From Acidovorax sp. A79 (GTDB taxonomy: Bacteria > Pseudomonadota > Gammaproteobacteria > Burkholderiales > Burkholderiaceae_C), in assembly GCF_041154505.1 (NCBI RefSeq), contig NZ_AP028672.1:3698501-3762500 (forward strand): a DNA stretch of 64,000 nt. The letters run 5' to 3'. Position numbers and translations under genes: made by a program. Shown piece after piece: positions 1-64,000 of the stretch. The notes beneath the pieces are model-generated. The model was given only the letters and a program-made list of their open reading frames with translations. It made no database searches and was not told the origin of the DNA. Numbering within the stretch: the first letter of the stretch is position 1; every line of letters begins with the position of its first letter.

Positions 1-1218
1 CCCATGGCCGTCCAGCTGCCCGCCGGGCAGCAGCTGGGCGCGTCCGAGCCCGCCGTCACGCTGCGGTTTCGCGACCGCATGGCGCTGGTGGCCCTGGCGA
101 TGGGCGAGATCGGCAACGTGGGCGCGGCCATCGTCGAGGGCCGCGTGGCGCTGGAGGGCGGCATGCGCGACCTGATGGCCGCCGCGGCGGGCCTGCTCAC
201 CCGCGACCCGGCCCGCGAGCAGCACAGCGGCTGGTGGCGCCGGGTGCTGGCGCGGGCACGGTCCATGGCGGCGCACACGGTGGCCCGCGATGCCCGCCAG
301 GTGCAGTTCCACTATGACCTCTCGGACGACTTCTATGCGCTCTGGCTCGACCCGCGGCGCGTCTATTCGTGCGCCTATTTCCGGGATGCGGGCATGTCGC
401 TGGCCCAGGCCCAGGAGGCCAAGCTGGACCACATCTGCCGCAAGCTGCGCCTGGCGCCCGGCGAGCGGTTCCTGGACATCGGCGCCGGCTGGGGCGGCCT
501 GCTGCTGTGGGCAGCGGAGCACTACGGCGTGGATGCCACGGGCATCACGCTGTCGCGCAACCAGCACGCGCATGTGCAGCAGCTCATCGAGGCGCGGGGG
601 CTGCAGGGCCGTGTGCGGATGCAGCTGTGCGACTACCGCGAGCTGCAGGCGGACCGGCCCTTCGACAAGGTGGCGTCCGTGGGCATGTTCGAGCATGTGG
701 GCCGCGCGCAGATGGAACGCTACTTTGCCACCGTGGCCCGGCTGCTGCGCCCGGGGGGCCTGCTGATGAACCACGGCATCACGGCGGGCGCGGTGGACAA
801 CGCGCAGCTCGGCGCGGGCATGGGCGACTTCATCGAGCAGTACATCTTCCCCGGGGGGGAGCTGATCCACGTGAGCGCCGTGCTGCACGACATGGCCCGG
901 GCGGGCCTGGAAATGGTGGACACCGAGAACCTGCGCCCCCACTACGCGCGCACCCTGTGGGCGTGGTCCGACGGGCTGGAGGCCCGCCTGCCCGCGGCGC
1001 GCGAGGTGCTGGCCGCGCAGTCCGGCGCCGAGCAGGGCGACAAGGTGCTGCGTGCCTACCGCCTGTACCTGGCGGGCAGCGCGCTGGGGTTCGAGCGCGG
1101 CTGGATGGCGCTGCACCAGATGCTGGCCACGAAGCCCGACGGCCAGATGGCGGCCGGGGCCCTGGCCGGCGCACAATCGGACTATCCGTTCACGCGCGAC
1201 TACATGTACAACCGCTGA
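1..1218 (+). CDS. Cyclopropane-fatty-acyl-phospholipid synthase-like SAM methyltransferase (5' end probably outside the window)
   Basis: The product resembles enzymes that transfer a methylene group from S-adenosylmethionine to the double bond of phospholipid acyl chains at the inner membrane. The SAM-binding motif FLDIGAGWGG lies near residue 156 counting from the ATG at position 4. Upstream is the family signature VQFHYDLSDDFYALWLD, and GMFEHVG follows later. Residues 20-65 look like the SCP2-like N-terminal segment usual in this family. The first in-frame ATG is only 4 bases into the window and the open frame continues to the edge. Relatives normally have about 20 more residues before this point, so the true start is probably upstream. 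The C-terminal half is complete, ending in TRDYMYNR. Confidence 0.85.
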   Translation, partial: PMAVQLPAGQQLGASEPAVTLRFRDRMALVALAMGEIGNVGAAIVEGRVALEGGMRDLMAAAAGLLTRDPAREQHSGWWRRVLARARSMAAHTVARDARQVQFHYDLSDDFYALWLDPRRVYSCAYFRDAGMSLAQAQEAKLDHICRKLRLAPGERFLDIGAGWGGLLLWAAEHYGVDATGITLSRNQHAHVQQLIEARGLQGRVRMQLCDYRELQADRPFDKVASVGMFEHVGRAQMERYFATVARLLRPGGLLMNHGITAGAVDNAQLGAGMGDFIEQYIFPGGELIHVSAVLHDMARAGLEMVDTENLRPHYARTLWAWSDGLEARLPAAREVLAAQSGAEQGDKVLRAYRLYLAGSALGFERGWMALHQMLATKPDGQMAAGALAGAQSDYPFTRDYMYNR

Positions 1219-1304
1219 ACCGGAGCGGCCCGCAAACGCCTGTCCACCATCGCCGTGCCGGGTTTGCCGGCCGCTTCAAGCCCTACCGAGGAATACGTTT
1301 CACC

Positions 1305-1622
1305 ATGCTCTACAAATTCAAGTCCCGCGCTGCCGCCGATCTGATCATGCTGGAGCCGCAAGGGCGGCAGATCGTGACCATCATGGGCAAGACACCCGGT
1401 GCGAGCGGCATCGTGACGGCGGCGCAGATCCCGGGCGCCATCGCGGCGCTCGAGGCCGCCGTGGCGGCGGAGGAAACGCTGCCCCCGCCCGAGGACGCCA
1501 GCGACGACGCCGTGGCCGAGGAGCGCGCCGACACGGTGCGCCTGCGCCAGCGGGTGGCACCGTTCATCGAGATGCTCAAGCGCAGCGCGGCGGCGGACGT
1601 GGACGTGGTCTGGGGCGTGTAG
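1305..1622 (+). CDS. DUF1840 domain-containing small protein
   Basis: This 105-residue protein starts MLYKFKSRAAADLIML and ends DVDVVWGV, the pattern of the DUF1840 family found mostly in Betaproteobacteria. Its function is unknown. A central Glu/Asp/Ala-rich stretch separates two conserved ends. I chose the ATG at 1305 because a purine-rich CGAGGA lies just upstream and the longer open frame before it overlaps the methyltransferase. It follows that gene by 86 bp on the same strand and may be co-transcribed with it. No signal peptide or membrane segment is visible, so it is probably cytoplasmic. Confidence 0.8.
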   Translation: MLYKFKSRAAADLIMLEPQGRQIVTIMGKTPGASGIVTAAQIPGAIAALEAAVAAEETLPPPEDASDDAVAEERADTVRLRQRVAPFIEMLKRSAAADVDVVWGV

Positions 1623-1755
1623 CACCGCATGAATGGCGGCGTGGCCGCGCGGGAGTGGCGGCGCGCCAGAGCGGGCTCCCGCTGTCCGCCCTGCCGGGCC
1701 CCTGTGCGGGCCGGGTGCCATGCCCTCCTGCGCTTTCCTTGTTTCACCATCCATC

Positions 1756-2145
1756 ATGATCCACGACCCTTCGCCGCTGGCCGTCGTGCAGGCGCAACTC
1801 GATGCCTACAACGCCAGGGACATCGAGGCCCTGCTGGCCACTTACGCCGCCGATGCGCAGCAGCATGTGCTCCATGGAGAACGGCTCGCGCACGGGCATG
1901 CTGAAATGCGGCCGCGCTTTCTGGCGCGTTTTGCCGAGCCCGACCTGCATGCGCGGCTGCTGTCGCGCACGGTGATGGGCGGCGTGGTGGTGGACCTCGA
2001 ACTGATCACGCGCAATTTCCCGGAGGGGCTGGGCACCCTGGAGATGCTCTGCGTCTACGAGGTGGCCCAGGGGCGGATCCAGCGGGCCTCGTTCGCCCAG
2101 GGCGAGAAGCGCTTGCTGGCCGCGCCCCCCTCGGCGCCACCGTGA
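1756..2145 (+). CDS. SnoaL-like nuclear transport factor 2-fold protein
   Basis: The protein has 129 residues. Its opening, DPSPLAVVQAQLDAYNARDI followed by ALLATYAADA, is the classic start of SnoaL/NTF2-like domains: a helix with a YNARD motif and then a conical alpha+beta barrel. Such proteins are small cytoplasmic enzymes (isomerases, hydrolases) or ligand-binding proteins, and the substrate cannot be deduced here. The start at 1756 is preferred over the longer frame from 1633 because the extra N-terminal residues are low-complexity and the domain begins directly at MIHDPSP. It faces the TctC gene on the other strand, with a GC-rich hairpin between the two ends. Confidence 0.7.
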   Translation: MIHDPSPLAVVQAQLDAYNARDIEALLATYAADAQQHVLHGERLAHGHAEMRPRFLARFAEPDLHARLLSRTVMGGVVVDLELITRNFPEGLGTLEMLCVYEVAQGRIQRASFAQGEKRLLAAPPSAPP

Positions 2146-2151
2146 CTTGAC

Positions 2152-2180
2152 CGGCAGGCGGCTGCGCCGGGGGCCTGCCG
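2152..2180. terminator. GC-rich hairpin between convergent genes
   Basis: CGGCAGGC (2152-2159) and GCCTGCCG (2173-2180) form a perfect 8-bp stem with a 13-base loop. It lies between the stop codons of the SnoaL-like gene (plus) and the TctC gene (minus). There is no U-tract, so it could stabilise 3' ends on either strand or assist Rho-dependent termination. Confidence 0.4.
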
Positions 2181-2193
2181 CCGGCGTGGTGGG

Positions 2194-3306
2194 TCAGTCG
2201 ACCTTCGCTCCCGAGGTCTTCACCACCTGCGCCCACTTCTTGTGCTCGCTGTCGATGTGCCTGGCGAAGTCCGCCGGCGTATTGCCGCCCGGGATCGCGC
2301 CCTGCGCCACGAGCCGTTCCTTCATCGCGGGCGTGGCCAGCGACCTGGCGACTTCCTGCTGGATGCGGTGGACGATGTCGGGGGGCGTGCCCGCGGGAGC
2401 CAGCAGGCCGAACCAGGAACTGGCCTCGTAGCCCTTGAGCGCGGGGCCGCCCGCCTGCTCCACCGTGGGCACGTCGGGCAGCGCGCTGGAGCGCTCCGAG
2501 CTTGTCACGGCCAGCGCCGTGAGCTTGCCCGCCTTGATCTGCGCCATGGACGAGGGCAGGTTGTCGAACATCACGTCCGCATTGCCCGCCACCATGTCCA
2601 TGAGGGCCGGGCCCGAGCCGCGGTAGGGCAGGTGCAGCATGAAGGTGCCCGTCATGCTCTTGAACAGCTCGCCCGCCAGGTGGATGGACGTGCCGTTGCC
2701 GCTGGAGGCCATGTTCATCTTGCCGGGGCTGGCCTTGGCCACGCGGATGAAGTCCTGCACGTTGTGGATGCCCTGGGCCTTGGCCTTGTCGGCATTCATC
2801 ACCATCACGTTGGGCACGGCGGCCACCAGGGTGATGGGCACGAAGTCCTTGATGGGGTCGTACGGCAGCTTGGCGTACAGCGCGCGGTTGATGCCGTGCG
2901 TGCCCACGGTGCCCATGAGCAGGGTGTAGCCGTCGCCGGGGGATTTCGCCACGATCTCGGCGCCCACGTTGCCGCCCGCGCCCGCGCGGTTGTCCACGAT
3001 GAACTGCTGGCCGAACGCGCGCGAGAGTTCGGGGGCCATCGCGCGGGCCAGGATGTCGGTGGTGCCGCCGGGCGCGAAGGGCACGACGATGCGCACGGGC
3101 TTGGTGGGCCAGCCCCCCGCGGCGGGCGTGGCCTGGGCGTGGGCGGAGCCCGGCGCGAGCAGGGTGGCGGCCGCCGCGATGGCCATGGCGCCCAGCGCGC
3201 TCAGGGTGAATGCGAACGCCAGGGCCTCGCGGCGGCTGCGCGCCGGGGCGCGGGGCTGGGAGGTGCTGCGCGCAAGGTGGTGGTGGGCTTGTCGATGTTG
3301 CGCCAT
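2194..3306 (-). CDS. Bug/TctC family tripartite tricarboxylate solute-binding protein
   Basis: This is a periplasmic solute-binding protein of the Bug (TctC) family, which is heavily expanded in Burkholderiales and usually binds carboxylates. The mature part begins near [19 protein letters not shown], the hallmark first strand and loop of the family, and continues with [14 protein letters not shown] and YTLLMG. A long N-terminal region with an arginine-rich stretch and a hydrophobic segment ending SAHAQA is an export signal. I chose the ATG at 3306; a GTG at 3354 would add 16 residues. No TctA/TctB membrane partner is adjacent. A second Bug gene lies just upstream on the same strand, so the pair may be a local duplication with divergent ligands. 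Confidence 0.85.
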
Positions 3307-3462
3307 GGGCGAGCTTTCGTTGTGAGGGAGGATCTGCCGGCAAGAGAATGCCACGGTGGTCCCCTTTTTACGCGGGCCGGCATGCCGGGGTTCACATGGA
3401 TTACCCGGAGCGCGGCGGCGTGCGGCGGCGTGCGGCGGCCCGTGGCGGCGCGGGCAGGAAAA

Positions 3463-3494
3463 AAGCCACCAGGCCCCGGGGGGCGTGGTGGCTT
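3463..3494 (-). terminator. Rho-independent terminator of the upstream TctC gene
   Basis: Read on the minus strand, AAGCCACCA (3494-3486) pairs perfectly with TGGTGGCTT (3471-3463). The loop is 14 bases, and a run of six T follows the stem. It lies 77 bp after the stop codon of the TctC gene at 3572-4561, so the two tandem Bug genes are probably separate transcripts. Confidence 0.8.
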
Positions 3495-3571
3495 GCCTGC
3501 TTCCTTCAATCCTTCAAGCAATCCTGAGCACCGCAGCCCGCAGGGTCGCGGGCTGGGGGCGCAGGTGCCGA

Positions 3572-4561
3572 TCAGTCCGCGTAGGAGCCCGCGGCCTTGA
3601 TGGCGGCGCCGAATTTCTCGGTTTCGGACAGCACGAACTTCTTGTGCTCGGCGGGTTCGACGCGCTTGTCGGTGGCCACCACAGCGCCCAGGCCTTCCTG
3701 CTTCTTGATGAACTCAGGGTCCTTCAGGGCCACCTTGAGGGCTTCGTTGATCTTGGTCAGCACCGGTGCGGGCGTGCCCTTGGGCGCGTACAGGCCGTGC
3801 CAGATGGTCACGTTGAAGTCCTTCACGCCGGATTCGGCCAGCGTGGGCAGGTCCTTGAGGGTGGGCGTCGTCAGGCGCTTGGAGGTGGTCACGGCGTAGG
3901 CCTTGACCTTCTTGGCCTCGATCTGCGAGGTGGTGTTGGTCGTCTGGTCGCACAGCAGGTCGATCTGGCCGCCGATCAGGTCGGTGATGGCGGGCGCGGT
4001 GCCCTTGTAGGGCACAGCCGTCATGTCGACCTGCACGGCGCTCTGGAAGATCAGGCCGCACAGGTGCGAGGCCGAGCCCTGGCCTGCATTGCCCAGGTTG
4101 ATCTTGCCCTTGTTCTGCTGCAGCCAGCCAGCCAGTTCCTTGTAGTTGTTCGCGGGCATCGAGGGACGCGCGATGAGCGTCATGGGCACGTCGTTGATGA
4201 TGCCCAGGTACTCGAAGTCATTGGCCACGTTGAAGGCCAGCTTGCGGTACATGGTGGGCATGGTGGCCATGCTCACGTGGTTCAGCAGCAGGGTGTAGCC
4301 ATCGGGTGCGGCCCGCGCCACCTTGGCGGAGCCGATGGTGCTGCCCGCGCCGGCGGAGTTGTCCACCACCACGCTGATGCCGCCCAGGGGCTTGCGGATG
4401 GCTTCGGCCAGGTCGCGCGCCACGCGGTCGGTGGGGCCGCCCGCGGCGTAGGGGACCACGATCGTGATCGTCTTGTCCTTGGCGGGGAACTCCTGGGCGC
4501 TGGCGCCGAAAGCGGTGGCTGCGGCGGCAGCGATCAGTGCGAGTTTCAGCATCTTTTTCAT
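3572..4561 (-). CDS. Bug/TctC family tripartite tricarboxylate solute-binding protein
   Basis: The 329-residue protein carries a textbook signal peptide (MKKMLKLALIAAAAATAFGASAQ) and then the Bug fold with ITIVVPYAAGGPTD, VVDNSAGAGSTIG and YTLLLNH. It should be a periplasmic receptor for a carboxylate, but the ligand is not predictable from sequence. A strong AGGAGA ribosome-binding site sits just before the ATG. The nearby paralogue at 2194-3306 shares the fold but is clearly diverged. Neither gene has a local transporter membrane component. A strong terminator follows the gene. Confidence 0.88.
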   Translation of the reverse strand: MKKMLKLALIAAAAATAFGASAQEFPAKDKTITIVVPYAAGGPTDRVARDLAEAIRKPLGGISVVVDNSAGAGSTIGSAKVARAAPDGYTLLLNHVSMATMPTMYRKLAFNVANDFEYLGIINDVPMTLIARPSMPANNYKELAGWLQQNKGKINLGNAGQGSASHLCGLIFQSAVQVDMTAVPYKGTAPAITDLIGGQIDLLCDQTTNTTSQIEAKKVKAYAVTTSKRLTTPTLKDLPTLAESGVKDFNVTIWHGLYAPKGTPAPVLTKINEALKVALKDPEFIKKQEGLGAVVATDKRVEPAEHKKFVLSETEKFGAAIKAAGSYAD

Positions 4562-4652
4562 GGTCTCTCCTGTGAATGACGGGCCATGATAGCGAGGGGG
4601 GTTTACGGGAACATTGCGGATATTACGTAGCCCGCCCGGGGCAGGGGCTTTA

Positions 4653-4708
4653 AGTGAAAAAGGCCTGCAGCGCCCGTCAATAAAGCGCTAAATGCTATAA
4701 AAAAAGGA
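4653..4708. repeat. AGCGCT...GCTAT palindromic repeat, copy 1
   Basis: The copy reads GGCCTGCAGCGC, a short variable spacer, AAAGCGCT and then GCTATAAAAAA. It shares the order of blocks with the copies near 6228, 34334, 40103 and 44380. This one is degenerate: GCTAT rather than AGCTAT. Confidence 0.6.
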
Positions 4709-4885
4709 GTATTGATTAGGGTAAACACTGCGGTGACCCGCCGTGCCAAGTGGGCATTTCTTGCGTTGCCGCAAACTGCAGGTGGTCCAGTGACCGGGTG
4801 CCTGTCTGTCTGCCTGCACGCTTGCACCGCACCGCTTCAGTCCTCTGCGCTCGATACCGGCGCAGGCCAGGCGGGAGGCGCCGAG

Positions 4886-4950
4886 CAAGGGCCGCCCCGC
4901 AGCGAGGGGGCCGTCCCCTCGGGGGAAGGCGCCGAAGGCGACGCAGGGGG
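4886..4950 (-). repeat. Stop-codon-abutting intergenic repeat, copy 1
   Basis: In the sense of the upstream gene the copy starts CCCCCTGCGTCGCC directly after the TAG stop of the ligase-like gene, with no spacer. It continues with CGCCTTCCCC and GGGGACGGCCCC. It matches the copies at 6333, 7344, 8874, 43447 and 55748 in order and orientation. Confidence 0.65.
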
Positions 4951-6198
4951 CTACTTGTAACTCCGCGCGTCCTCGATCACCTTGCCGTCGTTGGGCAGGG
5001 TGCCCGGGGCCACCATCTGCACATCGCCGCGCAGCTTGGTCACCTCGCGGATGGCGTCGCCCAGCTGGCGCGCCAGGCCCTCGGCGGTTTCGCTGGTCTC
5101 CACCTGCAGCACCATCTGGTCGTTGGCCATCTCGCCGCTGACCACCAGCCGCGCGCGCAGCACCTGCGGAAAGCGCCGCGCGATGGTGGCCACCTGGCCG
5201 GGGTGCACGAACATGCCGCGCACCTTGGTGGTCTGGTCGGCGCGGCCCATCCAGCCCTTGATGCGGGTGTTGGTCCGGCCCGTGGGGCAGTCGCCGGGCA
5301 GCACGGCCGACAGGTCGCCGGTGCCAAAGCGGATCAGCGGGTAGTCGGGGTTGAGCGTGGTGACGACCAGCTCGCCCACCTCGCCCTCGGGCACGGGGTC
5401 GCCGGTGCCGGGGCGCACGATCTCCACGATCACGCCTTCATCGAGCACCAGGCCCTCGCGCGCGCTGGTCTCGTAGGCGATCAGCCCCAGGTCGGCCGTG
5501 GCGTAGCACTGGTAGCCGCTGATGCCGCGCTCGGCGAACCAGTCGCGCAGCGAGGGGGGGAACGCCTCGCCCGAGACCAGCGCCTTGGTCACGCTGGGCA
5601 GCGCGATGCCCATTTCCGCGGCCTTCTCGACAATGATCTTGAGGAAGCTGGGGGTGCCGATGTAGCCCGCTGGCCGCAGTTCGGCCATGGCCTGCACCTG
5701 CTGCTCGGTCTGCCCCGTGCCGCCCGGAAACACGGTGCAGCCCAGCGCATGGGCGCCGGTTTCCATCATCGAGCCCGCGGGCACGAAGTGGTAGCTGAAG
5801 CTGTTGTGGATCAGCTCGCCGCTGCGAAAACCCACGGCATGGATGGCCCGCGCCATGCGCCAGTAGTCGCGGCGCGTGCCCTCGGGCTCGTAGATGGTGC
5901 CGGGGCTGGCGAATACGCGGGTCATGCCGGGGCCAAAGCCCAGCGCGCTGAACCCGCCGAACACGTTGGCGGCGCGGTCCGCCTGCTGGCGCTCCAGCAG
6001 CTCGTACTTGCGCGTGACGGGCAGCTGCGCCAGCGCAGCGCGGCTGGTGACGGCGGCGGCATCCACGCCCGCCAGGATGCCGGCAAACGCGGGCGATGCC
6101 TTCTGGGCATGGGCGATCTGCCGCGGCAGCGCGGCCATCAGGGCCGCTTCGCGCTCTGCGGGGCTGCGGGTTTCCAGGGCGTCATAGAACGTGCTCAT
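4951..6198 (-). CDS. Phenylacetate-CoA ligase-like AMP-forming enzyme
   Basis: This 415-residue protein belongs to the PaaK-related branch of the AMP-forming acyl/aryl-CoA ligases. Recognisable parts are YIGTPSFLKIIVEKA, LVSGEAFPPSLRDWF, the YATADLGLIAYET segment where PaaK has its substrate-adjacent loop, and the late RIKGWMGRADQTTKVRGMFV hinge with the AMP-binding C-terminal domain. The usual SSGTTG phosphate-binding loop is replaced by ASPGTIYEPEG, so nucleotide handling may differ. It is the last gene of the liv/ligase operon and probably activates an imported carboxylic acid with CoA. It sits 208 bp after livF, behind two repeat elements. Confidence 0.8.
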   Translation of the reverse strand: MSTFYDALETRSPAEREAALMAALPRQIAHAQKASPAFAGILAGVDAAAVTSRAALAQLPVTRKYELLERQQADRAANVFGGFSALGFGPGMTRVFASPGTIYEPEGTRRDYWRMARAIHAVGFRSGELIHNSFSYHFVPAGSMMETGAHALGCTVFPGGTGQTEQQVQAMAELRPAGYIGTPSFLKIIVEKAAEMGIALPSVTKALVSGEAFPPSLRDWFAERGISGYQCYATADLGLIAYETSAREGLVLDEGVIVEIVRPGTGDPVPEGEVGELVVTTLNPDYPLIRFGTGDLSAVLPGDCPTGRTNTRIKGWMGRADQTTKVRGMFVHPGQVATIARRFPQVLRARLVVSGEMANDQMVLQVETSETAEGLARQLGDAIREVTKLRGDVQMVAPGTLPNDGKVIEDARSYK

Positions 6199-6227
6199 GC
6201 CTGGTGTTCCTTGTGAAGTGGTTTGAA

Positions 6228-6279
6228 GTGAAATTGGCCTCTAGCGCTTGTCCATCAATCGCAATCAGCTATGAATTTG
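6228..6279. repeat. AGCGCTT...CAGCTAT palindromic repeat, copy 2
   Basis: The blocks are AAATTGGCCTCTAGCGCTTG, a spacer, ATCGCAATCAGCTATGAATTT. It lies between livF and the ligase-like gene on the minus-strand operon, about 30 bp upstream of the ligase start. Confidence 0.6.
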
Positions 6280-6332
6280 GGAGTGGATTCATCCGTGGTC
6301 TCAGAAAGTGCGCTGCTCCCGCCAGCGCACCC

Positions 6333-6402
6333 GTGGAACTGGCTTCGCCAGGCCACCGGGTGCGTCCCCCTTGAGGGGAAGGCGCGCCAGCGCCTCAGGG
6401 GG
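6333..6402 (-). repeat. Stop-codon-abutting intergenic repeat, copy 2
   Basis: Its plus-strand reading begins GTGGAACTGGCTTCGCCAGG and ends GCGCCTCAGGGGG, 4 bp from the livF stop codon. Internally GTGGCCTGGCG and CGCCAGTTCCAC can pair to a hairpin on the minus-strand transcript. Confidence 0.7.
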
Positions 6403-6406
6403 CACG

Positions 6407-7219
6407 TCAAGCCAGCCAGCGCTTGCGCCGCTTGTAGCTCTTCACATCCTTGAAGCTCTTGCGCTCGCCACCGCCCACGCCCAGGTAGAACTCCTTGACG
6501 TCCTCGTTGCTGGCCAGGTCGCTGGCGGCGCCGTCCATCACCACGCGGCCGCTTTCCATGATGTAGCCGTAGTCCGAGTACTTGAGCGCCATGTTGGTGT
6601 TCTGCTCGGCCAGCAGGAAGGTGACCTTTTCCTTGGTGTTCAGGTCCTTGACGATGTTGAACACCTCTTCCACGATCTGCGGTGCCAGGCCCATGGAGGG
6701 CTCGTCGAGCAGCACCATGCTGGGGTTGGCCATGAGCGCGCGGCCGATGGCGCACATCTGCTGCTCGCCGCCCGACGTGTACGCCGCCTGCGAGGTGCGG
6801 CGCGTCTTCAGGCGCGGAAAGTAGTTGTAGACCTTCTCCAGGTTGGCCGCGATCTCGGCCTTGCTGGTACGGGTGTAGCTGCCCGTCATCAGGTTCTCTT
6901 CGATCGTCAGGTGGGCGAAGCAGTGCCGCCCCTCCATCACCTGCACCACGCCGCGCTGCACCAGGTCGGCGGGCGAGAGGTTCTCGATGCGCTCGCCACG
7001 CAGCTCGATGCTGCCCTTGGTGACCTCGCCGCGTTCGCCCTTGAGCAAATTGGAGATGGCGCGCAGCGTGGTTGTCTTGCCCGCCCCGTTGCCCCCCAGG
7101 ATGGCCACGATGCTGCCTTCGCGCACCTGCAGCGAGACGCCCTTGAGCACGAGGATCACGTGGTTGTAGATGACCTCGATGCCGTTGACGTTGAGAACGA
7201 TGTTGCTGTTGGAGTCCAT
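6407..7219 (-). CDS. livF: Branched-chain amino-acid-type ABC transporter ATP-binding protein
   Basis: The 270-residue protein is the LivF-type ATPase of a HAAT family importer. Walker A is [10 protein letters not shown], the ABC signature is SGGEQQ, and Walker B with the catalytic glutamate is MVLLDEPSMGL. The C-terminus (KSYKRRKRW) is basic and longer than in E. coli LivF. The ATG at 7219 is preceded by AGGAAGG; a longer open frame upstream has no family similarity. The protein would work with LivG on the cytoplasmic side of LivH/LivM. The flanking ligases suggest the substrate is a carboxylic acid rather than an amino acid. Confidence 0.9.
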   Translation of the reverse strand: MDSNSNIVLNVNGIEVIYNHVILVLKGVSLQVREGSIVAILGGNGAGKTTTLRAISNLLKGERGEVTKGSIELRGERIENLSPADLVQRGVVQVMEGRHCFAHLTIEENLMTGSYTRTSKAEIAANLEKVYNYFPRLKTRRTSQAAYTSGGEQQMCAIGRALMANPSMVLLDEPSMGLAPQIVEEVFNIVKDLNTKEKVTFLLAEQNTNMALKYSDYGYIMESGRVVMDGAASDLASNEDVKEFYLGVGGGERKSFKDVKSYKRRKRWLA

Positions 7220-7235
7220 GGTCTTGCCTTCCTGT

Positions 7236-7274
7236 GCCAATCCAAAAAGCTGCTGCACAACCCTTTGGATTGGC
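7236..7274 (-). promoter_or_regulatory. Perfect 11-bp inverted repeat in the binding-protein/livF gap
   Basis: GCCAATCCAAA (7236-7246) and TTTGGATTGGC (7264-7274) pair perfectly around a 17-base loop, 17 bp upstream of the livF start. In many transport operons a hairpin after the binding-protein gene protects its 3' end and sets its excess over the ATPase. That role is inferred here, and an operator is possible. Confidence 0.5.
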
Positions 7275-7343
7275 GGCTGCCAAAGAGGCAACCGCTGTTC
7301 ACTGGCCCTTGAAACGGTCGCTGCCCAGGCCAGGGCCACCGCG

Positions 7344-7435
7344 CAAGGGCCGCCCCGCCGCGCTGGTGGCGTCCCCCTTCCCGCAGCGCGAAGCGCTAAG
7401 AGAGAAGGGGGAAGGCGCGTCAGCGCCTCAGGGGG
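7344..7435 (-). repeat. Stop-codon-abutting intergenic repeat, copy 3
   Basis: The copy includes CAAGGGCCGCCCCGC, as in copy 1, then GGTGGCGTCCCCCTTCCC, and ends GCGCCTCAGGGGG ten bases from the stop codon of the binding-protein gene. An extra GCAGCGCGAAGCGC segment expands the middle. Confidence 0.65.
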
Positions 7436-7445
7436 ATGGTCCGAA

Positions 7446-8774
7446 TCAAGACTGGCAGTCCGCCGCATCCCGGCGCGTCATCTTCTTGTCGGCCAGGTAC
7501 TTGTCGGCGCCCGCCTTGATCATGGGCTTGAGGATCTGCTCATCGGCCTGGTACCAGTCGGACGAGAAGTTCCACTTGGCGCCATCCCAGGTGTGCACGC
7601 GGGCCCAGGTGGAGCCCATGTGGTCGGCGCAGCTCGTGGACAGGGGGCGCATCACGCCGCCAAAGCCCATGGCGTCGAGCTTCTTCTGGTCCAGGGCCAG
7701 GTTCTCCATGCCCCAGCGCACCTGCTCGCCGGTCATGACCTTGCCCTTGCCGAAACGCTCCTGCGCGCGGCGCACCGATTCCACGGCCAGCATCTGGATG
7801 ATCACGCCGCGCGTGTACAGCACCGAGCCCACTTCGTCTTTGGGTCCCGTGCCCTGGCCCTTGTCGTGCACGTTCTTCAGGATGTCCTGGATCACCTTGG
7901 GCTGCTGGCCCGAGGTGTTCAAGGCCAGCGCGTTGTAGCCCTTGGCGCCTTCGCCCACGTCACGCACGTCCGGCTCGGCGCCAGCCCACCACACGCCATA
8001 CATCTTGTCGCGCGGATAGCCGGTGGCCTGGGCTTCCTTGAGGGCGGTGGAGTTCATCACGCCCCAGCCCCACAGCAGCACGTAGTCGGGGCGGCTCTGG
8101 CGCACCTGCAGCCAGGTGGCTTTCTGCTCCACGCCGGGCGCGGTCACGGGCAGCATCTGCAGCTCGAAGCCATGCATCTTGGAGCGTTCCTGCAGCAGCG
8201 GGATCGGCTCCTTGCCGAACGGGCTGTCGTGGTACACCAGGGCGATCTTCTTGCCCTTGAGCTTGTCCATGCCGCCCGCGGCCTTGCCGATGTGCTGGAT
8301 CAGGATGTCGGCGCCGGTCCAGTAGCTGCCCATGAAGGGGAAGTTCCACTTGAACGCCTGGCCGTCCTGCGCCACCGACAGGCCGTAGCCCAGCGTCATC
8401 AGCGGGATCTTGTCCACGGGGGCCTTCTCGGTCAGCGCGAAAGTGATGCCGGTGGCCTGCGGGTCGAACAGCGACACGCCGGGACGCCCCTTCAGGCGCT
8501 CGTAGCACTCCACGCCACGGTCGGTGGCGTAGCCGGTTTCGCATTCTTCAAAGGTGAGCTTCACGCCGTTGATGCCGCCGTCGCGGGCGTTGATCATCTT
8601 GATGTAGTCCTGCTTGCCGTTGGCCCATGGCACGCCGTTGGGCGCGTAGGGGCCGGTGCGGTACGACAGCAGCGGGAAGAACTGCTCCTTGGCTTGTGCG
8701 AAGGCACTGGTGGTGATGGTCGACGCACCGGCGGCGACCACGGCAGCGGCGATCACGAGTTTCGAAAGCTTCAT
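7446..8774 (-). CDS. ABC transporter substrate-binding protein (HAAT/LivK type)
   Basis: The 442-residue protein has a clear signal peptide (MKLSKLVIAAAVVAAGASTI to SAFAQA) and a type I periplasmic-binding fold with LLSYRTGPYAPNGVPWANG and GKKIALVYHDSPFGKEP. It would capture the ligand for the LivHMGF importer encoded around it. The ATG at 8774 follows AAAGGAGAC. A longer frame begins inside the upstream repeat and is rejected. The protein is somewhat longer than LivK, as is common in the subfamily linked to acyl/aryl-CoA ligases. The ligand is unknown; an aromatic or medium-chain acid would fit the neighbours. Confidence 0.88.
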   Translation of the reverse strand: MKLSKLVIAAAVVAAGASTITTSAFAQAKEQFFPLLSYRTGPYAPNGVPWANGKQDYIKMINARDGGINGVKLTFEECETGYATDRGVECYERLKGRPGVSLFDPQATGITFALTEKAPVDKIPLMTLGYGLSVAQDGQAFKWNFPFMGSYWTGADILIQHIGKAAGGMDKLKGKKIALVYHDSPFGKEPIPLLQERSKMHGFELQMLPVTAPGVEQKATWLQVRQSRPDYVLLWGWGVMNSTALKEAQATGYPRDKMYGVWWAGAEPDVRDVGEGAKGYNALALNTSGQQPKVIQDILKNVHDKGQGTGPKDEVGSVLYTRGVIIQMLAVESVRRAQERFGKGKVMTGEQVRWGMENLALDQKKLDAMGFGGVMRPLSTSCADHMGSTWARVHTWDGAKWNFSSDWYQADEQILKPMIKAGADKYLADKKMTRRDAADCQS

Positions 8775-8873
8775 GGATGTCTCCTTTGGATGAATGTGTT
8801 GAAGCACGGGGAAGAAACCGACGGATTCAAGGGCTGCGAGCTTTGCACTGGCATGCACGAGGCCAGCGCCACT

Positions 8874-8951
8874 GTGGAACTGGCTTTGCCAGGCCACCGG
8901 TGGCGTCCCCCTCCCGAAGGAGAGGGGGAAGGCGCGAAGCGACTCAGGGGG
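8874..8951 (-). repeat. Stop-codon-abutting intergenic repeat, copy 4
   Basis: This is the most regular copy: GTGGAACTGGCTTTGCCAGG, CACCGGTGGCGTCCCCCTCC, GAGGGGGAAGGCGCGAAGC and finally GACTCAGGGGG, 10 bp from the livM stop codon. It occupies most of the 187-bp gap between livM and the binding-protein gene. Confidence 0.72.
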
Positions 8952-8961
8952 TGCATATCAA

Positions 8962-10038
8962 TCAATGCGGGAAGGGCCACAGGCGCAGCTTCTGCTTGGC
9001 GGTGGACCACAGCTTGGCCAGGCCATGCGGCTCCACGATCAGGAACCACACGATCAGCGCGCCGAAGATCATCAGCTCGGCGTGCGAGACACCGGCGGTG
9101 GACACCTCGATGCCGAACAGGCCCATGAAGGCTGGCAGGAACTGGTTGAGCACGATGGGCAGCACCACGATGAAGGCGGCGCCAAAGAACCCCCCGGAGA
9201 TGGAGCCCAGGCCGCCGATGATCACCATGAACAGGAGGCGGAACGAGATTTCCACCGAGAAGGCCGCGGGCTCCCACGCGCCCAGGTGCACGAAGGCCCA
9301 CAGCGCGCCGGCCATGCCCACGATGAAGGAACTCACGGCGAAGGCGCTGAGCTTGGCGTACATGGGGCGGATGCCGATCACGGCCGCCGCCACGTCCATG
9401 TCGCGGATGGCCATCCATTCGCGGCCGATGGCGCCACGCACCAGGTTCTTGGCCAGCAGGGCCACGACGACCAGCAGGGCCAGGCAGAACAGGTACTTGC
9501 TGGTGGCGCTCTCGATGGGCAGGCCGAAGACCTGCAGGTTGTTCACCGACACCGAGCCCGAGTCCGAGTTGTTGGTGAACCACTTGATGCGCAGGAACAT
9601 CCAGTCGGAGAAGAACTGCGCGGCCAGGGTGGCCACCGCCAGGTACAGGCCCTTGACGCGCAGGCTGGGCAGCCCGAACAGGATGCCGAAGAACGTGGCG
9701 CAGAGGCCGCCCAGGATCAGCGCCGGAATCAGCGGCATGCCCGGAAAGCGCACGAAGAAGTTGTAGGCGCCATAGGCCCCCACCGCCATGAACGCGCCCG
9801 AGCCCAGCGAGATCTGGCCGCAGTAGCCCACGAGGATGTTCACCCCCAGGGCCGCCAGCGCCATGATGACGAAGGGAATCAGGATGGCGCGGAAGATGTA
9901 GTCGCTGGCCAGCATGGGCACGACCAGGAAGGCGACGGCCAGCAGCAGCGCGATGGCGATGCGGTCCTGCGCGATGGGGAAGATCTGCTGGTCGGCGCGG
10001 TAGCTGGTCTTGAACTGGCCGTTTTCGCGGTAGAGCAT
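8962..10038 (-). CDS. livM: Branched-chain amino-acid-type ABC transporter permease
   Basis: The 358-residue membrane protein has about ten hydrophobic segments and the LivM hallmarks NILVGYCGQISLGSGAFMAV near residue 87 and GGLGSISGGFFGAAFIV near residue 275. It pairs with LivH to form the import channel. The N-terminal segment before the first membrane helix (MLYRENGQFKTSYRADQQIF) is typical of the Burkholderiales subgroup. The start follows GGAGACTTCC. Only 28 bp separate it from livH. Confidence 0.92.
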   Translation of the reverse strand: MLYRENGQFKTSYRADQQIFPIAQDRIAIALLLAVAFLVVPMLASDYIFRAILIPFVIMALAALGVNILVGYCGQISLGSGAFMAVGAYGAYNFFVRFPGMPLIPALILGGLCATFFGILFGLPSLRVKGLYLAVATLAAQFFSDWMFLRIKWFTNNSDSGSVSVNNLQVFGLPIESATSKYLFCLALLVVVALLAKNLVRGAIGREWMAIRDMDVAAAVIGIRPMYAKLSAFAVSSFIVGMAGALWAFVHLGAWEPAAFSVEISFRLLFMVIIGGLGSISGGFFGAAFIVVLPIVLNQFLPAFMGLFGIEVSTAGVSHAELMIFGALIVWFLIVEPHGLAKLWSTAKQKLRLWPFPH

Positions 10039-10066
10039 GGAAGTCTCCTGTTCTTGTTGTTATGGG

Positions 10067-10996
10067 TTACACGCGGTCGATGATCTTCTCCCCGAACAAA
10101 CCTTGCGGTCTGAACAGAAGGAACACCAGCGCCAGCACATACGCAAACCAGATCTCGATGCCCCCGCCCACGAACGGGCCCAGGTACACCTCGGACAGCT
10201 TCTCGCCCACGCCGATGATCAGCCCGCCGATGATGGCGCCGGGCACGGACGTGAGGCCCCCCAGGATCACCACCGGCAGCGCGCGCAGCGCCACCGTGGT
10301 CAGCGAGAACTGCACCCCGAGCTTGCTGCCCCAGATCATCCCGGCCACCAGGGCCACGACGCCGGCCACGCACCATACGATCACCCAGATGCGGTTGAGC
10401 GGAATGCCGATGGATTGCGCGGCCTGGTGGTCGTCCGCCACGGCGCGCAGGGCGCGGCCGGTGGACGTCTTCTGGAAGAACACCGACAGCAGCGCCACCA
10501 GGGCGGCGGCGATGGCGGCGGCGATCACGTCTTCCTTGTTCACCAGGATGCCGCCCTGGAAGAGGCTGTCCAGCATGAAGATCGGGTCCTTGGGCATGCC
10601 CACGTCGATCTTGTAGATGTCGCTGCCAAACAGCGTCTGGCCCAGGCCTTCCATGAAGTAGGTGATGCCCAGCGTGGCCATGAGCAGCGTGGCGCCTTCC
10701 TGGTTCACCAGGTGGCGCAGCACCAGCTTCTCGATCAGCCAGGCCACCACGAACATGATGGCGCCCGCGATCACGAAGGCCGCGAGGTTGGCCACGATGG
10801 GACTGCTGATGCCCGTCCACTTGGGAATCCACTCGGCAAAGCGGGCCATGGCCAGCGCGGCGAACAGCACCATCGCGCCCTGCGCGAAGTTGAAGACGCC
10901 CGATGCCTTGTAGATCAGCACGAAGCCCAGCGCCACCAGCGAATACAGCATGCCGGCCATGAGGCCGCCGATCAGTGTTTCGAGAAAGAATGCCAT
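10067..10996 (-). CDS. livH: Branched-chain amino-acid-type ABC transporter permease
   Basis: The 309-residue membrane protein opens MAFFLETLIGGLMAGMLYSL and contains YKASGVFNFAQGAMV and the late GGLTSVPGAIIGGLIIGVGE, which mark LivH permeases. About eight transmembrane helices are visible. The ATG at 10996 is preferred to an upstream frame start inside livG because it has GGGAG nearby and begins exactly where homologues begin. It lies 17 bp after livG. Together with livM, livG, livF and the binding protein it completes a full importer. Confidence 0.92.
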   Translation of the reverse strand: MAFFLETLIGGLMAGMLYSLVALGFVLIYKASGVFNFAQGAMVLFAALAMARFAEWIPKWTGISSPIVANLAAFVIAGAIMFVVAWLIEKLVLRHLVNQEGATLLMATLGITYFMEGLGQTLFGSDIYKIDVGMPKDPIFMLDSLFQGGILVNKEDVIAAAIAAALVALLSVFFQKTSTGRALRAVADDHQAAQSIGIPLNRIWVIVWCVAGVVALVAGMIWGSKLGVQFSLTTVALRALPVVILGGLTSVPGAIIGGLIIGVGEKLSEVYLGPFVGGGIEIWFAYVLALVFLLFRPQGLFGEKIIDRV

Positions 10997-11013
10997 TGTT
11001 TTTTCTCCCGCCC

Positions 11014-11799
11014 TTAGTGGCTCGTGCCCAGATAGGCACTGATAACGTCTTCGTTGTTGCGCACTTCGTCGGGGCTGCCGTCGCCGATCTTCTTGCCGTA
11101 GTCGAGCACCACCACCCGGTCGCTGATGTCCATCACCACGCCCATGTCGTGCTCGATGAGCACGATGGTGGTGCCGAACTCGTCGTTCACGTCGAGGATG
11201 AAGCGGCACATGTCCTGCTTCTCTTCCACGTTCATGCCGGCCATGGGCTCGTCGAGCAGCAGCACCTGGGGCTCCATGGCCAGGGCCCGGCCCAGGTCCA
11301 CGCGCTTTTGCAGGCCGTAGGGCAGCTGGCCCACGGGGGTCTTGCGGAAGGCCTGGATTTCCAGGAAGTCGATGATGTGCTCGACGTATTCGCGGTGGCG
11401 GATCTCCTCGCGCTCGGCGGGGCCGATGCGCAGCGCCTGCATCAGCAGGTTGCTTTTGATCTTGAGGTTGCGCCCGGTCATGATGTTGTCGATCACGCTC
11501 ATGCCCTTGAACAGCGCCAGGTTCTGGAACGTGCGCGCCACGCCCATCTCGGCCACCTGGCGCGAGTTCATGTGCGAGAAGGTCTTGCCACGGAAGGTGA
11601 TGGAGCCGTCCTGCGGCGTGTACACGCCGTTGATGCAGTTGAGCATGGAGCTCTTGCCCGCGCCGTTGGGGCCGATGATGGCGCGGATCTCGTGCTCCTT
11701 GACGTTGAACGAGATGTCCGTCAGCGCCTTCACACCGCCAAACCGCAGGCTGATGTTCTTGACGTCGAGGATGACGTCACCGATCTTCTTTTTGGTCAT
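11014..11799 (-). CDS. livG: Branched-chain amino-acid-type ABC transporter ATP-binding protein
   Basis: The 261-residue ATPase shows Walker A GPNGAGKSS, a LivG-style signature LPYGLQKRVDLGRAL with LPYG replacing LSGG, and Walker B VLLLDEPMAGMN. LivG-type subunits commonly carry such a variant signature. I chose the ATG giving MTKKKIGDVILD; a TTG seven codons upstream is possible. It is the second gene of the operon, 37 bp after the acyl-CoA ligase, and acts as LivF's partner at the inner face of the membrane. Confidence 0.9.
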   Translation of the reverse strand: MTKKKIGDVILDVKNISLRFGGVKALTDISFNVKEHEIRAIIGPNGAGKSSMLNCINGVYTPQDGSITFRGKTFSHMNSRQVAEMGVARTFQNLALFKGMSVIDNIMTGRNLKIKSNLLMQALRIGPAEREEIRHREYVEHIIDFLEIQAFRKTPVGQLPYGLQKRVDLGRALAMEPQVLLLDEPMAGMNVEEKQDMCRFILDVNDEFGTTIVLIEHDMGVVMDISDRVVVLDYGKKIGDGSPDEVRNNEDVISAYLGTSH

Positions 11800-11836
11800 G
11801 GATTGAATGCCTGGACTCAATGGGTGGGGTGCGGGG

Positions 11837-13783
11837 TCATGCGGCCTTTTTCACCGGCGCGAAGGTCTTGGTGTCCGACAGCTTCAGGGTGGCGCTCACG
11901 CTGCCCGTGCGGCCGTCCTCGAACTTGACCTGGGTCTCGATGTACTGCTCGGTGCGGCCCGCGTAGAGAGCGTCCACGAGCACGCCGTATTTCTCGGCGA
12001 TGAAGCCGCGGCGGACCTTGTTGGTGCGCGTGAGCTCGCCGTCGTCGGCATCGAGTTCCTTGTGCAGCACCAGGAAGCGGCTGACCTGGCTGCCCGCCAG
12101 CATGGAATCGGTGGCGAGGTCGGCGTTGACCTTCTCGATGCACTCGCGGATCAGTTCGTACACGTCGGGCTTTTGCGCCAGGTCGGTGTAGCCCGCGTAG
12201 GGCAGGTTGCGGCGCTCGGCCCAGTTGCCCACGGCGTCGAAGTCGATGTTGACCATCACGCACACCTTCTCGCGGCCGTCGCCCAGGGCGACGACTTCCT
12301 TGATGTGCGGGAAGAACTTGAGCTTGTTCTCCACGTACTTGGGCGCGAACATGGCGCCGTCGTTGGCGCCGCCCTTGATGCGGCCCACGTCCTTGACGCG
12401 GTCGATGATCTTCAAGTGGCCCTGCGCGTCGAGGAAGCCCGCGTCGCTCGTGTGGTACCAGCCGTCGGCCGTGAGCACCTCGGCCGTGGCCTTGGGGTTC
12501 TTGTAGTACTCCTTGAGCAGGCCGGCGGACTTGACCAGGATCTCGCCGTTGTCGGCGACCTTGATCTCCACGCCCCGGATGGGCACGCCCACGGTGTCGG
12601 CGCGCGCCTGGTTGTCGGGCTGCAGGCACACGAACACGGCGGTCTCGGTGGAGCCGTACAGCTGCTTCAAGTTGATGCCGATGGAGCGGTAGAAGGTGAA
12701 CAGGTCGGGCCCGATGGCCTCGCCCGCCGTGTAGGCCACGCGCACGCGGCTGAAACCCAGGTTGTTGCGCAGCGGGCCGTACACCAGCAGGTTGCCCAGG
12801 GCGTACTTGATGCGGTCGAGCGTGCCCACCGGCAGGCCGTCCATGAGCGCGGGGCCCACGCGCTGGGCCACGGCCATGCAGGCCTGGAACATCTTGCGCT
12901 TGAGGGTGCCCGCGTCTTCCATGCGGATCATCACGCTGGTGAGCAGGCCTTCGAAGATGCGTGGTGGCGCGAAGTAGTAGGTGGGGCCCACTTCCTTCAG
13001 GTCGATGGTCACGGTGCTGGCCGACTCGGGGCAGTTCACCACGTAGCCGCAGGCCAGCCACTGCGCATAGCTGAAGATGTTCTGGCCGATCCAGGCCGGG
13101 GGCAGGTAGGCCAGCACCTCTTCGCTGCTGGTGAGCTTGTCGAACTCGGCGCCCGCGGATGCGCGGTCCAGCAGCGTGCTGTGGGTGTGCACCACGCCCT
13201 TGGGGTTGCCCGTGGTGCCCGAGGTGAAGAACATCGCCGCCACATCGTCGGGCTGGGCCTTGGCCACCTCGGCGCGGAACCACTGGGGGTTCCTGGCGGC
13301 ATGCGCCTTGCCCGCCTCGATCAGCGAGTCCAGCGACGCGAGGCCTTCTTCCTCGTAGTTGCGCAGGCCGCGCGGATCGTCAAAGAAGATGTTCGAGATC
13401 TGCGGGCACTGCGCGCGGATCTCGAGCAGCTTGTCGACCTGTTCCTGGTCTTCCACCAGGCAAAAGCGCACCTCGGCGTTGTTCAGGGGGAAGATGCATT
13501 CGGCGCCCACGGCGTCCTGGTACAGGGGCACCGGAATGGCGCCCAGCGATTGCGCCGCGAGCATGGTGGCATACAGGCGGGGGCGGTTGGCGCCGATCAC
13601 CACCATGTGCTCGTGGCGCTGCAGGCCCGCCAGGTGCAGGCCGGCCGCCACCTGTTCCACCAGGCGCACCAGGTCGGCCCAGCTGTGGGTCTGCCAGATG
13701 CCGTATTCTTTTTCGCGCAGCGCCGGCGCGTCGGGGCGCTCGGCGGCATGCTTGAGCAGCAATTGCGGGAACGTGGTCTTCAT
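11837..13783 (-). CDS. Long-chain-fatty-acid-CoA ligase-type AMP-binding enzyme
   Basis: The 648-residue enzyme belongs to the long-chain acyl-CoA synthetase branch. It has the phosphate loop FFTSGTTGNPKGVVHTH, the adenine motif LYGSTE, GWYHTSDAG, and the hinge DRVKDVGRIKGG. It would turn a fatty or aryl acid, ATP and CoA into acyl-CoA, AMP and pyrophosphate. It leads the seven-gene minus-strand operon that carries a complete LivHMGF importer and a second ligase, which points to uptake and activation of the same class of carboxylic acids. The start follows TAGGAAC. Upstream lies the Crp-type palindrome at 13891-13908. Confidence 0.88.
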   Translation of the reverse strand: MKTTFPQLLLKHAAERPDAPALREKEYGIWQTHSWADLVRLVEQVAAGLHLAGLQRHEHMVVIGANRPRLYATMLAAQSLGAIPVPLYQDAVGAECIFPLNNAEVRFCLVEDQEQVDKLLEIRAQCPQISNIFFDDPRGLRNYEEEGLASLDSLIEAGKAHAARNPQWFRAEVAKAQPDDVAAMFFTSGTTGNPKGVVHTHSTLLDRASAGAEFDKLTSSEEVLAYLPPAWIGQNIFSYAQWLACGYVVNCPESASTVTIDLKEVGPTYYFAPPRIFEGLLTSVMIRMEDAGTLKRKMFQACMAVAQRVGPALMDGLPVGTLDRIKYALGNLLVYGPLRNNLGFSRVRVAYTAGEAIGPDLFTFYRSIGINLKQLYGSTETAVFVCLQPDNQARADTVGVPIRGVEIKVADNGEILVKSAGLLKEYYKNPKATAEVLTADGWYHTSDAGFLDAQGHLKIIDRVKDVGRIKGGANDGAMFAPKYVENKLKFFPHIKEVVALGDGREKVCVMVNIDFDAVGNWAERRNLPYAGYTDLAQKPDVYELIRECIEKVNADLATDSMLAGSQVSRFLVLHKELDADDGELTRTNKVRRGFIAEKYGVLVDALYAGRTEQYIETQVKFEDGRTGSVSATLKLSDTKTFAPVKKAA

Positions 13784-13864
13784 TCCGGTTCCTAAAAGTA
13801 AGAGGTGTCGGCCCGGGGGCTGCCGGGGCGCGGCTGGGTGCCTTGTGGCAGCGCGTTGGGTCCA

Positions 13865-13870
13865 ATGCTA
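13865..13870 (-). promoter_or_regulatory. Candidate -10 element of the ligase/liv operon
   Basis: On the minus strand TAGCAT stands at 13870-13865, which puts a start point near 13858 and the centre of the upstream palindrome at about -41.5. That is the class II position for activators of the Crp family. The -35 region is not consensus, as expected for an activated promoter. This is a geometric inference. Confidence 0.35.
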
Positions 13871-13890
13871 GGACCCACTTTGACGCCATC

Positions 13891-13908
13891 TTGTCTTGCC
13901 GACGACAA
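13891..13908. promoter_or_regulatory. Crp/Fnr-type operator in front of the ligase/liv operon
   Basis: TTGTCTT-GCCG-ACGACAA is a 7-4-7 inverted repeat with one mismatch. It matches the palindrome at 20971-20988 next to the Crp-type regulator gene. The inner spacing (TGTCn-N6-CGACA) equals the TGTGA-N6-TCACA spacing of Crp sites. It lies between the divergent ligase operon and exeA, 108 bp from the ligase start codon. Confidence 0.6.
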
Positions 13909-14020
13909 TTTACGGGAAACTACTCGGTGGGTGAAACCCTGCCTCCCTGTCCGGGCAGGCCCCGCGCTGTGCCCGGGTACGGCCGGGGGTCGTTTCATGG
14001 CGGGGCGGTATCCTCACGGC

Positions 14021-15781
14021 ATGTACGCCCCGTTTTTCGGTCTTCAGCATCCCCCGTTTTCCATAGCACCGGACCCGCGCTACCTGTTCATGAGCGAGCG
14101 GCACCGCGAGGCGCTGGCGCACCTCCTGTATGGGCTGGACGCGGGCGGCGGCTTCGTGCTGCTCACCGGCGAGGTGGGCACGGGCAAGACCACGGTGTGC
14201 CGCTGTTTCCTGGAGCAGATTCCGGCGAACTGCAACGTGGCCTACATCTTCAATCCCAAGCTCACCGTGGGCGAGCTGCTGCGTTCCATCTGCGACGAGT
14301 TCGGCGTGCCGCACAAGCCGGCCGTGCCGGGGGTGGAGACGGTCAAGGACTGCATCGACCCGCTCAACGCGTCGCTGCTGGCCGCGCACGCCTCGGGGCG
14401 CAACAACGTGCTCATCATCGACGAGGCACAGAACCTCGCGGCCGACGTGCTGGAGCAGTTGCGCCTGCTCACCAACCTGGAAACCAGCGAGCGCAAGCTG
14501 CTGCAGATCATTCTCATCGGCCAGCCCGAGCTGCGCGCCATGGTGGCGCGGCCTTCGATGGAGCAGCTGGCCCAGCGCGTGATCGCGCGCTTTCACCTGG
14601 ACGCCCTGACCCCGCAGGAGACGCAGCAGTACATCGCGCACCGCCTCGCCGTGGCCGGGCTCAACGGGCCGATCCCGTTCGAGCGGCGCGCCATCCAGCG
14701 CGTGCATGCGCTCTCCCACGGCGTGCCCCGGCGCATCAACCTGCTGTGCGACCGGGCGCTGCTCGGCGCCTATGCGGCGGGGGCGCGCCAGGTCACCAGG
14801 GCCATCGTCAACCGCGCCGCGCGCGAAGTGTTCGACGCACCGGCATCGGCCGCCGCGGCGCGCAGCGCGCGGCCACCGCTGCCGCGCTGGGCGTCCACGG
14901 GCCTGGGCGCCGTGGCGGGTGCCGTGGCCGTGGCGGCCGCGGGCTGGGCGCTGGGCCTGTGGCCCGCGCCGCAGCCGGGGCCGCAGGCGGCCACGGGCGC
15001 CGGAGCCGCCGCTCCATCGCGCGCGGCCTCCCGTCCCGCCGCCACGCCCCCGCCGCCCGTAGCCGCGCCCCTGGTGGCGCCCGCGGTGCTGGCGGCGGCG
15101 TCCACCGCGTCCGCCGCGCAGGGGGCGGCCGCGGCCGCCATCCCGCCGGGGGCGCAACCTTCCGCGCTGGAGCAATTCGTGCTGGCGCAGCCCGCCAGCG
15201 ACGCGCCGGCCTGGCAGGCGCTGGCCTCGGCCTGGGGCGTGAAGCTGCCCGCGGGGGCGGACGCTTGCGCCACCTTGCCGCGCGAGGGGCTGCGCTGCTA
15301 CCGCAATCGCCGCGCGGGCCTGAACCTGGTGCGGCAGATCGACCGGCCCGTGCTGCTCGCGCTGTATCCGTCGGATGAAGCCGAGGCCCCGGTCTCCGTG
15401 CTGCTGCGCGGCCTGGACGGCGAGACCGCCACGCTGGAAGGCGGCGGCCGCACGCTGCGGGTGCCGGTGGCCGAACTGGCGCAGGCGTGGCGCGGCGACA
15501 TCGCCACGCTGTGGCGCGCCCCGGCCGGCATGCCCGATCGCGGCGAGATCAGCGACACCCCGGCCGGCGCGGCCTGGCTGGACCAGCAACTGGCCAGCAA
15601 GGCGGCCGGCGGCACGGGCTCCGGAAGCCGGCCGGTGACGCCCGCGCTGCGCCAGTCGCGCATCCACCGCTTCCAGCTGGCCCAGGGCGTGACGCCCGAT
15701 GGCCGTGCCGGCCCCCTGACACTCATGCTGCTCAACCGCGCCACGGGCGTGAACGAGCCGCGCCTGCGCAACGGAGACTGA
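14021..15781 (+). CDS. exeA: ExeA/GspA-like AAA ATPase of type II secretion with peptidoglycan-binding tail
   Basis: The 586-residue protein opens MYAPFFGLQHPPFSIAPDPR, the signature of ExeA-like ATPases. Walker A GEVGTGKTT is at residues 50-58 and Walker B VLIIDEAQN near 130. A transmembrane segment at about 290-314 is followed by an Ala/Pro-rich periplasmic linker and a C-terminal peptidoglycan-binding domain (QLAQGVTPDGRAGPLTLMLL). ExeA with ExeB/GspB helps place the secretin through the cell wall. gspB follows directly, with two bases between stop and start. An in-frame ATG at 13997 is an alternative start, but homologues begin at MYxPFFGL. Confidence 0.85.
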   Translation: MYAPFFGLQHPPFSIAPDPRYLFMSERHREALAHLLYGLDAGGGFVLLTGEVGTGKTTVCRCFLEQIPANCNVAYIFNPKLTVGELLRSICDEFGVPHKPAVPGVETVKDCIDPLNASLLAAHASGRNNVLIIDEAQNLAADVLEQLRLLTNLETSERKLLQIILIGQPELRAMVARPSMEQLAQRVIARFHLDALTPQETQQYIAHRLAVAGLNGPIPFERRAIQRVHALSHGVPRRINLLCDRALLGAYAAGARQVTRAIVNRAAREVFDAPASAAAARSARPPLPRWASTGLGAVAGAVAVAAAGWALGLWPAPQPGPQAATGAGAAAPSRAASRPAATPPPPVAAPLVAPAVLAAASTASAAQGAAAAAIPPGAQPSALEQFVLAQPASDAPAWQALASAWGVKLPAGADACATLPREGLRCYRNRRAGLNLVRQIDRPVLLALYPSDEAEAPVSVLLRGLDGETATLEGGGRTLRVPVAELAQAWRGDIATLWRAPAGMPDRGEISDTPAGAAWLDQQLASKAAGGTGSGSRPVTPALRQSRIHRFQLAQGVTPDGRAGPLTLMLLNRATGVNEPRLRNGD

Positions 15782-15783
15782 CC

Positions 15784-16644
15784 ATGTCCTACATCCTTGA
15801 TGCGCTGCGGCGTGCCGACGCCGAACGCGGCCGGGGGGCCGTGCCGGGCCTGCACTCCCAGGCCGCGCCCGCGGCCGGGGAATTGCCCGCCGTCCACCGG
15901 GCGGCGCCGGCCCCGCTGTGGGCCGTGGCGGCGGCGGTGGTGGGCGTGGCCGTGCTGGCGGCCGGTGGTACCTGGTGGGCCCTGCGGCCGCAGGCCCCGG
16001 TGGCGACGGCGGTGGCCCCGGCCGCGCCCGCCGTGGTGGCGCCTGCCCCTGCCGCGCCCGCCACACCCACAGCACCTGTCACAACGGCAGCTCCAGTGGC
16101 GCCGCCGCCCCCCTTGGCTTCTTCCGTGCCCGCGCCGGCGCCGGCGCCAGAGCCCGCGCTCGCCCGGACGGCCCCGCCGGCGCCCGCACCCGAGCCGCGC
16201 CCGGCGGACAGCAAGCGCGCGGCGGACAAGCGCGGCGGCACCGCGCGTGAGCGCGAGCGGCCTGTGGCCGCGGTGGTGGTGGCACCACCCGCCGCACGGG
16301 CGCCGGCGGCCGATCCGGCGCGCCCGCGTGAGTCGCTTGGCGCGCCGCTCCCAGCCAACGGGTCTGCCCCGCGCTCCACGCAGGACCCCGGCGCTGCGCC
16401 GCCGCCCGCGAGCCCGGTGTTCGCCCAGACCGACCTGCCGGACACCCTGCGCGCGCAGTTGCCCGCGCTCAAGGTCACGGGGGCCACGCATTCCAGCAAC
16501 CCGGTGTACCGCATGGCCATCGTCAACGGGCAGGTGCTGCACGAGGGCGACCAGGCCGCGCCGGGCCTGGTGCTGGAGAAGATCGAGCCGGGGCGCACGG
16601 TCTGGACCTTCCGCGGCTACCGGTACGCGGTGGCCGCGCAATAG
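15784..16644 (+). CDS. gspB: GspB/ExeB-like general secretion pathway protein B
   Basis: The 286-residue protein begins MSYILDALRRADAERGRG, the diagnostic N-terminus of GspB/ExeB. A single transmembrane helix follows at residues 44-66, then a long Ala/Pro-rich periplasmic linker. The C-terminal GspB domain (about 215-285) includes HSSNPVYRMAIVNGQVLHEG and ends with TVWTFRGYRYAVAAQ. It forms an inner-membrane complex with ExeA that assists secretin assembly. It is translationally close-coupled to exeA. The core gsp cluster is not in this window. The secreted chitinase-like enzyme 570 bp downstream is a plausible client of the pathway. Confidence 0.88.
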   Translation: MSYILDALRRADAERGRGAVPGLHSQAAPAAGELPAVHRAAPAPLWAVAAAVVGVAVLAAGGTWWALRPQAPVATAVAPAAPAVVAPAPAAPATPTAPVTTAAPVAPPPPLASSVPAPAPAPEPALARTAPPAPAPEPRPADSKRAADKRGGTARERERPVAAVVVAPPAARAPAADPARPRESLGAPLPANGSAPRSTQDPGAAPPPASPVFAQTDLPDTLRAQLPALKVTGATHSSNPVYRMAIVNGQVLHEGDQAAPGLVLEKIEPGRTVWTFRGYRYAVAAQ

Positions 16645-17216
16645 GGCGTCCCCGGGGCGCCGGCACCCCCTGGGATGCCGGCCGGTGCGTCTGCATGACG
16701 CCTGCCGCTCCACCAGGGCCGCCCGTGGCGCGGCCGTGGACTCTTTTGCTCTCCTGGCGCGGGCCGCGCTGAGCGCGCTTTTGCGGGGCTGGCCGCCGCC
16801 GCCGCAGGGCGGCGAACGCCTGGGCTCCGTGCGGCCCGGTGGACCGCGGTGCGCCACCGGGGGAGCCCGCGCCGGTGCACGGGGCGGCCACGCCTTTCTG
16901 CCGCGCGCCGCGTTCGGGGTGGGGGGGTGGAGCGGGTCTTACGACCCGGCGCACAAGGTCGTAGGACATCAGTCGGATGGATTTGCCGCGCACCGCTTCG
17001 GACAATGGGCCCGGTGGCGGAGCGCTGCCTGCAAGGCCTGCGCTCCTGCCTGCCGCCGCCAAAGCGCCGTGCCTGCTGCCGGTATGAATCCAATAGCAAA
17101 GAATCAATATGGGACAAGCGTCAAAGCCACATTTGATTCAGGAATCACACCGTTCTGCCGCGCGGCGTTTTTGTTTTCTTTTGCCCTTTGCCTTGTCTTC
17201 CAGGAGAAATTTCACC
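16645..17216. other. 572-bp intergenic region upstream of the chitinase-like gene
   Basis: No supported gene lies here; short frames in it have arginine-rich, composition-driven translations. An imperfect hairpin GCCGGCA...TGCCGGC follows the gspB stop. Further on there are two inverted repeats, GTCTTACGACC/GGTCGTAGGAC (16936-16967) and TGATTC-AG-GAATCA (17134-17147). The last 100 bp become T-rich before a strong CAGGAGAAA ribosome-binding site. Confidence 0.6.
16936..16967. promoter_or_regulatory. Near-perfect 11-bp inverted repeat, possible operator
   Basis: GTCTTACGACC (16936-16946) and GGTCGTAGGAC (16957-16967) pair with one mismatch around ten bases, so the arm centres are about two helical turns apart. 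This is compatible with a dimeric regulator in front of the chitinase-like gene, or with a weak hairpin. The cognate protein is unknown. Confidence 0.35.
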
Positions 17217-19622
17217 ATGCCCCATCTACCAGCGGCGAGGGAGCGCGCAGCGCGCTCCTGGCGCATCCGGTCCCGCCATGCCGGGACCCTGCTGCGGCTA
17301 TTGGCCGCCTCCTGGATGCTGGCCGGCGGCAGCGCGATGGCGCAGGCCAGTTGCGCGCCGGGCCAGTGGCTGGCGGAGTACTTTCCCAATACCGGACTGT
17401 CCGGCGCACCGGTGCTGACCCGCTGCGAGGAGGGGCCGATCGACCGCTACTGGATGACCGACAGCCCCGACCCCCGGCTGCCGGTGGACGGTTTCTCGGC
17501 GCGCTGGACGGCCTCGGTGCCCTTTGCGGCCGGCACCGCCCGGTTCGTGACTTTCACCGACGATGGCGTGCGCGTGTTCGTCAACGGCCAGCGGGTGATC
17601 GACAACTGGACCCCGCACGGCATCACGATGGACGTGGCCGAACTGCCCCTGGCGGCCGGCAACCATACGGTGCGCATGGAGTATTTCGAGGCCGGCGGAG
17701 AAGGCCTGGCCCAGCTCGTCATCGAAGGCGGGGCCGAGCCGCCGCCGCCCGCGCCGCCACGCATCCTGTCGTTCGGGGCGGACCCGGGCACCATTGACGC
17801 TGGCGCCACGAGCACCCTGGCGTGGAGCACCGAGAACGCCGCCACGTGCACGGCATCCGGCGGCTGGAGCGGCGACCGCCCCGTCAGCGGCACCGCCCCC
17901 GCCAGCCCGGTGGTGACGACCACCTACAGCCTGAGCTGCAGCAACGCGCAGGGAGATGCCACCGGGGCCTCCACGGTGATCCTCGTGCGCAACAGCCCGC
18001 CGCCGGTGCCCCCCACCATCGCCAGCTTCGCCGCGACGCCCAGCCGCATCCGGCCGGGAGAAAGCGCGCGCCTGGACTGGCAGTCGCAGAACGCCTCCGG
18101 CTGCACCGCCTCGGGTGGCTGGAGCGGTGCGCGCCCGGTGCAGGGCAGCGAGCAGGTCAGTCCTGCCGCCAGCGCCGCCTACACGCTGGAGTGCGTCAAC
18201 AGCGCGGGCCAGGCCACCAGCGCGCTCGTCAACGTGACGGTGGACGCAGGCAACCCGCTGCCCCCGGTGGGCGGCGTCACCGCCACGGCCACCCAGCAGG
18301 GCGTGCGTGTTGGCTGGAACCCCGTGACCAAGAGCGGCAAGTGGGTCAATGGCTACTACGCGGGCTGGTTCTGGAACCTGTTCCCGCCGGACGCCGTGGA
18401 CATGACCACCATGACCCATTTCGTGTTCGGCCGCTATGCGCCCGCGCTGGGCTCGCTGCCCGGCGGACAGGCGGGCGATCTGCTGGAGGGCGCCGGAACG
18501 GGTCACCTGGCCCATGTGGAGGATGCGCTGATCGCCAAGGCCCATGCGGCGGGCGTCAAGGCGGTGATGATGGTGGGCGGGGACAGCGATGGCGCGGGGT
18601 TCATCGCCGCCACGGCGAACCCCACGGTGCGCGCACGCTTCATCAAGAACATTCTCGACAAGGCGGTGCAGAAAAACTACGACGGCGTGGACATCGACTG
18701 GGAAGAAAAGCTGGACACCGAGGTCGGCCGCGCCCAGGCCCTGGCGCTGCTGCGCGAGCTGCGCGCCGCCTCGGCGCTGCGTGCCCGCTACCAGGCGCCG
18801 AACGCGCCGCTGGAACTGAGCTGGCCCGGCTTCTGGGTGAACAAGAACCAGCCGGACATCACGCCCTGGCACGCCCAGGTGGCCGAGCTGGTGGACCAGT
18901 ACAACCTGATGACCTACAGCATGGCGGGCGACTGGGGCTGGAAGTCGTGGCACCACTCCCCCCTGTTCGGCGAGGGCGACCTGCACCCCACGTCCATCGC
19001 CTCCACGGTGCAGGCCTACCTGAGCGCGGGCGTACCGCGCACCAAGCTGGGCATTGGCATCGGGCTCTACGGCGTGTACTACCCCCGTCCGGTGACGGGG
19101 CCGCGCCAGGACCTCACGGGCATGCAGGGCTGGGTGGACAACGGCGACTGGATGAACAACTACCAGCGCCTGGTGGAGGAAAACGCCTTCGGGCAGCCCG
19201 GCGCCGCATATCGCTGGGACGACGTGGCCAAGCAGGGGTACATCACGTACTCGCAGCCCTGGTACCGGGGCTCCACGCCGGTCACCTACCTGAGCTTCGA
19301 GGATGAGCGCTCCATCGCCGAGAAGGGCAAATGGGTGCGCGAGCAGGGCCTGGGCGGCACGCTGGTGTGGACCATCAACTACGGCTATCTGCCGCAGTCC
19401 GGCACCAACCCGCAGATGCAGGCGGTCAAGAAGTCCTTCATTGCAAGCAGTGCCGCCAGCTACCGGGTGTACCGCGACGGCGTGGCGATCGCCACGGTCA
19501 CCGATCCGGCCTACACCGACACCACCGCGCCCAGCGGCAGCCACAGCTACCAGGTCAGCATGCTGGATGCGTCCGGCAACGAAGGCCCCCTGTCCGCCGC
19601 GGTGGTGGTTCAGGTGCCCTGA
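17217..19622 (+). CDS. Secreted GH18 chitinase-like enzyme with PA14 and Ig-like domains
   Basis: The 801-residue protein has an arginine-rich N-terminus and hydrophobic core ending SAMAQA, an export signal. Next come a PA14-like domain (about 43-165) and two similar Ig-like modules (about 175-260 and 262-345, each with CTASGGWSG). The GH18 catalytic domain spans about 376-740 and carries DGVDIDWE at 489-496, where the last glutamate is the family's proton donor. The N-terminal strands of a fibronectin-III domain (GVTATATQQGVRVGWNPV, about 353-370) precede GH18. The rest (SYRVYRDGVAIATV onward) follows it at 742-801, as if GH18 were inserted in that fold. Chitin or a related beta-1,4-GlcNAc polymer is the likely substrate. 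The start follows CAGGAGAAA. Confidence 0.88.
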   Translation: MPHLPAARERAARSWRIRSRHAGTLLRLLAASWMLAGGSAMAQASCAPGQWLAEYFPNTGLSGAPVLTRCEEGPIDRYWMTDSPDPRLPVDGFSARWTASVPFAAGTARFVTFTDDGVRVFVNGQRVIDNWTPHGITMDVAELPLAAGNHTVRMEYFEAGGEGLAQLVIEGGAEPPPPAPPRILSFGADPGTIDAGATSTLAWSTENAATCTASGGWSGDRPVSGTAPASPVVTTTYSLSCSNAQGDATGASTVILVRNSPPPVPPTIASFAATPSRIRPGESARLDWQSQNASGCTASGGWSGARPVQGSEQVSPAASAAYTLECVNSAGQATSALVNVTVDAGNPLPPVGGVTATATQQGVRVGWNPVTKSGKWVNGYYAGWFWNLFPPDAVDMTTMTHFVFGRYAPALGSLPGGQAGDLLEGAGTGHLAHVEDALIAKAHAAGVKAVMMVGGDSDGAGFIAATANPTVRARFIKNILDKAVQKNYDGVDIDWEEKLDTEVGRAQALALLRELRAASALRARYQAPNAPLELSWPGFWVNKNQPDITPWHAQVAELVDQYNLMTYSMAGDWGWKSWHHSPLFGEGDLHPTSIASTVQAYLSAGVPRTKLGIGIGLYGVYYPRPVTGPRQDLTGMQGWVDNGDWMNNYQRLVEENAFGQPGAAYRWDDVAKQGYITYSQPWYRGSTPVTYLSFEDERSIAEKGKWVREQGLGGTLVWTINYGYLPQSGTNPQMQAVKKSFIASSAASYRVYRDGVAIATVTDPAYTDTTAPSGSHSYQVSMLDASGNEGPLSAAVVVQVP

Positions 19623-19624
19623 TT

Positions 19625-19648
19625 CCGCCCGCGCCACGGGGCGGGCGG
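19625..19648. terminator. Hairpin after the chitinase-like gene
   Basis: CCGCCCGC (19625-19632) and GCGGGCGG (19641-19648) form a perfect 8-bp stem with an 8-base loop, two bases after the stop codon. No U-tract follows. It lies between convergent genes. Confidence 0.4.
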
Positions 19649-19704
19649 CGCCCGTCCGGTGGCCGGGGGAGGGCAGAACGGCCGAAGGCCGCCGAGGCCC
19701 GGGC

Positions 19705-20892
19705 TCAGCGCAGGAAGCGCCCGTCGCGCCCGACCAGCGTCAGCTCGACAAAACGCGAGGCGTTGCGGTCCGGGGTGGTGGCATGGATCTCGAAGCCGCC
19801 CAGGTCCCACTTCTTGAGGTTCCAGGTGGCATCGATGAAGGCGGCGCGCGTGGGGTTGCGCCCCGCGCGCTGCAGTGCCTCGGCGAACACGCGGGCGTTG
19901 ATGTAGCCCTCCAGCGCCAGGTGCGAAGGTTCTGCGGTGGCGCCCGCCGCCTTCCAGGCCGCCTGAAAGTCCCGCACCACCGGCATGACCGCATTGGAGG
20001 GCAGCGGCACGACCTGCGAGATCGCCATGCCCGTGGCGTCCGCGCCCAGGGCCTTCACGGTGGCGGGCGTCCCCATCACCGACAGCGCATACAGCGTCAC
20101 GCCGCGCTTGATGGCGCGGAACGCCTTCACGAACTCCAGCGTGGGCTTGCCCGCCAGGCCGATCACGATGGCCTCGAGGTTGCCGCCCGCCAGCTTGGCC
20201 GCCGCCGTGCCCGCGTCCGAGGCATTGTTCTCCACCGTCACGGTCAGCGCCTCGGGCAGCTTGAGGCGGTCCATCGACTGCTTGGCGGCGGTGAACACCT
20301 CTTTGCCGAACGAGTTGTTCTGGTAGACGATGCCGATGCGCTGGATGCCGATGGTGGACAGGTGCTGCACCAGCTTTTCGGCCTCGTCGGCGTAGCTCGC
20401 GCGGATGTTGAACACGTTGCGGGCACTCTTGGTGCGGCTCAGCTGCGCGCCCGTGAACGGCGCGAAGAACGGGATCCCGCTCTCGACCACCTTGGGCAGC
20501 ATGGCGTCGATCATGGGCGTGCCCATGCAGTTGAACAGCGCGAAGGTGCCCGGATCGGCCAGGAACTGCGTCATGTTGGCCAGCGCCTTGGGCACGTCGT
20601 AGGTGTCGTCCTGGGTGACCAGCTCGATGGTCTTGCCGTGGATGCCGCCCCGTGCATTGATGCCCGCAAACGCCGCCTTGGCGCCCTGGTGCATGGCCGA
20701 GCCGAGATCGCCCAGCGGGCCGGTGAGGGCGGTGGACTGTGCAATCCGGATGGCCCCTTCCTGCGCGCGGGCGCTGCCCAGTCCCAGCCAGGGCAGGCTG
20801 ACGGCCGCGGCCAGCAGCTGGCGCCGGGCAAGGCGTGGCGAAGGGCGGATGGCTGGCCGTGCCAGGCCTGCGGGCGGGTGGTTGTCGGGCAT
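19705..20892 (-). CDS. LivK-like ABC transporter substrate-binding protein
   Basis: The 395-residue protein has a twin-arginine-like signal (LARRQLLAAAVSLPWLGLG, cleavage near SARAQ) and a type I periplasmic-binding fold with IRIAQSTALTGPLGDLG and GIQRIGIVYQNNSFGKEVF. It belongs to the HAAT receptors but has no transporter genes beside it. It is divergent from a Crp-type regulator, and the shared promoter region holds the same palindrome as the liv/ligase operon. It may therefore supply an alternative ligand receptor to that importer. The ATG at 20892 follows GAGGAGA; a longer frame from 21201 would cover the operator and the regulator gene. Confidence 0.85.
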   Translation of the reverse strand: MPDNHPPAGLARPAIRPSPRLARRQLLAAAVSLPWLGLGSARAQEGAIRIAQSTALTGPLGDLGSAMHQGAKAAFAGINARGGIHGKTIELVTQDDTYDVPKALANMTQFLADPGTFALFNCMGTPMIDAMLPKVVESGIPFFAPFTGAQLSRTKSARNVFNIRASYADEAEKLVQHLSTIGIQRIGIVYQNNSFGKEVFTAAKQSMDRLKLPEALTVTVENNASDAGTAAAKLAGGNLEAIVIGLAGKPTLEFVKAFRAIKRGVTLYALSVMGTPATVKALGADATGMAISQVVPLPSNAVMPVVRDFQAAWKAAGATAEPSHLALEGYINARVFAEALQRAGRNPTRAAFIDATWNLKKWDLGGFEIHATTPDRNASRFVELTLVGRDGRFLR

Positions 20893-20970
20893 GCGTGTCT
20901 CCTCGGGTGGCCCAGGCGGGCGCATCGGCTGCTGGGGAGGCGACATCATCCCGTCACAATTGACATTTTT

Positions 20971-20988
20971 TTGTCGTTCTGACGACAA
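20971..20988. promoter_or_regulatory. Perfect Crp/Fnr-type operator between the LivK-like gene and the regulator
   Basis: TTGTCGT-TCTG-ACGACAA is an exact 7-4-7 palindrome centred 87 bp upstream of the LivK-like start codon and 73 bp upstream of the regulator start codon. On the minus strand a GATGAT (20950-20945) falls where a -10 box would lie if the palindrome were centred at -41.5. This is the same geometry as at 13891-13908. Confidence 0.65.
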
Positions 20989-21052
20989 TCCGGGTCGTGG
21001 TATTCCCGCATCGCATGCCCCCTTTGTCGCTCTCCCCCGGACCCGCACCGCC

Positions 21053-21790
21053 ATGGACTCACGCATGAACCAGGATCTTTCGCTCCACCAGCGGCGCCGG
21101 CCGCCCACGGTGGACGAGCTCGGCGGCATACCCTGGCTGAGCCTGCTGCTGCCCGCCGAGCGCGAGCGGGCCGTGGCGTCGCTGCTGGTGGGGGACGCCA
21201 ACGCGGGCGACTACGTCTGCCGGGTGGGGCGGCCGGTGACCTACTGGTTTGGCGTGGTGGAGGGCCTGCTCAAGATGAGCAGCGACAACGCGCAGGGGCA
21301 GACCATGACCTACGCCGGCCTGCCGCCCGGGGGCTGGTTTGGCGAGGGCACGGCCTTGAAGCGCGAACCCTACCGCTACAACATCCAGGCGCTGCGCAAG
21401 AGCGTGGTGGCCGGGTTGCCGATCGACAGCTTCCACTGGCTGCTGGACCACTCCATCGGCTTCAACCGCTTCGTGATGAACCAGCTCAACGAGCGGCTGG
21501 GCCAGTTCATCGCCGCGCGCGAGATCGACCGCCTGAACAACCCCGACGTGCGCGTGGCCCGCAGCCTGGCATCGCTGTTCAACCCGGTGCTGTACCCCGG
21601 CGTGGGGGAGGTGCTGCGCATCACGCAGCAGGAGCTGGCCTATCTGGTGGGCCTGTCGCGCCAGCGCGTGAACGAGGCGCTGGCGGCGCTGGAGGCGCAG
21701 GGCGCGATCCGGGTGGAATACGGCGGCCTGCGCGTGCTGGATCTGCTGGCGCTGCGCTCGAGCATCTTCCCGCTGCAGCAGGGCGTTTGA
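21053..21790 (+). CDS. Crp/Fnr family transcriptional regulator
   Basis: The 245-residue protein has an N-terminal cyclic-nucleotide-binding-like beta barrel (about 25-140) and a C-terminal winged helix with ITQQELAYLVGLSRQRVNEAL near residues 190-210. Aligned by eye with Crp, the recognition helix reads SRQRVNEAL against SRETVGRIL. Two DNA-contacting positions of Crp (E181 and R185) are therefore changed to Q and E, which fits the altered TGTCG half-site found nearby. No cysteine cluster for an Fe-S centre is visible, so it is not an Fnr oxygen sensor. The effector is unknown; an acyl-CoA or a cyclic nucleotide is possible. It is divergent from the LivK-like gene. The start lacks a clear ribosome-binding site, and a second ATG lies four codons on. 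Confidence 0.85.
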   Translation: MDSRMNQDLSLHQRRRPPTVDELGGIPWLSLLLPAERERAVASLLVGDANAGDYVCRVGRPVTYWFGVVEGLLKMSSDNAQGQTMTYAGLPPGGWFGEGTALKREPYRYNIQALRKSVVAGLPIDSFHWLLDHSIGFNRFVMNQLNERLGQFIAAREIDRLNNPDVRVARSLASLFNPVLYPGVGEVLRITQQELAYLVGLSRQRVNEALAALEAQGAIRVEYGGLRVLDLLALRSSIFPLQQGV

Positions 21791-21803
21791 GCGGCGGTGG
21801 GCC

Positions 21804-23507
21804 TCAGCCCGGCAGCGAGGGTTGCTGGCCGCGCGAAGGGGGCTGCAGGCTGGCGCGCTGCGGGGGCGCCGGTACGGGCACCGGCGCGGGCGAGGCCGCG
21901 CCGCGGCTCCAGTGGTTCTCGCCGCCGCCGTCGCGCGTGAGGCGGAAGGTGCCCACCATCTGGGTGAGGCGGCCCGCCTGGTCCTTGAGGCTGTCGGCCG
22001 CCGCGGCCCCTTCCTCCACGAGGGCGGCGTTCTGCTGTGTCATTTCCTCGAGTTCGCCCACCGAATGGCTCACGTGGCCGATGCGCTGGCTCTGTTCCTG
22101 CGTGGCGGCGGTGATCTCGCCCATGATGTCGGACACGCGGCGCACCGACAGCACCAGCTCCTCGATGGTCTTGCCCGCGTGGTTCACCAGGGTGCTGCCC
22201 TCCTGCACCTGATCGACGCTGGCGCCGATCAGGGCCTTGATCTCGCGCGCGGCATTGGCCGAGCGGCCGGCCAGGCTGCGCACTTCGCCCGCCACGACGG
22301 CGAAGCCCCGGCCCTGTTCGCCGGCGCGGGCGGCTTCCACCGCGGCGTTGAGGGCCAGGATGTTGGTCTGGAAGGCGATGCCGTCGATCACGCTGATGAT
22401 GTCGGCGATCTTGCGCGAACTGGCGCTGATGGTGTCCATGGTGCGCACGACCTGCGACACCACCTCGCCCCCGCGCGTGGCCGCGTCGGACGCGGTGGAC
22501 GCGAGCTGGTTGGCCTGGCGGGCCGAGTCGGCGCTTTGCGACACGGTGCCGGTCAGGTCCACCAGCGCGGTGGCCGCGCCCTGCAGATTGTGCGAGGTCT
22601 GCTCGGTGCGCTGGCTCAGGTCCAGGTTGCCCGAGGCGACTTCCGAACTGGCCACGAGGATGGAGTCGGCGGTCTGGCCGATCTCGCCCACCAGCGTGCG
22701 CAGGCGCTCCTGCATGGCGGCGATGGCTTCCAGCAGACGGCCGGTTTCGTCCTGGATGCGCACTTCCACCTGCGAGGTGAGGTCGCCGCGCGCGATGCGT
22801 TCCGCCACCACCACGGCGCGGCCGATGGGGGCGGTGATGCTGGCGGTGATGCGCCACGCGATCAGCGCGCCGAGCCCGATGGCCAGCAGCACCAGCAGGC
22901 CGCCCACCATGCGGGCGTTGCTCTGGGTCTGCTCGGCCGAGGCCGTGGCGTCGGCGTTGAGGCTGTTCTGCAGCTCGATGAGTTCGCGCAGCTTGGCGCG
23001 CCACGCGGTTTCCACGGGCGCCACGCGGGTCATCAGCGCCAGGGTCGCGCTCACCGTGTCGCCGTCGTCGGCCGATTTGATCGCGTTGTCGAGCTCGGGG
23101 CGCGCCTTGCGGCCCAGCGCCTGCACCTCGCCCAGCAGCTTGATCTCGGCGGGCGTGGCGCGGGCGGGGGTGAGGAGTTCGCCCAGGGCGGTTTCCTGGC
23201 GGCCATATTCCTTGAGCGTCGCGGAAATGGCAGCGATCTGTTCGTGTGCCTGCTTGGGGTCGATATCGTTGAGCATGGCCGCCGAGCGGCTCTGGATGCC
23301 GATGGCGCTCACGCTCTCCAGCATGCCGTTGACGAGCTTGGACTTGCTGGCGCCGGCACCGGTGACCTGGCGCATCTGCTCATGCACCTTGCCCACGGAA
23401 AGCTGGCCCACGGCAGCGACGGCCACCACCAGCACCAGCATGCAGCCGAAGCCCAGGCCGAGCCGGCTGGAGATCGACAGGGATTTAAGTGATGAAGCGG
23501 CCGGCAT
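21804..23507 (-). CDS. Methyl-accepting chemotaxis protein
   Basis: The 567-residue chemoreceptor has a first transmembrane helix near residues 17-36, a periplasmic four-helix-type sensor of about 150 residues, and a second helix at about 190-212. A HAMP domain follows, then a cytoplasmic signalling domain with the hairpin tip [29 protein letters not shown]. The tail is proline-rich (PVPVPAPPQ) and lacks a CheR-docking pentapeptide. The sensor region ([20 protein letters not shown]) resembles the 4HB type common in Comamonadaceae. The ligand is not predictable. The ATG at 23507 is preceded by AAGGAAC. The gene ends 13 bp from the convergent regulator gene. Confidence 0.92.
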
Positions 23508-23901
23508 GGTGTTCCTTGAGGTCTCTGGGTGCAATGGATCGGGATGCACAAGGCAAAGCAATAACGGGGCCCGCATCAGCCGGGCCGGCGGCCGCGCCCC
23601 GCACGTCGGCCCAGGGCAGTGTAGGCAGAATTGACAAGAAGTGTCATGAGGCTTGCGGATGGCGCCATGCCCGTTGTGCATGGGTGTTTGTTACAAATGG
23701 CCTTCCAGGGCGTGCACCACTCCCGCACGGCAGAAGGCGGGGTGGAGGCTGTGGAAAATGAGGGAAAATGCGGAAAATCGGTGTGCTGCATTGGGTTTTT
23801 TGCTATTTGATTGATAGCAATTGGCGGGTGCTTCGTTGGCCGGTGGCTCCCGGTGGCGCACCCCATCATGTATAAACCCGTTACAGATGTGAGGCCTCAG
23901 G
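23508..23901. other. 394-bp divergent promoter region
   Basis: This region separates the chemoreceptor and the DUF4394 lipoprotein gene and contains no supported gene. Visible structures are TGACA-AGAAG-TGTCA at 23632-23646 and TTGCTAT-TTGATTG-ATAGCAA near 23800-23820. The latter may be a worn copy of the AGCTAT palindrome family. I looked for a sigma-28 promoter for the chemoreceptor and did not find one with correct spacing. Confidence 0.5.
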
Positions 23902-24789
23902 ATGAACCCGCTTTCCCTCCCCCTGGCGTGCCGCGCCGCCGCCGCGCTGGTGGTCGCCGCGCTCGCCAGCTGCGCCACGGCACCCGCGCCGGACCAGCGC
24001 GAACTGGTCGTCGCGGTCACGGCATCGCACGAGCTCATCACCTTCCATGCCGGCCAGCCGGAGCGCATCCTGGAGCGCCGCTCCGTGACGGGCCTGGCCC
24101 CGGGCGAGCGGCTGGTGGGCCTGGACTTTCGCGTGGCGCGCGGCGTGCTGTATGCGCTCTCGCAGGCGGGGCGGCTGTACACGCTCGACATCCCCACCGG
24201 GGCCCTGCGCCCCGTGGGCCCAACGCCGGCCGTCCTGGCCCTGCGGGGGACGGCCTTCGGCTTTGATTTCAACCCCGTGGCCGACCGCATCCGCGTCGTC
24301 TCGAACGCGGGCCAGAACCTGCGGCTGCACCCGGACACCGGCGCCGTGGTGGACGGCGACCCGGCCGTCGAGGGCGTGCAGCCCGACCCGGCCCTGCGCT
24401 ATGCCTGGAGCGACACGAACGCCGGCCGCGCGCCCGACATCGCGGGCGCCGCCTATACCTACAACGCGCAGGACGGCAAGCTCACCACCAACTACGCCAT
24501 CGACCGTGCGCTCGGCGTGCTGGTGACGCAGGGCTCGCGGGAAGGCGCCACGCCCGTGGTGTCGCCCAACACCGGCCAGCTGCGCACCGTGGGGCCGCTG
24601 GGCCTGGGGCCCCTGACCGATGTGTCGTTCGACATCTCGGATGTCGGCAACACCGCGCTGATCGCCGTGCGCACGCCGGCCGACGGCCAGACGCGGCTGC
24701 ACCTGGTGAACCTGGACACTGGCGCCACCCGTGCGCTGGGCAGGGTGGGCGAGGGCGCGCCCTTGCTGGGCATGGCCATCGAACCATGA
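23902..24789 (+). CDS. DUF4394 domain lipoprotein
   Basis: The 295-residue protein has a lipoprotein signal with lipobox LASC at residues 22-25. The body is one DUF4394 domain: repeated beta strands with FDFNPVADRIRVVSNAGQNL and YTYNAQDGKLTTNYAIDRAL, probably a beta-propeller-like fold. Its function is unknown. It should be anchored in the outer membrane or the periplasmic face of the inner membrane. Its stop codon overlaps the start of the cupredoxin gene (ATGA), so the two proteins are made together. It heads a three-gene operon that ends in a c-di-GMP enzyme. Confidence 0.82.
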   Translation: MNPLSLPLACRAAAALVVAALASCATAPAPDQRELVVAVTASHELITFHAGQPERILERRSVTGLAPGERLVGLDFRVARGVLYALSQAGRLYTLDIPTGALRPVGPTPAVLALRGTAFGFDFNPVADRIRVVSNAGQNLRLHPDTGAVVDGDPAVEGVQPDPALRYAWSDTNAGRAPDIAGAAYTYNAQDGKLTTNYAIDRALGVLVTQGSREGATPVVSPNTGQLRTVGPLGLGPLTDVSFDISDVGNTALIAVRTPADGQTRLHLVNLDTGATRALGRVGEGAPLLGMAIEP

Positions 24790-25436
24790 CGCATGCCTGC
24801 TTTCCCGCGCGCCGCACCGGGCGCCCGGTGGCCGCGTTCCTGCTGGCCGGTGCGTGCATGGCGGGCCTGGCCACGGCGGCGCGGGGTGCCACGGTGCAGG
24901 TGGACGTGCTGGACACCGCGGGCAAGCCGCTGGCCGACGCCGTGGTGTTCCTCGACTCGGCCGACGCGGCCCGGCAGGCCCGGCCGCTGGCCGGTGTGGA
25001 GATGGCGCAGGAGAAGAGAAGGTTCGTGCCCGGCGTGCTCGTGGTGCCGGTGGGCACCGAGGTGCGCTTCCCCAACCATGACTCGGTGCGCCACCACGTC
25101 TATTCGTTCTCGCCCGCCAAGAAATTCGAGCTCAAGCTCTACACCGGTACGCCCTCCAATCCCGTGCTGTTCGACCGGCCGGGCGTGGTGGTGCTCGGCT
25201 GCAACATCCACGACCAGATGGTGGGCTGGATCCTGGTGGTGGACACCCCGCACTACACGCGCAGCTCCGCCGCCACGGGCAGGGCGCAGCTCGACAATGT
25301 GCCGCCCGGCACCTACACGCTGCGCGCCTGGCACACGCGGCTGCCGGTGGGCGCCCCCGCGCAGGAGCAGGCGCTGACGGTGCCCGCCGCCGGCGGCGTC
25401 GCCGCGTCGGTGCGTTTGGCGGGGTTGCAGCCTTGA
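24786..25436 (+). CDS. Periplasmic cupredoxin (methylamine utilization protein-like)
   Basis: The 216-residue protein has a signal peptide (hydrophobic 15-32) and a cupredoxin domain. Potential type I copper ligands are visible: histidines at 98, 103 and 104 (PNHDSVRHHVYSF), then C139, H142 and M145 in GCNIHDQMVGW. A C-terminal carboxypeptidase-regulatory-like beta domain (NVPPGTYTLRAWH) follows. Proteins of this type are often labelled methylamine utilization proteins, but no methylamine genes are present. It overlaps the DUF4394 gene by 4 bp and the GGDEF/EAL gene by 1 bp. That strict coupling suggests it acts with the membrane signalling protein, perhaps as a copper or redox-sensing partner. 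Confidence 0.85.
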   Translation: MTHACFPARRTGRPVAAFLLAGACMAGLATAARGATVQVDVLDTAGKPLADAVVFLDSADAARQARPLAGVEMAQEKRRFVPGVLVVPVGTEVRFPNHDSVRHHVYSFSPAKKFELKLYTGTPSNPVLFDRPGVVVLGCNIHDQMVGWILVVDTPHYTRSSAATGRAQLDNVPPGTYTLRAWHTRLPVGAPAQEQALTVPAAGGVAASVRLAGLQP

Positions 25437-27781
25437 TGCAGCTGCGCCTGCTGCGGCGCAGCCTGATCCTGCGGCTGGTGGGACTCTCGCTGCTGCTGCT
25501 GCTCATCGTGCAGGCGGCGGGTTTTGCGGTGGTGCGCGCCACCATCGAGCGCAATGCGCGCGCCCAGATCGCCCAGGCCCTGGACCTGGACGAGAACGTC
25601 TGGCGCCGGCTCCTCGAGCAGAACGCCGACAAGCTGCGCCAGGGCTCGGCCCTGCTCGCGGCCGACTACGGCTTTCGCTCCGCCGTGAATTCGGGCGACG
25701 AGGAAACCATCCAGTCCGTGCTGGAGAACCACGGCAGTCGCATCGGCGCCGCCGTGACGGCGCTGCTGGGCACCGACCTCACGCTGCGCGCGGTCAGCCT
25801 GTCGGGCAGCATGGAGGCGTTTCCGGCCACCCTGCGCGAACTGGTACCGCCGCTGGCCGCGCAGGCCCAGGGCAGCCAGATCGCGGTGATGGACGGCGTG
25901 CCCTACCAGTTCGTGATGGTGCCGCTGCGCGCACCGGTGGTCATCGGCTGGGTGCTGATGGGCTTTCCCATCCACCAGCCGCTGGCCGACGAGATGCGGC
26001 AATTGCTGTCGGTGCATGTGGCGCTGGTCGTCCAGGGCGCGGACGGCTCGGTCCAGGTGCCCGTGAGCACGCTGCCGCCCGGCCCGCTGGCGCTGCTGCA
26101 GCGCCAGGGCATTGCTTCGGGTGAACTGCAGACGCCGGAAGGCACCTTGCTGGCGCGCACCATCCGCCTGCACAGCGTGGGCGGCGAGGTGCAGGCGCTG
26201 CTGCTGCGCTCGGTGGACGAGGTGCTCGCGCCCTACCGCCAGCTGCAGGTGCTGCTGGCCATCATCACCGTCGCCGGCGTGCTGCTGTTCGCGGTGGGCA
26301 CGGGGCTGGTGGCGCAGCGCCTGACCACGCCGCTGCGCTCGCTGCTGGCCGCCACGCAGCGCCTCTCGCGCGGCGAGTACGACGTGCCGCTGGCGCACAC
26401 CGCCCGCAGCGACGAGATCGGCAACCTCGCGCGCTCGTTCGACCATATGCGCGTGGACATCGGCGCGCAGCAAACGGAAATCCGCCGCCTGGCCTACTGG
26501 GACCGGCTCACCGGACTGCCCAACCGGGAGCGCTTTCGCGAAGCGGTGGTGCAGGCGATCGCGGGCGCGGGCGGCGTGGCGGCAGGGCCACCGCAGCCGC
26601 TGGCCGTGCTCACGCTCGACCTGGACCGCTTCAAGCATGTGAACGACGTGCTCGGCTATGCCTTCGGCGACCGCCTGCTGCAGGCCGTGGCCGAGCGCCT
26701 GCGCCAGCAGGTGCCGTTGCCCGGCCACATGGTGGCACGCCTGGGCGGCAACGAATTCGCCGTGCTGCTGCAGGGCGCCGATGCGGCCGCCGCCCACGAC
26801 ACCGCGCTGCGCATCACGCGCTCGTTCGAGGAGCCCCTGGCCTTCGAGGACCAGACGGTGGACCTGAGCGCCGGGATCGGCATTGCCTGCTGGCCAGGCG
26901 ACGCGGACGATGCCGACACGCTGCTCAGCCGTTCCGAGATCGCCATGTACGCCGCCAAGCGCAAGCTCAGCGGGGCGCTGCAGTACGACGCGTCGTTCGA
27001 TTCGGCCAGCACGCAGACCCTGTCCCTGCTGACCGAACTGCGCCGCGCCGTCGAACACCGCGAACTGCGCCTGTACCTGCAGCCCAAGGTGGCGCTGCGC
27101 GGCCAGCCCGGCCTGGCCGCCGAGGCCCTGGTGCGCTGGCAGCATCCGCAGCGCGGCCTGGTGCCGCCCATGCAGTTCATCCCGTTCGCCGAGCAGACGG
27201 GCTTTGTGCGCCAGCTCACGCTGTGGATGTTCGAGGAGGTCGCGCGCCTGCTGGCCGACCCGCGCACCCGGGGCCTGCCGCTCAGGGTCTCGGTCAACCT
27301 GTCCACGCGCGACCTGCTGGACCCGGAGCTCAGCGCGCGGCTGGCCGACATCCTGGTGCGCCATGGCGTGTCCGCCAGCGCCTTCTGCCTGGAGATCACC
27401 GAAAGCGCCATCATGGACGACCCCCAGCGCGCCGAGGCCATGCTCAACCGCCTGTCCCAGCAGGGCTTCAAGCTCTCCATCGACGATTTCGGCACGGGGT
27501 ACTCCTCGCTGGCCTACCTCAAGCGCCTGCCGGTGGACGAGCTCAAGATCGACAAATCGTTCGTGATGGGCATGGCGGCGGGCGAGGACGACGCGATGAT
27601 CGTGCGCTCGACCATCGACCTGGCGCACAACCTGGGGCTCAGCGTGGTGGCCGAGGGCGTGGAAACCGCGGACATCCTGGAGCGGCTGCGCTCACTGGCG
27701 TGCGACGAGGCGCAGGGCTACCACATCGCACGGCCCCTGCCCGTCGATGATTTCCTGGCCTGGCAGGCGCGCCAGGGGTAA
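25436..27781 (+). CDS. Membrane HAMP-GGDEF-EAL cyclic-di-GMP protein with degenerate GGDEF
   Basis: The 781-residue protein has a transmembrane helix at about 13-35, a periplasmic sensor of some 240 residues, a second helix at about 273-295 and a HAMP domain. A GGDEF domain then reads GGNEF at 437-441, and an EAL domain begins with the EAL triad at 563-565. The EAL part keeps ITESAIMDD, DDFGTGYSSLAYLKR and VAEGVET, so c-di-GMP phosphodiesterase activity is expected. The GGDEF part has N where acidic D/E is required and is more likely regulatory than synthetic. Translation is coupled to the cupredoxin gene (TGATG). The periplasmic sensor may respond to that protein. Confidence 0.9.
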   Translation: MQLRLLRRSLILRLVGLSLLLLLIVQAAGFAVVRATIERNARAQIAQALDLDENVWRRLLEQNADKLRQGSALLAADYGFRSAVNSGDEETIQSVLENHGSRIGAAVTALLGTDLTLRAVSLSGSMEAFPATLRELVPPLAAQAQGSQIAVMDGVPYQFVMVPLRAPVVIGWVLMGFPIHQPLADEMRQLLSVHVALVVQGADGSVQVPVSTLPPGPLALLQRQGIASGELQTPEGTLLARTIRLHSVGGEVQALLLRSVDEVLAPYRQLQVLLAIITVAGVLLFAVGTGLVAQRLTTPLRSLLAATQRLSRGEYDVPLAHTARSDEIGNLARSFDHMRVDIGAQQTEIRRLAYWDRLTGLPNRERFREAVVQAIAGAGGVAAGPPQPLAVLTLDLDRFKHVNDVLGYAFGDRLLQAVAERLRQQVPLPGHMVARLGGNEFAVLLQGADAAAAHDTALRITRSFEEPLAFEDQTVDLSAGIGIACWPGDADDADTLLSRSEIAMYAAKRKLSGALQYDASFDSASTQTLSLLTELRRAVEHRELRLYLQPKVALRGQPGLAAEALVRWQHPQRGLVPPMQFIPFAEQTGFVRQLTLWMFEEVARLLADPRTRGLPLRVSVNLSTRDLLDPELSARLADILVRHGVSASAFCLEITESAIMDDPQRAEAMLNRLSQQGFKLSIDDFGTGYSSLAYLKRLPVDELKIDKSFVMGMAAGEDDAMIVRSTIDLAHNLGLSVVAEGVETADILERLRSLACDEAQGYHIARPLPVDDFLAWQARQG

Positions 27782-27887
27782 GCTGTCCGGTTTTTCACCG
27801 GAGGCGGATGCCGCAGAGGCACCGCCGGCCGGCCTTTCCGCGCCGGGCCCGCAAGGCCCGTGCGGCCCACAGGCGAAAATACGCGCA

Positions 27888-28913
27888 ATGTCCTCTTCCA
27901 GTTCCCGTCCGCCCGCCGGCCCCGCAGCGGCTCCCGCCCCGGATGCCGGCGGCCCGTCCGCACCCGCGCCGCGCCCCGTGCTTCGCCGTCCCGTCATCGA
28001 AGCCAAGGCGGCCAAGGCAGCGCCCGCCCGTCCCGCGCCGCCGCCCCGGCCCTCCCGCGCGCCCGCACCGCCCACCTACCGCACGGCGTCGGGTGGCTTT
28101 GTCGCGCCGGTGCGGCAGGCACCCCCGCCTGCCGCACGCACCGTGGCACCTAACGGCCTGGTCAGCTCCCGCCTGAACAAGCGCATGGCCGAGCTGGGCA
28201 TGTGCTCCCGGCGCGAGGCGGATGACTGGATCGCCCAGGGCTGGGTCAAGGTCAATGGCGAGGTCGCGGAGATGGGCGTGCAGGTGCTGCCCATCGACCG
28301 CATCGAGGTCGACAAGGTCGCCCAGGGGTTCCAGGAGCAGCGCGTCACCATCCTGCTGCACAAGCCCATGGGCTATGTGAGCGGGCAGGCCGAGGACGGC
28401 CACACGCCCGCCGTGGCGTTGATCAACCCCCGCACGCACTGGCGCGACGACCCCAGCCGCAACCGGTTCTCGCCGCCGCAGCTGCGTGGCCTGGCGCCGG
28501 CCGGGCGGCTGGACATCGATTCGGTGGGCCTGCTCGTTCTCACCCAGGATGGCCGCGTGGCGCGCCAGCTCATCGGCGAGGACTCCACGGTGGACAAGGA
28601 GTACCTCGTGCGCGTGCAGTACGGCGATGTCGCCACCGACGTGCAGTCGGCCTTCCCGCGCGAACAGCTCGCGCGGCTGTGCCACGGCCTGGCGCTCGAC
28701 GGCCAGCCGCTCAAGCACGCCCAGGTCGACTGGCAGAACCCCGAGCAGCTGCGCTTCGTGCTCACCGAAGGCAAGAAGCGCCAGATCCGCCGCATGTGCG
28801 AGCTGGTGGGGCTCAAGGTGGTGGGGCTCAAGCGCATTCGCATCGGCCGCGTCACCCTGGGCAACCTGCCGGTCGGGCAGTGGCGCTACCTTTCTCCCGG
28901 CGAACGGTTCTGA
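27888..28913 (+). CDS. 23S rRNA pseudouridine synthase of the RluB/RluF (RsuA) family
   Basis: The 341-residue protein begins with about 90 Pro/Ala-rich residues of low complexity, absent from E. coli RluF. An S4 RNA-binding domain follows (LNKRMAELGMCSRREADDWI). The catalytic domain contains GRLDIDSVGLLVLTQDG with the catalytic aspartate, and then EGKKRQIRRMCELVGLKVVGL. It would convert a uridine of 23S rRNA to pseudouridine. The domain order and the RLDIDS variant suggest RluF over RluB, but the exact target is uncertain. The start at 27888 has no strong ribosome-binding site; upstream in-frame codons continue the low-complexity stretch. Confidence 0.85.
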   Translation: MSSSSSRPPAGPAAAPAPDAGGPSAPAPRPVLRRPVIEAKAAKAAPARPAPPPRPSRAPAPPTYRTASGGFVAPVRQAPPPAARTVAPNGLVSSRLNKRMAELGMCSRREADDWIAQGWVKVNGEVAEMGVQVLPIDRIEVDKVAQGFQEQRVTILLHKPMGYVSGQAEDGHTPAVALINPRTHWRDDPSRNRFSPPQLRGLAPAGRLDIDSVGLLVLTQDGRVARQLIGEDSTVDKEYLVRVQYGDVATDVQSAFPREQLARLCHGLALDGQPLKHAQVDWQNPEQLRFVLTEGKKRQIRRMCELVGLKVVGLKRIRIGRVTLGNLPVGQWRYLSPGERF

Positions 28914-28977
28914 CAGGCCGGGCGCCCCGGCTTCTTCCTGTGTCGCTTGACCATTCCTGAACGGAGCCTTTCCACCC

Positions 28978-30267
28978 ATGTCCCCATCACCGCGCCGCGG
29001 CGCCAATGCAGCCGGCCCCGGGGCAAGGCGCCCCGCCGAACCCTCCACGCCGGGCCCCCTGCGGCAGTTGCGCGTTTCCGACCTGCGCGGCGTGGCGCGG
29101 CTGGCCACGCAGGCCACCACGGGCATCAGCCGCGTGGCCGAGGGCGTGCACCAGTCGGTGCTGGGCACCCTGGGTTTGCCTGGCGGGGCGCAGCCCGGGC
29201 AGGCGCGGGGCCTCACGGGGCTGGTCTACCAGAGCATTCGGGGCGTGACATGGCTCGTGGATGCGGGGCTGCAGGCGGGCCTGGCGCGGCTGGAGCCGTT
29301 TTTCGAGCCTGCCGTGCCGCACACCGGCGTGCAGTGGGAGCGCGAGGCCGTGCTGGCCGCCCTCAACGGCGTGATGGGGGACCGCCTCCAGCGCGACGGC
29401 AACCCGCTGTGCACCCGCATGGGGTTCCACCGGGAGGGGCTGCCGCTCGACCTGCCCGCCCTGGCCGCCAGCGGCGCGGTCACCGGCAAGGTGCTGGTGC
29501 TGGTCCACGGCCTGTGCATGAACGATCTGCAGTGGCTGCACCAGGGCCATGACCATGGCGCCTACCTCGCGCAGGCGCTGGGCTGCACGCCGGTCTACCT
29601 GCGCTACAACACGGGCCTGCACACCTGCGCCAATGGCGCGGAGCTCGCGGCGCAGCTGGAATCCCTCGTGAGGGACTGGCCGGTGCCCGTGACGGAGGTG
29701 GCGGTGCTGGCCCACAGCATGGGCGGGCTGGTCGCGCGCAGTGCGTGCCACCAGGCGGTGGCGCAGGGACTGGGCTGGCCGGCGCTGCTGCGCCACCTGG
29801 TGTGCCTGGGCACGCCCCACCATGGCGCGCCGCTGGAAAAAGCCGGCCACTGGGTGGACATCCTGCTGGGCAGCACGCCGTATTCGCGCCCCTTCGCACG
29901 GCTGGCGCAGCTGCGCAGCGCGGGCATCACCGACCTGCGCCACGGCCACGTGCTGGAATCCGACGGGCAGGGGCGCGACCGCTTTCACCGCCAGCCTGAC
30001 CGGCGCGTTCCGGTGCCGCTGCCCGAGGGCGTGGCCTGCCATGCCATCGCCGCCACGCTGGCCGCGCGGCGCAGTCCGGTGGCTGAGCGGCTGGTGGGCG
30101 ACGGGTTGGTGCCGTTGCACAGTGCCCTGGGCATCCATGATGATGCGCGGTGGACCCTGGGTTTTGCCAAGGATCGGCAGGCCGTGTTCCACCGGATGGG
30201 CCATCTGGCGCTGCTGGGCGATGCGGGCGTGGCGCGGCAGCTGGAGCAGTGGCTTCGGCCCGCGTGA
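28978..30267 (+). CDS. Alpha/beta hydrolase, lipase/PGAP1-like
   Basis: The 429-residue protein carries a nucleophile elbow AHSMGGLVARSA, an oxyanion-side segment VLVLVHGLCMNDLQW, and GTPHHGAPLEKAGH. These are typical of lipase-like esterases related to PGAP1. The N-terminal third (LATQATTGISRVAEGVHQSV) is helical and without a clear match. No signal peptide is visible, so it may be cytoplasmic or membrane-associated. The substrate is unknown. GGAG precedes the ATG at 28978. It stands between the pseudouridine synthase and the DHH phosphoesterase, all on the plus strand with gaps of 64 and 111 bp. Confidence 0.82.
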   Translation: MSPSPRRGANAAGPGARRPAEPSTPGPLRQLRVSDLRGVARLATQATTGISRVAEGVHQSVLGTLGLPGGAQPGQARGLTGLVYQSIRGVTWLVDAGLQAGLARLEPFFEPAVPHTGVQWEREAVLAALNGVMGDRLQRDGNPLCTRMGFHREGLPLDLPALAASGAVTGKVLVLVHGLCMNDLQWLHQGHDHGAYLAQALGCTPVYLRYNTGLHTCANGAELAAQLESLVRDWPVPVTEVAVLAHSMGGLVARSACHQAVAQGLGWPALLRHLVCLGTPHHGAPLEKAGHWVDILLGSTPYSRPFARLAQLRSAGITDLRHGHVLESDGQGRDRFHRQPDRRVPVPLPEGVACHAIAATLAARRSPVAERLVGDGLVPLHSALGIHDDARWTLGFAKDRQAVFHRMGHLALLGDAGVARQLEQWLRPA

Positions 30268-30378
30268 GCGGCAAAGGGAGGAAAGCGGTCCGGTGGTCCG
30301 CTTTTCCACGCCAACGGCCTTGTGGGGCCTTGGCCCGCGGCTACCATGTGGCCATGAATATGTGACAAGGAGAAACTA

Positions 30379-31314
30379 GTGAGCGACGTGAAATACCGGC
30401 TGGTAACCCGCAGCGACTTCGACGGCCTCGTGTGTGCCGTGCTGCTCAATGAGCTCAATCTCATCGACGAGATCACCTTCGTGCACCCGAAGGACATGCA
30501 GGACGGCAAGATCGCCATCACCAGCCGCGACATCACCACCAACCTGCCCTATGTGCCGGGGGCCCACCTGGTCTTCGACCACCACGAATCGGAAACCGTG
30601 CGCAACTCGGGCCGGCGCGACGAAAACCACATCATCGAGGCCCATGCGCCGTCGGCGGCCCGCGTGGTCTACAACCACTACGGCGGCAAGGCGGCCTTTC
30701 CGCGCATCACCGACGAAATGATGGCGGCGGTGGACCAGGCCGACTCCGCCCAGTACTCCCGCGAAGACATCCTGGACCCCCAGGGCTGGGTGCTGCTGAA
30801 CTACATGATGGATTCGCGCACGGGACTGGGGCGTTTCCGCGACTTCCGCATCAGCAACTATGCGCTGATGATGGACCTCATCCAGTATTGCCGCGACCAC
30901 GACATCGCCGACATCCTGGCCCTGCCCGACGTGCAGGAGCGCGTGCAGCTGTACCGCGACCATGCCCCCAAGGCCCAGGAGCAGCTGCAGCGCTGCGCCA
31001 TCCGCATCGGCAAGCTGGTGGTGCTGGACCTGCGCGAGGAAGAAACCATCTGGGCCACCAACCGCTTCATGATCTACGCGCTGTTCCCCCAGTGCAACAT
31101 CTCCATCCACGTGATGTGGGGCCTGCAAAAGCAGAACACGGTGTTCGCCACGGGCAAGTCCATCCTCGACCGCAGCAGCCAGGTGCACATCGGCAACCTC
31201 ATGCTGGAGTTTGGCGGCGGCGGGCATGCGGCCGCGGGCACCTGCCAGGTGGCCAACGACAAGGCCGACAAGATCCTGCAGACGCTGGTGCAGCGCATCA
31301 CGATCGAGGGCTGA
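30379..31314 (+). CDS. DHH/DHHA1 family phosphoesterase (exopolyphosphatase-like)
   Basis: The 311-residue protein has the DHH motifs SDFDGLVCAVL near the N-terminus, FDHHES at about 73-78 and VDQADS at about 119. The C-terminal DHHA1 motif GGGGHAAAGTC follows. Such enzymes are Mn-dependent phosphoesterases that act on small nucleotides (nanoRNA, cyclic dinucleotides, pAp) or polyphosphate. The exact substrate cannot be read from sequence. Translation starts at GTG (30379) with AAGGAGAAACTA in front, a strong ribosome-binding site that fixes the start. It is convergent with aqpZ. Confidence 0.85.
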   Translation: MSDVKYRLVTRSDFDGLVCAVLLNELNLIDEITFVHPKDMQDGKIAITSRDITTNLPYVPGAHLVFDHHESETVRNSGRRDENHIIEAHAPSAARVVYNHYGGKAAFPRITDEMMAAVDQADSAQYSREDILDPQGWVLLNYMMDSRTGLGRFRDFRISNYALMMDLIQYCRDHDIADILALPDVQERVQLYRDHAPKAQEQLQRCAIRIGKLVVLDLREEETIWATNRFMIYALFPQCNISIHVMWGLQKQNTVFATGKSILDRSSQVHIGNLMLEFGGGGHAAAGTCQVANDKADKILQTLVQRITIEG

Positions 31315-31325
31315 AGCCCGCCCCC

Positions 31326-32021
31326 TCAGTCGTCGCTGAGCAGCGCGCGGTAGATGGCGGCGCCCAGCAGCGCGCCTGCGATGGGCGCTGCCCAGAACAC
31401 CCACAGTTCCGACAGCGCATAGGCCGGGCCAAACAGCGCCGGGCCGGTGCTGCGCGCGGGGTTGACCGAGGTGTTGGTCACCGGGATGGAGATCAGGTGG
31501 ATGAGCGTGAGGCACAGGCCGATCGCCAGCCCGCCAAAGCCGCTGGCCGCGCGTTTGGCCGTGGCGCCCAGGATCACGATGAGGAACACGGCCGTCAGCA
31601 CGACCTCCGTCACCACGGCGGCCACCAGGCCATAGCCGCCGGGGGAGTGTTCGCCATAGCCGTTGGTGGCGAAACCCCCGATGTCCGCGCCCGGCTTGCC
31701 GGTGGCGATGAGGTACAGCACGCCCGCCGCGGCGATGGCGCCCAGCACCTGGGCCAGCACGTAGCCGGGCAGCTCGGACGCCTTGAAGCGGCCACCCAGC
31801 GCCAGCCCCACCGACACGGCGGGATTGAAGTGCCCGCCCGAGATTGGTCCCAGGGCATAGGCCCCCGTCAGCACCGTGAGGCCAAAGGCCAGGGACACGC
31901 CGACAAAACCAATGCCCAACTGAGGAAAGGCCGCGGCCAGCACGGCGCTGCCGCAGCCGCCCAGGGTCAGCCAGAACGTGCCGAGGAACTCGGCGGACCA
32001 TTTTTGAAGGGATGTGGGCAT
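31326..32021 (-). CDS. aqpZ: Aquaporin Z water channel
   Basis: The 231-residue membrane protein has six helices and two NPA motifs: HFNPAVS at 65-71 and VNPARS near 187. The selectivity-filter residues of water-specific aquaporins are present: F in [11 protein letters not shown] in [10 protein letters not shown] in VTNTSV, and R after the second NPA. It should conduct water and not glycerol. The ATG at 32021 is where homologues begin ([18 protein letters not shown]); an upstream extension is unsupported. It is divergent from htpG and convergent with the DHH gene. Confidence 0.93.
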
Positions 32022-32141
32022 GGCAGGACGGCTCCGAAAGAAAAAAGGGCACAGGGTTCTGGAAGGCTGCTCCCTTCGGAACAGCGGCGGCGCGTGCATC
32101 TTATGGGGGGCAAATGACAAAAAATACTGCCAGTTGCCTGC

Positions 32142-32157
32142 AGATTGTCAACAATCT
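32142..32157. promoter_or_regulatory. AGATTGT-CA-ACAATCT palindrome, GntR/FCD-type operator
   Basis: This perfect 16-bp palindrome contains TTGTCAACAA, which resembles the TTGTnnACAA operators of GntR (FCD) family repressors. It sits between aqpZ and htpG, 120 bp before the aqpZ start. No GntR gene is in the window, so the regulator would act in trans. Confidence 0.45.
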
Positions 32158-32236
32158 TCAGCGCCCGGCCCCGCCTGCCCGCCGCCTGCAGGGACGGACG
32201 GCAGGCCGCGCCGGAGGCCGCCGTGTGCGAAACACC

Positions 32237-32264
32237 CTTGAAATCAGCCAGTCCGCCCCGAGGT
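32237..32264 (+). promoter_or_regulatory. Sigma-32 (heat-shock)-like promoter of htpG
   Basis: CTTGAAA (32237-32243) is followed after 12 bases by CCCCGAGGT (32256-32264). This agrees with the CTTGAAA and CCCCATnT elements of RpoH promoters, with mismatches in the downstream half. The leader would be about 80 nt long. Confidence 0.5.
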
Positions 32265-32350
32265 GAACACGCGCGAACGCCTTTCCTCGCCACCCCCGTG
32301 GTCCGTGAAAGGCGTTCCCTTGCACCTTACACAGCAATCTCCAAGACACC

Positions 32351-34327
<1,977 letters not shown>

Positions 34328-34333
34328 TAGGGA

Positions 34334-34388
34334 TGAAATAGGCTGCTAGCGCCCGGCCATCAAGCGCCGATAGCTATTAAAAATAGAG
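34334..34388. repeat. AGCGC...ATAGCTATTAA palindromic repeat, copy 3
   Basis: The copy reads GATGAAATAGGCTGCTAGCG, a spacer, CAAGCGCCGATAGCTATTAA. It starts six bases after the htpG stop and runs into the terminator hairpin. Confidence 0.65.
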
Positions 34389-34389
34389 C

Positions 34390-34426
34390 AAACCCCGTCG
34401 ATGCCAGGGCATCACGGGGTTTTTTT
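34390..34426 (+). terminator. Rho-independent terminator of htpG
   Basis: AAACCCCGTCGATGC (34390-34404) pairs with GCATCACGGGGTTT (34409-34422) with one bulged base, a four-base loop and a T-run to 34426. Confidence 0.85.
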
Positions 34427-34473
34427 GCGCCGGCGCTGGCGTCCTCCGCGCCAGCGGGCGGGGGCGGTGCGCC

Positions 34474-34782
34474 TCAATCCTCCGGACGCGCCTGCTCCAG
34501 CAGGCGGTCGTGCGCGAGGTTGCGCTCCTGCGGGTCGGCGTCGATCAGCTCCTTGAGCGCGCCCTGCGGCGCCAGCAGCCCCTTGCGCCGGTCATTCTTG
34601 ACGGGCAGGTTGCGCCAGCCCGAGAGCACCAGCCAGTCCCAGAGCTCGGGCGGCACGGGGCAGGTGATCGCCATCTTGACCGGCCCCCGGATGATGAACG
34701 TGCCCACCGCCGGCAAGGGCCCCACCGGGGCAGGCCGGCGCTGCTGGCGGATGGAAAAGAGGTTGCGGAACAAATCCTTCAT
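34474..34782 (-). CDS. Conserved small protein of unknown function
   Basis: The 102-residue protein begins MKDLFRNLFSIRQQRRPAPV and contains VPPELWDWLVLSGWRNLPVK and a basic stretch KNDRRKG. I do not recognise a family. No signal peptide or membrane helix is visible. The helix-rich C-terminus (LKELIDADPQERNLAHDRLL) and the conserved-looking tryptophans argue that it is a real protein. The ATG at 34782 was chosen because the longer frame upstream has no domain-like character. It is the only gene between the htpG terminator and the large surface-protein gene. Confidence 0.6.
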   Translation of the reverse strand: MKDLFRNLFSIRQQRRPAPVGPLPAVGTFIIRGPVKMAITCPVPPELWDWLVLSGWRNLPVKNDRRKGLLAPQGALKELIDADPQERNLAHDRLLEQARPED

Positions 34783-35092
34783 GGCCGGGGCAACTCGCTG
34801 GGGGATCTGGGATGGCGCAGCATAGCCCAGTGCCGTGGAACCGGTCCACTGCCCGGGGGCGCCTGCGCGCCACGGCCGGCGTGGTGGAAACAATACGCAA
34901 TACGGTTCACGAACGTTAACGATTGTTTCTGCGCGGATTACGCCTGCCGCGCTCGATAAATTCAGGCCCTGCCTTTGCCCATGGCGGCCCAGGCGCGTTC
35001 ACGCACTCCCTCGCATTTTTTGCCAGCCCTGAGGGGCCTGGTGAGGTCGCGGCGTGGCCGGAAGTTCGAGCCATCCACTTCAGGAGAATTCA
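34783..35092. other. 310-bp regulatory region upstream of the IPTL-CTERM protein gene
   Basis: The stretch is locally AT-richer than its surroundings between 34887 and 34930. It holds nested symmetry: GAAACAAT (34887-34894) with ATTGTTTC (34922-34929), GTTC-AC-GAAC (34905-34914) and the palindrome CGTTAACG (34914-34921). A CAGGAGAAT ribosome-binding site ends the region. No gene is supported. Confidence 0.5.
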
Positions 35093-38000
35093 ATGCCCTA
35101 TCGATTGACGCGACTATGGACGAGCGGCCGCGCTCCCTGGCGCGCGCAGACATCCAGCGGGTCCATGCAGCCTGCCAGCGATGCCACCGCGCAGGCACGC
35201 GAGGTTCCTACGGCTGCGCCCGCGCAGCGCGCCGTGCGCCGCTTCCGCTGGCTCTTGCTGGCCAGCGGGTTGTTTGCCGGGGCCGCCCTGGCGCAGTCCG
35301 CCGACCTGGTGGTGAACCATGCGGATTCCCCGGACCCGGGGCCCGCCGGAGGCATCTTCACGTACACGCTGCGCATCGACAACAACGGCCCGAACGGCGC
35401 CACCGGCGTCACGCTGGTGGACACCCTTCCCGCGGGCTCCACGTTCATCGACGTGAACACCACGGCGGGCTCGTGCAGCGAGGCCGGCGGCACCGTCAAC
35501 TGCGCCGTGGGCAACATCGCGTTCAACACCAACCAGACCGTGACGATCCGCGTGCGGCTGCCTTCCGCGGGCGTGTGGACCAACACCGCCACGGCCTCCA
35601 GCGCCACGTCCGATCCCAACACCAGCAACAACGTCAACAGCGTGCAGGACACCACCGCCACGCAGGCGGCCGACCTGGCGCTCGTGGCCACGCCTTCCAC
35701 GGCCAACGTGGTGGCCGGGCAGGCCTACAGCTATGCGCTGCAGGCTGCGAACAACGGCCCGAATGCGGCCGATGGGAGCCAGCGCATCACCTTCACCGTG
35801 CCGGCCGGCGCCTCGATCACGTCGACGCCCACGGGCACGGGCTGGTCGTGCACGGCCTCGGGCGGTTACCCGCTGAACAGCGGCACGGTGACCTGCACCC
35901 GCGCGGGCACGCTCGCCAACGGAGCGTCCGCCGCCGTGCTGACGGTCCCCGCCGTGTCCAACGTCAACGGCACGGTGACCGCCGCATTCGCCATCGACGG
36001 CCTCAAGCCCGACAACTCGGCCATGCCGGACGGCAACACCTCCAACAACACCACCTCCGCCGACGTGACTTCCGCCTCCGGTGCCGATGTGGCCATCACC
36101 AAGAGCGCCGCCAGCTCCAATGTGGCCCAGGGCACCAACGTGGTGTACACGCTCACGCCGCGCCTCAATGGCGGGGAGTCGCTGGTGGGCCGGCCCGTCA
36201 CGGTGACCGATACGCTGGGCGCGGGGCTCACCTTCGTGTCCGCCGTGGGCACGGGCTGGACCTGTGACGCCACGATCACCTGCACGCGCACGGAGTACAC
36301 CGGTGCCAACTTCACCAACATGCCCGTCATCACCGTGACCGCCACGGCCAACAGCGCGGGCACGCTGGGCAACACGGCCGCCGTCAACACGCCGCTGGCC
36401 GACCCGGTGCCCGCGAACAACTCGGACTCGGTCAACGTGACGGCCAGCAACGATGCGGACATGCAGCTGACCAAGACGGCCAGCATCAACCCGGTAGTGC
36501 CGGGCCAGGCGTTCAACTACACGCTGACGGCGCGCAACACCGGCCCCTTGGCGGTACCCAACGGCCAGGCGATCACCATCTCCGACGTGGTGCCTGCCGG
36601 TGTGACGCTCAACAGCCTTGTCAGCGCCACGGGCTGGACCTGCGATGCACTGCCCTTTGTCGGCAACGGCGTGGCAGCCTGGAACTGCACCCGCTCCACG
36701 GGCCTGAACGCGAACTCCAATGCGCCTGCCGTCACGGTGTCCGCCGTGCTGGCCAGCGCGGGTACCGTCACCAACAATGCCTGTGTGGCGCTGGGGGGAG
36801 GTGCGCGAGTGGACAGCAACGGGACGAACAACTGCGTGGGCGTGGGCGTCACCGCCACCGCCACCCAGGCCGACCTGCGCGTCGTGTCCAAGACCGCAGC
36901 GCCGGACCCCGTGGTCGCGGGCCAGAACCTGACCTACGTCATCACGGTCGACAACGTCGGCCCGGCGTCCGCCAGCAATGTCATCGTGTCGGACACGCTG
37001 GCCAGCCTGGTGACCACCGGCGGCTTCCAGTCCGCCGTGGCCTCGCAGGGCAGCTGCACGCCCAACGGCGTCACCAACGGCACCCCGCAGAACCTGAGCT
37101 GCAACCTGGGCACGCTGAACTCCGGCGCGCAGGCCACGGTGACCGTGGTGGTGCGCCCCAGCATCGCCGTCACCGGCCCGCGCACCAACACCGCCACCGT
37201 GCGTTCCGCCGACGTGGGCGACCCCAACCAGGCCAACAACAGCGGCAGCGTGACCAGCCAGGTCACGGCCATCGTGGACGTGACCGCCGCCAAGACGGCC
37301 ACGCCCTCCACGGTCGCGGCCGGTGCGCCCATCACCTTCGTGGCGACCATCGGCAACACGGGGCCTTCCACGGCACAGACCGTGCAGATGGTGGACACCC
37401 TGCCGTCCAATGCCGCCTTTATCGACGTGGTGAGCGTGAGCGGGGGCGGCAGCTGCGTCCCCGTCGCGGCAGGCACGGTGGGCGGAACGCTCACCTGCAA
37501 CTGGGCCAGCATCAATGCCGGCGTGCAGCAGACGGTGAACTACCGCATGCGTCCCCTGGGCAACGCGGCAGGCAGCAGCGTGGTCAACAGCGTCGCTGCG
37601 ACCACCGCCACCACCGAGTCGAGCCTGGCCAACAACAGCGCCACCACCACGACGCCCGTCACGGCGCCGCAGCTGGACATCCTGGTGAACAAGGTGGACA
37701 GCTCCGACCCGGTGGACCTGGGGCAGTCGACGACGTACACGATCACGGTGAACAACAGCGGCCCGTCCTTCGGCACCAACGTGGTGATGACCGACGTGTT
37801 CCCCGCGCCGGGCTCCTCGCCGACGGCCACCTTCAGCTACCGGGGCTCGCTCACGGTGAATGCGGGCGGCTCCTGCACCGAGCCCGCGGTGGGTGCGACC
37901 AGCGGCACGCTGATCTGCTCCTTCCCAGGGCTCAGCAGCGGCCAGAGCGCCACCATCACCTACGTGATGCGCGCTGAAACCCTCACCGTCGCGGGGGCCA

Positions 38001-38575
38001 CGAGCGGCACCGCGTTCAACCAGGCGAGCGTGGTGGTGGAGGAAACCGAGACCACGCTGGCCAACAACGTGGTGACGCATGACACGACCGCGCGCCGCTT
38101 CACCGTGGCCACGGACCTGGCCCTGACCAAGACGGCGCCCGCAGGCCCGATCGCACCGGGCGCGGCGCTGGACTACACGCTGGTGGTGACCAACAACGGC
38201 CCGCTGGCCAGCGATGGCGCGCAGGTGGTGGATGTGCTGCCGGCGGGTGTCAACTTCGTCTCCGCTGCCGGGTGCGTCAATGCCTCGGGCACCGTGCGCT
38301 GTGCGGTCGGCGCACTGGCGGTAGGGGCTTCGCGCACCTTCACGATCAGCACCATGCTGTCGTCCCCCTACAGCGGCGCACGTCCGCTGGTGAACTCCGC
38401 CACCGTGGATGCGCCGGGCGATACCAACCCGCCCAACAACACGGCCAGCGCCACGACCACGGTGTCCAACACCACCAGCAGCATCCCCACGCTGTCCGAG
38501 TGGGGCCTGATCCTGCTGGCGGTCCTGCTGGGGCTGATGGCCTGGCAGCACCCTGCCGTGGGTCGCCGCCGGTAG
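35093..38575 (+). CDS. Large DUF11-repeat surface protein with IPTL-CTERM sorting signal
   Basis: The 1160-residue protein has an unusually long N-terminal signal region: RFRWLLLASGLFAGAALAQ ends at about residue 69. Eight tandem DUF11-type beta-sandwich repeats of 110-140 residues follow. Each begins like ADLxLTKTA...PVxxGQxxxYTLTxxNxGP and carries a VTVTDTLPAG-type strand. The C-terminus is a tripartite sorting signal: IPTLSEWG at 1131-1138, a hydrophobic helix, and a basic end GRRR. This is the IPTL-CTERM signal, assigned in the literature to exosortase H (XrtH). The protein is probably exported, processed and attached to or released from the cell surface. XrtH is not in this window. A strong terminator follows. 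Confidence 0.88.
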   Translation: MPYRLTRLWTSGRAPWRAQTSSGSMQPASDATAQAREVPTAAPAQRAVRRFRWLLLASGLFAGAALAQSADLVVNHADSPDPGPAGGIFTYTLRIDNNGPNGATGVTLVDTLPAGSTFIDVNTTAGSCSEAGGTVNCAVGNIAFNTNQTVTIRVRLPSAGVWTNTATASSATSDPNTSNNVNSVQDTTATQAADLALVATPSTANVVAGQAYSYALQAANNGPNAADGSQRITFTVPAGASITSTPTGTGWSCTASGGYPLNSGTVTCTRAGTLANGASAAVLTVPAVSNVNGTVTAAFAIDGLKPDNSAMPDGNTSNNTTSADVTSASGADVAITKSAASSNVAQGTNVVYTLTPRLNGGESLVGRPVTVTDTLGAGLTFVSAVGTGWTCDATITCTRTEYTGANFTNMPVITVTATANSAGTLGNTAAVNTPLADPVPANNSDSVNVTASNDADMQLTKTASINPVVPGQAFNYTLTARNTGPLAVPNGQAITISDVVPAGVTLNSLVSATGWTCDALPFVGNGVAAWNCTRSTGLNANSNAPAVTVSAVLASAGTVTNNACVALGGGARVDSNGTNNCVGVGVTATATQADLRVVSKTAAPDPVVAGQNLTYVITVDNVGPASASNVIVSDTLASLVTTGGFQSAVASQGSCTPNGVTNGTPQNLSCNLGTLNSGAQATVTVVVRPSIAVTGPRTNTATVRSADVGDPNQANNSGSVTSQVTAIVDVTAAKTATPSTVAAGAPITFVATIGNTGPSTAQTVQMVDTLPSNAAFIDVVSVSGGGSCVPVAAGTVGGTLTCNWASINAGVQQTVNYRMRPLGNAAGSSVVNSVAATTATTESSLANNSATTTTPVTAPQLDILVNKVDSSDPVDLGQSTTYTITVNNSGPSFGTNVVMTDVFPAPGSSPTATFSYRGSLTVNAGGSCTEPAVGATSGTLICSFPGLSSGQSATITYVMRAETLTVAGATSGTAFNQASVVVEETETTLANNVVTHDTTARRFTVATDLALTKTAPAGPIAPGAALDYTLVVTNNGPLASDGAQVVDVLPAGVNFVSAAGCVNASGTVRCAVGALAVGASRTFTISTMLSSPYSGARPLVNSATVDAPGDTNPPNNTASATTTVSNTTSSIPTLSEWGLILLAVLLGLMAWQHPAVGRRR

Positions 38576-38640
38576 TGCGCGCGTGGCAGCGGCTATCGCG
38601 GTGATCGCGCCGGGATAGCCTGCTGCTCGCGGCCCGGTCC

Positions 38641-38675
38641 AAGGCCAGCACGCTGCCTGCGTGCTGGCCTTTTTT
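38641..38675 (+). terminator. Strong Rho-independent terminator after the IPTL-CTERM gene
   Basis: AAGGCCAGCACGC (38641-38653) and GCGTGCTGGCCTT (38659-38671) form a perfect 13-bp stem with loop TGCCT. A run of T continues to 38675. Confidence 0.92.
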
Positions 38676-38785
38676 CATTCCGGGATGCGTGTGGGGTGCG
38701 GGAGGTCCGCCGGGTGTGTGCCGCGGGCTGCGTGTGCGCCGCGTGGGCCGGCCCGCACGCTGGCGGGGGAGGGCGCGGGGGCCGT

Positions 38786-39478
38786 CTAGCCGCGCGAATC
38801 CGCGGCGTCCAGCCGGTAGCCCATGCCGTAGATCGCGGTGATCGTGTAGCCGTTGCCCGGGGTCAGCTGCAGCTTGGCGCGCAGGCGCGATACATGGGTG
38901 TCGAGCGAGCGCGAAGCCGCCTCGCTGATTTCGCCCCACACGACTTCGCGCAGGTGCGCGCGGGACAGCAGCCGCCCCGCGTTGCGGAACATGAACAGGG
39001 CCAGTTCGTACTCGCGGTTCTTCAGCGCCAGCGGAGCGCCGTGCAGGGTCAGCAGCCGCCGCTCCGCGTCGAAGCGGTAGGGGCCGAAGACCAGCGCCTC
39101 GCCCATGGTCTGCGGGTAGGCCCGCCGCAGCAGGGCCGAGACGCGTGCCACCAGCTCGCCCATGCGCACCGGCTTGGTCATGAAGTCGTCGGCGCCCCGG
39201 TTGAGGGCCTCGATCACGTCGCGCTCCTCGTTGCGCCGGGTGACCAGCAGGATGGGAAGCTGGTGCCCGATCATCTCGCGCATGCGCTGTATGACCTCGA
39301 TCCCGTTCATGTCGGGAAGATGCCAGTCTGCGATCAGCAGATCGAAGGTCTCGTGGCGCACGTCCTTGAGCAGGCTCGCGCCGCTGGCATAGAAGTGGCA
39401 CACGTGGTGGAGGCGCTCGAGGGCGCCCTTGATCATGTCGGGCAGGAGGGGGTCGTCGTTGAGGACGGCAATGCGCAT
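38786..39478 (-). CDS. Orphan OmpR/PhoB-type response regulator
   Basis: The 230-residue protein has a receiver domain with the acidic pair D8/D9, phosphoacceptor D51 in LLIADWHLPDMNG, T80 and K102. A C-terminal winged helix follows with REYELALFMFRNAGRLLSRA and RSLDTHVSRLRAKLQLTP. It should bind DNA as a dimer after phosphorylation. No histidine kinase lies nearby, so its partner is encoded elsewhere. The start at 39478 gives the canonical MRIAVLNDD opening; the longer frame would run through two hairpins. It faces the IPTL-CTERM gene convergently, so that gene is not in the same transcript. Confidence 0.9.
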   Translation of the reverse strand: MRIAVLNDDPLLPDMIKGALERLHHVCHFYASGASLLKDVRHETFDLLIADWHLPDMNGIEVIQRMREMIGHQLPILLVTRRNEERDVIEALNRGADDFMTKPVRMGELVARVSALLRRAYPQTMGEALVFGPYRFDAERRLLTLHGAPLALKNREYELALFMFRNAGRLLSRAHLREVVWGEISEAASRSLDTHVSRLRAKLQLTPGNGYTITAIYGMGYRLDAADSRG

Positions 39479-39494
39479 GGTGGTGTGAGTCTTC

Positions 39495-39552
39495 GGGCCT
39501 GGAGGCCCTTCGCAAGTCAGAAAAATGCCCTTCTTGAAGGTCGTTTTTCTGA
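39495..39552 (-). promoter_or_regulatory. Two consecutive hairpins in the response-regulator leader
   Basis: TCAGAAAAA (39517-39525) pairs with TTTTTCTGA (39544-39552), and inside that arm CCTTC-TT-GAAGG (39529-39540) forms a second stem. Closer to the gene GGGCCT-GG-AGGCCC (39495-39508) forms another hairpin. Both would lie in the leader of the minus-strand gene. Confidence 0.45.
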
Positions 39553-39677
39553 TGGTGCGCGACATCGCACCCGCGTGCACACGGGTTGACAATCGTTTGC
39601 AATGAAGAGGCGCCAAGGACATCGCCGGCACCCGCGGCGCGAACCCCGTGGCGCGGCACGCAGGCCGCGGGGCTGCC

Positions 39678-40742
39678 TCAGGCGGACAGGGGCTCTTCCT
39701 GCATGGCCTCGATCTGCTCGATCAGCATGTCCACCTGCCCGCGCCAGTAGTCGCTGGTGCCGAACCACGGGAAGTTGACCGGGAAGATCGGGTCCTGCCA
39801 GCGGCGCGCGAGCCAGGCGCTGTAGTGGATCAGGCGCAGCGTGCGCAGCGGCTCGATGAGCGCCAGCTCGCGGCGGTCGAAGCCGCGGAACTGCTCGTAG
39901 CCGTCGATCAGGGCGCCGAGCTGGTGGGTGCGCTGGCGCCGGTCGCCCGACAGCAGCATCCACAGATCCTGCACGGCCGGGCCCATGCGGGCGTCGTCCA
40001 GGTCCACGAAGTGCGGGCCGCCCCGGCCCCATTCGTCCAGCGGCGTCCAGAGGATGTTGCCGGGGTGGCAGTCGCCGTGCAGGCGGATGGGGGTGGCATC
40101 TTTCAAGCTAAATGGAGCTCCAGCGCTTGATGGATAAGCGCTGGCAGCTATCAATTCAAGAGCTTTTTCGCACTGGGCCTTCCACTGGGCCTGCATGTCG
40201 AGCGGGATGATTTCCCGGGCAAGCAGCCAGTCGTACGACGCCGTGCCAAAGGTCTGCACGTCCAGCAGCGGGCGGTGCACAAACGGCCGGGCCGCGCCCA
40301 CGGTATGGATGCGGGCGAGAAAGCGGCCGATCCATTCGAGCACCTCGAAGTCATCCAGCTCGGGCTGGCGGCCGCCGCGCCAGGGGCTGACCGAAAACGC
40401 AAACCCGTCGTGCTGGTGCAAGGTGCTGCCGTTCAGCACCAGGGGCCCCACGGCGGGCACCTCGGCGGCCATCAGCTCGGCGGCAAAGGCGTGCTCTTCC
40501 AGGATCTGCGCCTCGCTCCAGCGGCCCGGGCGGTAGAACTTGGCCACCACGCGCTCGCCATCCTCCAGGGTGACCTGGTACACCCGGTTTTCGTACGACG
40601 ACAGGGCCATGAGGCGCCCATCGCCATACAGGCCCACGCCGGCCAGCGCGTCCAGCACCTGGTCGGGGGTGAGGCGGGCGTAGGGGTGCTGGTCGGCGGG
40701 GGGGCGGGTGTCGGGCGCGGTGTCGGGAGGCAATGGGGTCAT
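39678..40742 (-). CDS. srkA: Stress response kinase A (SrkA/YihE) with a translated palindromic repeat
   Basis: The 354-residue protein belongs to the SrkA (RdoA) family of aminoglycoside-phosphotransferase-fold protein kinases. SrkA protects E. coli from stress-induced death. It has LSSYENRVYQV, VVAKFYRPGRWS with the ATP lysine, the catalytic HGDCHPGNI at 222-230 and the metal motif DLDD at 247-250. It is about 26 residues longer than E. coli SrkA. Most of the excess is residues 194-214 (ALELIAASAYPSSAGAPFSL), which is exactly the in-frame translation of a palindromic repeat. The insert lies just before the catalytic loop, probably in a surface turn. The gene follows the DUF2855 gene by 45 bp. 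Confidence 0.9.
   Translation of the reverse strand: MTPLPPDTAPDTRPPADQHPYARLTPDQVLDALAGVGLYGDGRLMALSSYENRVYQVTLEDGERVVAKFYRPGRWSEAQILEEHAFAAELMAAEVPAVGPLVLNGSTLHQHDGFAFSVSPWRGGRQPELDDFEVLEWIGRFLARIHTVGAARPFVHRPLLDVQTFGTASYDWLLAREIIPLDMQAQWKAQCEKALELIAASAYPSSAGAPFSLKDATPIRLHGDCHPGNILWTPLDEWGRGGPHFVDLDDARMGPAVQDLWMLLSGDRRQRTHQLGALIDGYEQFRGFDRRELALIEPLRTLRLIHYSAWLARRWQDPIFPVNFPWFGTSDYWRGQVDMLIEQIEAMQEEPLSA
40103..40163. repeat. AGCGCTT palindromic repeat inside srkA, copy 4
   Basis: The blocks are AGCTCCAGCGCTTGATGG, then ATAAGCGCTGGCAGCTATCA. AGCTCCAGCGCTT and AAGCGCTGGCAGCT are near-perfect complements. The copy keeps the srkA frame and is translated as about 21 residues. Confidence 0.72.
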
Positions 40743-40787
40743 GCCCCATTGTCGCCGCCCGCCCCGGCATGTCCCGCGCGTTGCGTG

Positions 40788-41888
40788 TCAGCGGGGCAGC
40801 AAGGTGGCGATGTGCCCGGCGCGCGGGTCGCCGCTGCCGGCCAGCACGGCGGCAAACAGCGCCTGCGTGGCCTCGGGCCCCTCATGGTTGTGCACCACCA
40901 GCCAGGGGTTGGAGGCGGTCTGTACGGCGGCGCTGAACTGGTTCCAGGCCGCCACCAGACGGTCGTTGAGGCCCTGCGCACCCCAGTCGGCATGGCGCTT
41001 CTTGACCTGGGCGGGCGCGAAGAACATCACCGGGCGCGGGCCGGGCAGCTGGCCGGCGCCGCCCAGATCGCCCACATGACTTGCACCCACCGAGCAGCTG
41101 TAGGCCAGGCCCGTGAAGTGGGCGTGGATGCGCTGGCGCAGGCCCACGCTGCCCGCGAAGTCGATGTACACGCTGGGCGTGGCGCCGTCGAGCTGCGATT
41201 CCAGCGCGTCGTAGGTGACCACGCGGTCGTAGCAGCCCAGGCTTTCGCAGAAGGCCACATTGCCCGGCGACGTCAGCCCCACGACCTCGATGCCGCCCCG
41301 TTGCGCCAGCTGGAACGCGGTGCCGTAGGCCGTCTTGCTCGACGCGCTGGACAGCAGCATGCGCCTGGCGCCGAAGAACTGCTGGTCTGCCAGAAAGTCG
41401 TCGATGAGCCACGAGGTGATGAACAGCGGCCGCAGCAGCGCCTGCACGTCCTCGTTGTCGGCGCGGTACAGCGGGTCGGTGCGGGTGCGCAAGTAGTGGT
41501 TGTAGACGGCGTGCAGGCCCGCGCGGTGGGGGGCACCGTCGCTGAAGCCGGCCGCGTTGGCGCGCTGGGGCGAGAGCACCGCCTGGGTGCCCATGGGCCA
41601 GTAGCCGTACAGCCGCTCGCCCACCGCCACGTCGGGGTGCGATGACTCGGTCACCGTGCCAAACCCCCACACGGGCACGATGCCCCAGCCGGGCTCGCTG
41701 GTGGGGAAGAACTGCCAGTAGTTGAGCATGTTCCCCAGCGCGGCGTAGGTGATGTTGTTGGACGTGAGGGCGAACTGTTCGACCCGCACGCGGACCTGGC
41801 CCTCGGCGAGGGCGGGTTCTTCGGCGGCCCACAGGCGGGTGGTGGCCAGCTGGTCCTGGCGCACGAGAAGGGTGGTGGTGGTGCTCAT
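40788..41888 (-). CDS. DUF2855 family protein (quinone oxidoreductase-like)
   Basis: The 366-residue protein matches the DUF2855 family: VRVEQFALTSNNITYAALGN near the start, PVWGFGTVTESSHPDVAVGE, and a Rossmann-like segment SSASSKTAYGTAFQLAQRGG. This family is distantly related to medium-chain dehydrogenase/reductases but lacks a clear zinc site. The cytoplasmic substrate is unknown. It lies 45 bp upstream of srkA on the same strand and may share its transcript. No signal peptide is present. Confidence 0.82.
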   Translation of the reverse strand: MSTTTTLLVRQDQLATTRLWAAEEPALAEGQVRVRVEQFALTSNNITYAALGNMLNYWQFFPTSEPGWGIVPVWGFGTVTESSHPDVAVGERLYGYWPMGTQAVLSPQRANAAGFSDGAPHRAGLHAVYNHYLRTRTDPLYRADNEDVQALLRPLFITSWLIDDFLADQQFFGARRMLLSSASSKTAYGTAFQLAQRGGIEVVGLTSPGNVAFCESLGCYDRVVTYDALESQLDGATPSVYIDFAGSVGLRQRIHAHFTGLAYSCSVGASHVGDLGGAGQLPGPRPVMFFAPAQVKKRHADWGAQGLNDRLVAAWNQFSAAVQTASNPWLVVHNHEGPEATQALFAAVLAGSGDPRAGHIATLLPR

Positions 41889-41962
41889 GCCGCGACGCTA
41901 AACGAAACCCCCCGCCGGCTCAAGATGCCCGCGCCGCCTGCGCGACAGCGCGGCCCGGCCGC

Positions 41963-43414
41963 TCAGCCGCCCAGGGGGTGCGCCAGCTGCTCGAACGGAA
42001 GCGCCTGCTTGACCAGGATGACGGTGCAGGGCGCGTCGCGCGCCACGCGCATGGGCACCGTCGCGATGAAGCGCTGGGTGTGCAGGCCGTGGGTGGCCGC
42101 GCCCAGGATCATCATGCTCACGTGGTTGCTGGCGGCGTAGCGCACCAGCGCCTGGGCCACGTCGCTGGCTTCCAGCACGTGGTAGCTCGCGTGGTGGCCC
42201 GACAGGTCCAGCCCCTGCGCCCATTGCCGCAGGCGCGCCATGTGCTGGCGGTGCAGCGTGGTCTCGCTGCGTTCGCTGTCGCTCGTGCTGCTGGCCGAGG
42301 GCGAGATCACCGTCACGCAGGCCAGGCGCGCGCCGGGCCGGATGCCCAGCGAGCGCGCGACCGCCTGGCGCAGCGAATACAGCGTGGCATCGCTCACGTC
42401 GGCATGTGGCACGGCCACCATGAGGATGGGAGTCTCCTCGATCTGCTGCGCGGGCAGGGGGCTGGGCTGGTAGTGCATGCCCGCCGCGCGCACCCAGCGG
42501 CGCAGGTGCGTGGTGAGCGGCGTGCCCTGCGTGCGCTGGCCGCGCGCGGTGATGGGCACCTGCGCCGGGTGGGTCAGGTCGAACGCCAGGTGGGCGGCCG
42601 AGGGGTAGCGGCTGGCGGCCTCGGGCTCCAGGCAGCGCAGGATGGCTTCCTGCAGCCAGGGCGGGATGTCGGCGCGGTGCTTGCGGGGGGGCGCGGGCGT
42701 CATCCACAGCCGCTGGCGCAGGCCGCCCTGCGTGGTGGGCGAGCCAAAGGGCAGCTCGCCGGTGGCCAGCTCGTACAGCATCACGCCGATGGCGAAGATG
42801 TCGCTGCGCGGGTCGCCGCGCACGCCCACCACCTGTTCGGGGGCGATCCAGGTGGGCGAACCCACGGCCTGGCGCATTTCCTCGGCCAGCAGGTCGGGGT
42901 AGTGCGCGTGGCACGAGAGCCCGAAGTCCAGCAGCACGGCGTCGCCGTCGCTCTTGATGAGCACGTTGGCCGGCTTGAGGTCGAGGTGGCAGACGTTCTG
43001 CTGGTGCAGGCTGTGCGCGGCGTGGGCAATGGCCGCGCCCAGCCGCGCAATGGTCTCTGGCGGGGTGGGCGCCATGCCCGGACTGGCGGCGCTGTCCAGC
43101 CAGTGCTGCAGCGTCTGGCCCGGCACGTATTCCATGACGAGGTAGGGCAGGCGCACCAGGTCGCCGGCGGCGACGAAGCGCGGCACGTGGGGGCCGGTGA
43201 GGACCGGAAGGATCTGCAGTTCGACCTCGAAGCCCACGATGTTCTCCGCGCCGTCGCCCGCGGTCATGCGCGGGATCTTCATCGCCATCGGAAAGCCGGG
43301 GCTGCGGCCTGCCTGCGCGTACTCCACGGCATAGATATGCGCCATGCCGCCCGCGTGGATGCATTCGGCCACGCGAAAGCCGTCGATCTCGGTGCCGGGC
43401 TCAAGCAGTTTCAT
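41963..43414 (-). CDS. Ser/Thr protein kinase fused to a universal stress protein domain
   Basis: The 483-residue protein has an N-terminal Hanks-type kinase domain (about 10-275). Its glycine loop is HAGGMAHIYAV, the ATP lysine is K46, and the catalytic HLDLKPAN (143-150) gives a non-RD kinase. DFG is at 163-165 and APE at 191-193. After a linker the C-terminal 140 residues (from PILMVAVPHADVSDATLYSL to APCTVILVKQALPF) form a UspA-like domain with ILGAATHG near the nucleotide-binding position. The two domains may couple phosphorylation to nucleotide or stress sensing. A metallophosphoesterase gene lies upstream across a repeat; no PP2C phosphatase is near. Confidence 0.88.
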   Translation of the reverse strand: MKLLEPGTEIDGFRVAECIHAGGMAHIYAVEYAQAGRSPGFPMAMKIPRMTAGDGAENIVGFEVELQILPVLTGPHVPRFVAAGDLVRLPYLVMEYVPGQTLQHWLDSAASPGMAPTPPETIARLGAAIAHAAHSLHQQNVCHLDLKPANVLIKSDGDAVLLDFGLSCHAHYPDLLAEEMRQAVGSPTWIAPEQVVGVRGDPRSDIFAIGVMLYELATGELPFGSPTTQGGLRQRLWMTPAPPRKHRADIPPWLQEAILRCLEPEAASRYPSAAHLAFDLTHPAQVPITARGQRTQGTPLTTHLRRWVRAAGMHYQPSPLPAQQIEETPILMVAVPHADVSDATLYSLRQAVARSLGIRPGARLACVTVISPSASSTSDSERSETTLHRQHMARLRQWAQGLDLSGHHASYHVLEASDVAQALVRYAASNHVSMMILGAATHGLHTQRFIATVPMRVARDAPCTVILVKQALPFEQLAHPLGG

Positions 43415-43446
43415 GTTGATTTTCCCTTGCGCCGCGTGCCGCGCTG

Positions 43447-43515
43447 GCGCCGTCCCCCTGCCCGCATCCCCCAGCGATGCGGGGGCGGGAGAAGCGGCGC
43501 GGCCGCTCAGGGGGG
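43447..43515 (-). repeat. Stop-codon-abutting intergenic repeat, copy 5
   Basis: Plus-strand blocks are GGCGCCGTCCCCCTGCCCGC, a CATCCCCC-AGC-GATGCGGGGG hairpin variant, GGGAGAAGCGGCGC and finally CCGCTCAGGGGGG. It ends 11 bp from the stop codon of the metallophosphoesterase gene, in the same relation as the other copies. Confidence 0.6.
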
Positions 43516-43525
43516 TGTTTCATCC

Positions 43526-44284
43526 CTACTGGCCTTTTTCCAGGCGGTCCGCATAGAAGCCGGGCAGGCCCGCCGCGCGGATGGCGGCCGCGGCGGCCAG
43601 GTGGTCGTACGGCACGCGGTGGAAGGTGATCTGCGCCGCCGCGTCGTCGAACAGCGCGTACATGGCGCGTGCGTCGCCGTCGCGCGGCTGGCCCACGGAG
43701 CCCACGATGGCGAGCCACTGGCGGTGCGGCGGCACGGGCACGGGCACGCCGGGCTCGGGCGCAAAGCGCATGAGCTTGGCGGTGGGCGTGAGGAAGTACA
43801 GCACCTGCTCGTGCACATGGCCGCAGAACACATAGCGGATGGCGGGGTCGATGGTCTGCGCCGCCATCATGCAGCGCTCGGCCGCGTTGGAGTCGTCCAC
43901 GTAGCGCCACTGGGCAGGTGCGTCGGCGCTGGCGTGCACGAGCAGGGCGTTGCCGCCCAGCCGCGCGGTCAGCGGCAAGGCCTGCAGGAAGGCGTGGTGC
44001 CGCGACGCGAGGCGGTCGTGTGTCCACCGCGCGCCCAGCTCTGCGCGGTTGCGGGGCGTCGCGGGCGGCGCGAGCGCCATGGCGTCGTGGTTGCCCAGCA
44101 CGCACAGCGCGCCGTTCTGCGCGAGCGCCATGGCCTGGTCGGCCACGGCCACGGGGTCGCCGCCGTAGCCCACGAGGTCGCCCAGCAGGGCGAATCGCTG
44201 GGCGCCCTGCGCGCGGGCATGCTGCAGGCAGGCGTCCAGGGCCTGGCGGTTGGCGTGGATGTCGGAGAGGAGGGCGGTCTTCAT
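43526..44284 (-). CDS. Metallophosphoesterase (calcineurin-like, YfcE/MJ0936-type)
   Basis: The 252-residue protein shows all metal-site motifs of calcineurin-like phosphoesterases: LLSDIHANRQAL (D-x-H), LLGDLVGYGGDP (GDxxxxG), CVLGNHDAM (GNHD) and FCGHVHEQ (GHxH). A VGSVGQPRDGD segment resembles DNA-repair/phosphodiesterase relatives. It should hydrolyse phosphomonoester or phosphodiester bonds in the cytoplasm; the substrate is unknown. The start MKTALLSDIHAN is the usual one. It precedes the kinase-Usp gene by about 110 bp and could oppose its action, although this family mostly acts on small molecules. Confidence 0.85.
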   Translation of the reverse strand: MKTALLSDIHANRQALDACLQHARAQGAQRFALLGDLVGYGGDPVAVADQAMALAQNGALCVLGNHDAMALAPPATPRNRAELGARWTHDRLASRHHAFLQALPLTARLGGNALLVHASADAPAQWRYVDDSNAAERCMMAAQTIDPAIRYVFCGHVHEQVLYFLTPTAKLMRFAPEPGVPVPVPPHRQWLAIVGSVGQPRDGDARAMYALFDDAAAQITFHRVPYDHLAAAAAIRAAGLPGFYADRLEKGQ

Positions 44285-44379
44285 GGCGCGAGTATTGGGC
44301 ACCATCATCGCGCGCGTGGCTGAATGCCAGCTTGCAGCGCGCGGGCCGGGCGCCGGGGAGCGCCATGCTGCATGTAAAG

Positions 44380-44418
44380 ATAGCTTCCAGCGCTTGCCTG
44401 GCAAGCGCTGGAAGCTAT
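44380..44418. repeat. Perfect AGCTTCCAGCGCTTGC palindrome, copy 5
   Basis: ATAGCTTCCAGCGCTTGC (44380-44397) and GCAAGCGCTGGAAGCTAT (44401-44418) are perfect 18-bp complements with a three-base loop. This is the most symmetric member of the family in the window. A second TAGCTATTA follows at about 44427. It lies between the DUF1304 gene and the metallophosphoesterase gene. Confidence 0.8.
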
Positions 44419-44432
44419 GATTTTTGTAGCTA

Positions 44433-44816
44433 TTACAGGCTGCGCTGGCGCGCGGGCTTGTCCAGGGCCAGCACCAGGGCCAGGGCGATGATGGCCGGCA
44501 GCGCCTGGGTGAAGAAGATCTTGGGCACGGCGGTGGCGGCGCCGAAGACCCCGGCCACGATCACGCAGCCCAGGAAGAAGATCTTGAACAGCCGGTTGCC
44601 GGTGAACAGCCCCCAGAACAGCCCGGCGGCCAGGAAGCCGTTGTACAGCCCCTGGTTGGCCGCCAGCGTCACGGTGGCATCGGCCAGCTCCTGGGTCAGG
44701 TTGAAGGTCTTCAGGCCCAGGGGCTTGTTCCAGAAGAACATCTCCAGCACCAGGATGTACACATGCTCGATGGCCACGAGGGCCACCGCGATGCGGGGAA
44801 GCAGCAGCCGGCCCAT
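44433..44816 (-). CDS. DUF1304 family membrane protein
   Basis: The 127-residue protein has four hydrophobic helices and the DUF1304 pattern: ALVAIEHVYILVLEMFFWNK, NQGLYNGFLAAGLFWG and a GVFGAATAVPKIFFTQALPA end. Its function is unknown. It starts three bases after the ohr stop codon and is very probably co-transcribed with ohr under OhrR control, suggesting a role linked to peroxide damage of membranes. Confidence 0.83.
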   Translation of the reverse strand: MGRLLLPRIAVALVAIEHVYILVLEMFFWNKPLGLKTFNLTQELADATVTLAANQGLYNGFLAAGLFWGLFTGNRLFKIFFLGCVIVAGVFGAATAVPKIFFTQALPAIIALALVLALDKPARQRSL

Positions 44817-44819
44817 GGC

Positions 44820-45236
44820 TTACACCAGCGTGATGGTCACGTCGATGTTGCCGCGCGTGGCGTTGGAGTAGGGGCAGACCTGATGGGCTGCGTCCACCAG
44901 CTTCTGGGCCGTGGCCTTGTCCAGGCCGGGCAGGCTGATGGCCAGGCGCGCGGCGATGCCGTAGGCGTTCGGGATGGGGCCCAGGTCCACTTCGGCGTCG
45001 ATGGACACGTCCTGCGGCACGGGGATGCCGATCTTGCCGCCCACGGCCTTCATCGCGCCGATGAAGCAGGCTGCGTAGCCCGAGGCGAACAGCTGCTCGG
45101 GGTTGGTGCCGGTACCGGAGGTGCCGGGCGAGGACAGCTTGACGTCCAGGCGGCCGTCATCGGTCTTGGCGGCGCCGTCACGGCCACCGGTCACGTGGGC
45201 CTTGGCGGTGTAGAGGACTTTTTCGAGTTGCGTCAT
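44820..45236 (-). CDS. ohr: Organic hydroperoxide resistance protein
   Basis: The 138-residue protein is a canonical Ohr. The catalytic cysteine is C57 in GYAACF and the resolving cysteine is C121 in VCPYSNATRGN; R19 in GGRDG matches the conserved active-site arginine. Ohr is a dimeric thiol peroxidase that reduces lipid and organic hydroperoxides using lipoylated proteins. It lies 77 bp downstream of ohrR on the same strand, and the only OhrR-type operator is upstream of ohrR, so the two are probably one transcript. AAGGAAGACACC precedes the start. Confidence 0.96.
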   Translation of the reverse strand: MTQLEKVLYTAKAHVTGGRDGAAKTDDGRLDVKLSSPGTSGTGTNPEQLFASGYAACFIGAMKAVGGKIGIPVPQDVSIDAEVDLGPIPNAYGIAARLAISLPGLDKATAQKLVDAAHQVCPYSNATRGNIDVTITLV

Positions 45237-45313
45237 GGTGTCTTCCTTTGCAGTGGGTCAATGAATGTCCGCGATGCGGACGGGGGGTGGAAACGAACGG
45301 TGAAAGAAAAGGG

Positions 45314-45778
45314 TCAGCGCGGCGGGTTGATCCGGTCGCGGAAGGTCTTGAGCTGGCCGGTCAGGGCGGTCAGCTCGGGCAGGGTGCACTGGCTGCTTTC
45401 GAGCACGCAGGGCGGAATGTTTTCCGCCTTGTCGCGCAGCGCCCGGCCCGGGGCCGTGAGGCTGATGCGCACGCGGCGCTCGTCCTGCGCATCGCGGATG
45501 CGGGCGATCAGGCCCGAGGTCTCCAGGCGCTTGAGCAGCGGGGTGAGCGTGCCCGAGTCGAGGAACAGGCGCTCGCCGAGGTCGGAGACGGTCACGCCGT
45601 CCTGCTCCCACAGCACCAGCATCACGAGGTACTGGGGGTAGGTCAGGCCCACGGCCTCCAGCAGGGGCTTGTACAGCTTGGTCATCGCCAGCGAGGCGGA
45701 ATACAGCGCGAAACACACCTGGTTGTCCAGGCGCAGCGCTGCCGGGCTGGGGGTGGTGGAAGTGTTGCTGCGTGCCAT
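45314..45778 (-). CDS. ohrR: OhrR, MarR-family peroxide-sensing repressor
   Basis: The 154-residue protein is a winged-helix MarR-family regulator with the sensing cysteine C22 in [11 protein letters not shown]. Further cysteines C124 and C131 near the C-terminus make it a two-Cys type, similar in layout to Xanthomonas Ohr[21 protein letters not shown] and [18 protein letters not shown] form the DNA-binding part. Oxidation by organic hydroperoxide releases it from DNA. A perfect palindrome (45797-45822) lies 19 bp upstream of the start, implying autoregulation and control of ohr and DUF1304. The ATG at 45778 is chosen over an upstream one lying within the operator region. Confidence 0.93.
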
Positions 45779-45796
45779 GGGGTGGATTGTGCGGTG

Positions 45797-45822
45797 CAAT
45801 TTAATTGTGCGCAATTAAATTG
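45797..45822. promoter_or_regulatory. OhrR operator, perfect 26-bp inverted repeat
   Basis: CAATTTAATTG (45797-45807) and CAATTAAATTG (45812-45822) are perfect complements around TGCG. The AT-rich sequence resembles OhrR boxes of the AATTnnATT type and stands out in the GC-rich surroundings. Confidence 0.8.
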
Positions 45823-45963
45823 TGTAATCTTTTGTTGCTGGATTGGTTTTTGCGGACGGACGCGGCGGCCTTTCGCCTGCGGTGCTATCCGCGCGCAGCG
45901 CGCGTGCCATCAAGGCGCAAGATGCCCGGCCCGGCCCGGCCTGGCCGCGGCCTCTGCGGGCCG

Positions 45964-46785
45964 TCAACGCCCGGTGAAACGCGCGGGCCGCTTTTCAACG
46001 AAGGCGCGCACGCCCTCGGCCGCATCCTCGCTGTTGGCCAGCTGTTTCTGCACGGGAATGAAATCGGCCACCGCGGCGGCCTGCCCCTGCTCGATGGCCT
46101 TGAGCACGTTGAGCCGCGTGGCCACCACGGCCCGCGGCGCCTGGGCCTCGATGCGCCGGGCGATGGCGATGGCCTCGTCCAGCACCTGCGCGGCGGGCAC
46201 CACCTTCTGCACGAAGTTCAGGCGCAGCGCCTCGCTGCTTCCGAACTCGTCGGCGGTCAGCAAATGCAGCAGCGCATTGCCGGTGCCCGCGCGTTCGGCC
46301 ATGCGCAGCGTGGCGCCGCCCGTGGCCATGATGCCGCGCTGCACCTCCATCTGCGAGAAACGGCAGTCATCGGCGGCGACCACGATGTCGGCGCCCAGCA
46401 TGAGCTCGATGCCCACCGTGAAGCAGATGCCCTTGACCGCCACCACCATGGGCTTGCTGCGGCGCCGGTAGCCGGGCAGGCCGTAGTCGTGGGGCTCCAC
46501 CAGGCCTTCGGGGATGGCTTTTTCGCCGCGCTGCATGTAGGCGCTCACGGCGGGCAGGTCCAGCCCGGCGGTGAAGTGGTCGCCAAAGGCGTGCAGCACG
46601 CCCACACGCAGCTCCGGGTCATCGTCGAGCCGGGTGTAGGCCTCGGCCAGCTGGCGGAACATGGGCGGCGTCCAGCCATTGCGCTTGGCCGGGCGGTTGA
46701 TGCCGATCAGCAGGATGTGGCCGAGCACCTGGGTGTCGATGCAGCCTTCGGCCGGGGGCGTGGTGGGGGTGATGCTGCTGGTCAT
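45964..46785 (-). CDS. Crotonase-family enoyl-CoA hydratase
   Basis: The 273-residue protein is a crotonase-fold enzyme: INRPAKRNGWTPPMFRQLAE, the oxyanion-hole segments FTAGLDL and GIMATGGATLRM, and the adenine pocket KGICFTVGIELMLGADIVVA. The catalytic glutamate positions are not clearly those of E. coli FadB, so isomerase or hydrolase activity remains possible. The ATG at 46785 has AAGGAG at the right distance; an ATG eight codons upstream has none. It lies 83 bp downstream of the 3-hydroxyacyl-CoA dehydrogenase gene behind a strong hairpin, and the two would catalyse consecutive steps of beta-oxidation. Confidence 0.88.
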   Translation of the reverse strand: MTSSITPTTPPAEGCIDTQVLGHILLIGINRPAKRNGWTPPMFRQLAEAYTRLDDDPELRVGVLHAFGDHFTAGLDLPAVSAYMQRGEKAIPEGLVEPHDYGLPGYRRRSKPMVVAVKGICFTVGIELMLGADIVVAADDCRFSQMEVQRGIMATGGATLRMAERAGTGNALLHLLTADEFGSSEALRLNFVQKVVPAAQVLDEAIAIARRIEAQAPRAVVATRLNVLKAIEQGQAAAVADFIPVQKQLANSEDAAEGVRAFVEKRPARFTGR

Positions 46786-46830
46786 GGGCGCAAATGTCTC
46801 CTTGCCCATGATTGAAAACCCAACGCGATG

Positions 46831-46860
46831 GGCGCGCCGTCCCCGGGGGGACAGCGCGCC
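46831..46860 (-). terminator. 30-bp near-perfect hairpin between the dehydrogenase and hydratase genes
   Basis: GGCGCGC, one mismatch, GTCCCC, loop GG, GGGGAC, one mismatch, GCGCGCC. It starts eight bases after the dehydrogenase stop codon. There is no U-tract, so it is more likely an mRNA-stabilising or attenuating structure than a full terminator. It may be a worn relative of the stop-codon-abutting repeat. Confidence 0.5.
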
Positions 46861-46868
46861 TGGGGTCC

Positions 46869-47717
46869 TCAGTAGGTGTAAACGCCCTGGCCGGTCTTGC
46901 GGCCCAGGCGGCCGGCCGCCACCATTTCCTTGAGCAGCGGGCAGGGGCGGTACTTGCTGTCGCCGAACTCGGTCAGGTACACGTCCATCACGGCCAGGCA
47001 CACGTCCAGGCCGATCATGTCGGCCAGCGCCAGCGGGCCGATGGGCTGGTTGCAGCCGAGCTTCATGCCCGCGTCGATGTCCTCGGGCGTGGCCAGGCCC
47101 TCGGCCAGGACGAAGAAGGCTTCATTGATCATCGGCACCAGGATGCGGTTGACCACGAAGCCGGGTGCGTTCTTCACGGTGATGGGGCTCTTGCCCAGGG
47201 CTTCGGCCAGGGCCTTCACGGCGTCGTGCGTGGCATCGCTGGTCTGCAGGCCGCGGATGATCTCCACCAGCGCCATCATGGGCACGGGGTTGAAGAAGTG
47301 CATGCCGATGAAGCGGTCGGCACGCGACGTGGCGGCGGCCAGCTTGGTGATGGAGATCGAGGAGGTGTTCGAGGCGATCAGCACCTCGGGCGCGACCAGC
47401 GCATCCACCTGCTTGAGGATCTTGAGCTTGAGCTCGTAGTTCTCGGTGGCGGCCTCGATCACGAGCTGCGCGGCCTTGAGGTCGTCGTAGCTGGTGGAGA
47501 CCTTGATGCGCGCCAGCGCCGCGTCCTTGTCGGCCGCCGTGATCTTGTCCTTCTTGATCAGGCGGTCCAGGCTGCCCGACACCGTGGCCAGGCCTTTTTG
47601 CACCGCGGCATCGGAGATGTCGACCATCACCACGTCGATGCCCGAGACCGCGCAGGCCTGTGCAATGCCATTGCCCATGGTGCCCGCGCCGATGATGCCA
47701 ACCGTTCGAATCGTCAT
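46869..47717 (-). CDS. 3-hydroxybutyryl-CoA dehydrogenase
   Basis: The 282-residue enzyme has the NAD-binding GAGTMGNGIAQ near the N-terminus, the catalytic histidine in FIGMHFFNPVPMM, and GFVVNRILVPMINEAF with the following helical domain. It oxidises 3-hydroxyacyl-CoA to the 3-oxo form in short-chain acyl-CoA or polyhydroxybutyrate metabolism. Length and motifs match Hbd/PaaH enzymes. The start at 47717 gives MTIRTVGIIGAG; an upstream extension is unsupported. It is divergent from the GMC oxidoreductase gene, and the shared promoter holds a TetR-type palindrome. Confidence 0.93.
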   Translation of the reverse strand: MTIRTVGIIGAGTMGNGIAQACAVSGIDVVMVDISDAAVQKGLATVSGSLDRLIKKDKITAADKDAALARIKVSTSYDDLKAAQLVIEAATENYELKLKILKQVDALVAPEVLIASNTSSISITKLAAATSRADRFIGMHFFNPVPMMALVEIIRGLQTSDATHDAVKALAEALGKSPITVKNAPGFVVNRILVPMINEAFFVLAEGLATPEDIDAGMKLGCNQPIGPLALADMIGLDVCLAVMDVYLTEFGDSKYRPCPLLKEMVAAGRLGRKTGQGVYTY

Positions 47718-47768
47718 ATAGAGAGCTCTCTTCAAAGTGAAACAGACGGGCAGCATGGTAAAGCGAAT

Positions 47769-47782
47769 CGAACGCCCGTTCG
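47769..47782. promoter_or_regulatory. CGAACG-CC-CGTTCG palindrome, TetR-type operator
   Basis: The perfect 6-2-6 palindrome lies between the divergent dehydrogenase and GMC genes. CGAACGnnCGTTCG-type sites are typical of TetR repressors of fatty-acid and branched-acid catabolism. No TetR gene is in the window. Confidence 0.5.
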
Positions 47783-47833
47783 GTTATCGTGCCTCCACAC
47801 CGCCGCCATGTACGGCGCAGGAGGCAACACAAC

Positions 47834-49423
47834 ATGTTCGATTACATCGTCATTGGCGGCGGTTCGGCGGGCTCCGTCCTGGCGGGCCGGCTGACCGAAG
47901 ACCCCGCCGTGCGGGTCTGCCTGCTCGAAGCAGGCCCGGCCGACAGCAGCGTGCTCATCCATTGCCCCGCGGGGCTGGCCGTGATGGCCAAGTTCGAACT
48001 CAACGGCTGGGGCTTCAACACCACGCCGCAGGCCGCGCTGAACCACCGCAGCGGCTACCAGCCGCGCGGCAAGGTGCTCGGGGGCTCCAGCTCGATCAAC
48101 GCCATGGTCTATATCCGGGGCCAGCATGCCGACTACGACCATTGGGCCGCCCAGGGCAATCCCGGCTGGGGCTGGGAGGATGTGAAACCCTACTTCCTGC
48201 GTGCCGAGAACAACGAGCGCGGCGCCGATGCCTGGCATGCCCAGGGCGGCCCCTTCAACGTGGCGGACCTGCGCGCGCCAAACCGCTTCAGCCAGTACTT
48301 CGCCGACGCGGGGGTGCAGGCCGGGCATCCGTACAACCCCGACTTCAACGGTGCCACGCAGGAGGGCGTGGGGCCGTACCAGGTCACGCACAAGAACGGC
48401 GAGCGCCACAGCGCCGCCAAGGGCTATCTCACGCCGCACCTGGCACGGCCCAACCTCCAGGTCGTCACCGGCGCGCAGGCCACCCGCATCCTGTTTGACG
48501 GCCGGCGCGCCGTGGGCGTGGAATACCGCCAGGGCGGCGCGCTGCGGCAGGTGAAGGCCTCGCGCGAGGTGCTGCTGAGCGCGGGGGCGCTGCTGTCGCC
48601 GCAGCTGCTCATGCTCTCCGGCGTGGGGCCGGGCGCGCAGCTGCAAAGCCACGGCATCCCGGTGCTGCATGGCCTGCCCGGCGTGGGCGCGCACCTGCAC
48701 GACCATCCCGACGTGGTGCAGGTCATGGATGCGCCCGCGCTCAAGGACCTGTTCGGGCTGTCGCTCTCGGGCATGGCGCAAACCCTGCGCGGCATCCGCG
48801 AATGGCGGCGCAGCCGCACGGGCATGCTGACCACCAACTTCGCCGAGGCCGGTGGCTTCATCAAGAGCGATCCGTCCGAACCCGCGCCCGACCTGCAGCT
48901 GCACTTCGTGATCGGCAAGCTCGTGGACCACGGCCGCAAGACGGTGTTCGGCCACGGCTACTCGGCCCACGTGTGCCTGCTGCAGCCGCGCAGCCGGGGC
49001 TCGGTGACGCTGGCGAGCAAAGACCCCATGGCCCTGCCGCTGGTGGACCCGCAGTTCCTCGCCGACCCCGATGACATGCGGCGCATGGTGCGCGGCTTCC
49101 AGCGCACGCGCGAGATCCTCGCGCAGCCTGCGCTGGCGAAGTTCGGCGCCAAGGAGCTGGCGGCATCCGCCAACGCGCGCACCGACGTGGAGATCGAGCA
49201 GTTCATCCGCCAGTACGCCGACACCATCTACCACCCCGTGGGAACCTGCCGCATGGGGACGGGGCCCATGGACGTGGTGGATGCCGAACTGCGCGTGCAT
49301 GGCCTGTCGGGCCTGCGCGTGGTGGACGCGTCCATCATGCCGCGCATCGTGAGCGGCAATACCAACGCACCGACGGTGATGATCGCGGAGAAGGCGGTGG
49401 ACCTGCTGCGTGCGCGGGTGTGA
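47834..49423 (+). CDS. GMC family FAD-dependent oxidoreductase (choline dehydrogenase-like)
   Basis: The 529-residue flavoenzyme begins with the FAD-binding YIVIGGGSAGSVLAGRLTED. It contains GGSSSINAMVYIRG, SAGALLSPQLLMLSGVGPG and the C-terminal catalytic region IYHPVGTCRMG with NTNAPTVMIAEKA. GMC enzymes oxidise alcohols to aldehydes. The length and the QPRGKVLGGSSS motif match the choline/alcohol dehydrogenase group in Burkholderiales, often involved in oxidising aliphatic or polyethylene-glycol alcohols. It has no betaine genes nearby. GGAGG precedes the ATG at 47834. It is divergent from the 3-hydroxyacyl-CoA dehydrogenase and may share its regulation. Confidence 0.92.
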   Translation: MFDYIVIGGGSAGSVLAGRLTEDPAVRVCLLEAGPADSSVLIHCPAGLAVMAKFELNGWGFNTTPQAALNHRSGYQPRGKVLGGSSSINAMVYIRGQHADYDHWAAQGNPGWGWEDVKPYFLRAENNERGADAWHAQGGPFNVADLRAPNRFSQYFADAGVQAGHPYNPDFNGATQEGVGPYQVTHKNGERHSAAKGYLTPHLARPNLQVVTGAQATRILFDGRRAVGVEYRQGGALRQVKASREVLLSAGALLSPQLLMLSGVGPGAQLQSHGIPVLHGLPGVGAHLHDHPDVVQVMDAPALKDLFGLSLSGMAQTLRGIREWRRSRTGMLTTNFAEAGGFIKSDPSEPAPDLQLHFVIGKLVDHGRKTVFGHGYSAHVCLLQPRSRGSVTLASKDPMALPLVDPQFLADPDDMRRMVRGFQRTREILAQPALAKFGAKELAASANARTDVEIEQFIRQYADTIYHPVGTCRMGTGPMDVVDAELRVHGLSGLRVVDASIMPRIVSGNTNAPTVMIAEKAVDLLRARV

Positions 49424-49612
49424 AGGAATTCACATTTGCGGCACTGAACGCGGTTTTTAAGGTTCGAAGAAGGTCTGCTTAAGGAGTTTTTAACAGGCAA
49501 ACCGGCCGCGCTTTTCTAGACTTCTTTTCATGGAAGCGGGTGCATGGTGCACCCGGCCCGGCACCCCTAGAAGCAGGGTGTTGAGAGGCCCACGAGGCCA
49601 TGAAAGAAGCAG

Positions 49613-50350
49613 ATGAAGATTGATGCCCGCGAAATTGCCGCACTGACCCAAGCCCAGCCCGCCGCCCCCCGCATGGACATGTACGCCAGCATCCACAAGG
49701 CGCTGCGCGCCTTCATGGCCGACACGCTGCTGGGCCTGGGCCGCATGGATGTGGACGACGACCTGGAGTTCGCCCACACCTGCGACCGTGTGATGCAGCT
49801 GCTGGACCTGTGCCGCGCGCACCTGCACCACGAGAACCAGTTTGTGCACGCCGCCATGGAGGCGCGCCAGCCCGGCTCCAGCCAGAGCATTGCGGGTGAG
49901 CATGTGGAGCACGAACAGGCCATCACGGCCTTGGCAGACGGGGTGAACTACCTCATGGCCTGTGCCAAGCCCGCACGGGCTGCGGCCAACCTGGCCCTGT
50001 ACCGCCAGCTGGCGCTGTTTGTGGCACACAACTTCGAGCACATGCACGAGGAAGAGACTGCGCACAACCGCGTGCTCTGGCAGTGCTACACCGATGCGGA
50101 ACTGGCCGGTGTGCACGATGCGCTGGTGGCCTCGATCCCGCCGCACGAAATGATGGTGGTAGCCCGCTGGATGGTGCCCTACATGTCACCGGCCGAGCGC
50201 ACGGCCATGCTGTCGGACATGCAGCAGCATGCGCCCGCCCCCGTGCTGGCCGCAGTGCTGGCGCAAGTGCAGCCGCACCTCACGCAGCCCGAGTGGACCA
50301 AGCTGATGCGCAGCCTGGGCCTGCCGGTGGTGCCTGGTCTGGTGCACTGA
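49613..50350 (+). CDS. Hemerythrin-like HHE domain protein
   Basis: The 245-residue protein is helical. It has spaced histidines and acids resembling a hemerythrin di-iron site: H28 in YASIHKALR, H72-H73-E74 and H78 in LHHENQFVH, H97/H100 in EHVEHEQA, and HNFEHMHEEE near 142-151. The N-terminal 160 residues form this domain. The C-terminal part (MMVVARWMVPYMSPAERTAM) is a second helical segment seen in some HHE relatives. It may bind oxygen, nitric oxide or iron. It ends four bases from the convergent PNPOx-GAF gene. No signal peptide is visible. Confidence 0.75.
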   Translation: MKIDAREIAALTQAQPAAPRMDMYASIHKALRAFMADTLLGLGRMDVDDDLEFAHTCDRVMQLLDLCRAHLHHENQFVHAAMEARQPGSSQSIAGEHVEHEQAITALADGVNYLMACAKPARAAANLALYRQLALFVAHNFEHMHEEETAHNRVLWQCYTDAELAGVHDALVASIPPHEMMVVARWMVPYMSPAERTAMLSDMQQHAPAPVLAAVLAQVQPHLTQPEWTKLMRSLGLPVVPGLVH

Positions 50351-50354
50351 GGCG

Positions 50355-51710
50355 TCAGGCGTCTTCCAGCACCACGGGGCGCAGCACGCACAGCCGAAAA
50401 CGCCCGCGCCCTGTTTTTTCGATATGGATGTGCGGGCAGTTCTCCTGCAGGCGGCGCTGCAGCAACAGCAGGCGGGCCTCCAGGTTGTCGGCCACATCGG
50501 GCAGGCGCAGGGTGGGGTCCAGCCGCAGTTCGCGGTTGGTGAAGTCCACGCGCCCGGTGTGCTGGTGGTCGCGCAGCAGCTTCCAGATGATGGCTCCTGC
50601 CACGCCCTTGATCAGGTAGTCGTCGTTGATGAACACGCTGTCATTGGCCGCAAAGTGGCGCACCCGCAGCGCGCTGCCGCTCACTGGCGTTGCTACAGCG
50701 GGGGCGGGCAGGGGCTCGGTCGCATCGGGCGCTGCCTGCAGCAGGTCGATGGCGGCAGCCAGCTGGCCCGCAATGGCCACCAGCAGGTCTTCATCCTCGA
50801 AGCCAAACCGCATGTCCTGGGGACTTTCGGCAAACAGCACGCCCAGCGGGCGCCCGGCGGACATCAGGGGCACCGCCACCTGGCTGTGCGGCTGGGCCAG
50901 GCCCGGGTAGGGAATGTCCAGGCCGCGGGCGGGCTGGGGATCGCTGGTGCCGGCATGGGCATCCAGGCTCTCGCGGATGGCGTGGCTGTAGCGGGCGGCA
51001 TTGGTGAAATGGCTGATGCGCACGGGTGTCCCTTCCTGGGCCGCGACGCCGATCACCCCCTGGCCGAGGCGGATCTCCGATCCGACGCCCGAGGTTGCGT
51101 AGCCGCAGCTGGCCACCGTGTAGAGCTGGCTGGAAGGCGCGTCGAGCAGGAGCACCATCGCGTGCTCGATGTCCAGCTGCTCGCGCAATGCGCCCAGGGT
51201 GCATTGCAGCAGCTCGTCGAGCGCGGTGCAGCGGGCCATGCGCTCGCTGCAGGCCCGCAGCGCGTGCAGCATGCCGGGGCGCGGCGCTGGCGGGGGCAGG
51301 CTCTCGCCCGCCACGGATTCGATGCGGTCCACCGCGTAGATGTCGGCCCCCTTGAGTTCGAAGACGCCCGCCATTCCCGCGTGCGAGGCAATGCCCGCCA
51401 GCTGCGCGCGCATGCTCTCGAACACCGGGCCCGTGGCTTCCGTGCGCTGGTAGACGAGGTGCAGGCGGTAGAAGCTGGCCGTGCGCGGGTCCAGGACCAG
51501 CACCGAGGCGCGGGGGTTGCGCAGGATGTTCTGGCGCGTCTTGTTGAAGAACTGGAACGACAGGGCGACATGCCCTTCGTCCACGTACACCGCCTGCGAG
51601 ATGTAGGCGACGTTGGGGGTTCCATCGGCGTCGCAGGTGGCCATGACGGCCGGTATCGCTCCTTCCAGGCAGGGGCGGATCGTGTGCAGGGACAGGAGGG
51701 GCTGGCTCAT
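50355..51710 (-). CDS. PNPOx-like / GAF / C-terminal DNA-binding-like protein
   Basis: The 451-residue protein has three parts. Residues 1-125 form a pyridoxamine-phosphate-oxidase-like split barrel (IPAVMATCDADGTPNVAYIS). Residues about 150-310 form a GAF domain (LYTVASCGYATSGVGSEIRL to VAVPLMSAGRPLGVLFAES). The last 110 residues include DSVFINDDYLIKGVAGAIIW and a basic end with KTGRGRFRL, and could be a winged helix. It may be a flavin- or redox-sensing regulator. Its ATG overlaps the stop of the preceding PNPOx gene (ATGA), so the two are translationally coupled. The open frame runs on far upstream without homology, so I stop at that ATG. Confidence 0.8.
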   Translation of the reverse strand: MSQPLLSLHTIRPCLEGAIPAVMATCDADGTPNVAYISQAVYVDEGHVALSFQFFNKTRQNILRNPRASVLVLDPRTASFYRLHLVYQRTEATGPVFESMRAQLAGIASHAGMAGVFELKGADIYAVDRIESVAGESLPPPAPRPGMLHALRACSERMARCTALDELLQCTLGALREQLDIEHAMVLLLDAPSSQLYTVASCGYATSGVGSEIRLGQGVIGVAAQEGTPVRISHFTNAARYSHAIRESLDAHAGTSDPQPARGLDIPYPGLAQPHSQVAVPLMSAGRPLGVLFAESPQDMRFGFEDEDLLVAIAGQLAAAIDLLQAAPDATEPLPAPAVATPVSGSALRVRHFAANDSVFINDDYLIKGVAGAIIWKLLRDHQHTGRVDFTNRELRLDPTLRLPDVADNLEARLLLLQRRLQENCPHIHIEKTGRGRFRLCVLRPVVLEDA

Positions 51711-52201
51711 GGCTGCGGCGCGGGCAGCGCGGCGCCCGCGCGCGGCCCCGGTGTCTGGTCGAAGGCCCTGGCCGGCGTGAAGCTGACGGCGACCACGTCC
51801 GCCAGCGGCGCTGCCAGCATCGCGCCCACGTAGCGCGGACCGTACCCCACCAGGCCCACCTCGTGTTCCATGGAGCGCAGGTACGCCTCCAGCAGCGGCG
51901 CGTCGGCGGCGGCGGCCGGGCGCTGCACCGCCCGGCTGGCCTTGAGCTGCAGCGTGCGGTGCGTGGACGGCTCGCTGAAGACGACGGCGATCTGCCCTGT
52001 CTCGGCAATGTCCTGCAGCAGTTGCCGCGACTGGCTGCGGCGCAGGAAGACGGTGACCTGATGCCCGTCCGCGCTGATGTGGGAGCCGACCGCGCGCATG
52101 ATGCTCGGCTGCAGCTGGGCGTTGCACGATGCCACGATGGCCGACACGCCCTTGGCGACCATGGCCATGCGGTCCGGATCCAGCAGCGGGGGAAGGGCCA
52201 T
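51707..52201 (-). CDS. Pyridoxamine 5'-phosphate oxidase-like flavin-binding protein
   Basis: The 164-residue protein is a single split-barrel domain (GVSAIVASCNAQLQPSIMRA, VTVFLRRSQSRQLLQDIAET, IAVVFSEPSTHRTLQLKASR). Such proteins bind FMN, F420 or heme and often act as small reductases or sensors. It starts 15 bp after the NodJ-like gene and overlaps the PNPOx-GAF gene by 4 bp, so the three probably form one transcript. The C-terminal tail is Pro/Ala-rich. The substrate is unknown. Confidence 0.8.
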   Translation of the reverse strand: MALPPLLDPDRMAMVAKGVSAIVASCNAQLQPSIMRAVGSHISADGHQVTVFLRRSQSRQLLQDIAETGQIAVVFSEPSTHRTLQLKASRAVQRPAAAADAPLLEAYLRSMEHEVGLVGYGPRYVGAMLAAPLADVVAVSFTPARAFDQTPGPRAGAALPAPQP

Positions 52202-52216
52202 GGCGGTGCCGCCGGT

Positions 52217-53071
52217 TCAGGCCTTGAAGCGCCTGCGCGTGAGCGCCAGGGCCACCCAGAAGGCCACCACCGTGGTCACCACCAGCACCAGCCCGTGGCG
52301 CAGCGCATTGGCAGGCCACTGGTCCATGAACAGGGGCCGCACCAGCTCGACCGCATTGGTCAGCGGCAGCCAGTCCGAGATGGCGCGCACGATGGGCGGC
52401 AGCTGCTCGCGCGGGAAGAACACCCCCGACAGGAACATCATGGGCGTGAGCACCAGCGTGAAGTAGTAGGTGAAGAAATCGTAGCCCTTGGCGAGTGCGT
52501 TGAAGATGAGCGCGATGCTGGAGAACATGATGCCGACGAAGAGCAGCACCGGCCAGGCCACGAGCAGCTTGGGGCTGTGGCTGATGGAGAGCGCGAGCAT
52601 CACGCCCAGGATGGCCGTCACCGTGAACAGCGCCTTGAAGGCGGCCCACAGCATTTCGGCGAGCACCACGTCGTCAAGCCGCACCGGCGCGTTCATGATG
52701 CCGTCCCAGGTCTTTTGCACATGCATGCGCGAGAAGGCGGAGTACAGCGCCTCGAAACTGGCGGCGTTCATCGCGCTCATGCAGATCGAGCCACTGGCCA
52801 GGAACAGGATGTACGGCACCTGCGTCGTCGCGCCGCCCGCCGTCCCCACGTTCACCTGTCCCACCAGGGCGCCCATGCCGTAGCCAAACGCCACCAGCCA
52901 CATCAGCGGCTCGGCGATGTTGCCCACCAGGCTGGGGATGGCCAGCTTGCGCCAGACCAGCAGGTTTCGCAGGAACACGGGCCACCAGCGCGCCGAGAGG
53001 CTGGGCGCGCGCCAGACGGAGGCAAGGGGCGGGGCGGCAGCGGTTGCCGTGGAGGGGGATACGGATTGCAT
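52217..53071 (-). CDS. ABC-2 type transporter permease of the NodJ family
   Basis: The 284-residue membrane protein contains the ABC-2/NodJ pattern: VGNIAEPLMWLVAFGYGMGA, YILFLASGSICMSAMNAASF, YFTLVLTPMMFLSGVFFPRE and PLTNAVELVRPLFM. Six helices are visible. NodJ pairs with a NodI ATPase to export lipo-oligosaccharides or related amphiphiles. The only NodI-like ATPase here is at 55912-56853 on the same strand, separated by cynS, DUF3455 and purT. The first 35 residues are Ala/Ser-rich and cytoplasmic. The start MQSVSPS is preferred to a longer, unsupported frame. Confidence 0.87.
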   Translation of the reverse strand: MQSVSPSTATAAAPPLASVWRAPSLSARWWPVFLRNLLVWRKLAIPSLVGNIAEPLMWLVAFGYGMGALVGQVNVGTAGGATTQVPYILFLASGSICMSAMNAASFEALYSAFSRMHVQKTWDGIMNAPVRLDDVVLAEMLWAAFKALFTVTAILGVMLALSISHSPKLLVAWPVLLFVGIMFSSIALIFNALAKGYDFFTYYFTLVLTPMMFLSGVFFPREQLPPIVRAISDWLPLTNAVELVRPLFMDQWPANALRHGLVLVVTTVVAFWVALALTRRRFKA

Positions 53072-53122
53072 GGGCTTATTGTGCTGTGTCGGGCCGGGGG
53101 TGGATAGGTGGCCGTGTCCACC

Positions 53123-53142
53123 GCCCCACGGGCCCGTGGGGC
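53123..53142. promoter_or_regulatory. Perfect 20-bp GC palindrome between nodJ-like and cynS
   Basis: GCCCCACGGG and CCCGTGGGGC are perfect complements with no spacer. It lies 71 bp upstream of cynS. It could be an operator or a cruciform. No adjacent cynR regulator exists. Confidence 0.35.
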
Positions 53143-53213
53143 CGGCGGGCACGGGCATTGCTTGCGGTCGTGCCATAGCGCACTGATCCGACACCCGCCC
53201 CCAAGGAGCCCCC

Positions 53214-53657
53214 ATGAACCGCAACGACGTCACCGAGAAGATCATCAGCACCAAGGTCGCCAAGGGCCTGCAATGGGATGCCATTGCCAGGAAGGTCGGC
53301 CAGTCCAAGGAGTGGACCACCGCCCTGTGCCTGGGCCAGATGACCGCATCGCCCGTGCAGGCCAAGGTGCTGGGCAAGATCTTCGGCCTCACGGCCGAGG
53401 AGCAGAAGTGGTTGCAGGTCGTGCCCTACAAGGGCTCGCTGCCCACGCCCGTGCCCACCGACCCGCTGATCTACCGCTGGTACGAGATCGTGAGCGTGTA
53501 TGGCACGACCATCAAGGAACTGATCCACGAGGAGTTCGGCGACGGCATCATGAGCGCCATCGACTTCAGCATGGATATCACGCGCGAGGCCGACCCCAAG
53601 GGCGACCGCGTGAAGGTGGTGCTGTCGGGCAAGTTCCTGCCGTACAAGCAGTACTAG
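53214..53657 (+). CDS. cynS: Cyanate hydratase (cyanase)
   Basis: The 147-residue protein is a complete CynS: an N-terminal helix-turn-helix-like region (LQWDAIARKVGQSKEWTTAL) and the C-terminal catalytic domain. The three catalytic residues are at R88, E91 and S114 with the exact spacing of the E. coli enzyme (R96, E99, S122). It decomposes cyanate with bicarbonate to ammonia and carbon dioxide as a homodecamer. Its usual partners cynT (carbonic anhydrase), cynX and cynR are absent here, so it stands alone between a NodJ-like gene and a DUF3455 gene. AAGGAGCCCCC precedes the ATG. Confidence 0.96.
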   Translation: MNRNDVTEKIISTKVAKGLQWDAIARKVGQSKEWTTALCLGQMTASPVQAKVLGKIFGLTAEEQKWLQVVPYKGSLPTPVPTDPLIYRWYEIVSVYGTTIKELIHEEFGDGIMSAIDFSMDITREADPKGDRVKVVLSGKFLPYKQY

Positions 53658-53743
53658 GGCGTGCCATCAATCCCTACCCCCACGCGCTGGCCCCGCAATG
53701 CGGATGGATGCGCGGAGCGGGGCGCGGCGGGGCGGGCAGCGGC

Positions 53744-54319
53744 CTACGCCGCTTTCCAGAAGATGTAGTCGGCCTGGTACTTCACGCTCTGGCGCTCGCC
53801 CTTGTTGGCGGCCGCACAGGGCGAGGCAGGCGCCACGCCGCCCTTCAAGGCCACGCGCTGGATGAAGGTCACACCTGCCATCGCGCCGCCGCCCATGGCG
53901 GGGTTGGCCTTGACCAGCTGGTAGGGCAGGTTGCCTGCACCCGATGGCGCCACGGCCAACTGGGTGGCCGTCAGCTTGGAGCCATCGGCCGACTCCCAGG
54001 TGGCGGGTGGGCCGTAGTAGGTGCCCACTTGCTTGCCGCTGCGGTCGTTCAGTACCGCCTTGGGGCCCACGAACACCCATTCGGTCTGGCCGGGCGCGTT
54101 GGCCTTGTCGCGGCATTCGTAGGTGATGTCGCCCATGCCGACGGTTTCCATGGCGACCCGGTTGCCGGCGGGTACCTTGATGGCGTCCGGCAGGCTGTCC
54201 TGCGAGAACATGGGGCTGGGGGTGGGCTGCTTCATCGCCCCGCAGGCGGCCAGCAGGGCCGTGGCGGCAAGTGCGCCTGTCAGGGCCGCGAAACGGGAGC
54301 GCAATGGCTGGGTGTGCAT
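53744..54319 (-). CDS. DUF3455 domain lipoprotein
   Basis: The 191-residue protein has a lipoprotein signal with lipobox LAAC (residues 23-26). The DUF3455 domain includes VGMGDITYECRDKANAPGQT, WVFVGPKAVLNDRSG and VGTYYGPPATWES. The family is predicted to be secreted and has no assigned function. It is on the opposite strand to cynS and purT and probably has its own promoter in the 233-bp gap next to purT. Confidence 0.83.
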   Translation of the reverse strand: MHTQPLRSRFAALTGALAATALLAACGAMKQPTPSPMFSQDSLPDAIKVPAGNRVAMETVGMGDITYECRDKANAPGQTEWVFVGPKAVLNDRSGKQVGTYYGPPATWESADGSKLTATQLAVAPSGAGNLPYQLVKANPAMGGGAMAGVTFIQRVALKGGVAPASPCAAANKGERQSVKYQADYIFWKAA

Positions 54320-54552
54320 GATATTTCCCTTTTCTTCAGTGGGTTGAAAAAGCGCAGCGGTCCCAAGAACGGTCTGCTGCCCCTGGGAGTACGCGCGCCA
54401 GCGCCGCCTGGATCCACCCGGCGCAAAAAATAGTCCGCACGGCCTGTGGCCGGGGTGGCGGGGCGCGCAACCCGTGCATTAAAGTTGGCCGATCGCCGCG
54501 GCTTCACGACCCTTTCTGCCGCCCGTCCTCACTTTTTTCTGGAAAACCTCCC

Positions 54553-55755
54553 ATGACCACCCTCGGAACCCCGCTGTCGCCCCATGCCACCAAAGTCATG
54601 CTGCTGGGCTCGGGCGAGCTGGGCAAGGAGGTGCTGATCGCGCTGCAGCGCCTGGGTGTGGAAACCATCGCCGTGGACCGGTACGAGAACGCCCCCGGCC
54701 AGCAGGTGGCCCACCACCAGCGCACCATCACGATGAGCGACCCGGCCCAGCTCAAGGCCCTGGTCGAGGCCGAGAAACCCCACCTGGTGGTGCCCGAGAT
54801 CGAAGCCATCGCCACGCCCATGCTCGAAGAGCTGGAAGCCGCCGGCACCTTGCGCGTGATCCCCACCGCCCGCGCCGCGCGCCTGACCATGGACCGTGAA
54901 GGCATCCGCGTGCTGGCCGCCGAGACGCTGGGCCTGCCCACCAGCCCGTACAAGTTCTGTAACTCGCTTGAGGAACTGCAGGCGGCCATCGATGCCGGAA
55001 TCGGCTACCCCTGCATCGTCAAGCCCGTGATGAGCAGCTCCGGCAAGGGCCAGAGCAAGATCGACGGCCCCGCCGACGTGCAAAAGGCCTGGGACTACGC
55101 CATGGCCGGCGGCCGCGTGAGCCATGGCCGCGTGATCGTCGAGGGCTTCATCGACTTCGACTACGAGATCACCCAGCTCACGGTGCGTTCGGTGGGGGCT
55201 GACGGCCAGATCGCCACCAGCTTCTGCGACCCCATCGGCCATGTGCAGGTGAGCGGTGACTACGTGGAAAGCTGGCAGCCCCACCCCATGCACCCGGCCG
55301 CGCTGGAGAAGTCGCGCCAGATCGCCAAGGCGGTCACGGACAACCTGGGTGGCCAGGGCCTGTTCGGCGTGGAGCTGTTCGTCAAGGGCGAGCAGGTGTG
55401 GTTCAGCGAGGTGAGCCCGCGCCCGCACGACACCGGCCTGGTCACGCTGTGCACCCAGCACCAGAGCGAGTTCGAGCTGCACGCCCGCGCCATCCTGGGC
55501 CTGCCAGTCGATACCAGCCTGCGCAACCCCGGCGCCAGCGCCGTCATCTACGGCGGCGTGGAGGCCCAGGGCATCGTGTTCGACGGCGTGGACGAGGCCC
55601 TCGCCGTGCCTGGCACCGACCTGCGCCTGTTCGGCAAGCCCGAGAGCTTTGCCAAGCGCCGCATGGGCGTGGCACTGGCGCGTGCGGCCGAGGTGGAGAC
55701 GGCGCGCACCAATGCCAAGCTGGCGGCCAGCAAGGTGAAACCACGCACCCCCTGA
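54553..55755 (+). CDS. purT: Formate-dependent phosphoribosylglycinamide formyltransferase
   Basis: The 400-residue enzyme is an ATP-grasp protein that joins formate and GAR in purine synthesis, independent of folate. Typical PurT motifs are present: [39 protein letters not shown] (ATP-grasp P-loop), [19 protein letters not shown] and [16 protein letters not shown]. Length matches E. coli PurT (392). ACCTCCC is the only nearby purine-poor candidate before the ATG, so translation may be weak. Its TGA stop codon lies inside the repeat copy at 55748-55830. Confidence 0.96.
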
Positions 55756-55830
55756 GCCGCTTCGCGCCTTCCCTCTGTCTCGCTTCGCGGGAGGGGGGCG
55801 CCACCCGTGGCCTGGCAAAGCCAGTTCCAC
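55748..55830 (+). repeat. Stop-codon-abutting intergenic repeat, copy 6
   Basis: In purT sense the copy reads CCCCCTGAGCCGC, CGCGCCTTCCC, GGGGGGCGCCACC and GGCCTGGCAAAGCCAGTTCC. The TGA in the first block is the purT stop codon itself. It is the only copy following a plus-strand gene, and it is inverted accordingly. Confidence 0.75.
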
Positions 55831-55911
55831 GGTGGCACCGGCTTGCGCTGCGTCAGTTTTCGCCGTTGCGTGAAGCGTGGCGCACCGGAGTGCACTGATC
55901 CAGACTTCAGT

Positions 55912-56853
55912 TCAGCCATCCTCGCGGATCTGCCGCCCCGTGAGCTTGAGGAACAGGTCCTCCAGGTTGGCCGGCCGGTGCAGGGTGCGCAGGTGCGGGT
56001 GCGCGCCCAGCGCCTGCAGCAGGGGCCCTGCGTTCTGGGTGTAGAAGAACACCGTCTCGCCGCTGATCTCCACGCGCGCCGCCAGGGCCCGCAGGGCGGC
56101 ATTCTCGGCCAGCGCCACGGCGCCCACGCCGAACACTTCCACCACGTCCGGCTCCAGGTGCTGCGCGATCAGTTCGCGCGGGCGGCCCTCGGCGATCTTC
56201 TTGCCGTGGTCCAGCACCAGGAGGCGCGAGCACAGGCGCTCGGCCTCGTCCATGAAGTGGGTGGTCAGCAGGATGGACTTGCCCTGCTGGAGCAGCAACT
56301 GCAGGCGCTCCCACATGAGGTGGCGGGCCTGCGGGTCCAACCCCGTGGTGGGTTCGTCCAGCAGCAGCAGGCGCGGGTCGTTGACGAGTGCGCGGGCCAG
56401 GCTCAGGCGCCGCTTCATGCCCCCCGAGAGTTCGCCCGGCTTGGCGTTCGCCTTGTGCGTGAGCGCCGCGAAGTCGAGCAGGCGCGGCACGCGCTCGTCC
56501 ATCACCGGGCCCTTGAGCCCGAAATAGCGGCCGAACACGCGCAGGTTCTCGGCGCAGGTGAAGTCGGGGTCCAGGGTGTCGAACTGGGTCACCACGCCCA
56601 GCTGGGCCTTGATGGCGAGGGCATCGCGCGGCATGTGCAGCGGGGCGCCGCCCGGCCCGGGTGTGAAGTGCACCGCACCGCCGTCGGGCGCGGTCAGGCC
56701 CAGGCACATGCGGATGGTGGTGGTCTTGCCCGCGCCGTTCGGGCCGATGACGCCCAGGCATTCGCCGGGAGCGATGGAAAAGGAGACATCGTCCACCACG
56801 GTGGTGTTGCCATAGCGCTTGCGCAGTTGCAGGGCTTCGAAGAGTGCGGTCAT
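55912..56853 (-). CDS. ABC transporter ATP-binding protein of the NodI family
   Basis: The 313-residue ATPase has Walker [11 protein letters not shown], signature [15 protein letters not shown], Walker [13 protein letters not shown] and switch histidine [12 protein letters not shown]. It also has the NodI/DRA-type C-terminal extension. [19 protein letters not shown] is the NodI-style Q-loop region. Its natural partner is the NodJ-like permease at 52217-53071, which is separated by three unrelated genes. Together they would form an exporter of a lipid-linked or amphiphilic molecule. An ATG six codons upstream is an alternative start. The gene is divergent from an AraC-type regulator. Confidence 0.88.
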
Positions 56854-56962
56854 GGCCTGATTGTGTGCCATGCTGGCACCCCGGGCCGCGCGGCGGATGA
56901 TGGCCGCCCCCCCGCAGAGCGCCCGCCCCTTTGAACGAGAAATGCGCCATCCTGCCTGCACC

Positions 56963-57769
56963 ATGAAACCCAGCCCCGCCGATACCAACTATGTCGAATT
57001 GCCACTGGACGCCCTGGATGCGACCCGGATCGAAGCCGTCTGGCGCTACGACGCGGCGGCCCAAGGCCGGCAACTGGTGCTGCCGGACGGCAGGATGGAC
57101 CTGGTGGTGCATTGCGCCCTGCGGCCCGATGGCATGGTGGCGTCCGTCTGGCCGGTGATCGCGGGCCCCGCCGACCAGCCCGCGTTCGTGAGCCTGCGCG
57201 CCGCGACGGTCGTCCTCGGGGTGCGTTTTCACATGGGCTGGGGCGGCGCCTGCCTGGGCACGGCGCCCGGGGCGCTGCGCAACCGGACGGTTTTCGGCGC
57301 CGAGGCCGCGCGGATGCTGGGTCCTTCTTGTGCCACCAACCCCTTGCTGCAGGCGCGCACGCTGCGGGGCGTGGAGCAGGCCTTGCGCTCCACCGCCCGC
57401 GCGCTGGCGGCCCGGGCCTCGGTGGCAGCGGCCCAGGGTCGGGCGCTCGCGGCCATCGAGCAGATGGTGCGGCAGGGCCAGACCGTGGAGGAAGGCGGTG
57501 GCGGCTGGGCCGTACCCTCCTCGCGCACGCTGCGCCGGGACATGGCGGCGGTGGCGGGCTTGCCCCTGCGGAGCCTGGCGGGCATCCTGCGCTTTCAGCG
57601 CGCCATGGACCTGCTGCAGGCCGGCCGCCCTTCGCTGGGCGAGGTCGCCTTGGCGGCGGGCTATGCCGACCAGGCGCACATGACCCGCGAGTTCCGCCGC
57701 TACGGGGGCTTCACGCCCGCCGCGCCGGCACCGGCGCCGCTGGTCCGGCGGGCGCCCTGCTTGCCCTGA
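56963..57769 (+). CDS. AraC family transcriptional regulator
   Basis: The 268-residue protein has an N-terminal sensor-like domain ([48 protein letters not shown]). The C-terminal AraC DNA-binding domain has its second helix-turn-helix in [20 protein letters not shown] followed by FRRYGGFTP. It probably activates neighbouring genes in response to a small molecule. It is divergent from the NodI-like gene and lies 72 bp upstream of the PaiB-like gene. An ATG seven codons upstream (56942) is a possible start. Confidence 0.85.
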
Positions 57770-57841
57770 CGGCGTTGGCCGAAACCTTCAAGACGCGCGC
57801 GTGCGCAACGGCCAGACTTCCCTCTTTTTTGAGCCCGTGCG

Positions 57842-58468
57842 ATGTACAGCCAATCCCTCTTCTCCATCGACGATGTCCGCGAACTGCAGGGCCTGGTGCG
57901 CTCCTACCCCCTGGCGACCGTGGTCGCGGCGGCGCACGCGGGCCTGGAGGCCCACCTGCTTCCGCTTCTGCCGCTGGCCGAAGGCGGCGGCCTGGGGCTG
58001 CTTCAGGGCCATGTGGCGCGCATGCACACGCTGGCGCGGTCTGTCCCGCAGGGCGCGGAGGTGCTCGCGGTGTTCCAGAGCCCCAATGCCTATATTTCTC
58101 CGCGCTGGTACGTGAACGGCCAGCGCAGCGCGCGCCTGGCCCCCAGCTGGAACTATGTGGCGGTGGAAGCCAGGGGGCGCATCCGCTTCGTCGACGACGG
58201 CGGCTGGATGAGGGACCACCTTGCCGCGCTCACGGCGTCCCAGGAGGCGCACCGCGCCCAGCCGTGGTCCCTGCACGATGCCTCGCCCGCCTTCATCGAC
58301 GAGGCGGCGCTGCATCTGCGGGGCTTCGAGATCGAAGTCACCCGCCTCGAGGGCAAGCGCTTCCTGTCCCAGCAGCGCACACCCGCGGACCGGTCCAGCC
58401 TCGTCGCGCACCTGGCGCTGGAGCGCCAGGGGGCGGCGCACGATGTCGCGGCGCTGATCGTTCCCTGA
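57842..58468 (+). CDS. PaiB-like FMN-binding negative transcriptional regulator
   Basis: The 208-residue protein matches the PaiB/FMN-binding family: MYSQSLFSIDDVRELQGLVR, YPLATVVAAAHAGLEAHLLP, LGLLQGHVARMHTLARSV, AYISPRWY and VPSWNYVAV-like APSWNYVAVEARG. It has a split-barrel FMN fold. B. subtilis PaiB represses protease and sporulation genes, but most relatives are uncharacterised. It lies directly after an AraC-type regulator, a frequent arrangement for this family. No separate helix-turn-helix is visible. Confidence 0.88.
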   Translation: MYSQSLFSIDDVRELQGLVRSYPLATVVAAAHAGLEAHLLPLLPLAEGGGLGLLQGHVARMHTLARSVPQGAEVLAVFQSPNAYISPRWYVNGQRSARLAPSWNYVAVEARGRIRFVDDGGWMRDHLAALTASQEAHRAQPWSLHDASPAFIDEAALHLRGFEIEVTRLEGKRFLSQQRTPADRSSLVAHLALERQGAAHDVAALIVP

Positions 58469-58495
58469 CCGCCTGCCGTTGCCAGGAGGTGGTCT

Positions 58496-59632
<1,137 letters not shown>

Positions 59633-59662
59633 GGGAGACGGGGCGCTGCTTCTTTCTTGTCG

Positions 59663-61144
59663 TCACTGGAAGGCGACTTCGGCAAAGCTGCGCAGCTTGC
59701 GGCTGTGCAGCCTGTCCACGCCGCCGTTGCGCAGGATCTCGATGGCGCGCATGCCGATGCGCAGGTGCTGGTCCACGCGCTCGCGGTAGAAATGGTTGGC
59801 CATGCCCGGCAGCTTGATCTCGCCGTGCAGCGGCTTGTCGGAGACGCACAGCAGGGTGCCATACGGCACGCGGAAGCGAAAGCCGTTGGCCGCGATGGTG
59901 GCGCTTTCCATGTCCAGCGCCACGGCGCGGCTCTGGCTGAAGCGGCGCTGGGGCATGTTGTCGGGCAGCAGTTCCCAGTTGCGGTTGTCGGTGCTGGCCA
60001 CGGTCCCGGTGCGCATGATGCGCTTGAGCTGGTCCTCCGGCACCCGCGTCACGTCGGCGACGGCCTGCTGCAGCGCCATCTGGATCTCGGCCAGCGCCGG
60101 GATGGGTACCCACAGCGGCAGTTCCTCGTCCAGCACGTGGTCCTCGCGCACGTAGGCGTGGGCCAGCACATAGTCGCCCAGCTGCTGGCTGTTGCGCAGG
60201 CCCGCGCAATGGCCCAGCATCATCCACGCGTGCGGGCGCAGCACGGCGATGTGGTCGGTGATGGTCTTGGCGTTGGCCGGCCCCACGCCGATGTTGACCA
60301 TGCTGATGCCGCTCGCGTCCTTGCGCACCAGGTGGTAGCCGGGCATCTGCGGCAGGCGCGGCGGGGCGATGCCCAGCTCGTCGCCCGGCTGCGCGGGCAG
60401 GCCCGCGCGGCGAGTGACCACGTTGCCGGGCTCGATGAAGGCCACGTACTCGCTGTCTTCCCTGGCCATCTCGGCGTGGCCCAGGCGCACGAACTCGTCG
60501 ATGTAGAACTGGTAGTTGGTGAACAGCACGAAGTTCTGGAACCATTCGGGCGCGGTGCCCGTGTAGTGGCGCAGGCGGTGCAGCGAGTAGTCCACGCGCG
60601 GCGCGGTGAACAGCGACAGCGGCTGTGCCTCGCCCGGGCGCGCCTGCCAGGTGCCGTTGGCGATGCCGTCGTCCATGGCCGCCAGGTCCGGCAGGTCGAA
60701 CACGTCGCGCATCAGCATGCGGCGCTCGGCCGTGAGCGTGCCCTCGATGTGGTCGTGCTCGGCGAACGAGAAGTGGATGGGGATGGGGTGCGCGCTGGTG
60801 CCCACCTCCAGCTCGACGTTGTGGCTGGCCCGCAGCAGGCGGAACTGCTCGGCGTAGTAGTTGGCGAACAGGTCGGGGCGGGTGAGGGTGGTTTCGTACC
60901 GCCCGGGGCCTTCCACGAAGCCGTAGGCCAGCTTGGAGTCCGCCCGTGCCACCGTGGTGGTGTGCACCCGCACGAAGGGATAGAACGCGCGCACCGCGCT
61001 TTCGGGCGTCTCGCCCGCCACGAAGCGCTGCATGGCATCGCGCAGGTGGCCGATCTGTTGCTGGTAGATGCGCTGCACCTGGGCCAGCGCTTCGGCCGGG
61101 TCGGTGTGGCGGGTGGGGGCGATGAAGTCGGGAATGAGGGGCAT
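59663..61144 (-). CDS. amn: AMP nucleosidase
   Basis: The 493-residue enzyme hydrolyses AMP to adenine and ribose 5-phosphate. It has the N-terminal AMP nucleosidase domain (VHTTTVARADSKLAYGFVEG, YYAEQFRLL). The C-terminal phosphorylase-like catalytic domain includes ISMVNIGVGPANAKTITDHI, MMLGHCAGLRNSQQLGDYVL and LDMESATIAANGFRFRVPYG. Length is close to E. coli Amn (484). It serves purine salvage and adenylate balance. The start at 61144 gives MPLIPDFIAP; five more upstream residues are possible. Confidence 0.94.
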   Translation of the reverse strand: MPLIPDFIAPTRHTDPAEALAQVQRIYQQQIGHLRDAMQRFVAGETPESAVRAFYPFVRVHTTTVARADSKLAYGFVEGPGRYETTLTRPDLFANYYAEQFRLLRASHNVELEVGTSAHPIPIHFSFAEHDHIEGTLTAERRMLMRDVFDLPDLAAMDDGIANGTWQARPGEAQPLSLFTAPRVDYSLHRLRHYTGTAPEWFQNFVLFTNYQFYIDEFVRLGHAEMAREDSEYVAFIEPGNVVTRRAGLPAQPGDELGIAPPRLPQMPGYHLVRKDASGISMVNIGVGPANAKTITDHIAVLRPHAWMMLGHCAGLRNSQQLGDYVLAHAYVREDHVLDEELPLWVPIPALAEIQMALQQAVADVTRVPEDQLKRIMRTGTVASTDNRNWELLPDNMPQRRFSQSRAVALDMESATIAANGFRFRVPYGTLLCVSDKPLHGEIKLPGMANHFYRERVDQHLRIGMRAIEILRNGGVDRLHSRKLRSFAEVAFQ

Positions 61145-61210
61145 GCCCCTATTGTCCACAAGCCGGGAACGTGTTTGTGTGACGGGCTGGCGCTGGGGCC
61201 GCGGAGGGCC

Positions 61211-63310
61211 TCAGGAATTGACCGCCAGCAGGGGCTCCAGGCCGTGGAAGTCGCGCATCCAGCGCAGGATGGACGCGGCGTCCCGGGGCACCGACACCAC
61301 ATGGCCCTGGATCAGGTCGCACCCCAGGCCCGCCAGCAGATCCACCTGCGCCTGTGTCTCCACCCCCTCGGCCACGGTCCTGATCTGCAGGCTGCGGCCC
61401 ATCTGGATGATGGCGGTGACGATGGCCACGTCGTCGGCGTTGTCCGGGGTGTCGACCACGAAGGAGCGGTCGATCTTGAGCTTGTCGATCGGGTAGCGCT
61501 TGAGGTAGGCCAGCGATGAGTACCCGGTGCCGAAATCATCGATGGAGATTCCGACGCCGAGTGCCTTGAGGGCATTGAGGGTGTCCAGCACCTGGCCCGT
61601 CTGGTGCATCAGCACGGATTCGGTGAGTTCGATCTCCAGGTACTGCGGTGCCAGCCCGGTCTCGTGCAGCATGGCCGCGATCTCGCCCGCCACGTCGCGC
61701 TGGCGGAATTCGAGGGCCGACAGGTTCACCGCCACCGGCACCATGGCCAAGCCCTGGTCCTGCCACTCCCGGAGCTGGCGGCAGGCCTCGCGCATCACCC
61801 AGCGGCCAATGGGGGTGATGAGGCCGCGGGATTCCGAGAAGGTGATGAACTCATCCGGCCCGACCAGGCCGCGCTGGGGATGGCGCCAGCGCACCAGGGC
61901 CTCGAAGCCGCGCAGCGAGCCGTCTTCCAGGCAGATCTGGGGCTGGTAGTGCAGCACGAAGGCGTTGTGGACGATGGCCTCGCGCAGCAGCCGCTCGTGC
62001 TGCAGCACATCGATGGCGCTGGCCTCCATGCTGGGTTCGTAGAACTGGCGGTTGCCCCGGCCGCTTTCCTTGGCGTGGTGCATGGCCGCGTCGGCGCAGC
62101 GCAGCAGCGCGTCGCCGGTGGCGGCATGCTCCGGAAAGAGGCTGATGCCGATGGACGGCGAGACGGTCAGCGGCACCTGGTCGAGCGTGAACACGCCGTG
62201 CATGGAGTCGAGCAGCTTGTCGGCCACCCTGGCGGCGTCATCGGGGCTTTGCACGTCGGTCAGGACCACCACGAACTCATCGCCGCCCAGCCGCGCCACC
62301 ACGTCGGCATCGCGCACGCCCTGGCGCAGCCGCTCGGCCACGTTGCACAGCAACTGGTCGCCCGCGTGGTGGCCGAGCGAGTCGTTCACCGTCTTGAAAT
62401 GGTCCAGGTTCACGAACAGCACGGCCGCGCGGCCGTGGCGCCTGCGCGCCAGCGACAGCACCCGCGACAGCTGCTCCATCAGGAAATGCCGGTTGGGCAA
62501 CTGCGTGAGGGTGTCGTGCAGCGCGATGAAGGCCTCGCGCTCCTGCGCCTGCTTGCGCGCGGTGATGTCGCGCACCACCACGATGCGGTAGTCCGCATGG
62601 TGCAGCGGCATGGTCTTGCCCACCACCTCGACGGGGATGGCATGCCCGTCCTTGTGGCGGATGGTCACTTCGTAGGGGTCTTCGCGCCCGCTGCGGGTGT
62701 AGTCCAGCGCCACGGCCCGCCATTCGGGACTGATGAAGTGGAAGATCGAGACCCCCAGCACCTCCTGCAGCCCGTAGCCCACCAGGCGGGTGAGCGCCTC
62801 GTTGCCGTCCGTGATGATGCCGTCGCGGTGGAACACGATGGCCTCGTCCGTGGCCTCGGTGAACTTGCGCATGCGCTCTTCGCTCTGGCGCACCTGGCGT
62901 TCCGCGCGCCAGCGCTCGGTGATGTCGGTGATCAGCACGAACGAGCCCAGCTGCTGCGAGCCGGCGCCGAAGTGCGGGATCAGGTTGACCTCGATCATGC
63001 GCGTCTCGCCATTGGGCAGGATCTGCTCGCGCGTGTACTTCACGTGCTCGCGGCGCGTGGAGCGCTCCACATGCGGCTGGATCACCTGCCAGGCCTTGTC
63101 GCCAATGGCTTCCTGCACCGTGAGCCCCAGGATCGATTCGGTCGTGTGGCCGTTGTAGGCGGCGTAGCCCTGGTTGGCGAACTGGCAGCGCAGGCCGGGC
63201 AGGTCGAAGTACGCCATCAATGCGGGCACGGAATCGGCGATCAGGCGCAGCAGCGAGTCGCTGGAGCCCCCCTGGCCAGGGGCGTTGGCTGCGTTGATTG
63301 AATCTGGCAT
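61211..63310 (-). CDS. PAS-PAS-GGDEF-EAL cyclic-di-GMP signalling protein
   Basis: The 699-residue cytoplasmic protein contains two PAS domains: about 20-140 with AYFDLPGLRCQFANQGYAAY, and 150-270 with FTEATDEAIVFHRDGIITDG. An intact GGDEF motif sits at 342-346 and an EAL motif at 470-472 in GFEALVRW. The EAL part keeps IELTESVLMH, DDFGTGYSSLAYLKR and VAEGVET. Both catalytic sites look intact, so it may synthesise or degrade c-di-GMP depending on the PAS signals. No membrane segment is seen. The start at 63310 is the first ATG consistent with homologues. It is divergent from dbpA. Confidence 0.92.
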   Translation of the reverse strand: MPDSINAANAPGQGGSSDSLLRLIADSVPALMAYFDLPGLRCQFANQGYAAYNGHTTESILGLTVQEAIGDKAWQVIQPHVERSTRREHVKYTREQILPNGETRMIEVNLIPHFGAGSQQLGSFVLITDITERWRAERQVRQSEERMRKFTEATDEAIVFHRDGIITDGNEALTRLVGYGLQEVLGVSIFHFISPEWRAVALDYTRSGREDPYEVTIRHKDGHAIPVEVVGKTMPLHHADYRIVVVRDITARKQAQEREAFIALHDTLTQLPNRHFLMEQLSRVLSLARRRHGRAAVLFVNLDHFKTVNDSLGHHAGDQLLCNVAERLRQGVRDADVVARLGGDEFVVVLTDVQSPDDAARVADKLLDSMHGVFTLDQVPLTVSPSIGISLFPEHAATGDALLRCADAAMHHAKESGRGNRQFYEPSMEASAIDVLQHERLLREAIVHNAFVLHYQPQICLEDGSLRGFEALVRWRHPQRGLVGPDEFITFSESRGLITPIGRWVMREACRQLREWQDQGLAMVPVAVNLSALEFRQRDVAGEIAAMLHETGLAPQYLEIELTESVLMHQTGQVLDTLNALKALGVGISIDDFGTGYSSLAYLKRYPIDKLKIDRSFVVDTPDNADDVAIVTAIIQMGRSLQIRTVAEGVETQAQVDLLAGLGCDLIQGHVVSVPRDAASILRWMRDFHGLEPLLAVNS

Positions 63311-63449
63311 GTCCCACCCGGTGCTGAGAAGGTGTGGCGGTCTGCACGCGGCCCCGTGGAGATCGCCAGCACGTTCTTCCGTTATAGCCGATAGACCTTG
63401 CGCGCGTGCAAGGTAGTTGCCCGGATACCCCGGGCGGGATAATCGGGCC

Positions 63450-64000
<551 letters not shown>

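Follow-up and report, generated by a model that had tools for sequence, protein, structure and literature searches.

In the Crp/Fnr superfamily, CRP of E. coli activates from a site centred at -41.5, which is the standard activating position in the superfamily, and its cAMP-contact residues include R82, S83, T127 and S128; FNR carries four cysteines for a 4Fe-4S cluster. The locus described here lies in a 64,000-nt stretch of DNA that was analysed as a whole (the window), and it shares with CRP the superfamily domains and a palindromic predicted operator, whose centre would come to -41.5 when counted from a -10-like hexamer. The half-site of CRP is TGTGA, whereas it is TTGTCGT here, and while CRP has cAMP contacts and serves a global regulon, the regulon proposed here is local and the cAMP-contact residues are replaced.

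CooA, the CO sensor of Rhodospirillum rubrum and Desulfovibrio, is also a local Crp-superfamily regulator, but it controls CO dehydrogenase and hydrogenase, whereas the circuit of the window comprises liv and ligase genes. In the excerpt of PMC545781, the CooA consensus is given as TGTCGGCNNGCCGACA, which has the outer TGTCG...CGACA at equal spacing, but its inner bases are unlike those found here, and the operators of the window do not match this consensus. CprK, a Crp-Fnr regulator of halorespiration that is induced by an aromatic ligand (excerpt of PMC2610375), can serve as a model for an acid-sensing regulator, the comparison being one of function. Literature searches returned no named system for this regulator and operon, and among the 20 papers listed out of 7,326 with either of the two 7-mer half-sites of the operator, nothing relevant was apparent from the title or the start of the abstract.

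The regulator and its predicted operators

The gene calls of the earlier note, i.e. liv genes, two ligase-type genes and a Crp-type regulator, are borne out (Table 1), and both palindromes that it had described are exact in coordinates and letters. The predicted operator pattern of the window, which covers both sites, is TTGTCNT-N4-ACGACAA. As had been claimed, the window contains no further good match: the sole extra site with up to three mismatches is found at 30888 (three mismatches), and at this tolerance there are 6 matches against a shuffle mean of 4.45, i.e. not above shuffles. An Rfam search of the window gave no hits. The product of the PaaK-like gene did not pass the PaaK equivalog models (143.1 vs 700 and 126.4 vs 646.3 bits), and we assume that this gene is part of one transcript with the liv genes.

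Table 1. Positions of genes, predicted operators and promoter-like elements in the window
Feature	Position	Strand	Details
PaaK-like CoA ligase	4951-6198	minus	PF00501 45.6 bits; 4r1l_A E 2.4e-40
livF-type ATPase	6407-7219	minus	profile matches; start codon inferred
livK2, periplasmic binding protein	7446-8774	minus	PF13458 148.9 bits; 4ru0_A E 1.6e-109; start inferred
livM-type permease	8962-10038	minus	PF02653 108 bits
livH-type permease	10067-10996	minus	PF02653 113 bits; start codon inferred from sequence
livG-type ATPase	11014-11820	minus	profile matches; start codon provisional
ligA, acyl-CoA ligase-type AMP-binding enzyme	11837-13783	minus	PF00501 222.9 bits; 8r2q_A E 6e-25
-10-like hexamer TAGCAT of ligA	13865-13870	minus	centre exactly 32 bp from operator 1 centre
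CGTCAAA box	13879-13885	minus	plus-strand reading: -35-like TTGACG, 13880-13885 (promoter scan)
Predicted operator 1	13891-13908	no strand	exact sequence TTGTCTTGCCGACGACAA; ligA upstream region; conserved in relatives
-10-like GACAAT, opposing promoter at operator 1	13904-13909	plus	promoter scan
livK1, periplasmic binding protein	19705-20892	minus	PF13458 190 bits; 3lop_A E 6.3e-55
-10-like hexamer GATGAT of livK1	20945-20950	minus	centre exactly 32 bp from operator 2 centre
-35-like TTGACA, putative promoter of the regulator	20960-20965	plus	promoter scan
Predicted operator 2	20971-20988	no strand	exact sequence TTGTCGTTCTGACGACAA; between livK1 (minus) and regulator (plus)
-10-like GACAAT, putative promoter of the regulator	20984-20989	plus	promoter scan; equals operator 2 right half plus T
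Crp/Fnr-superfamily regulator P0001, 245 aa	21053-21790	plus	recognition helix SRQRVNEAL; E. coli CRP alignment

The regulator P0001 is a member of the Crp/Fnr superfamily and contains the domains PF00027 (57.7 bits, cut-off 27.5) and PF13545 (48.8 bits, cut-off 27). The designation as Crp-type holds with respect to the superfamily, but P0001 is not a CRP, as the cAMP-contact residues are lost: in the alignment, the positions of R82, S83, T127 and S128 are occupied by Y, R, F and I, with E72 being kept. The CRP equivalog model was not passed (43.1 bits, cut-off 266). An assignment as FNR was rejected as well, since the translation holds one cysteine. The recognition helix indeed differs from that of E. 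coli CRP, as had been noticed before, with R180 kept and E181 replaced by Q, T182 by R and R185 by E, and two such residue changes may be the cause of the TGTCG half-site. Of 250 sampled genomes of the family, 203 encode a regulator of this subgroup (E<=1e-80), and of 300 genomes drawn from the order, 51 do so (E<=1e-55). The best 120 listed relatives of P0001 are 86-96% identical and bear generic names.

Conservation of the palindromes and of their spacing

The 5.87-Mb genome contains 3 copies of the loose form TTGTC-N8-GACAA, with 2.3 occurrences expected from base composition and none of the reversed pattern, and such a count near expectation proves little taken alone. The strict form TTGTCNTNNNNACGACAA is present at 3 places against 0.02 expected, and 2 of these lie inside the window. 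The third exact site (C1:5436454) lies outside the window and refutes the idea that the genome has two sites only. Genome sites with three mismatches were dropped as targets, because the total at up to three mismatches (67 per strand) falls below that of the reversed control (110 per strand).

In 47 Acidovorax genomes, the strict motif matches 59 times, at 54 places, against 2 matches in one genome for the reversed pattern, and 52 of the 54 places are located at promoters, 36 at ligA and 16 at livK1/regulator. When the palindrome and the spaced -10 were combined in one exact pattern, 63 places were found in 60 of 250 family genomes and none with the control, and ligA adjoins this composite site in 28 of the 29 loci that were fetched from these places. 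The regulator is encoded in 203 of the 250 genomes; all 60 belong to this group and none to the remaining 47 (Fisher p 7e-7, a value that ignores phylogeny), and 143 of the 203 have no exact composite match. In one complete genome of the genus, the regulator is missing and the ligase/liv cluster has been kept, but the palindrome is absent (best site with 6 mismatches).

Beside the regulator, the predicted operator is present in many related loci. The best site 5' of the gene has no more than 2 mismatches in 49 of 80 loci, while 11 of the 80 lack any site below 5 mismatches in the 300 bp before it, so that self-control would not be a general feature. The palindromes of distant families are weaker, and sites with up to 2 mismatches occur near the regulator in 9 of 20 loci.

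The earlier note had also placed both palindromes at the class II position of the minus-strand promoters, at about -41.5, and a position reckoned from the -10-like hexamers agrees with this. The 32-bp spacing recurs in relatives: 56 of the 57 dereplicated ligA promoters have a -10-like hexamer at exactly this distance (next-best offset 8/57), and 33 of 38 livK1 promoters have one that agrees at 4 or more of its 6 positions. In other families of the order, the spacing is seen in the form TANNNT in 8 of 11 loci, and 3 do not fit.

Opposing promoter-like sequences

A promoter scan of positions 4500-21200 returned two sigma-70-like sequences, TTGAC[A/G]-18-GACAAT, a number not above shuffles (mean 1.2), and both overlap the palindromes in opposing orientation, for which reason self-repression is predicted. 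The T that directly follows the operator is present in 37 of 38 loci. CGTCAAA is found in 80 of 81 ligA promoters and is conserved equally well as the palindrome. The opposing promoter elements are retained where the facing gene is not the regulator: the box is present in all 17 loci that face an ExeA-type gene and in all 23 loci with livK1 in tandem upstream. As it persists without the regulator as neighbour, CGTCAAA cannot be merely the -35 of the regulator's own promoter. A further conserved box is located at about -66 to -56 in the 57 dereplicated ligA promoters.

Proposed circuit

From the operators, their spacing and conservation, their co-occurrence with the regulator and the overlapping promoter-like sequences, we infer binding, activation, self-repression, an effector and an operon that is transcribed as one unit. 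A dimer of P0001 would bind both palindromes and, together with an effector that may be the imported carboxylic acid or the CoA thioester of that acid, would activate both promoters on the minus strand from a class II position centred at -41.5. The first activated unit would be ligA-livG-livH-livM-livK2-livF-paaK-like, and the second livK1. The bound dimer would also cover about -25 to -8 of the opposing sigma-70-like promoter, and as the opposing promoter at 20971 would drive the regulator gene, the regulator would repress itself. We consider it probable that the locus is such a local, non-cAMP switch of the Crp superfamily, with class II activation of the ligA operon and livK1 and self-repression, and at the level of sequence a local regulon under a member of a familiar regulator type appears well supported. 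The gain would be a concrete candidate operator, a promoter layout and a target list for a widespread Crp-superfamily subgroup. The circuit is small enough for complete testing, and it could reveal the acid that is imported by a widespread liv/CoA-ligase operon.

As the opposing elements are retained even where they do not face the regulator gene, the opposing promoter may also be a built-in competitor. The operator would then be two-faced, with the dimer activating the import/ligase promoter at -41.5 and blocking the opposing -10 that is built from a half-site, the competitor would hold the operon off, and in this species an acquired paralogue with the same operator code would link a second block of catabolic genes to the circuit. 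We regard this extended version as possible, but tentative.

Alternative explanations and the third site

What alternatives exist for the proposed activation by P0001? That the palindromes are chance or inherited functionless sequence might be suspected, since common descent makes close relatives alike in sequence and so inflates the counts, and since the loose form occurs in the genome at the rate given by base composition. However, the excess of the strict and composite patterns over their controls and the interleaving of conserved and variable columns in the 57 dereplicated ligA promoters make this hardly credible; as judged from these sequence comparisons, the palindromes are not chance. 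It could also be that P0001 is mainly a repressor, or that the boxes CGTCAAA and AGGA.TTTCCC serve another factor, with the -41.5 position being incidental. The high conservation of CGTCAAA, the unexplained box further upstream and the overlap of the operator with an opposing promoter-like sequence would agree with this, but -41.5 is the standard activating position of the superfamily, the spacing recurs at ligA, at livK1 and at the third site although their sequence contexts differ, and the third site does without CGTCAAA, so that we consider such a role quite improbable. A second factor may bind CGTCAAA or the upstream AGGA.TTTCCC box; for a reading of these boxes as ECF-sigma elements, weighed by reasoning alone, the spacing does not fit.

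The third exact site has the same -10 spacing and lies 5' of a gene for an enoyl-CoA hydratase. It is part of a block that is specific to the species and carries its own paralogous regulator, CrpA (C1:5434043-5434801). The helix of CrpA, SRQRVNVAL, is near-identical to that of P0001, and as the third site lies near such a paralogue, the operator is maybe not exclusive to one regulator here. Of the dedicated regulon envisaged in the earlier note, the link between regulator and operon, the class II spacing at both promoters and the very small size are upheld by the cross-genome comparison. Paralogous Crp-type regulators with SRQxxN helices could bind the operators instead of or besides P0001: several Crp-type genes of the genome encode Q at position 181, in a helix comparison that left out the paralogue at 813067, and near-palindromes are found upstream of other paralogues (C1:812848, 1 mismatch; C1:541297, 3 mismatches). 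Yet only 2 of 200 family genomes, both of the same species as the window's genome, encode CrpA, whereas the ligA operator is widespread together with the P0001-type regulator, adjoins the latter in many loci and is missing in the complete genome that lacks it (n=1). We therefore take binding by paralogues to be unlikely. Cross-regulation between the P0001 and CrpA circuits is possible, and the CrpA block makes this species a natural example of a pair of paralogues with one operator code.

Distribution of the shared operator

The gene arrangement and its promoters likely constitute a conserved local switch of the Crp superfamily, in which the regulator encoded in the window would act as a class II activator at two promoters. 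The earlier note had described a palindrome before ligA and another between livK1 and the regulator gene, and both are found exactly where it placed them, while every other site in the window has at least three mismatches. The observation is right overall, and its support is stronger than could be seen from the window. In the strain's own genome (5.87 Mb, searched by pattern), the loose form TTGTC-N8-GACAA occurs at three places, namely the two window sites and a third site outside the window (Table), and its reversed pattern, serving as chance control, nowhere; as base composition predicts 2.3 places, this count alone is not evidence. The strict motif TTGTCNTNNNNACGACAA, expected 0.02 times per genome, is found at the same three places. 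A fourth place, upstream of another Crp-type gene, appears when one mismatch to TTGTCGTNNNNACGACAA is allowed, and with up to three mismatches the matches are background (67 per strand versus 110 for the reversed pattern).

When the search is widened to the genus, 38 of 47 genomes carry the strict motif, with 59 matches at 54 distinct places, against two matches in a single genome for the reversed pattern. The ligA promoter accounts for 36 places and the livK1/regulator promoter for 16 (one of these, in G062, assigned by contig number and coordinates matching locus L021); the third site makes up the remaining two, once in the own genome and once in another genome of the species. The proposed dedicated regulon is largely supported, 52 of 54 places lying at these two promoters, and is amended by the third exact site elsewhere in the own genome. 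Three genomes of 72-82% completeness are among the nine that lack the strict motif; another of the nine (G002) has a two-mismatch operator upstream of ligA, and G001 has neither regulator nor palindrome. This genus member, rated 100% complete in two contigs, yields no regulator match at E<=1e-30 and retains ligA-livG-livH-livM-livK2-livF-paaK-like, with six mismatches in the best palindrome site of the 260 bp upstream of ligA, a single case that fits a joint loss of regulator and palindrome.

If the palindrome is combined with the -10 hexamer at fixed spacing, 60 of 250 family genomes match this composite pattern exactly, at 63 places in total (reversed control: 0). The CGTCAAA box, which is not part of the pattern, follows in 60 of the 63, but not at either copy of the third site or at a second site of G391. 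ligA adjoins the site in 28 of 29 loci fetched from such places (partly read by eye), again except for the third site. All 60 positive genomes belong to the 203 with the regulator (E<=1e-80) and none to the 47 without it (Fisher p 7e-7, phylogeny ignored, lists compared by eye); an exact composite match is missing in 143 of the 203. In the own genome, up to three mismatches give three composite matches per strand (control 0), and those with at most one mismatch are ligA, the third site and livK1.

Features of the locus and related sites. Window coordinates unless C1 (contig of the strain) or L (fetched locus) is given.
Feature	Position	Strand	Remarks
Operator before ligA	13891-13908
Operator between livK1 and regulator	20971-20988
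Sigma-70-like TTGACG-18-GACAAT	13880-13909	+	promoter scan of 4500-21200
Sigma-70-like TTGACA-18-GACAAT	20960-20989	+	promoter scan of 4500-21200
livK1	19705-20892	-
Regulator gene	21053-21790	+	245 aa
Chemotaxis protein-like gene	21804-23681
First repeat pair	6321-6371 / 8862-8912		88% identical
Second repeat family	6375-6402 / 7408-7435		96% identical
Third exact palindrome	C1:5436454 = L127:9455-9472		pattern search; TAGCAT 32 bp off, towards enoyl-CoA hydratase gene
crpA	C1:5434043-5434801		regulator paralogue
Palindrome CTGTCGTACACACGACAA	C1:812848 = L129:6849-6866		one mismatch

Locus layout

Acidovorax sp. sif1233 encodes a regulator with 100% identity to the one in the window, and most of the close relatives recovered come from Acidovorax. 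Among the best 80 of 579 related loci, most of those with the region on the contig have the regulator close to the ligA-to-paaK-like cluster, in opposite directions, with an operator upstream of ligA. For 81 ligA promoters open to analysis, the first gene recognised upstream is the regulator in 39 and an ExeA-type gene in 17, both pointing away, and livK1 in tandem in 23, and two have none of the tested genes; in the window, livK1 and other genes sit inside the ExeA-type arrangement, hence the two operators. An order-wide search (20 loci taken from 51 non-own places; regulators 46-84% identical) shows regulator and ligase/liv cluster to be about 3 kb or less apart in 19 of 20 loci, and the recognition helix reads SRQR-x-N in all 19 loci read (L149 left out). 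The palindromes are weaker there, with at most two mismatches near the regulator in 9 of 20.

A methyl-accepting chemotaxis protein-like gene follows the regulator in the window and stands in the same place in many Acidovorax loci. Two repeat families lie in the intergenic stretches flanking livF and livK2.

Promoter spacing and the putative opposing promoter

At both window sites, exactly 32 bp separate the palindrome centre from that of the minus-strand -10-like hexamer claimed at class II spacing. At ligA, at least four of six consensus bases occur at this offset in 67/67 rows (the window plus 66 loci that have no more than two palindrome mismatches and whose start codon is 60 bp or more away), the best other offset reaching 9/67. 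A usable ligA start was available in 85 loci; without L051, L090, L094 and L154, whose sites are weak, 81 remained, which dereplicated at 85% identity to 57 promoters, 56 of which have the hexamer at 32 bp (best other offset: 8). At livK1, it is present in 33 of 38 loci, some with a degraded half-site, and absent in L027, L050, L062, L072 and L074. In other families (L147-L157), TANNNT lies exactly 32 bp away in 8 of 11, L149, L153 and L157 being misfits. Relatives also share a box AGGA.TTTCCC upstream of ligA at about -66 to -56, where the window has GTAGTTTCCC.

The most interesting feature of the proposed switch is a putative opposing promoter. Scanning 4500-21200 gave two sigma-70-like sequences, each of which lies on the plus strand and overlaps a palindrome; with a mean of 1.2 in shuffles, their number is ordinary and only their position striking. 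The opposing -10 consists of the right half-site plus T (80 of 81 ligA promoters, 37 of 38 livK1/regulator regions), and reading the CGTCAAA box, which 80 of 81 ligA promoters retain, on the other strand gives the opposing -35. If this -10 occupies -12 to -7, the operator covers -25 to -8 (centre -16.5), which predicts repression; at 20971, the regulator-bound operator would thus block the opposing promoter, and judged from this geometry self-repression is likely. Against its being universal counts that in 11 of 80 loci the 300 bp before the regulator hold nothing better than a site with five mismatches. Alternatively, CGTCAAA may be part of the ligA promoter itself, because the box persists where livK1 stands in tandem (23/23) or an ExeA-type gene faces it (17/17).

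The regulator and the likely substrate

By domain search the regulator is a Crp-superfamily protein, but it scores only 43.1 bits against the CRP model (cut-off 266). CRP contacts cAMP through R82, S83, T127 and S128, and the window regulator has Y, R, F and I at these positions. Its translation contains one cysteine, and the nearest solved structures are distantly similar (best E 1.7e-10). We infer that the preference for TGTCG stems from the residues at 181 and 185. CooA also has operators containing TGTCG half-sites (PMC545781). Among the literature matches listed (titles and abstract starts, with subscription journals mostly outside the scope), there was no account of this operator or regulon, and an earlier description is possible.

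LivK2 resembles 4ru0_A and LivK1 3lop_A, entries that bear general binding-protein names only. LigA is closest to FadD5-type and 4-coumarate ligases with a modest score, and the PaaK-like product of the last gene in the cluster scores under the PaaK cut-offs. Likenesses this general narrow the substrate only to what would be some carboxylic acid.

The third site and regulator paralogues

The third site belongs to a block with NAD(P)H oxidoreductase-like, amidohydrolase-like, GST-like and DsbA-like genes (names read from translations) and the paralogue CrpA, whose helix SRQRVNVAL is nearly that of the window regulator. At E<=1e-60, two of 200 family genomes, each belonging to the strain's species, have CrpA, and none of the block genes from CrpA to DsbA stands beside CrpB in stretches of seven other Acidovorax genomes (one a 4.8-kb contig). 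The third site is probably CrpA's own predicted site, with cross-regulation as a possibility.

The fourth place is possibly a self-control site of the Crp-type gene downstream, whose helix is SRQTTNQILKDLE. In locus L126, a related palindrome CAGTCATTGCGATGACAT lies about 66 bp before a regulator paralogue (41%, match at 9265) near another ligase/liv gene set, a pair that may show the helix-to-operator code.
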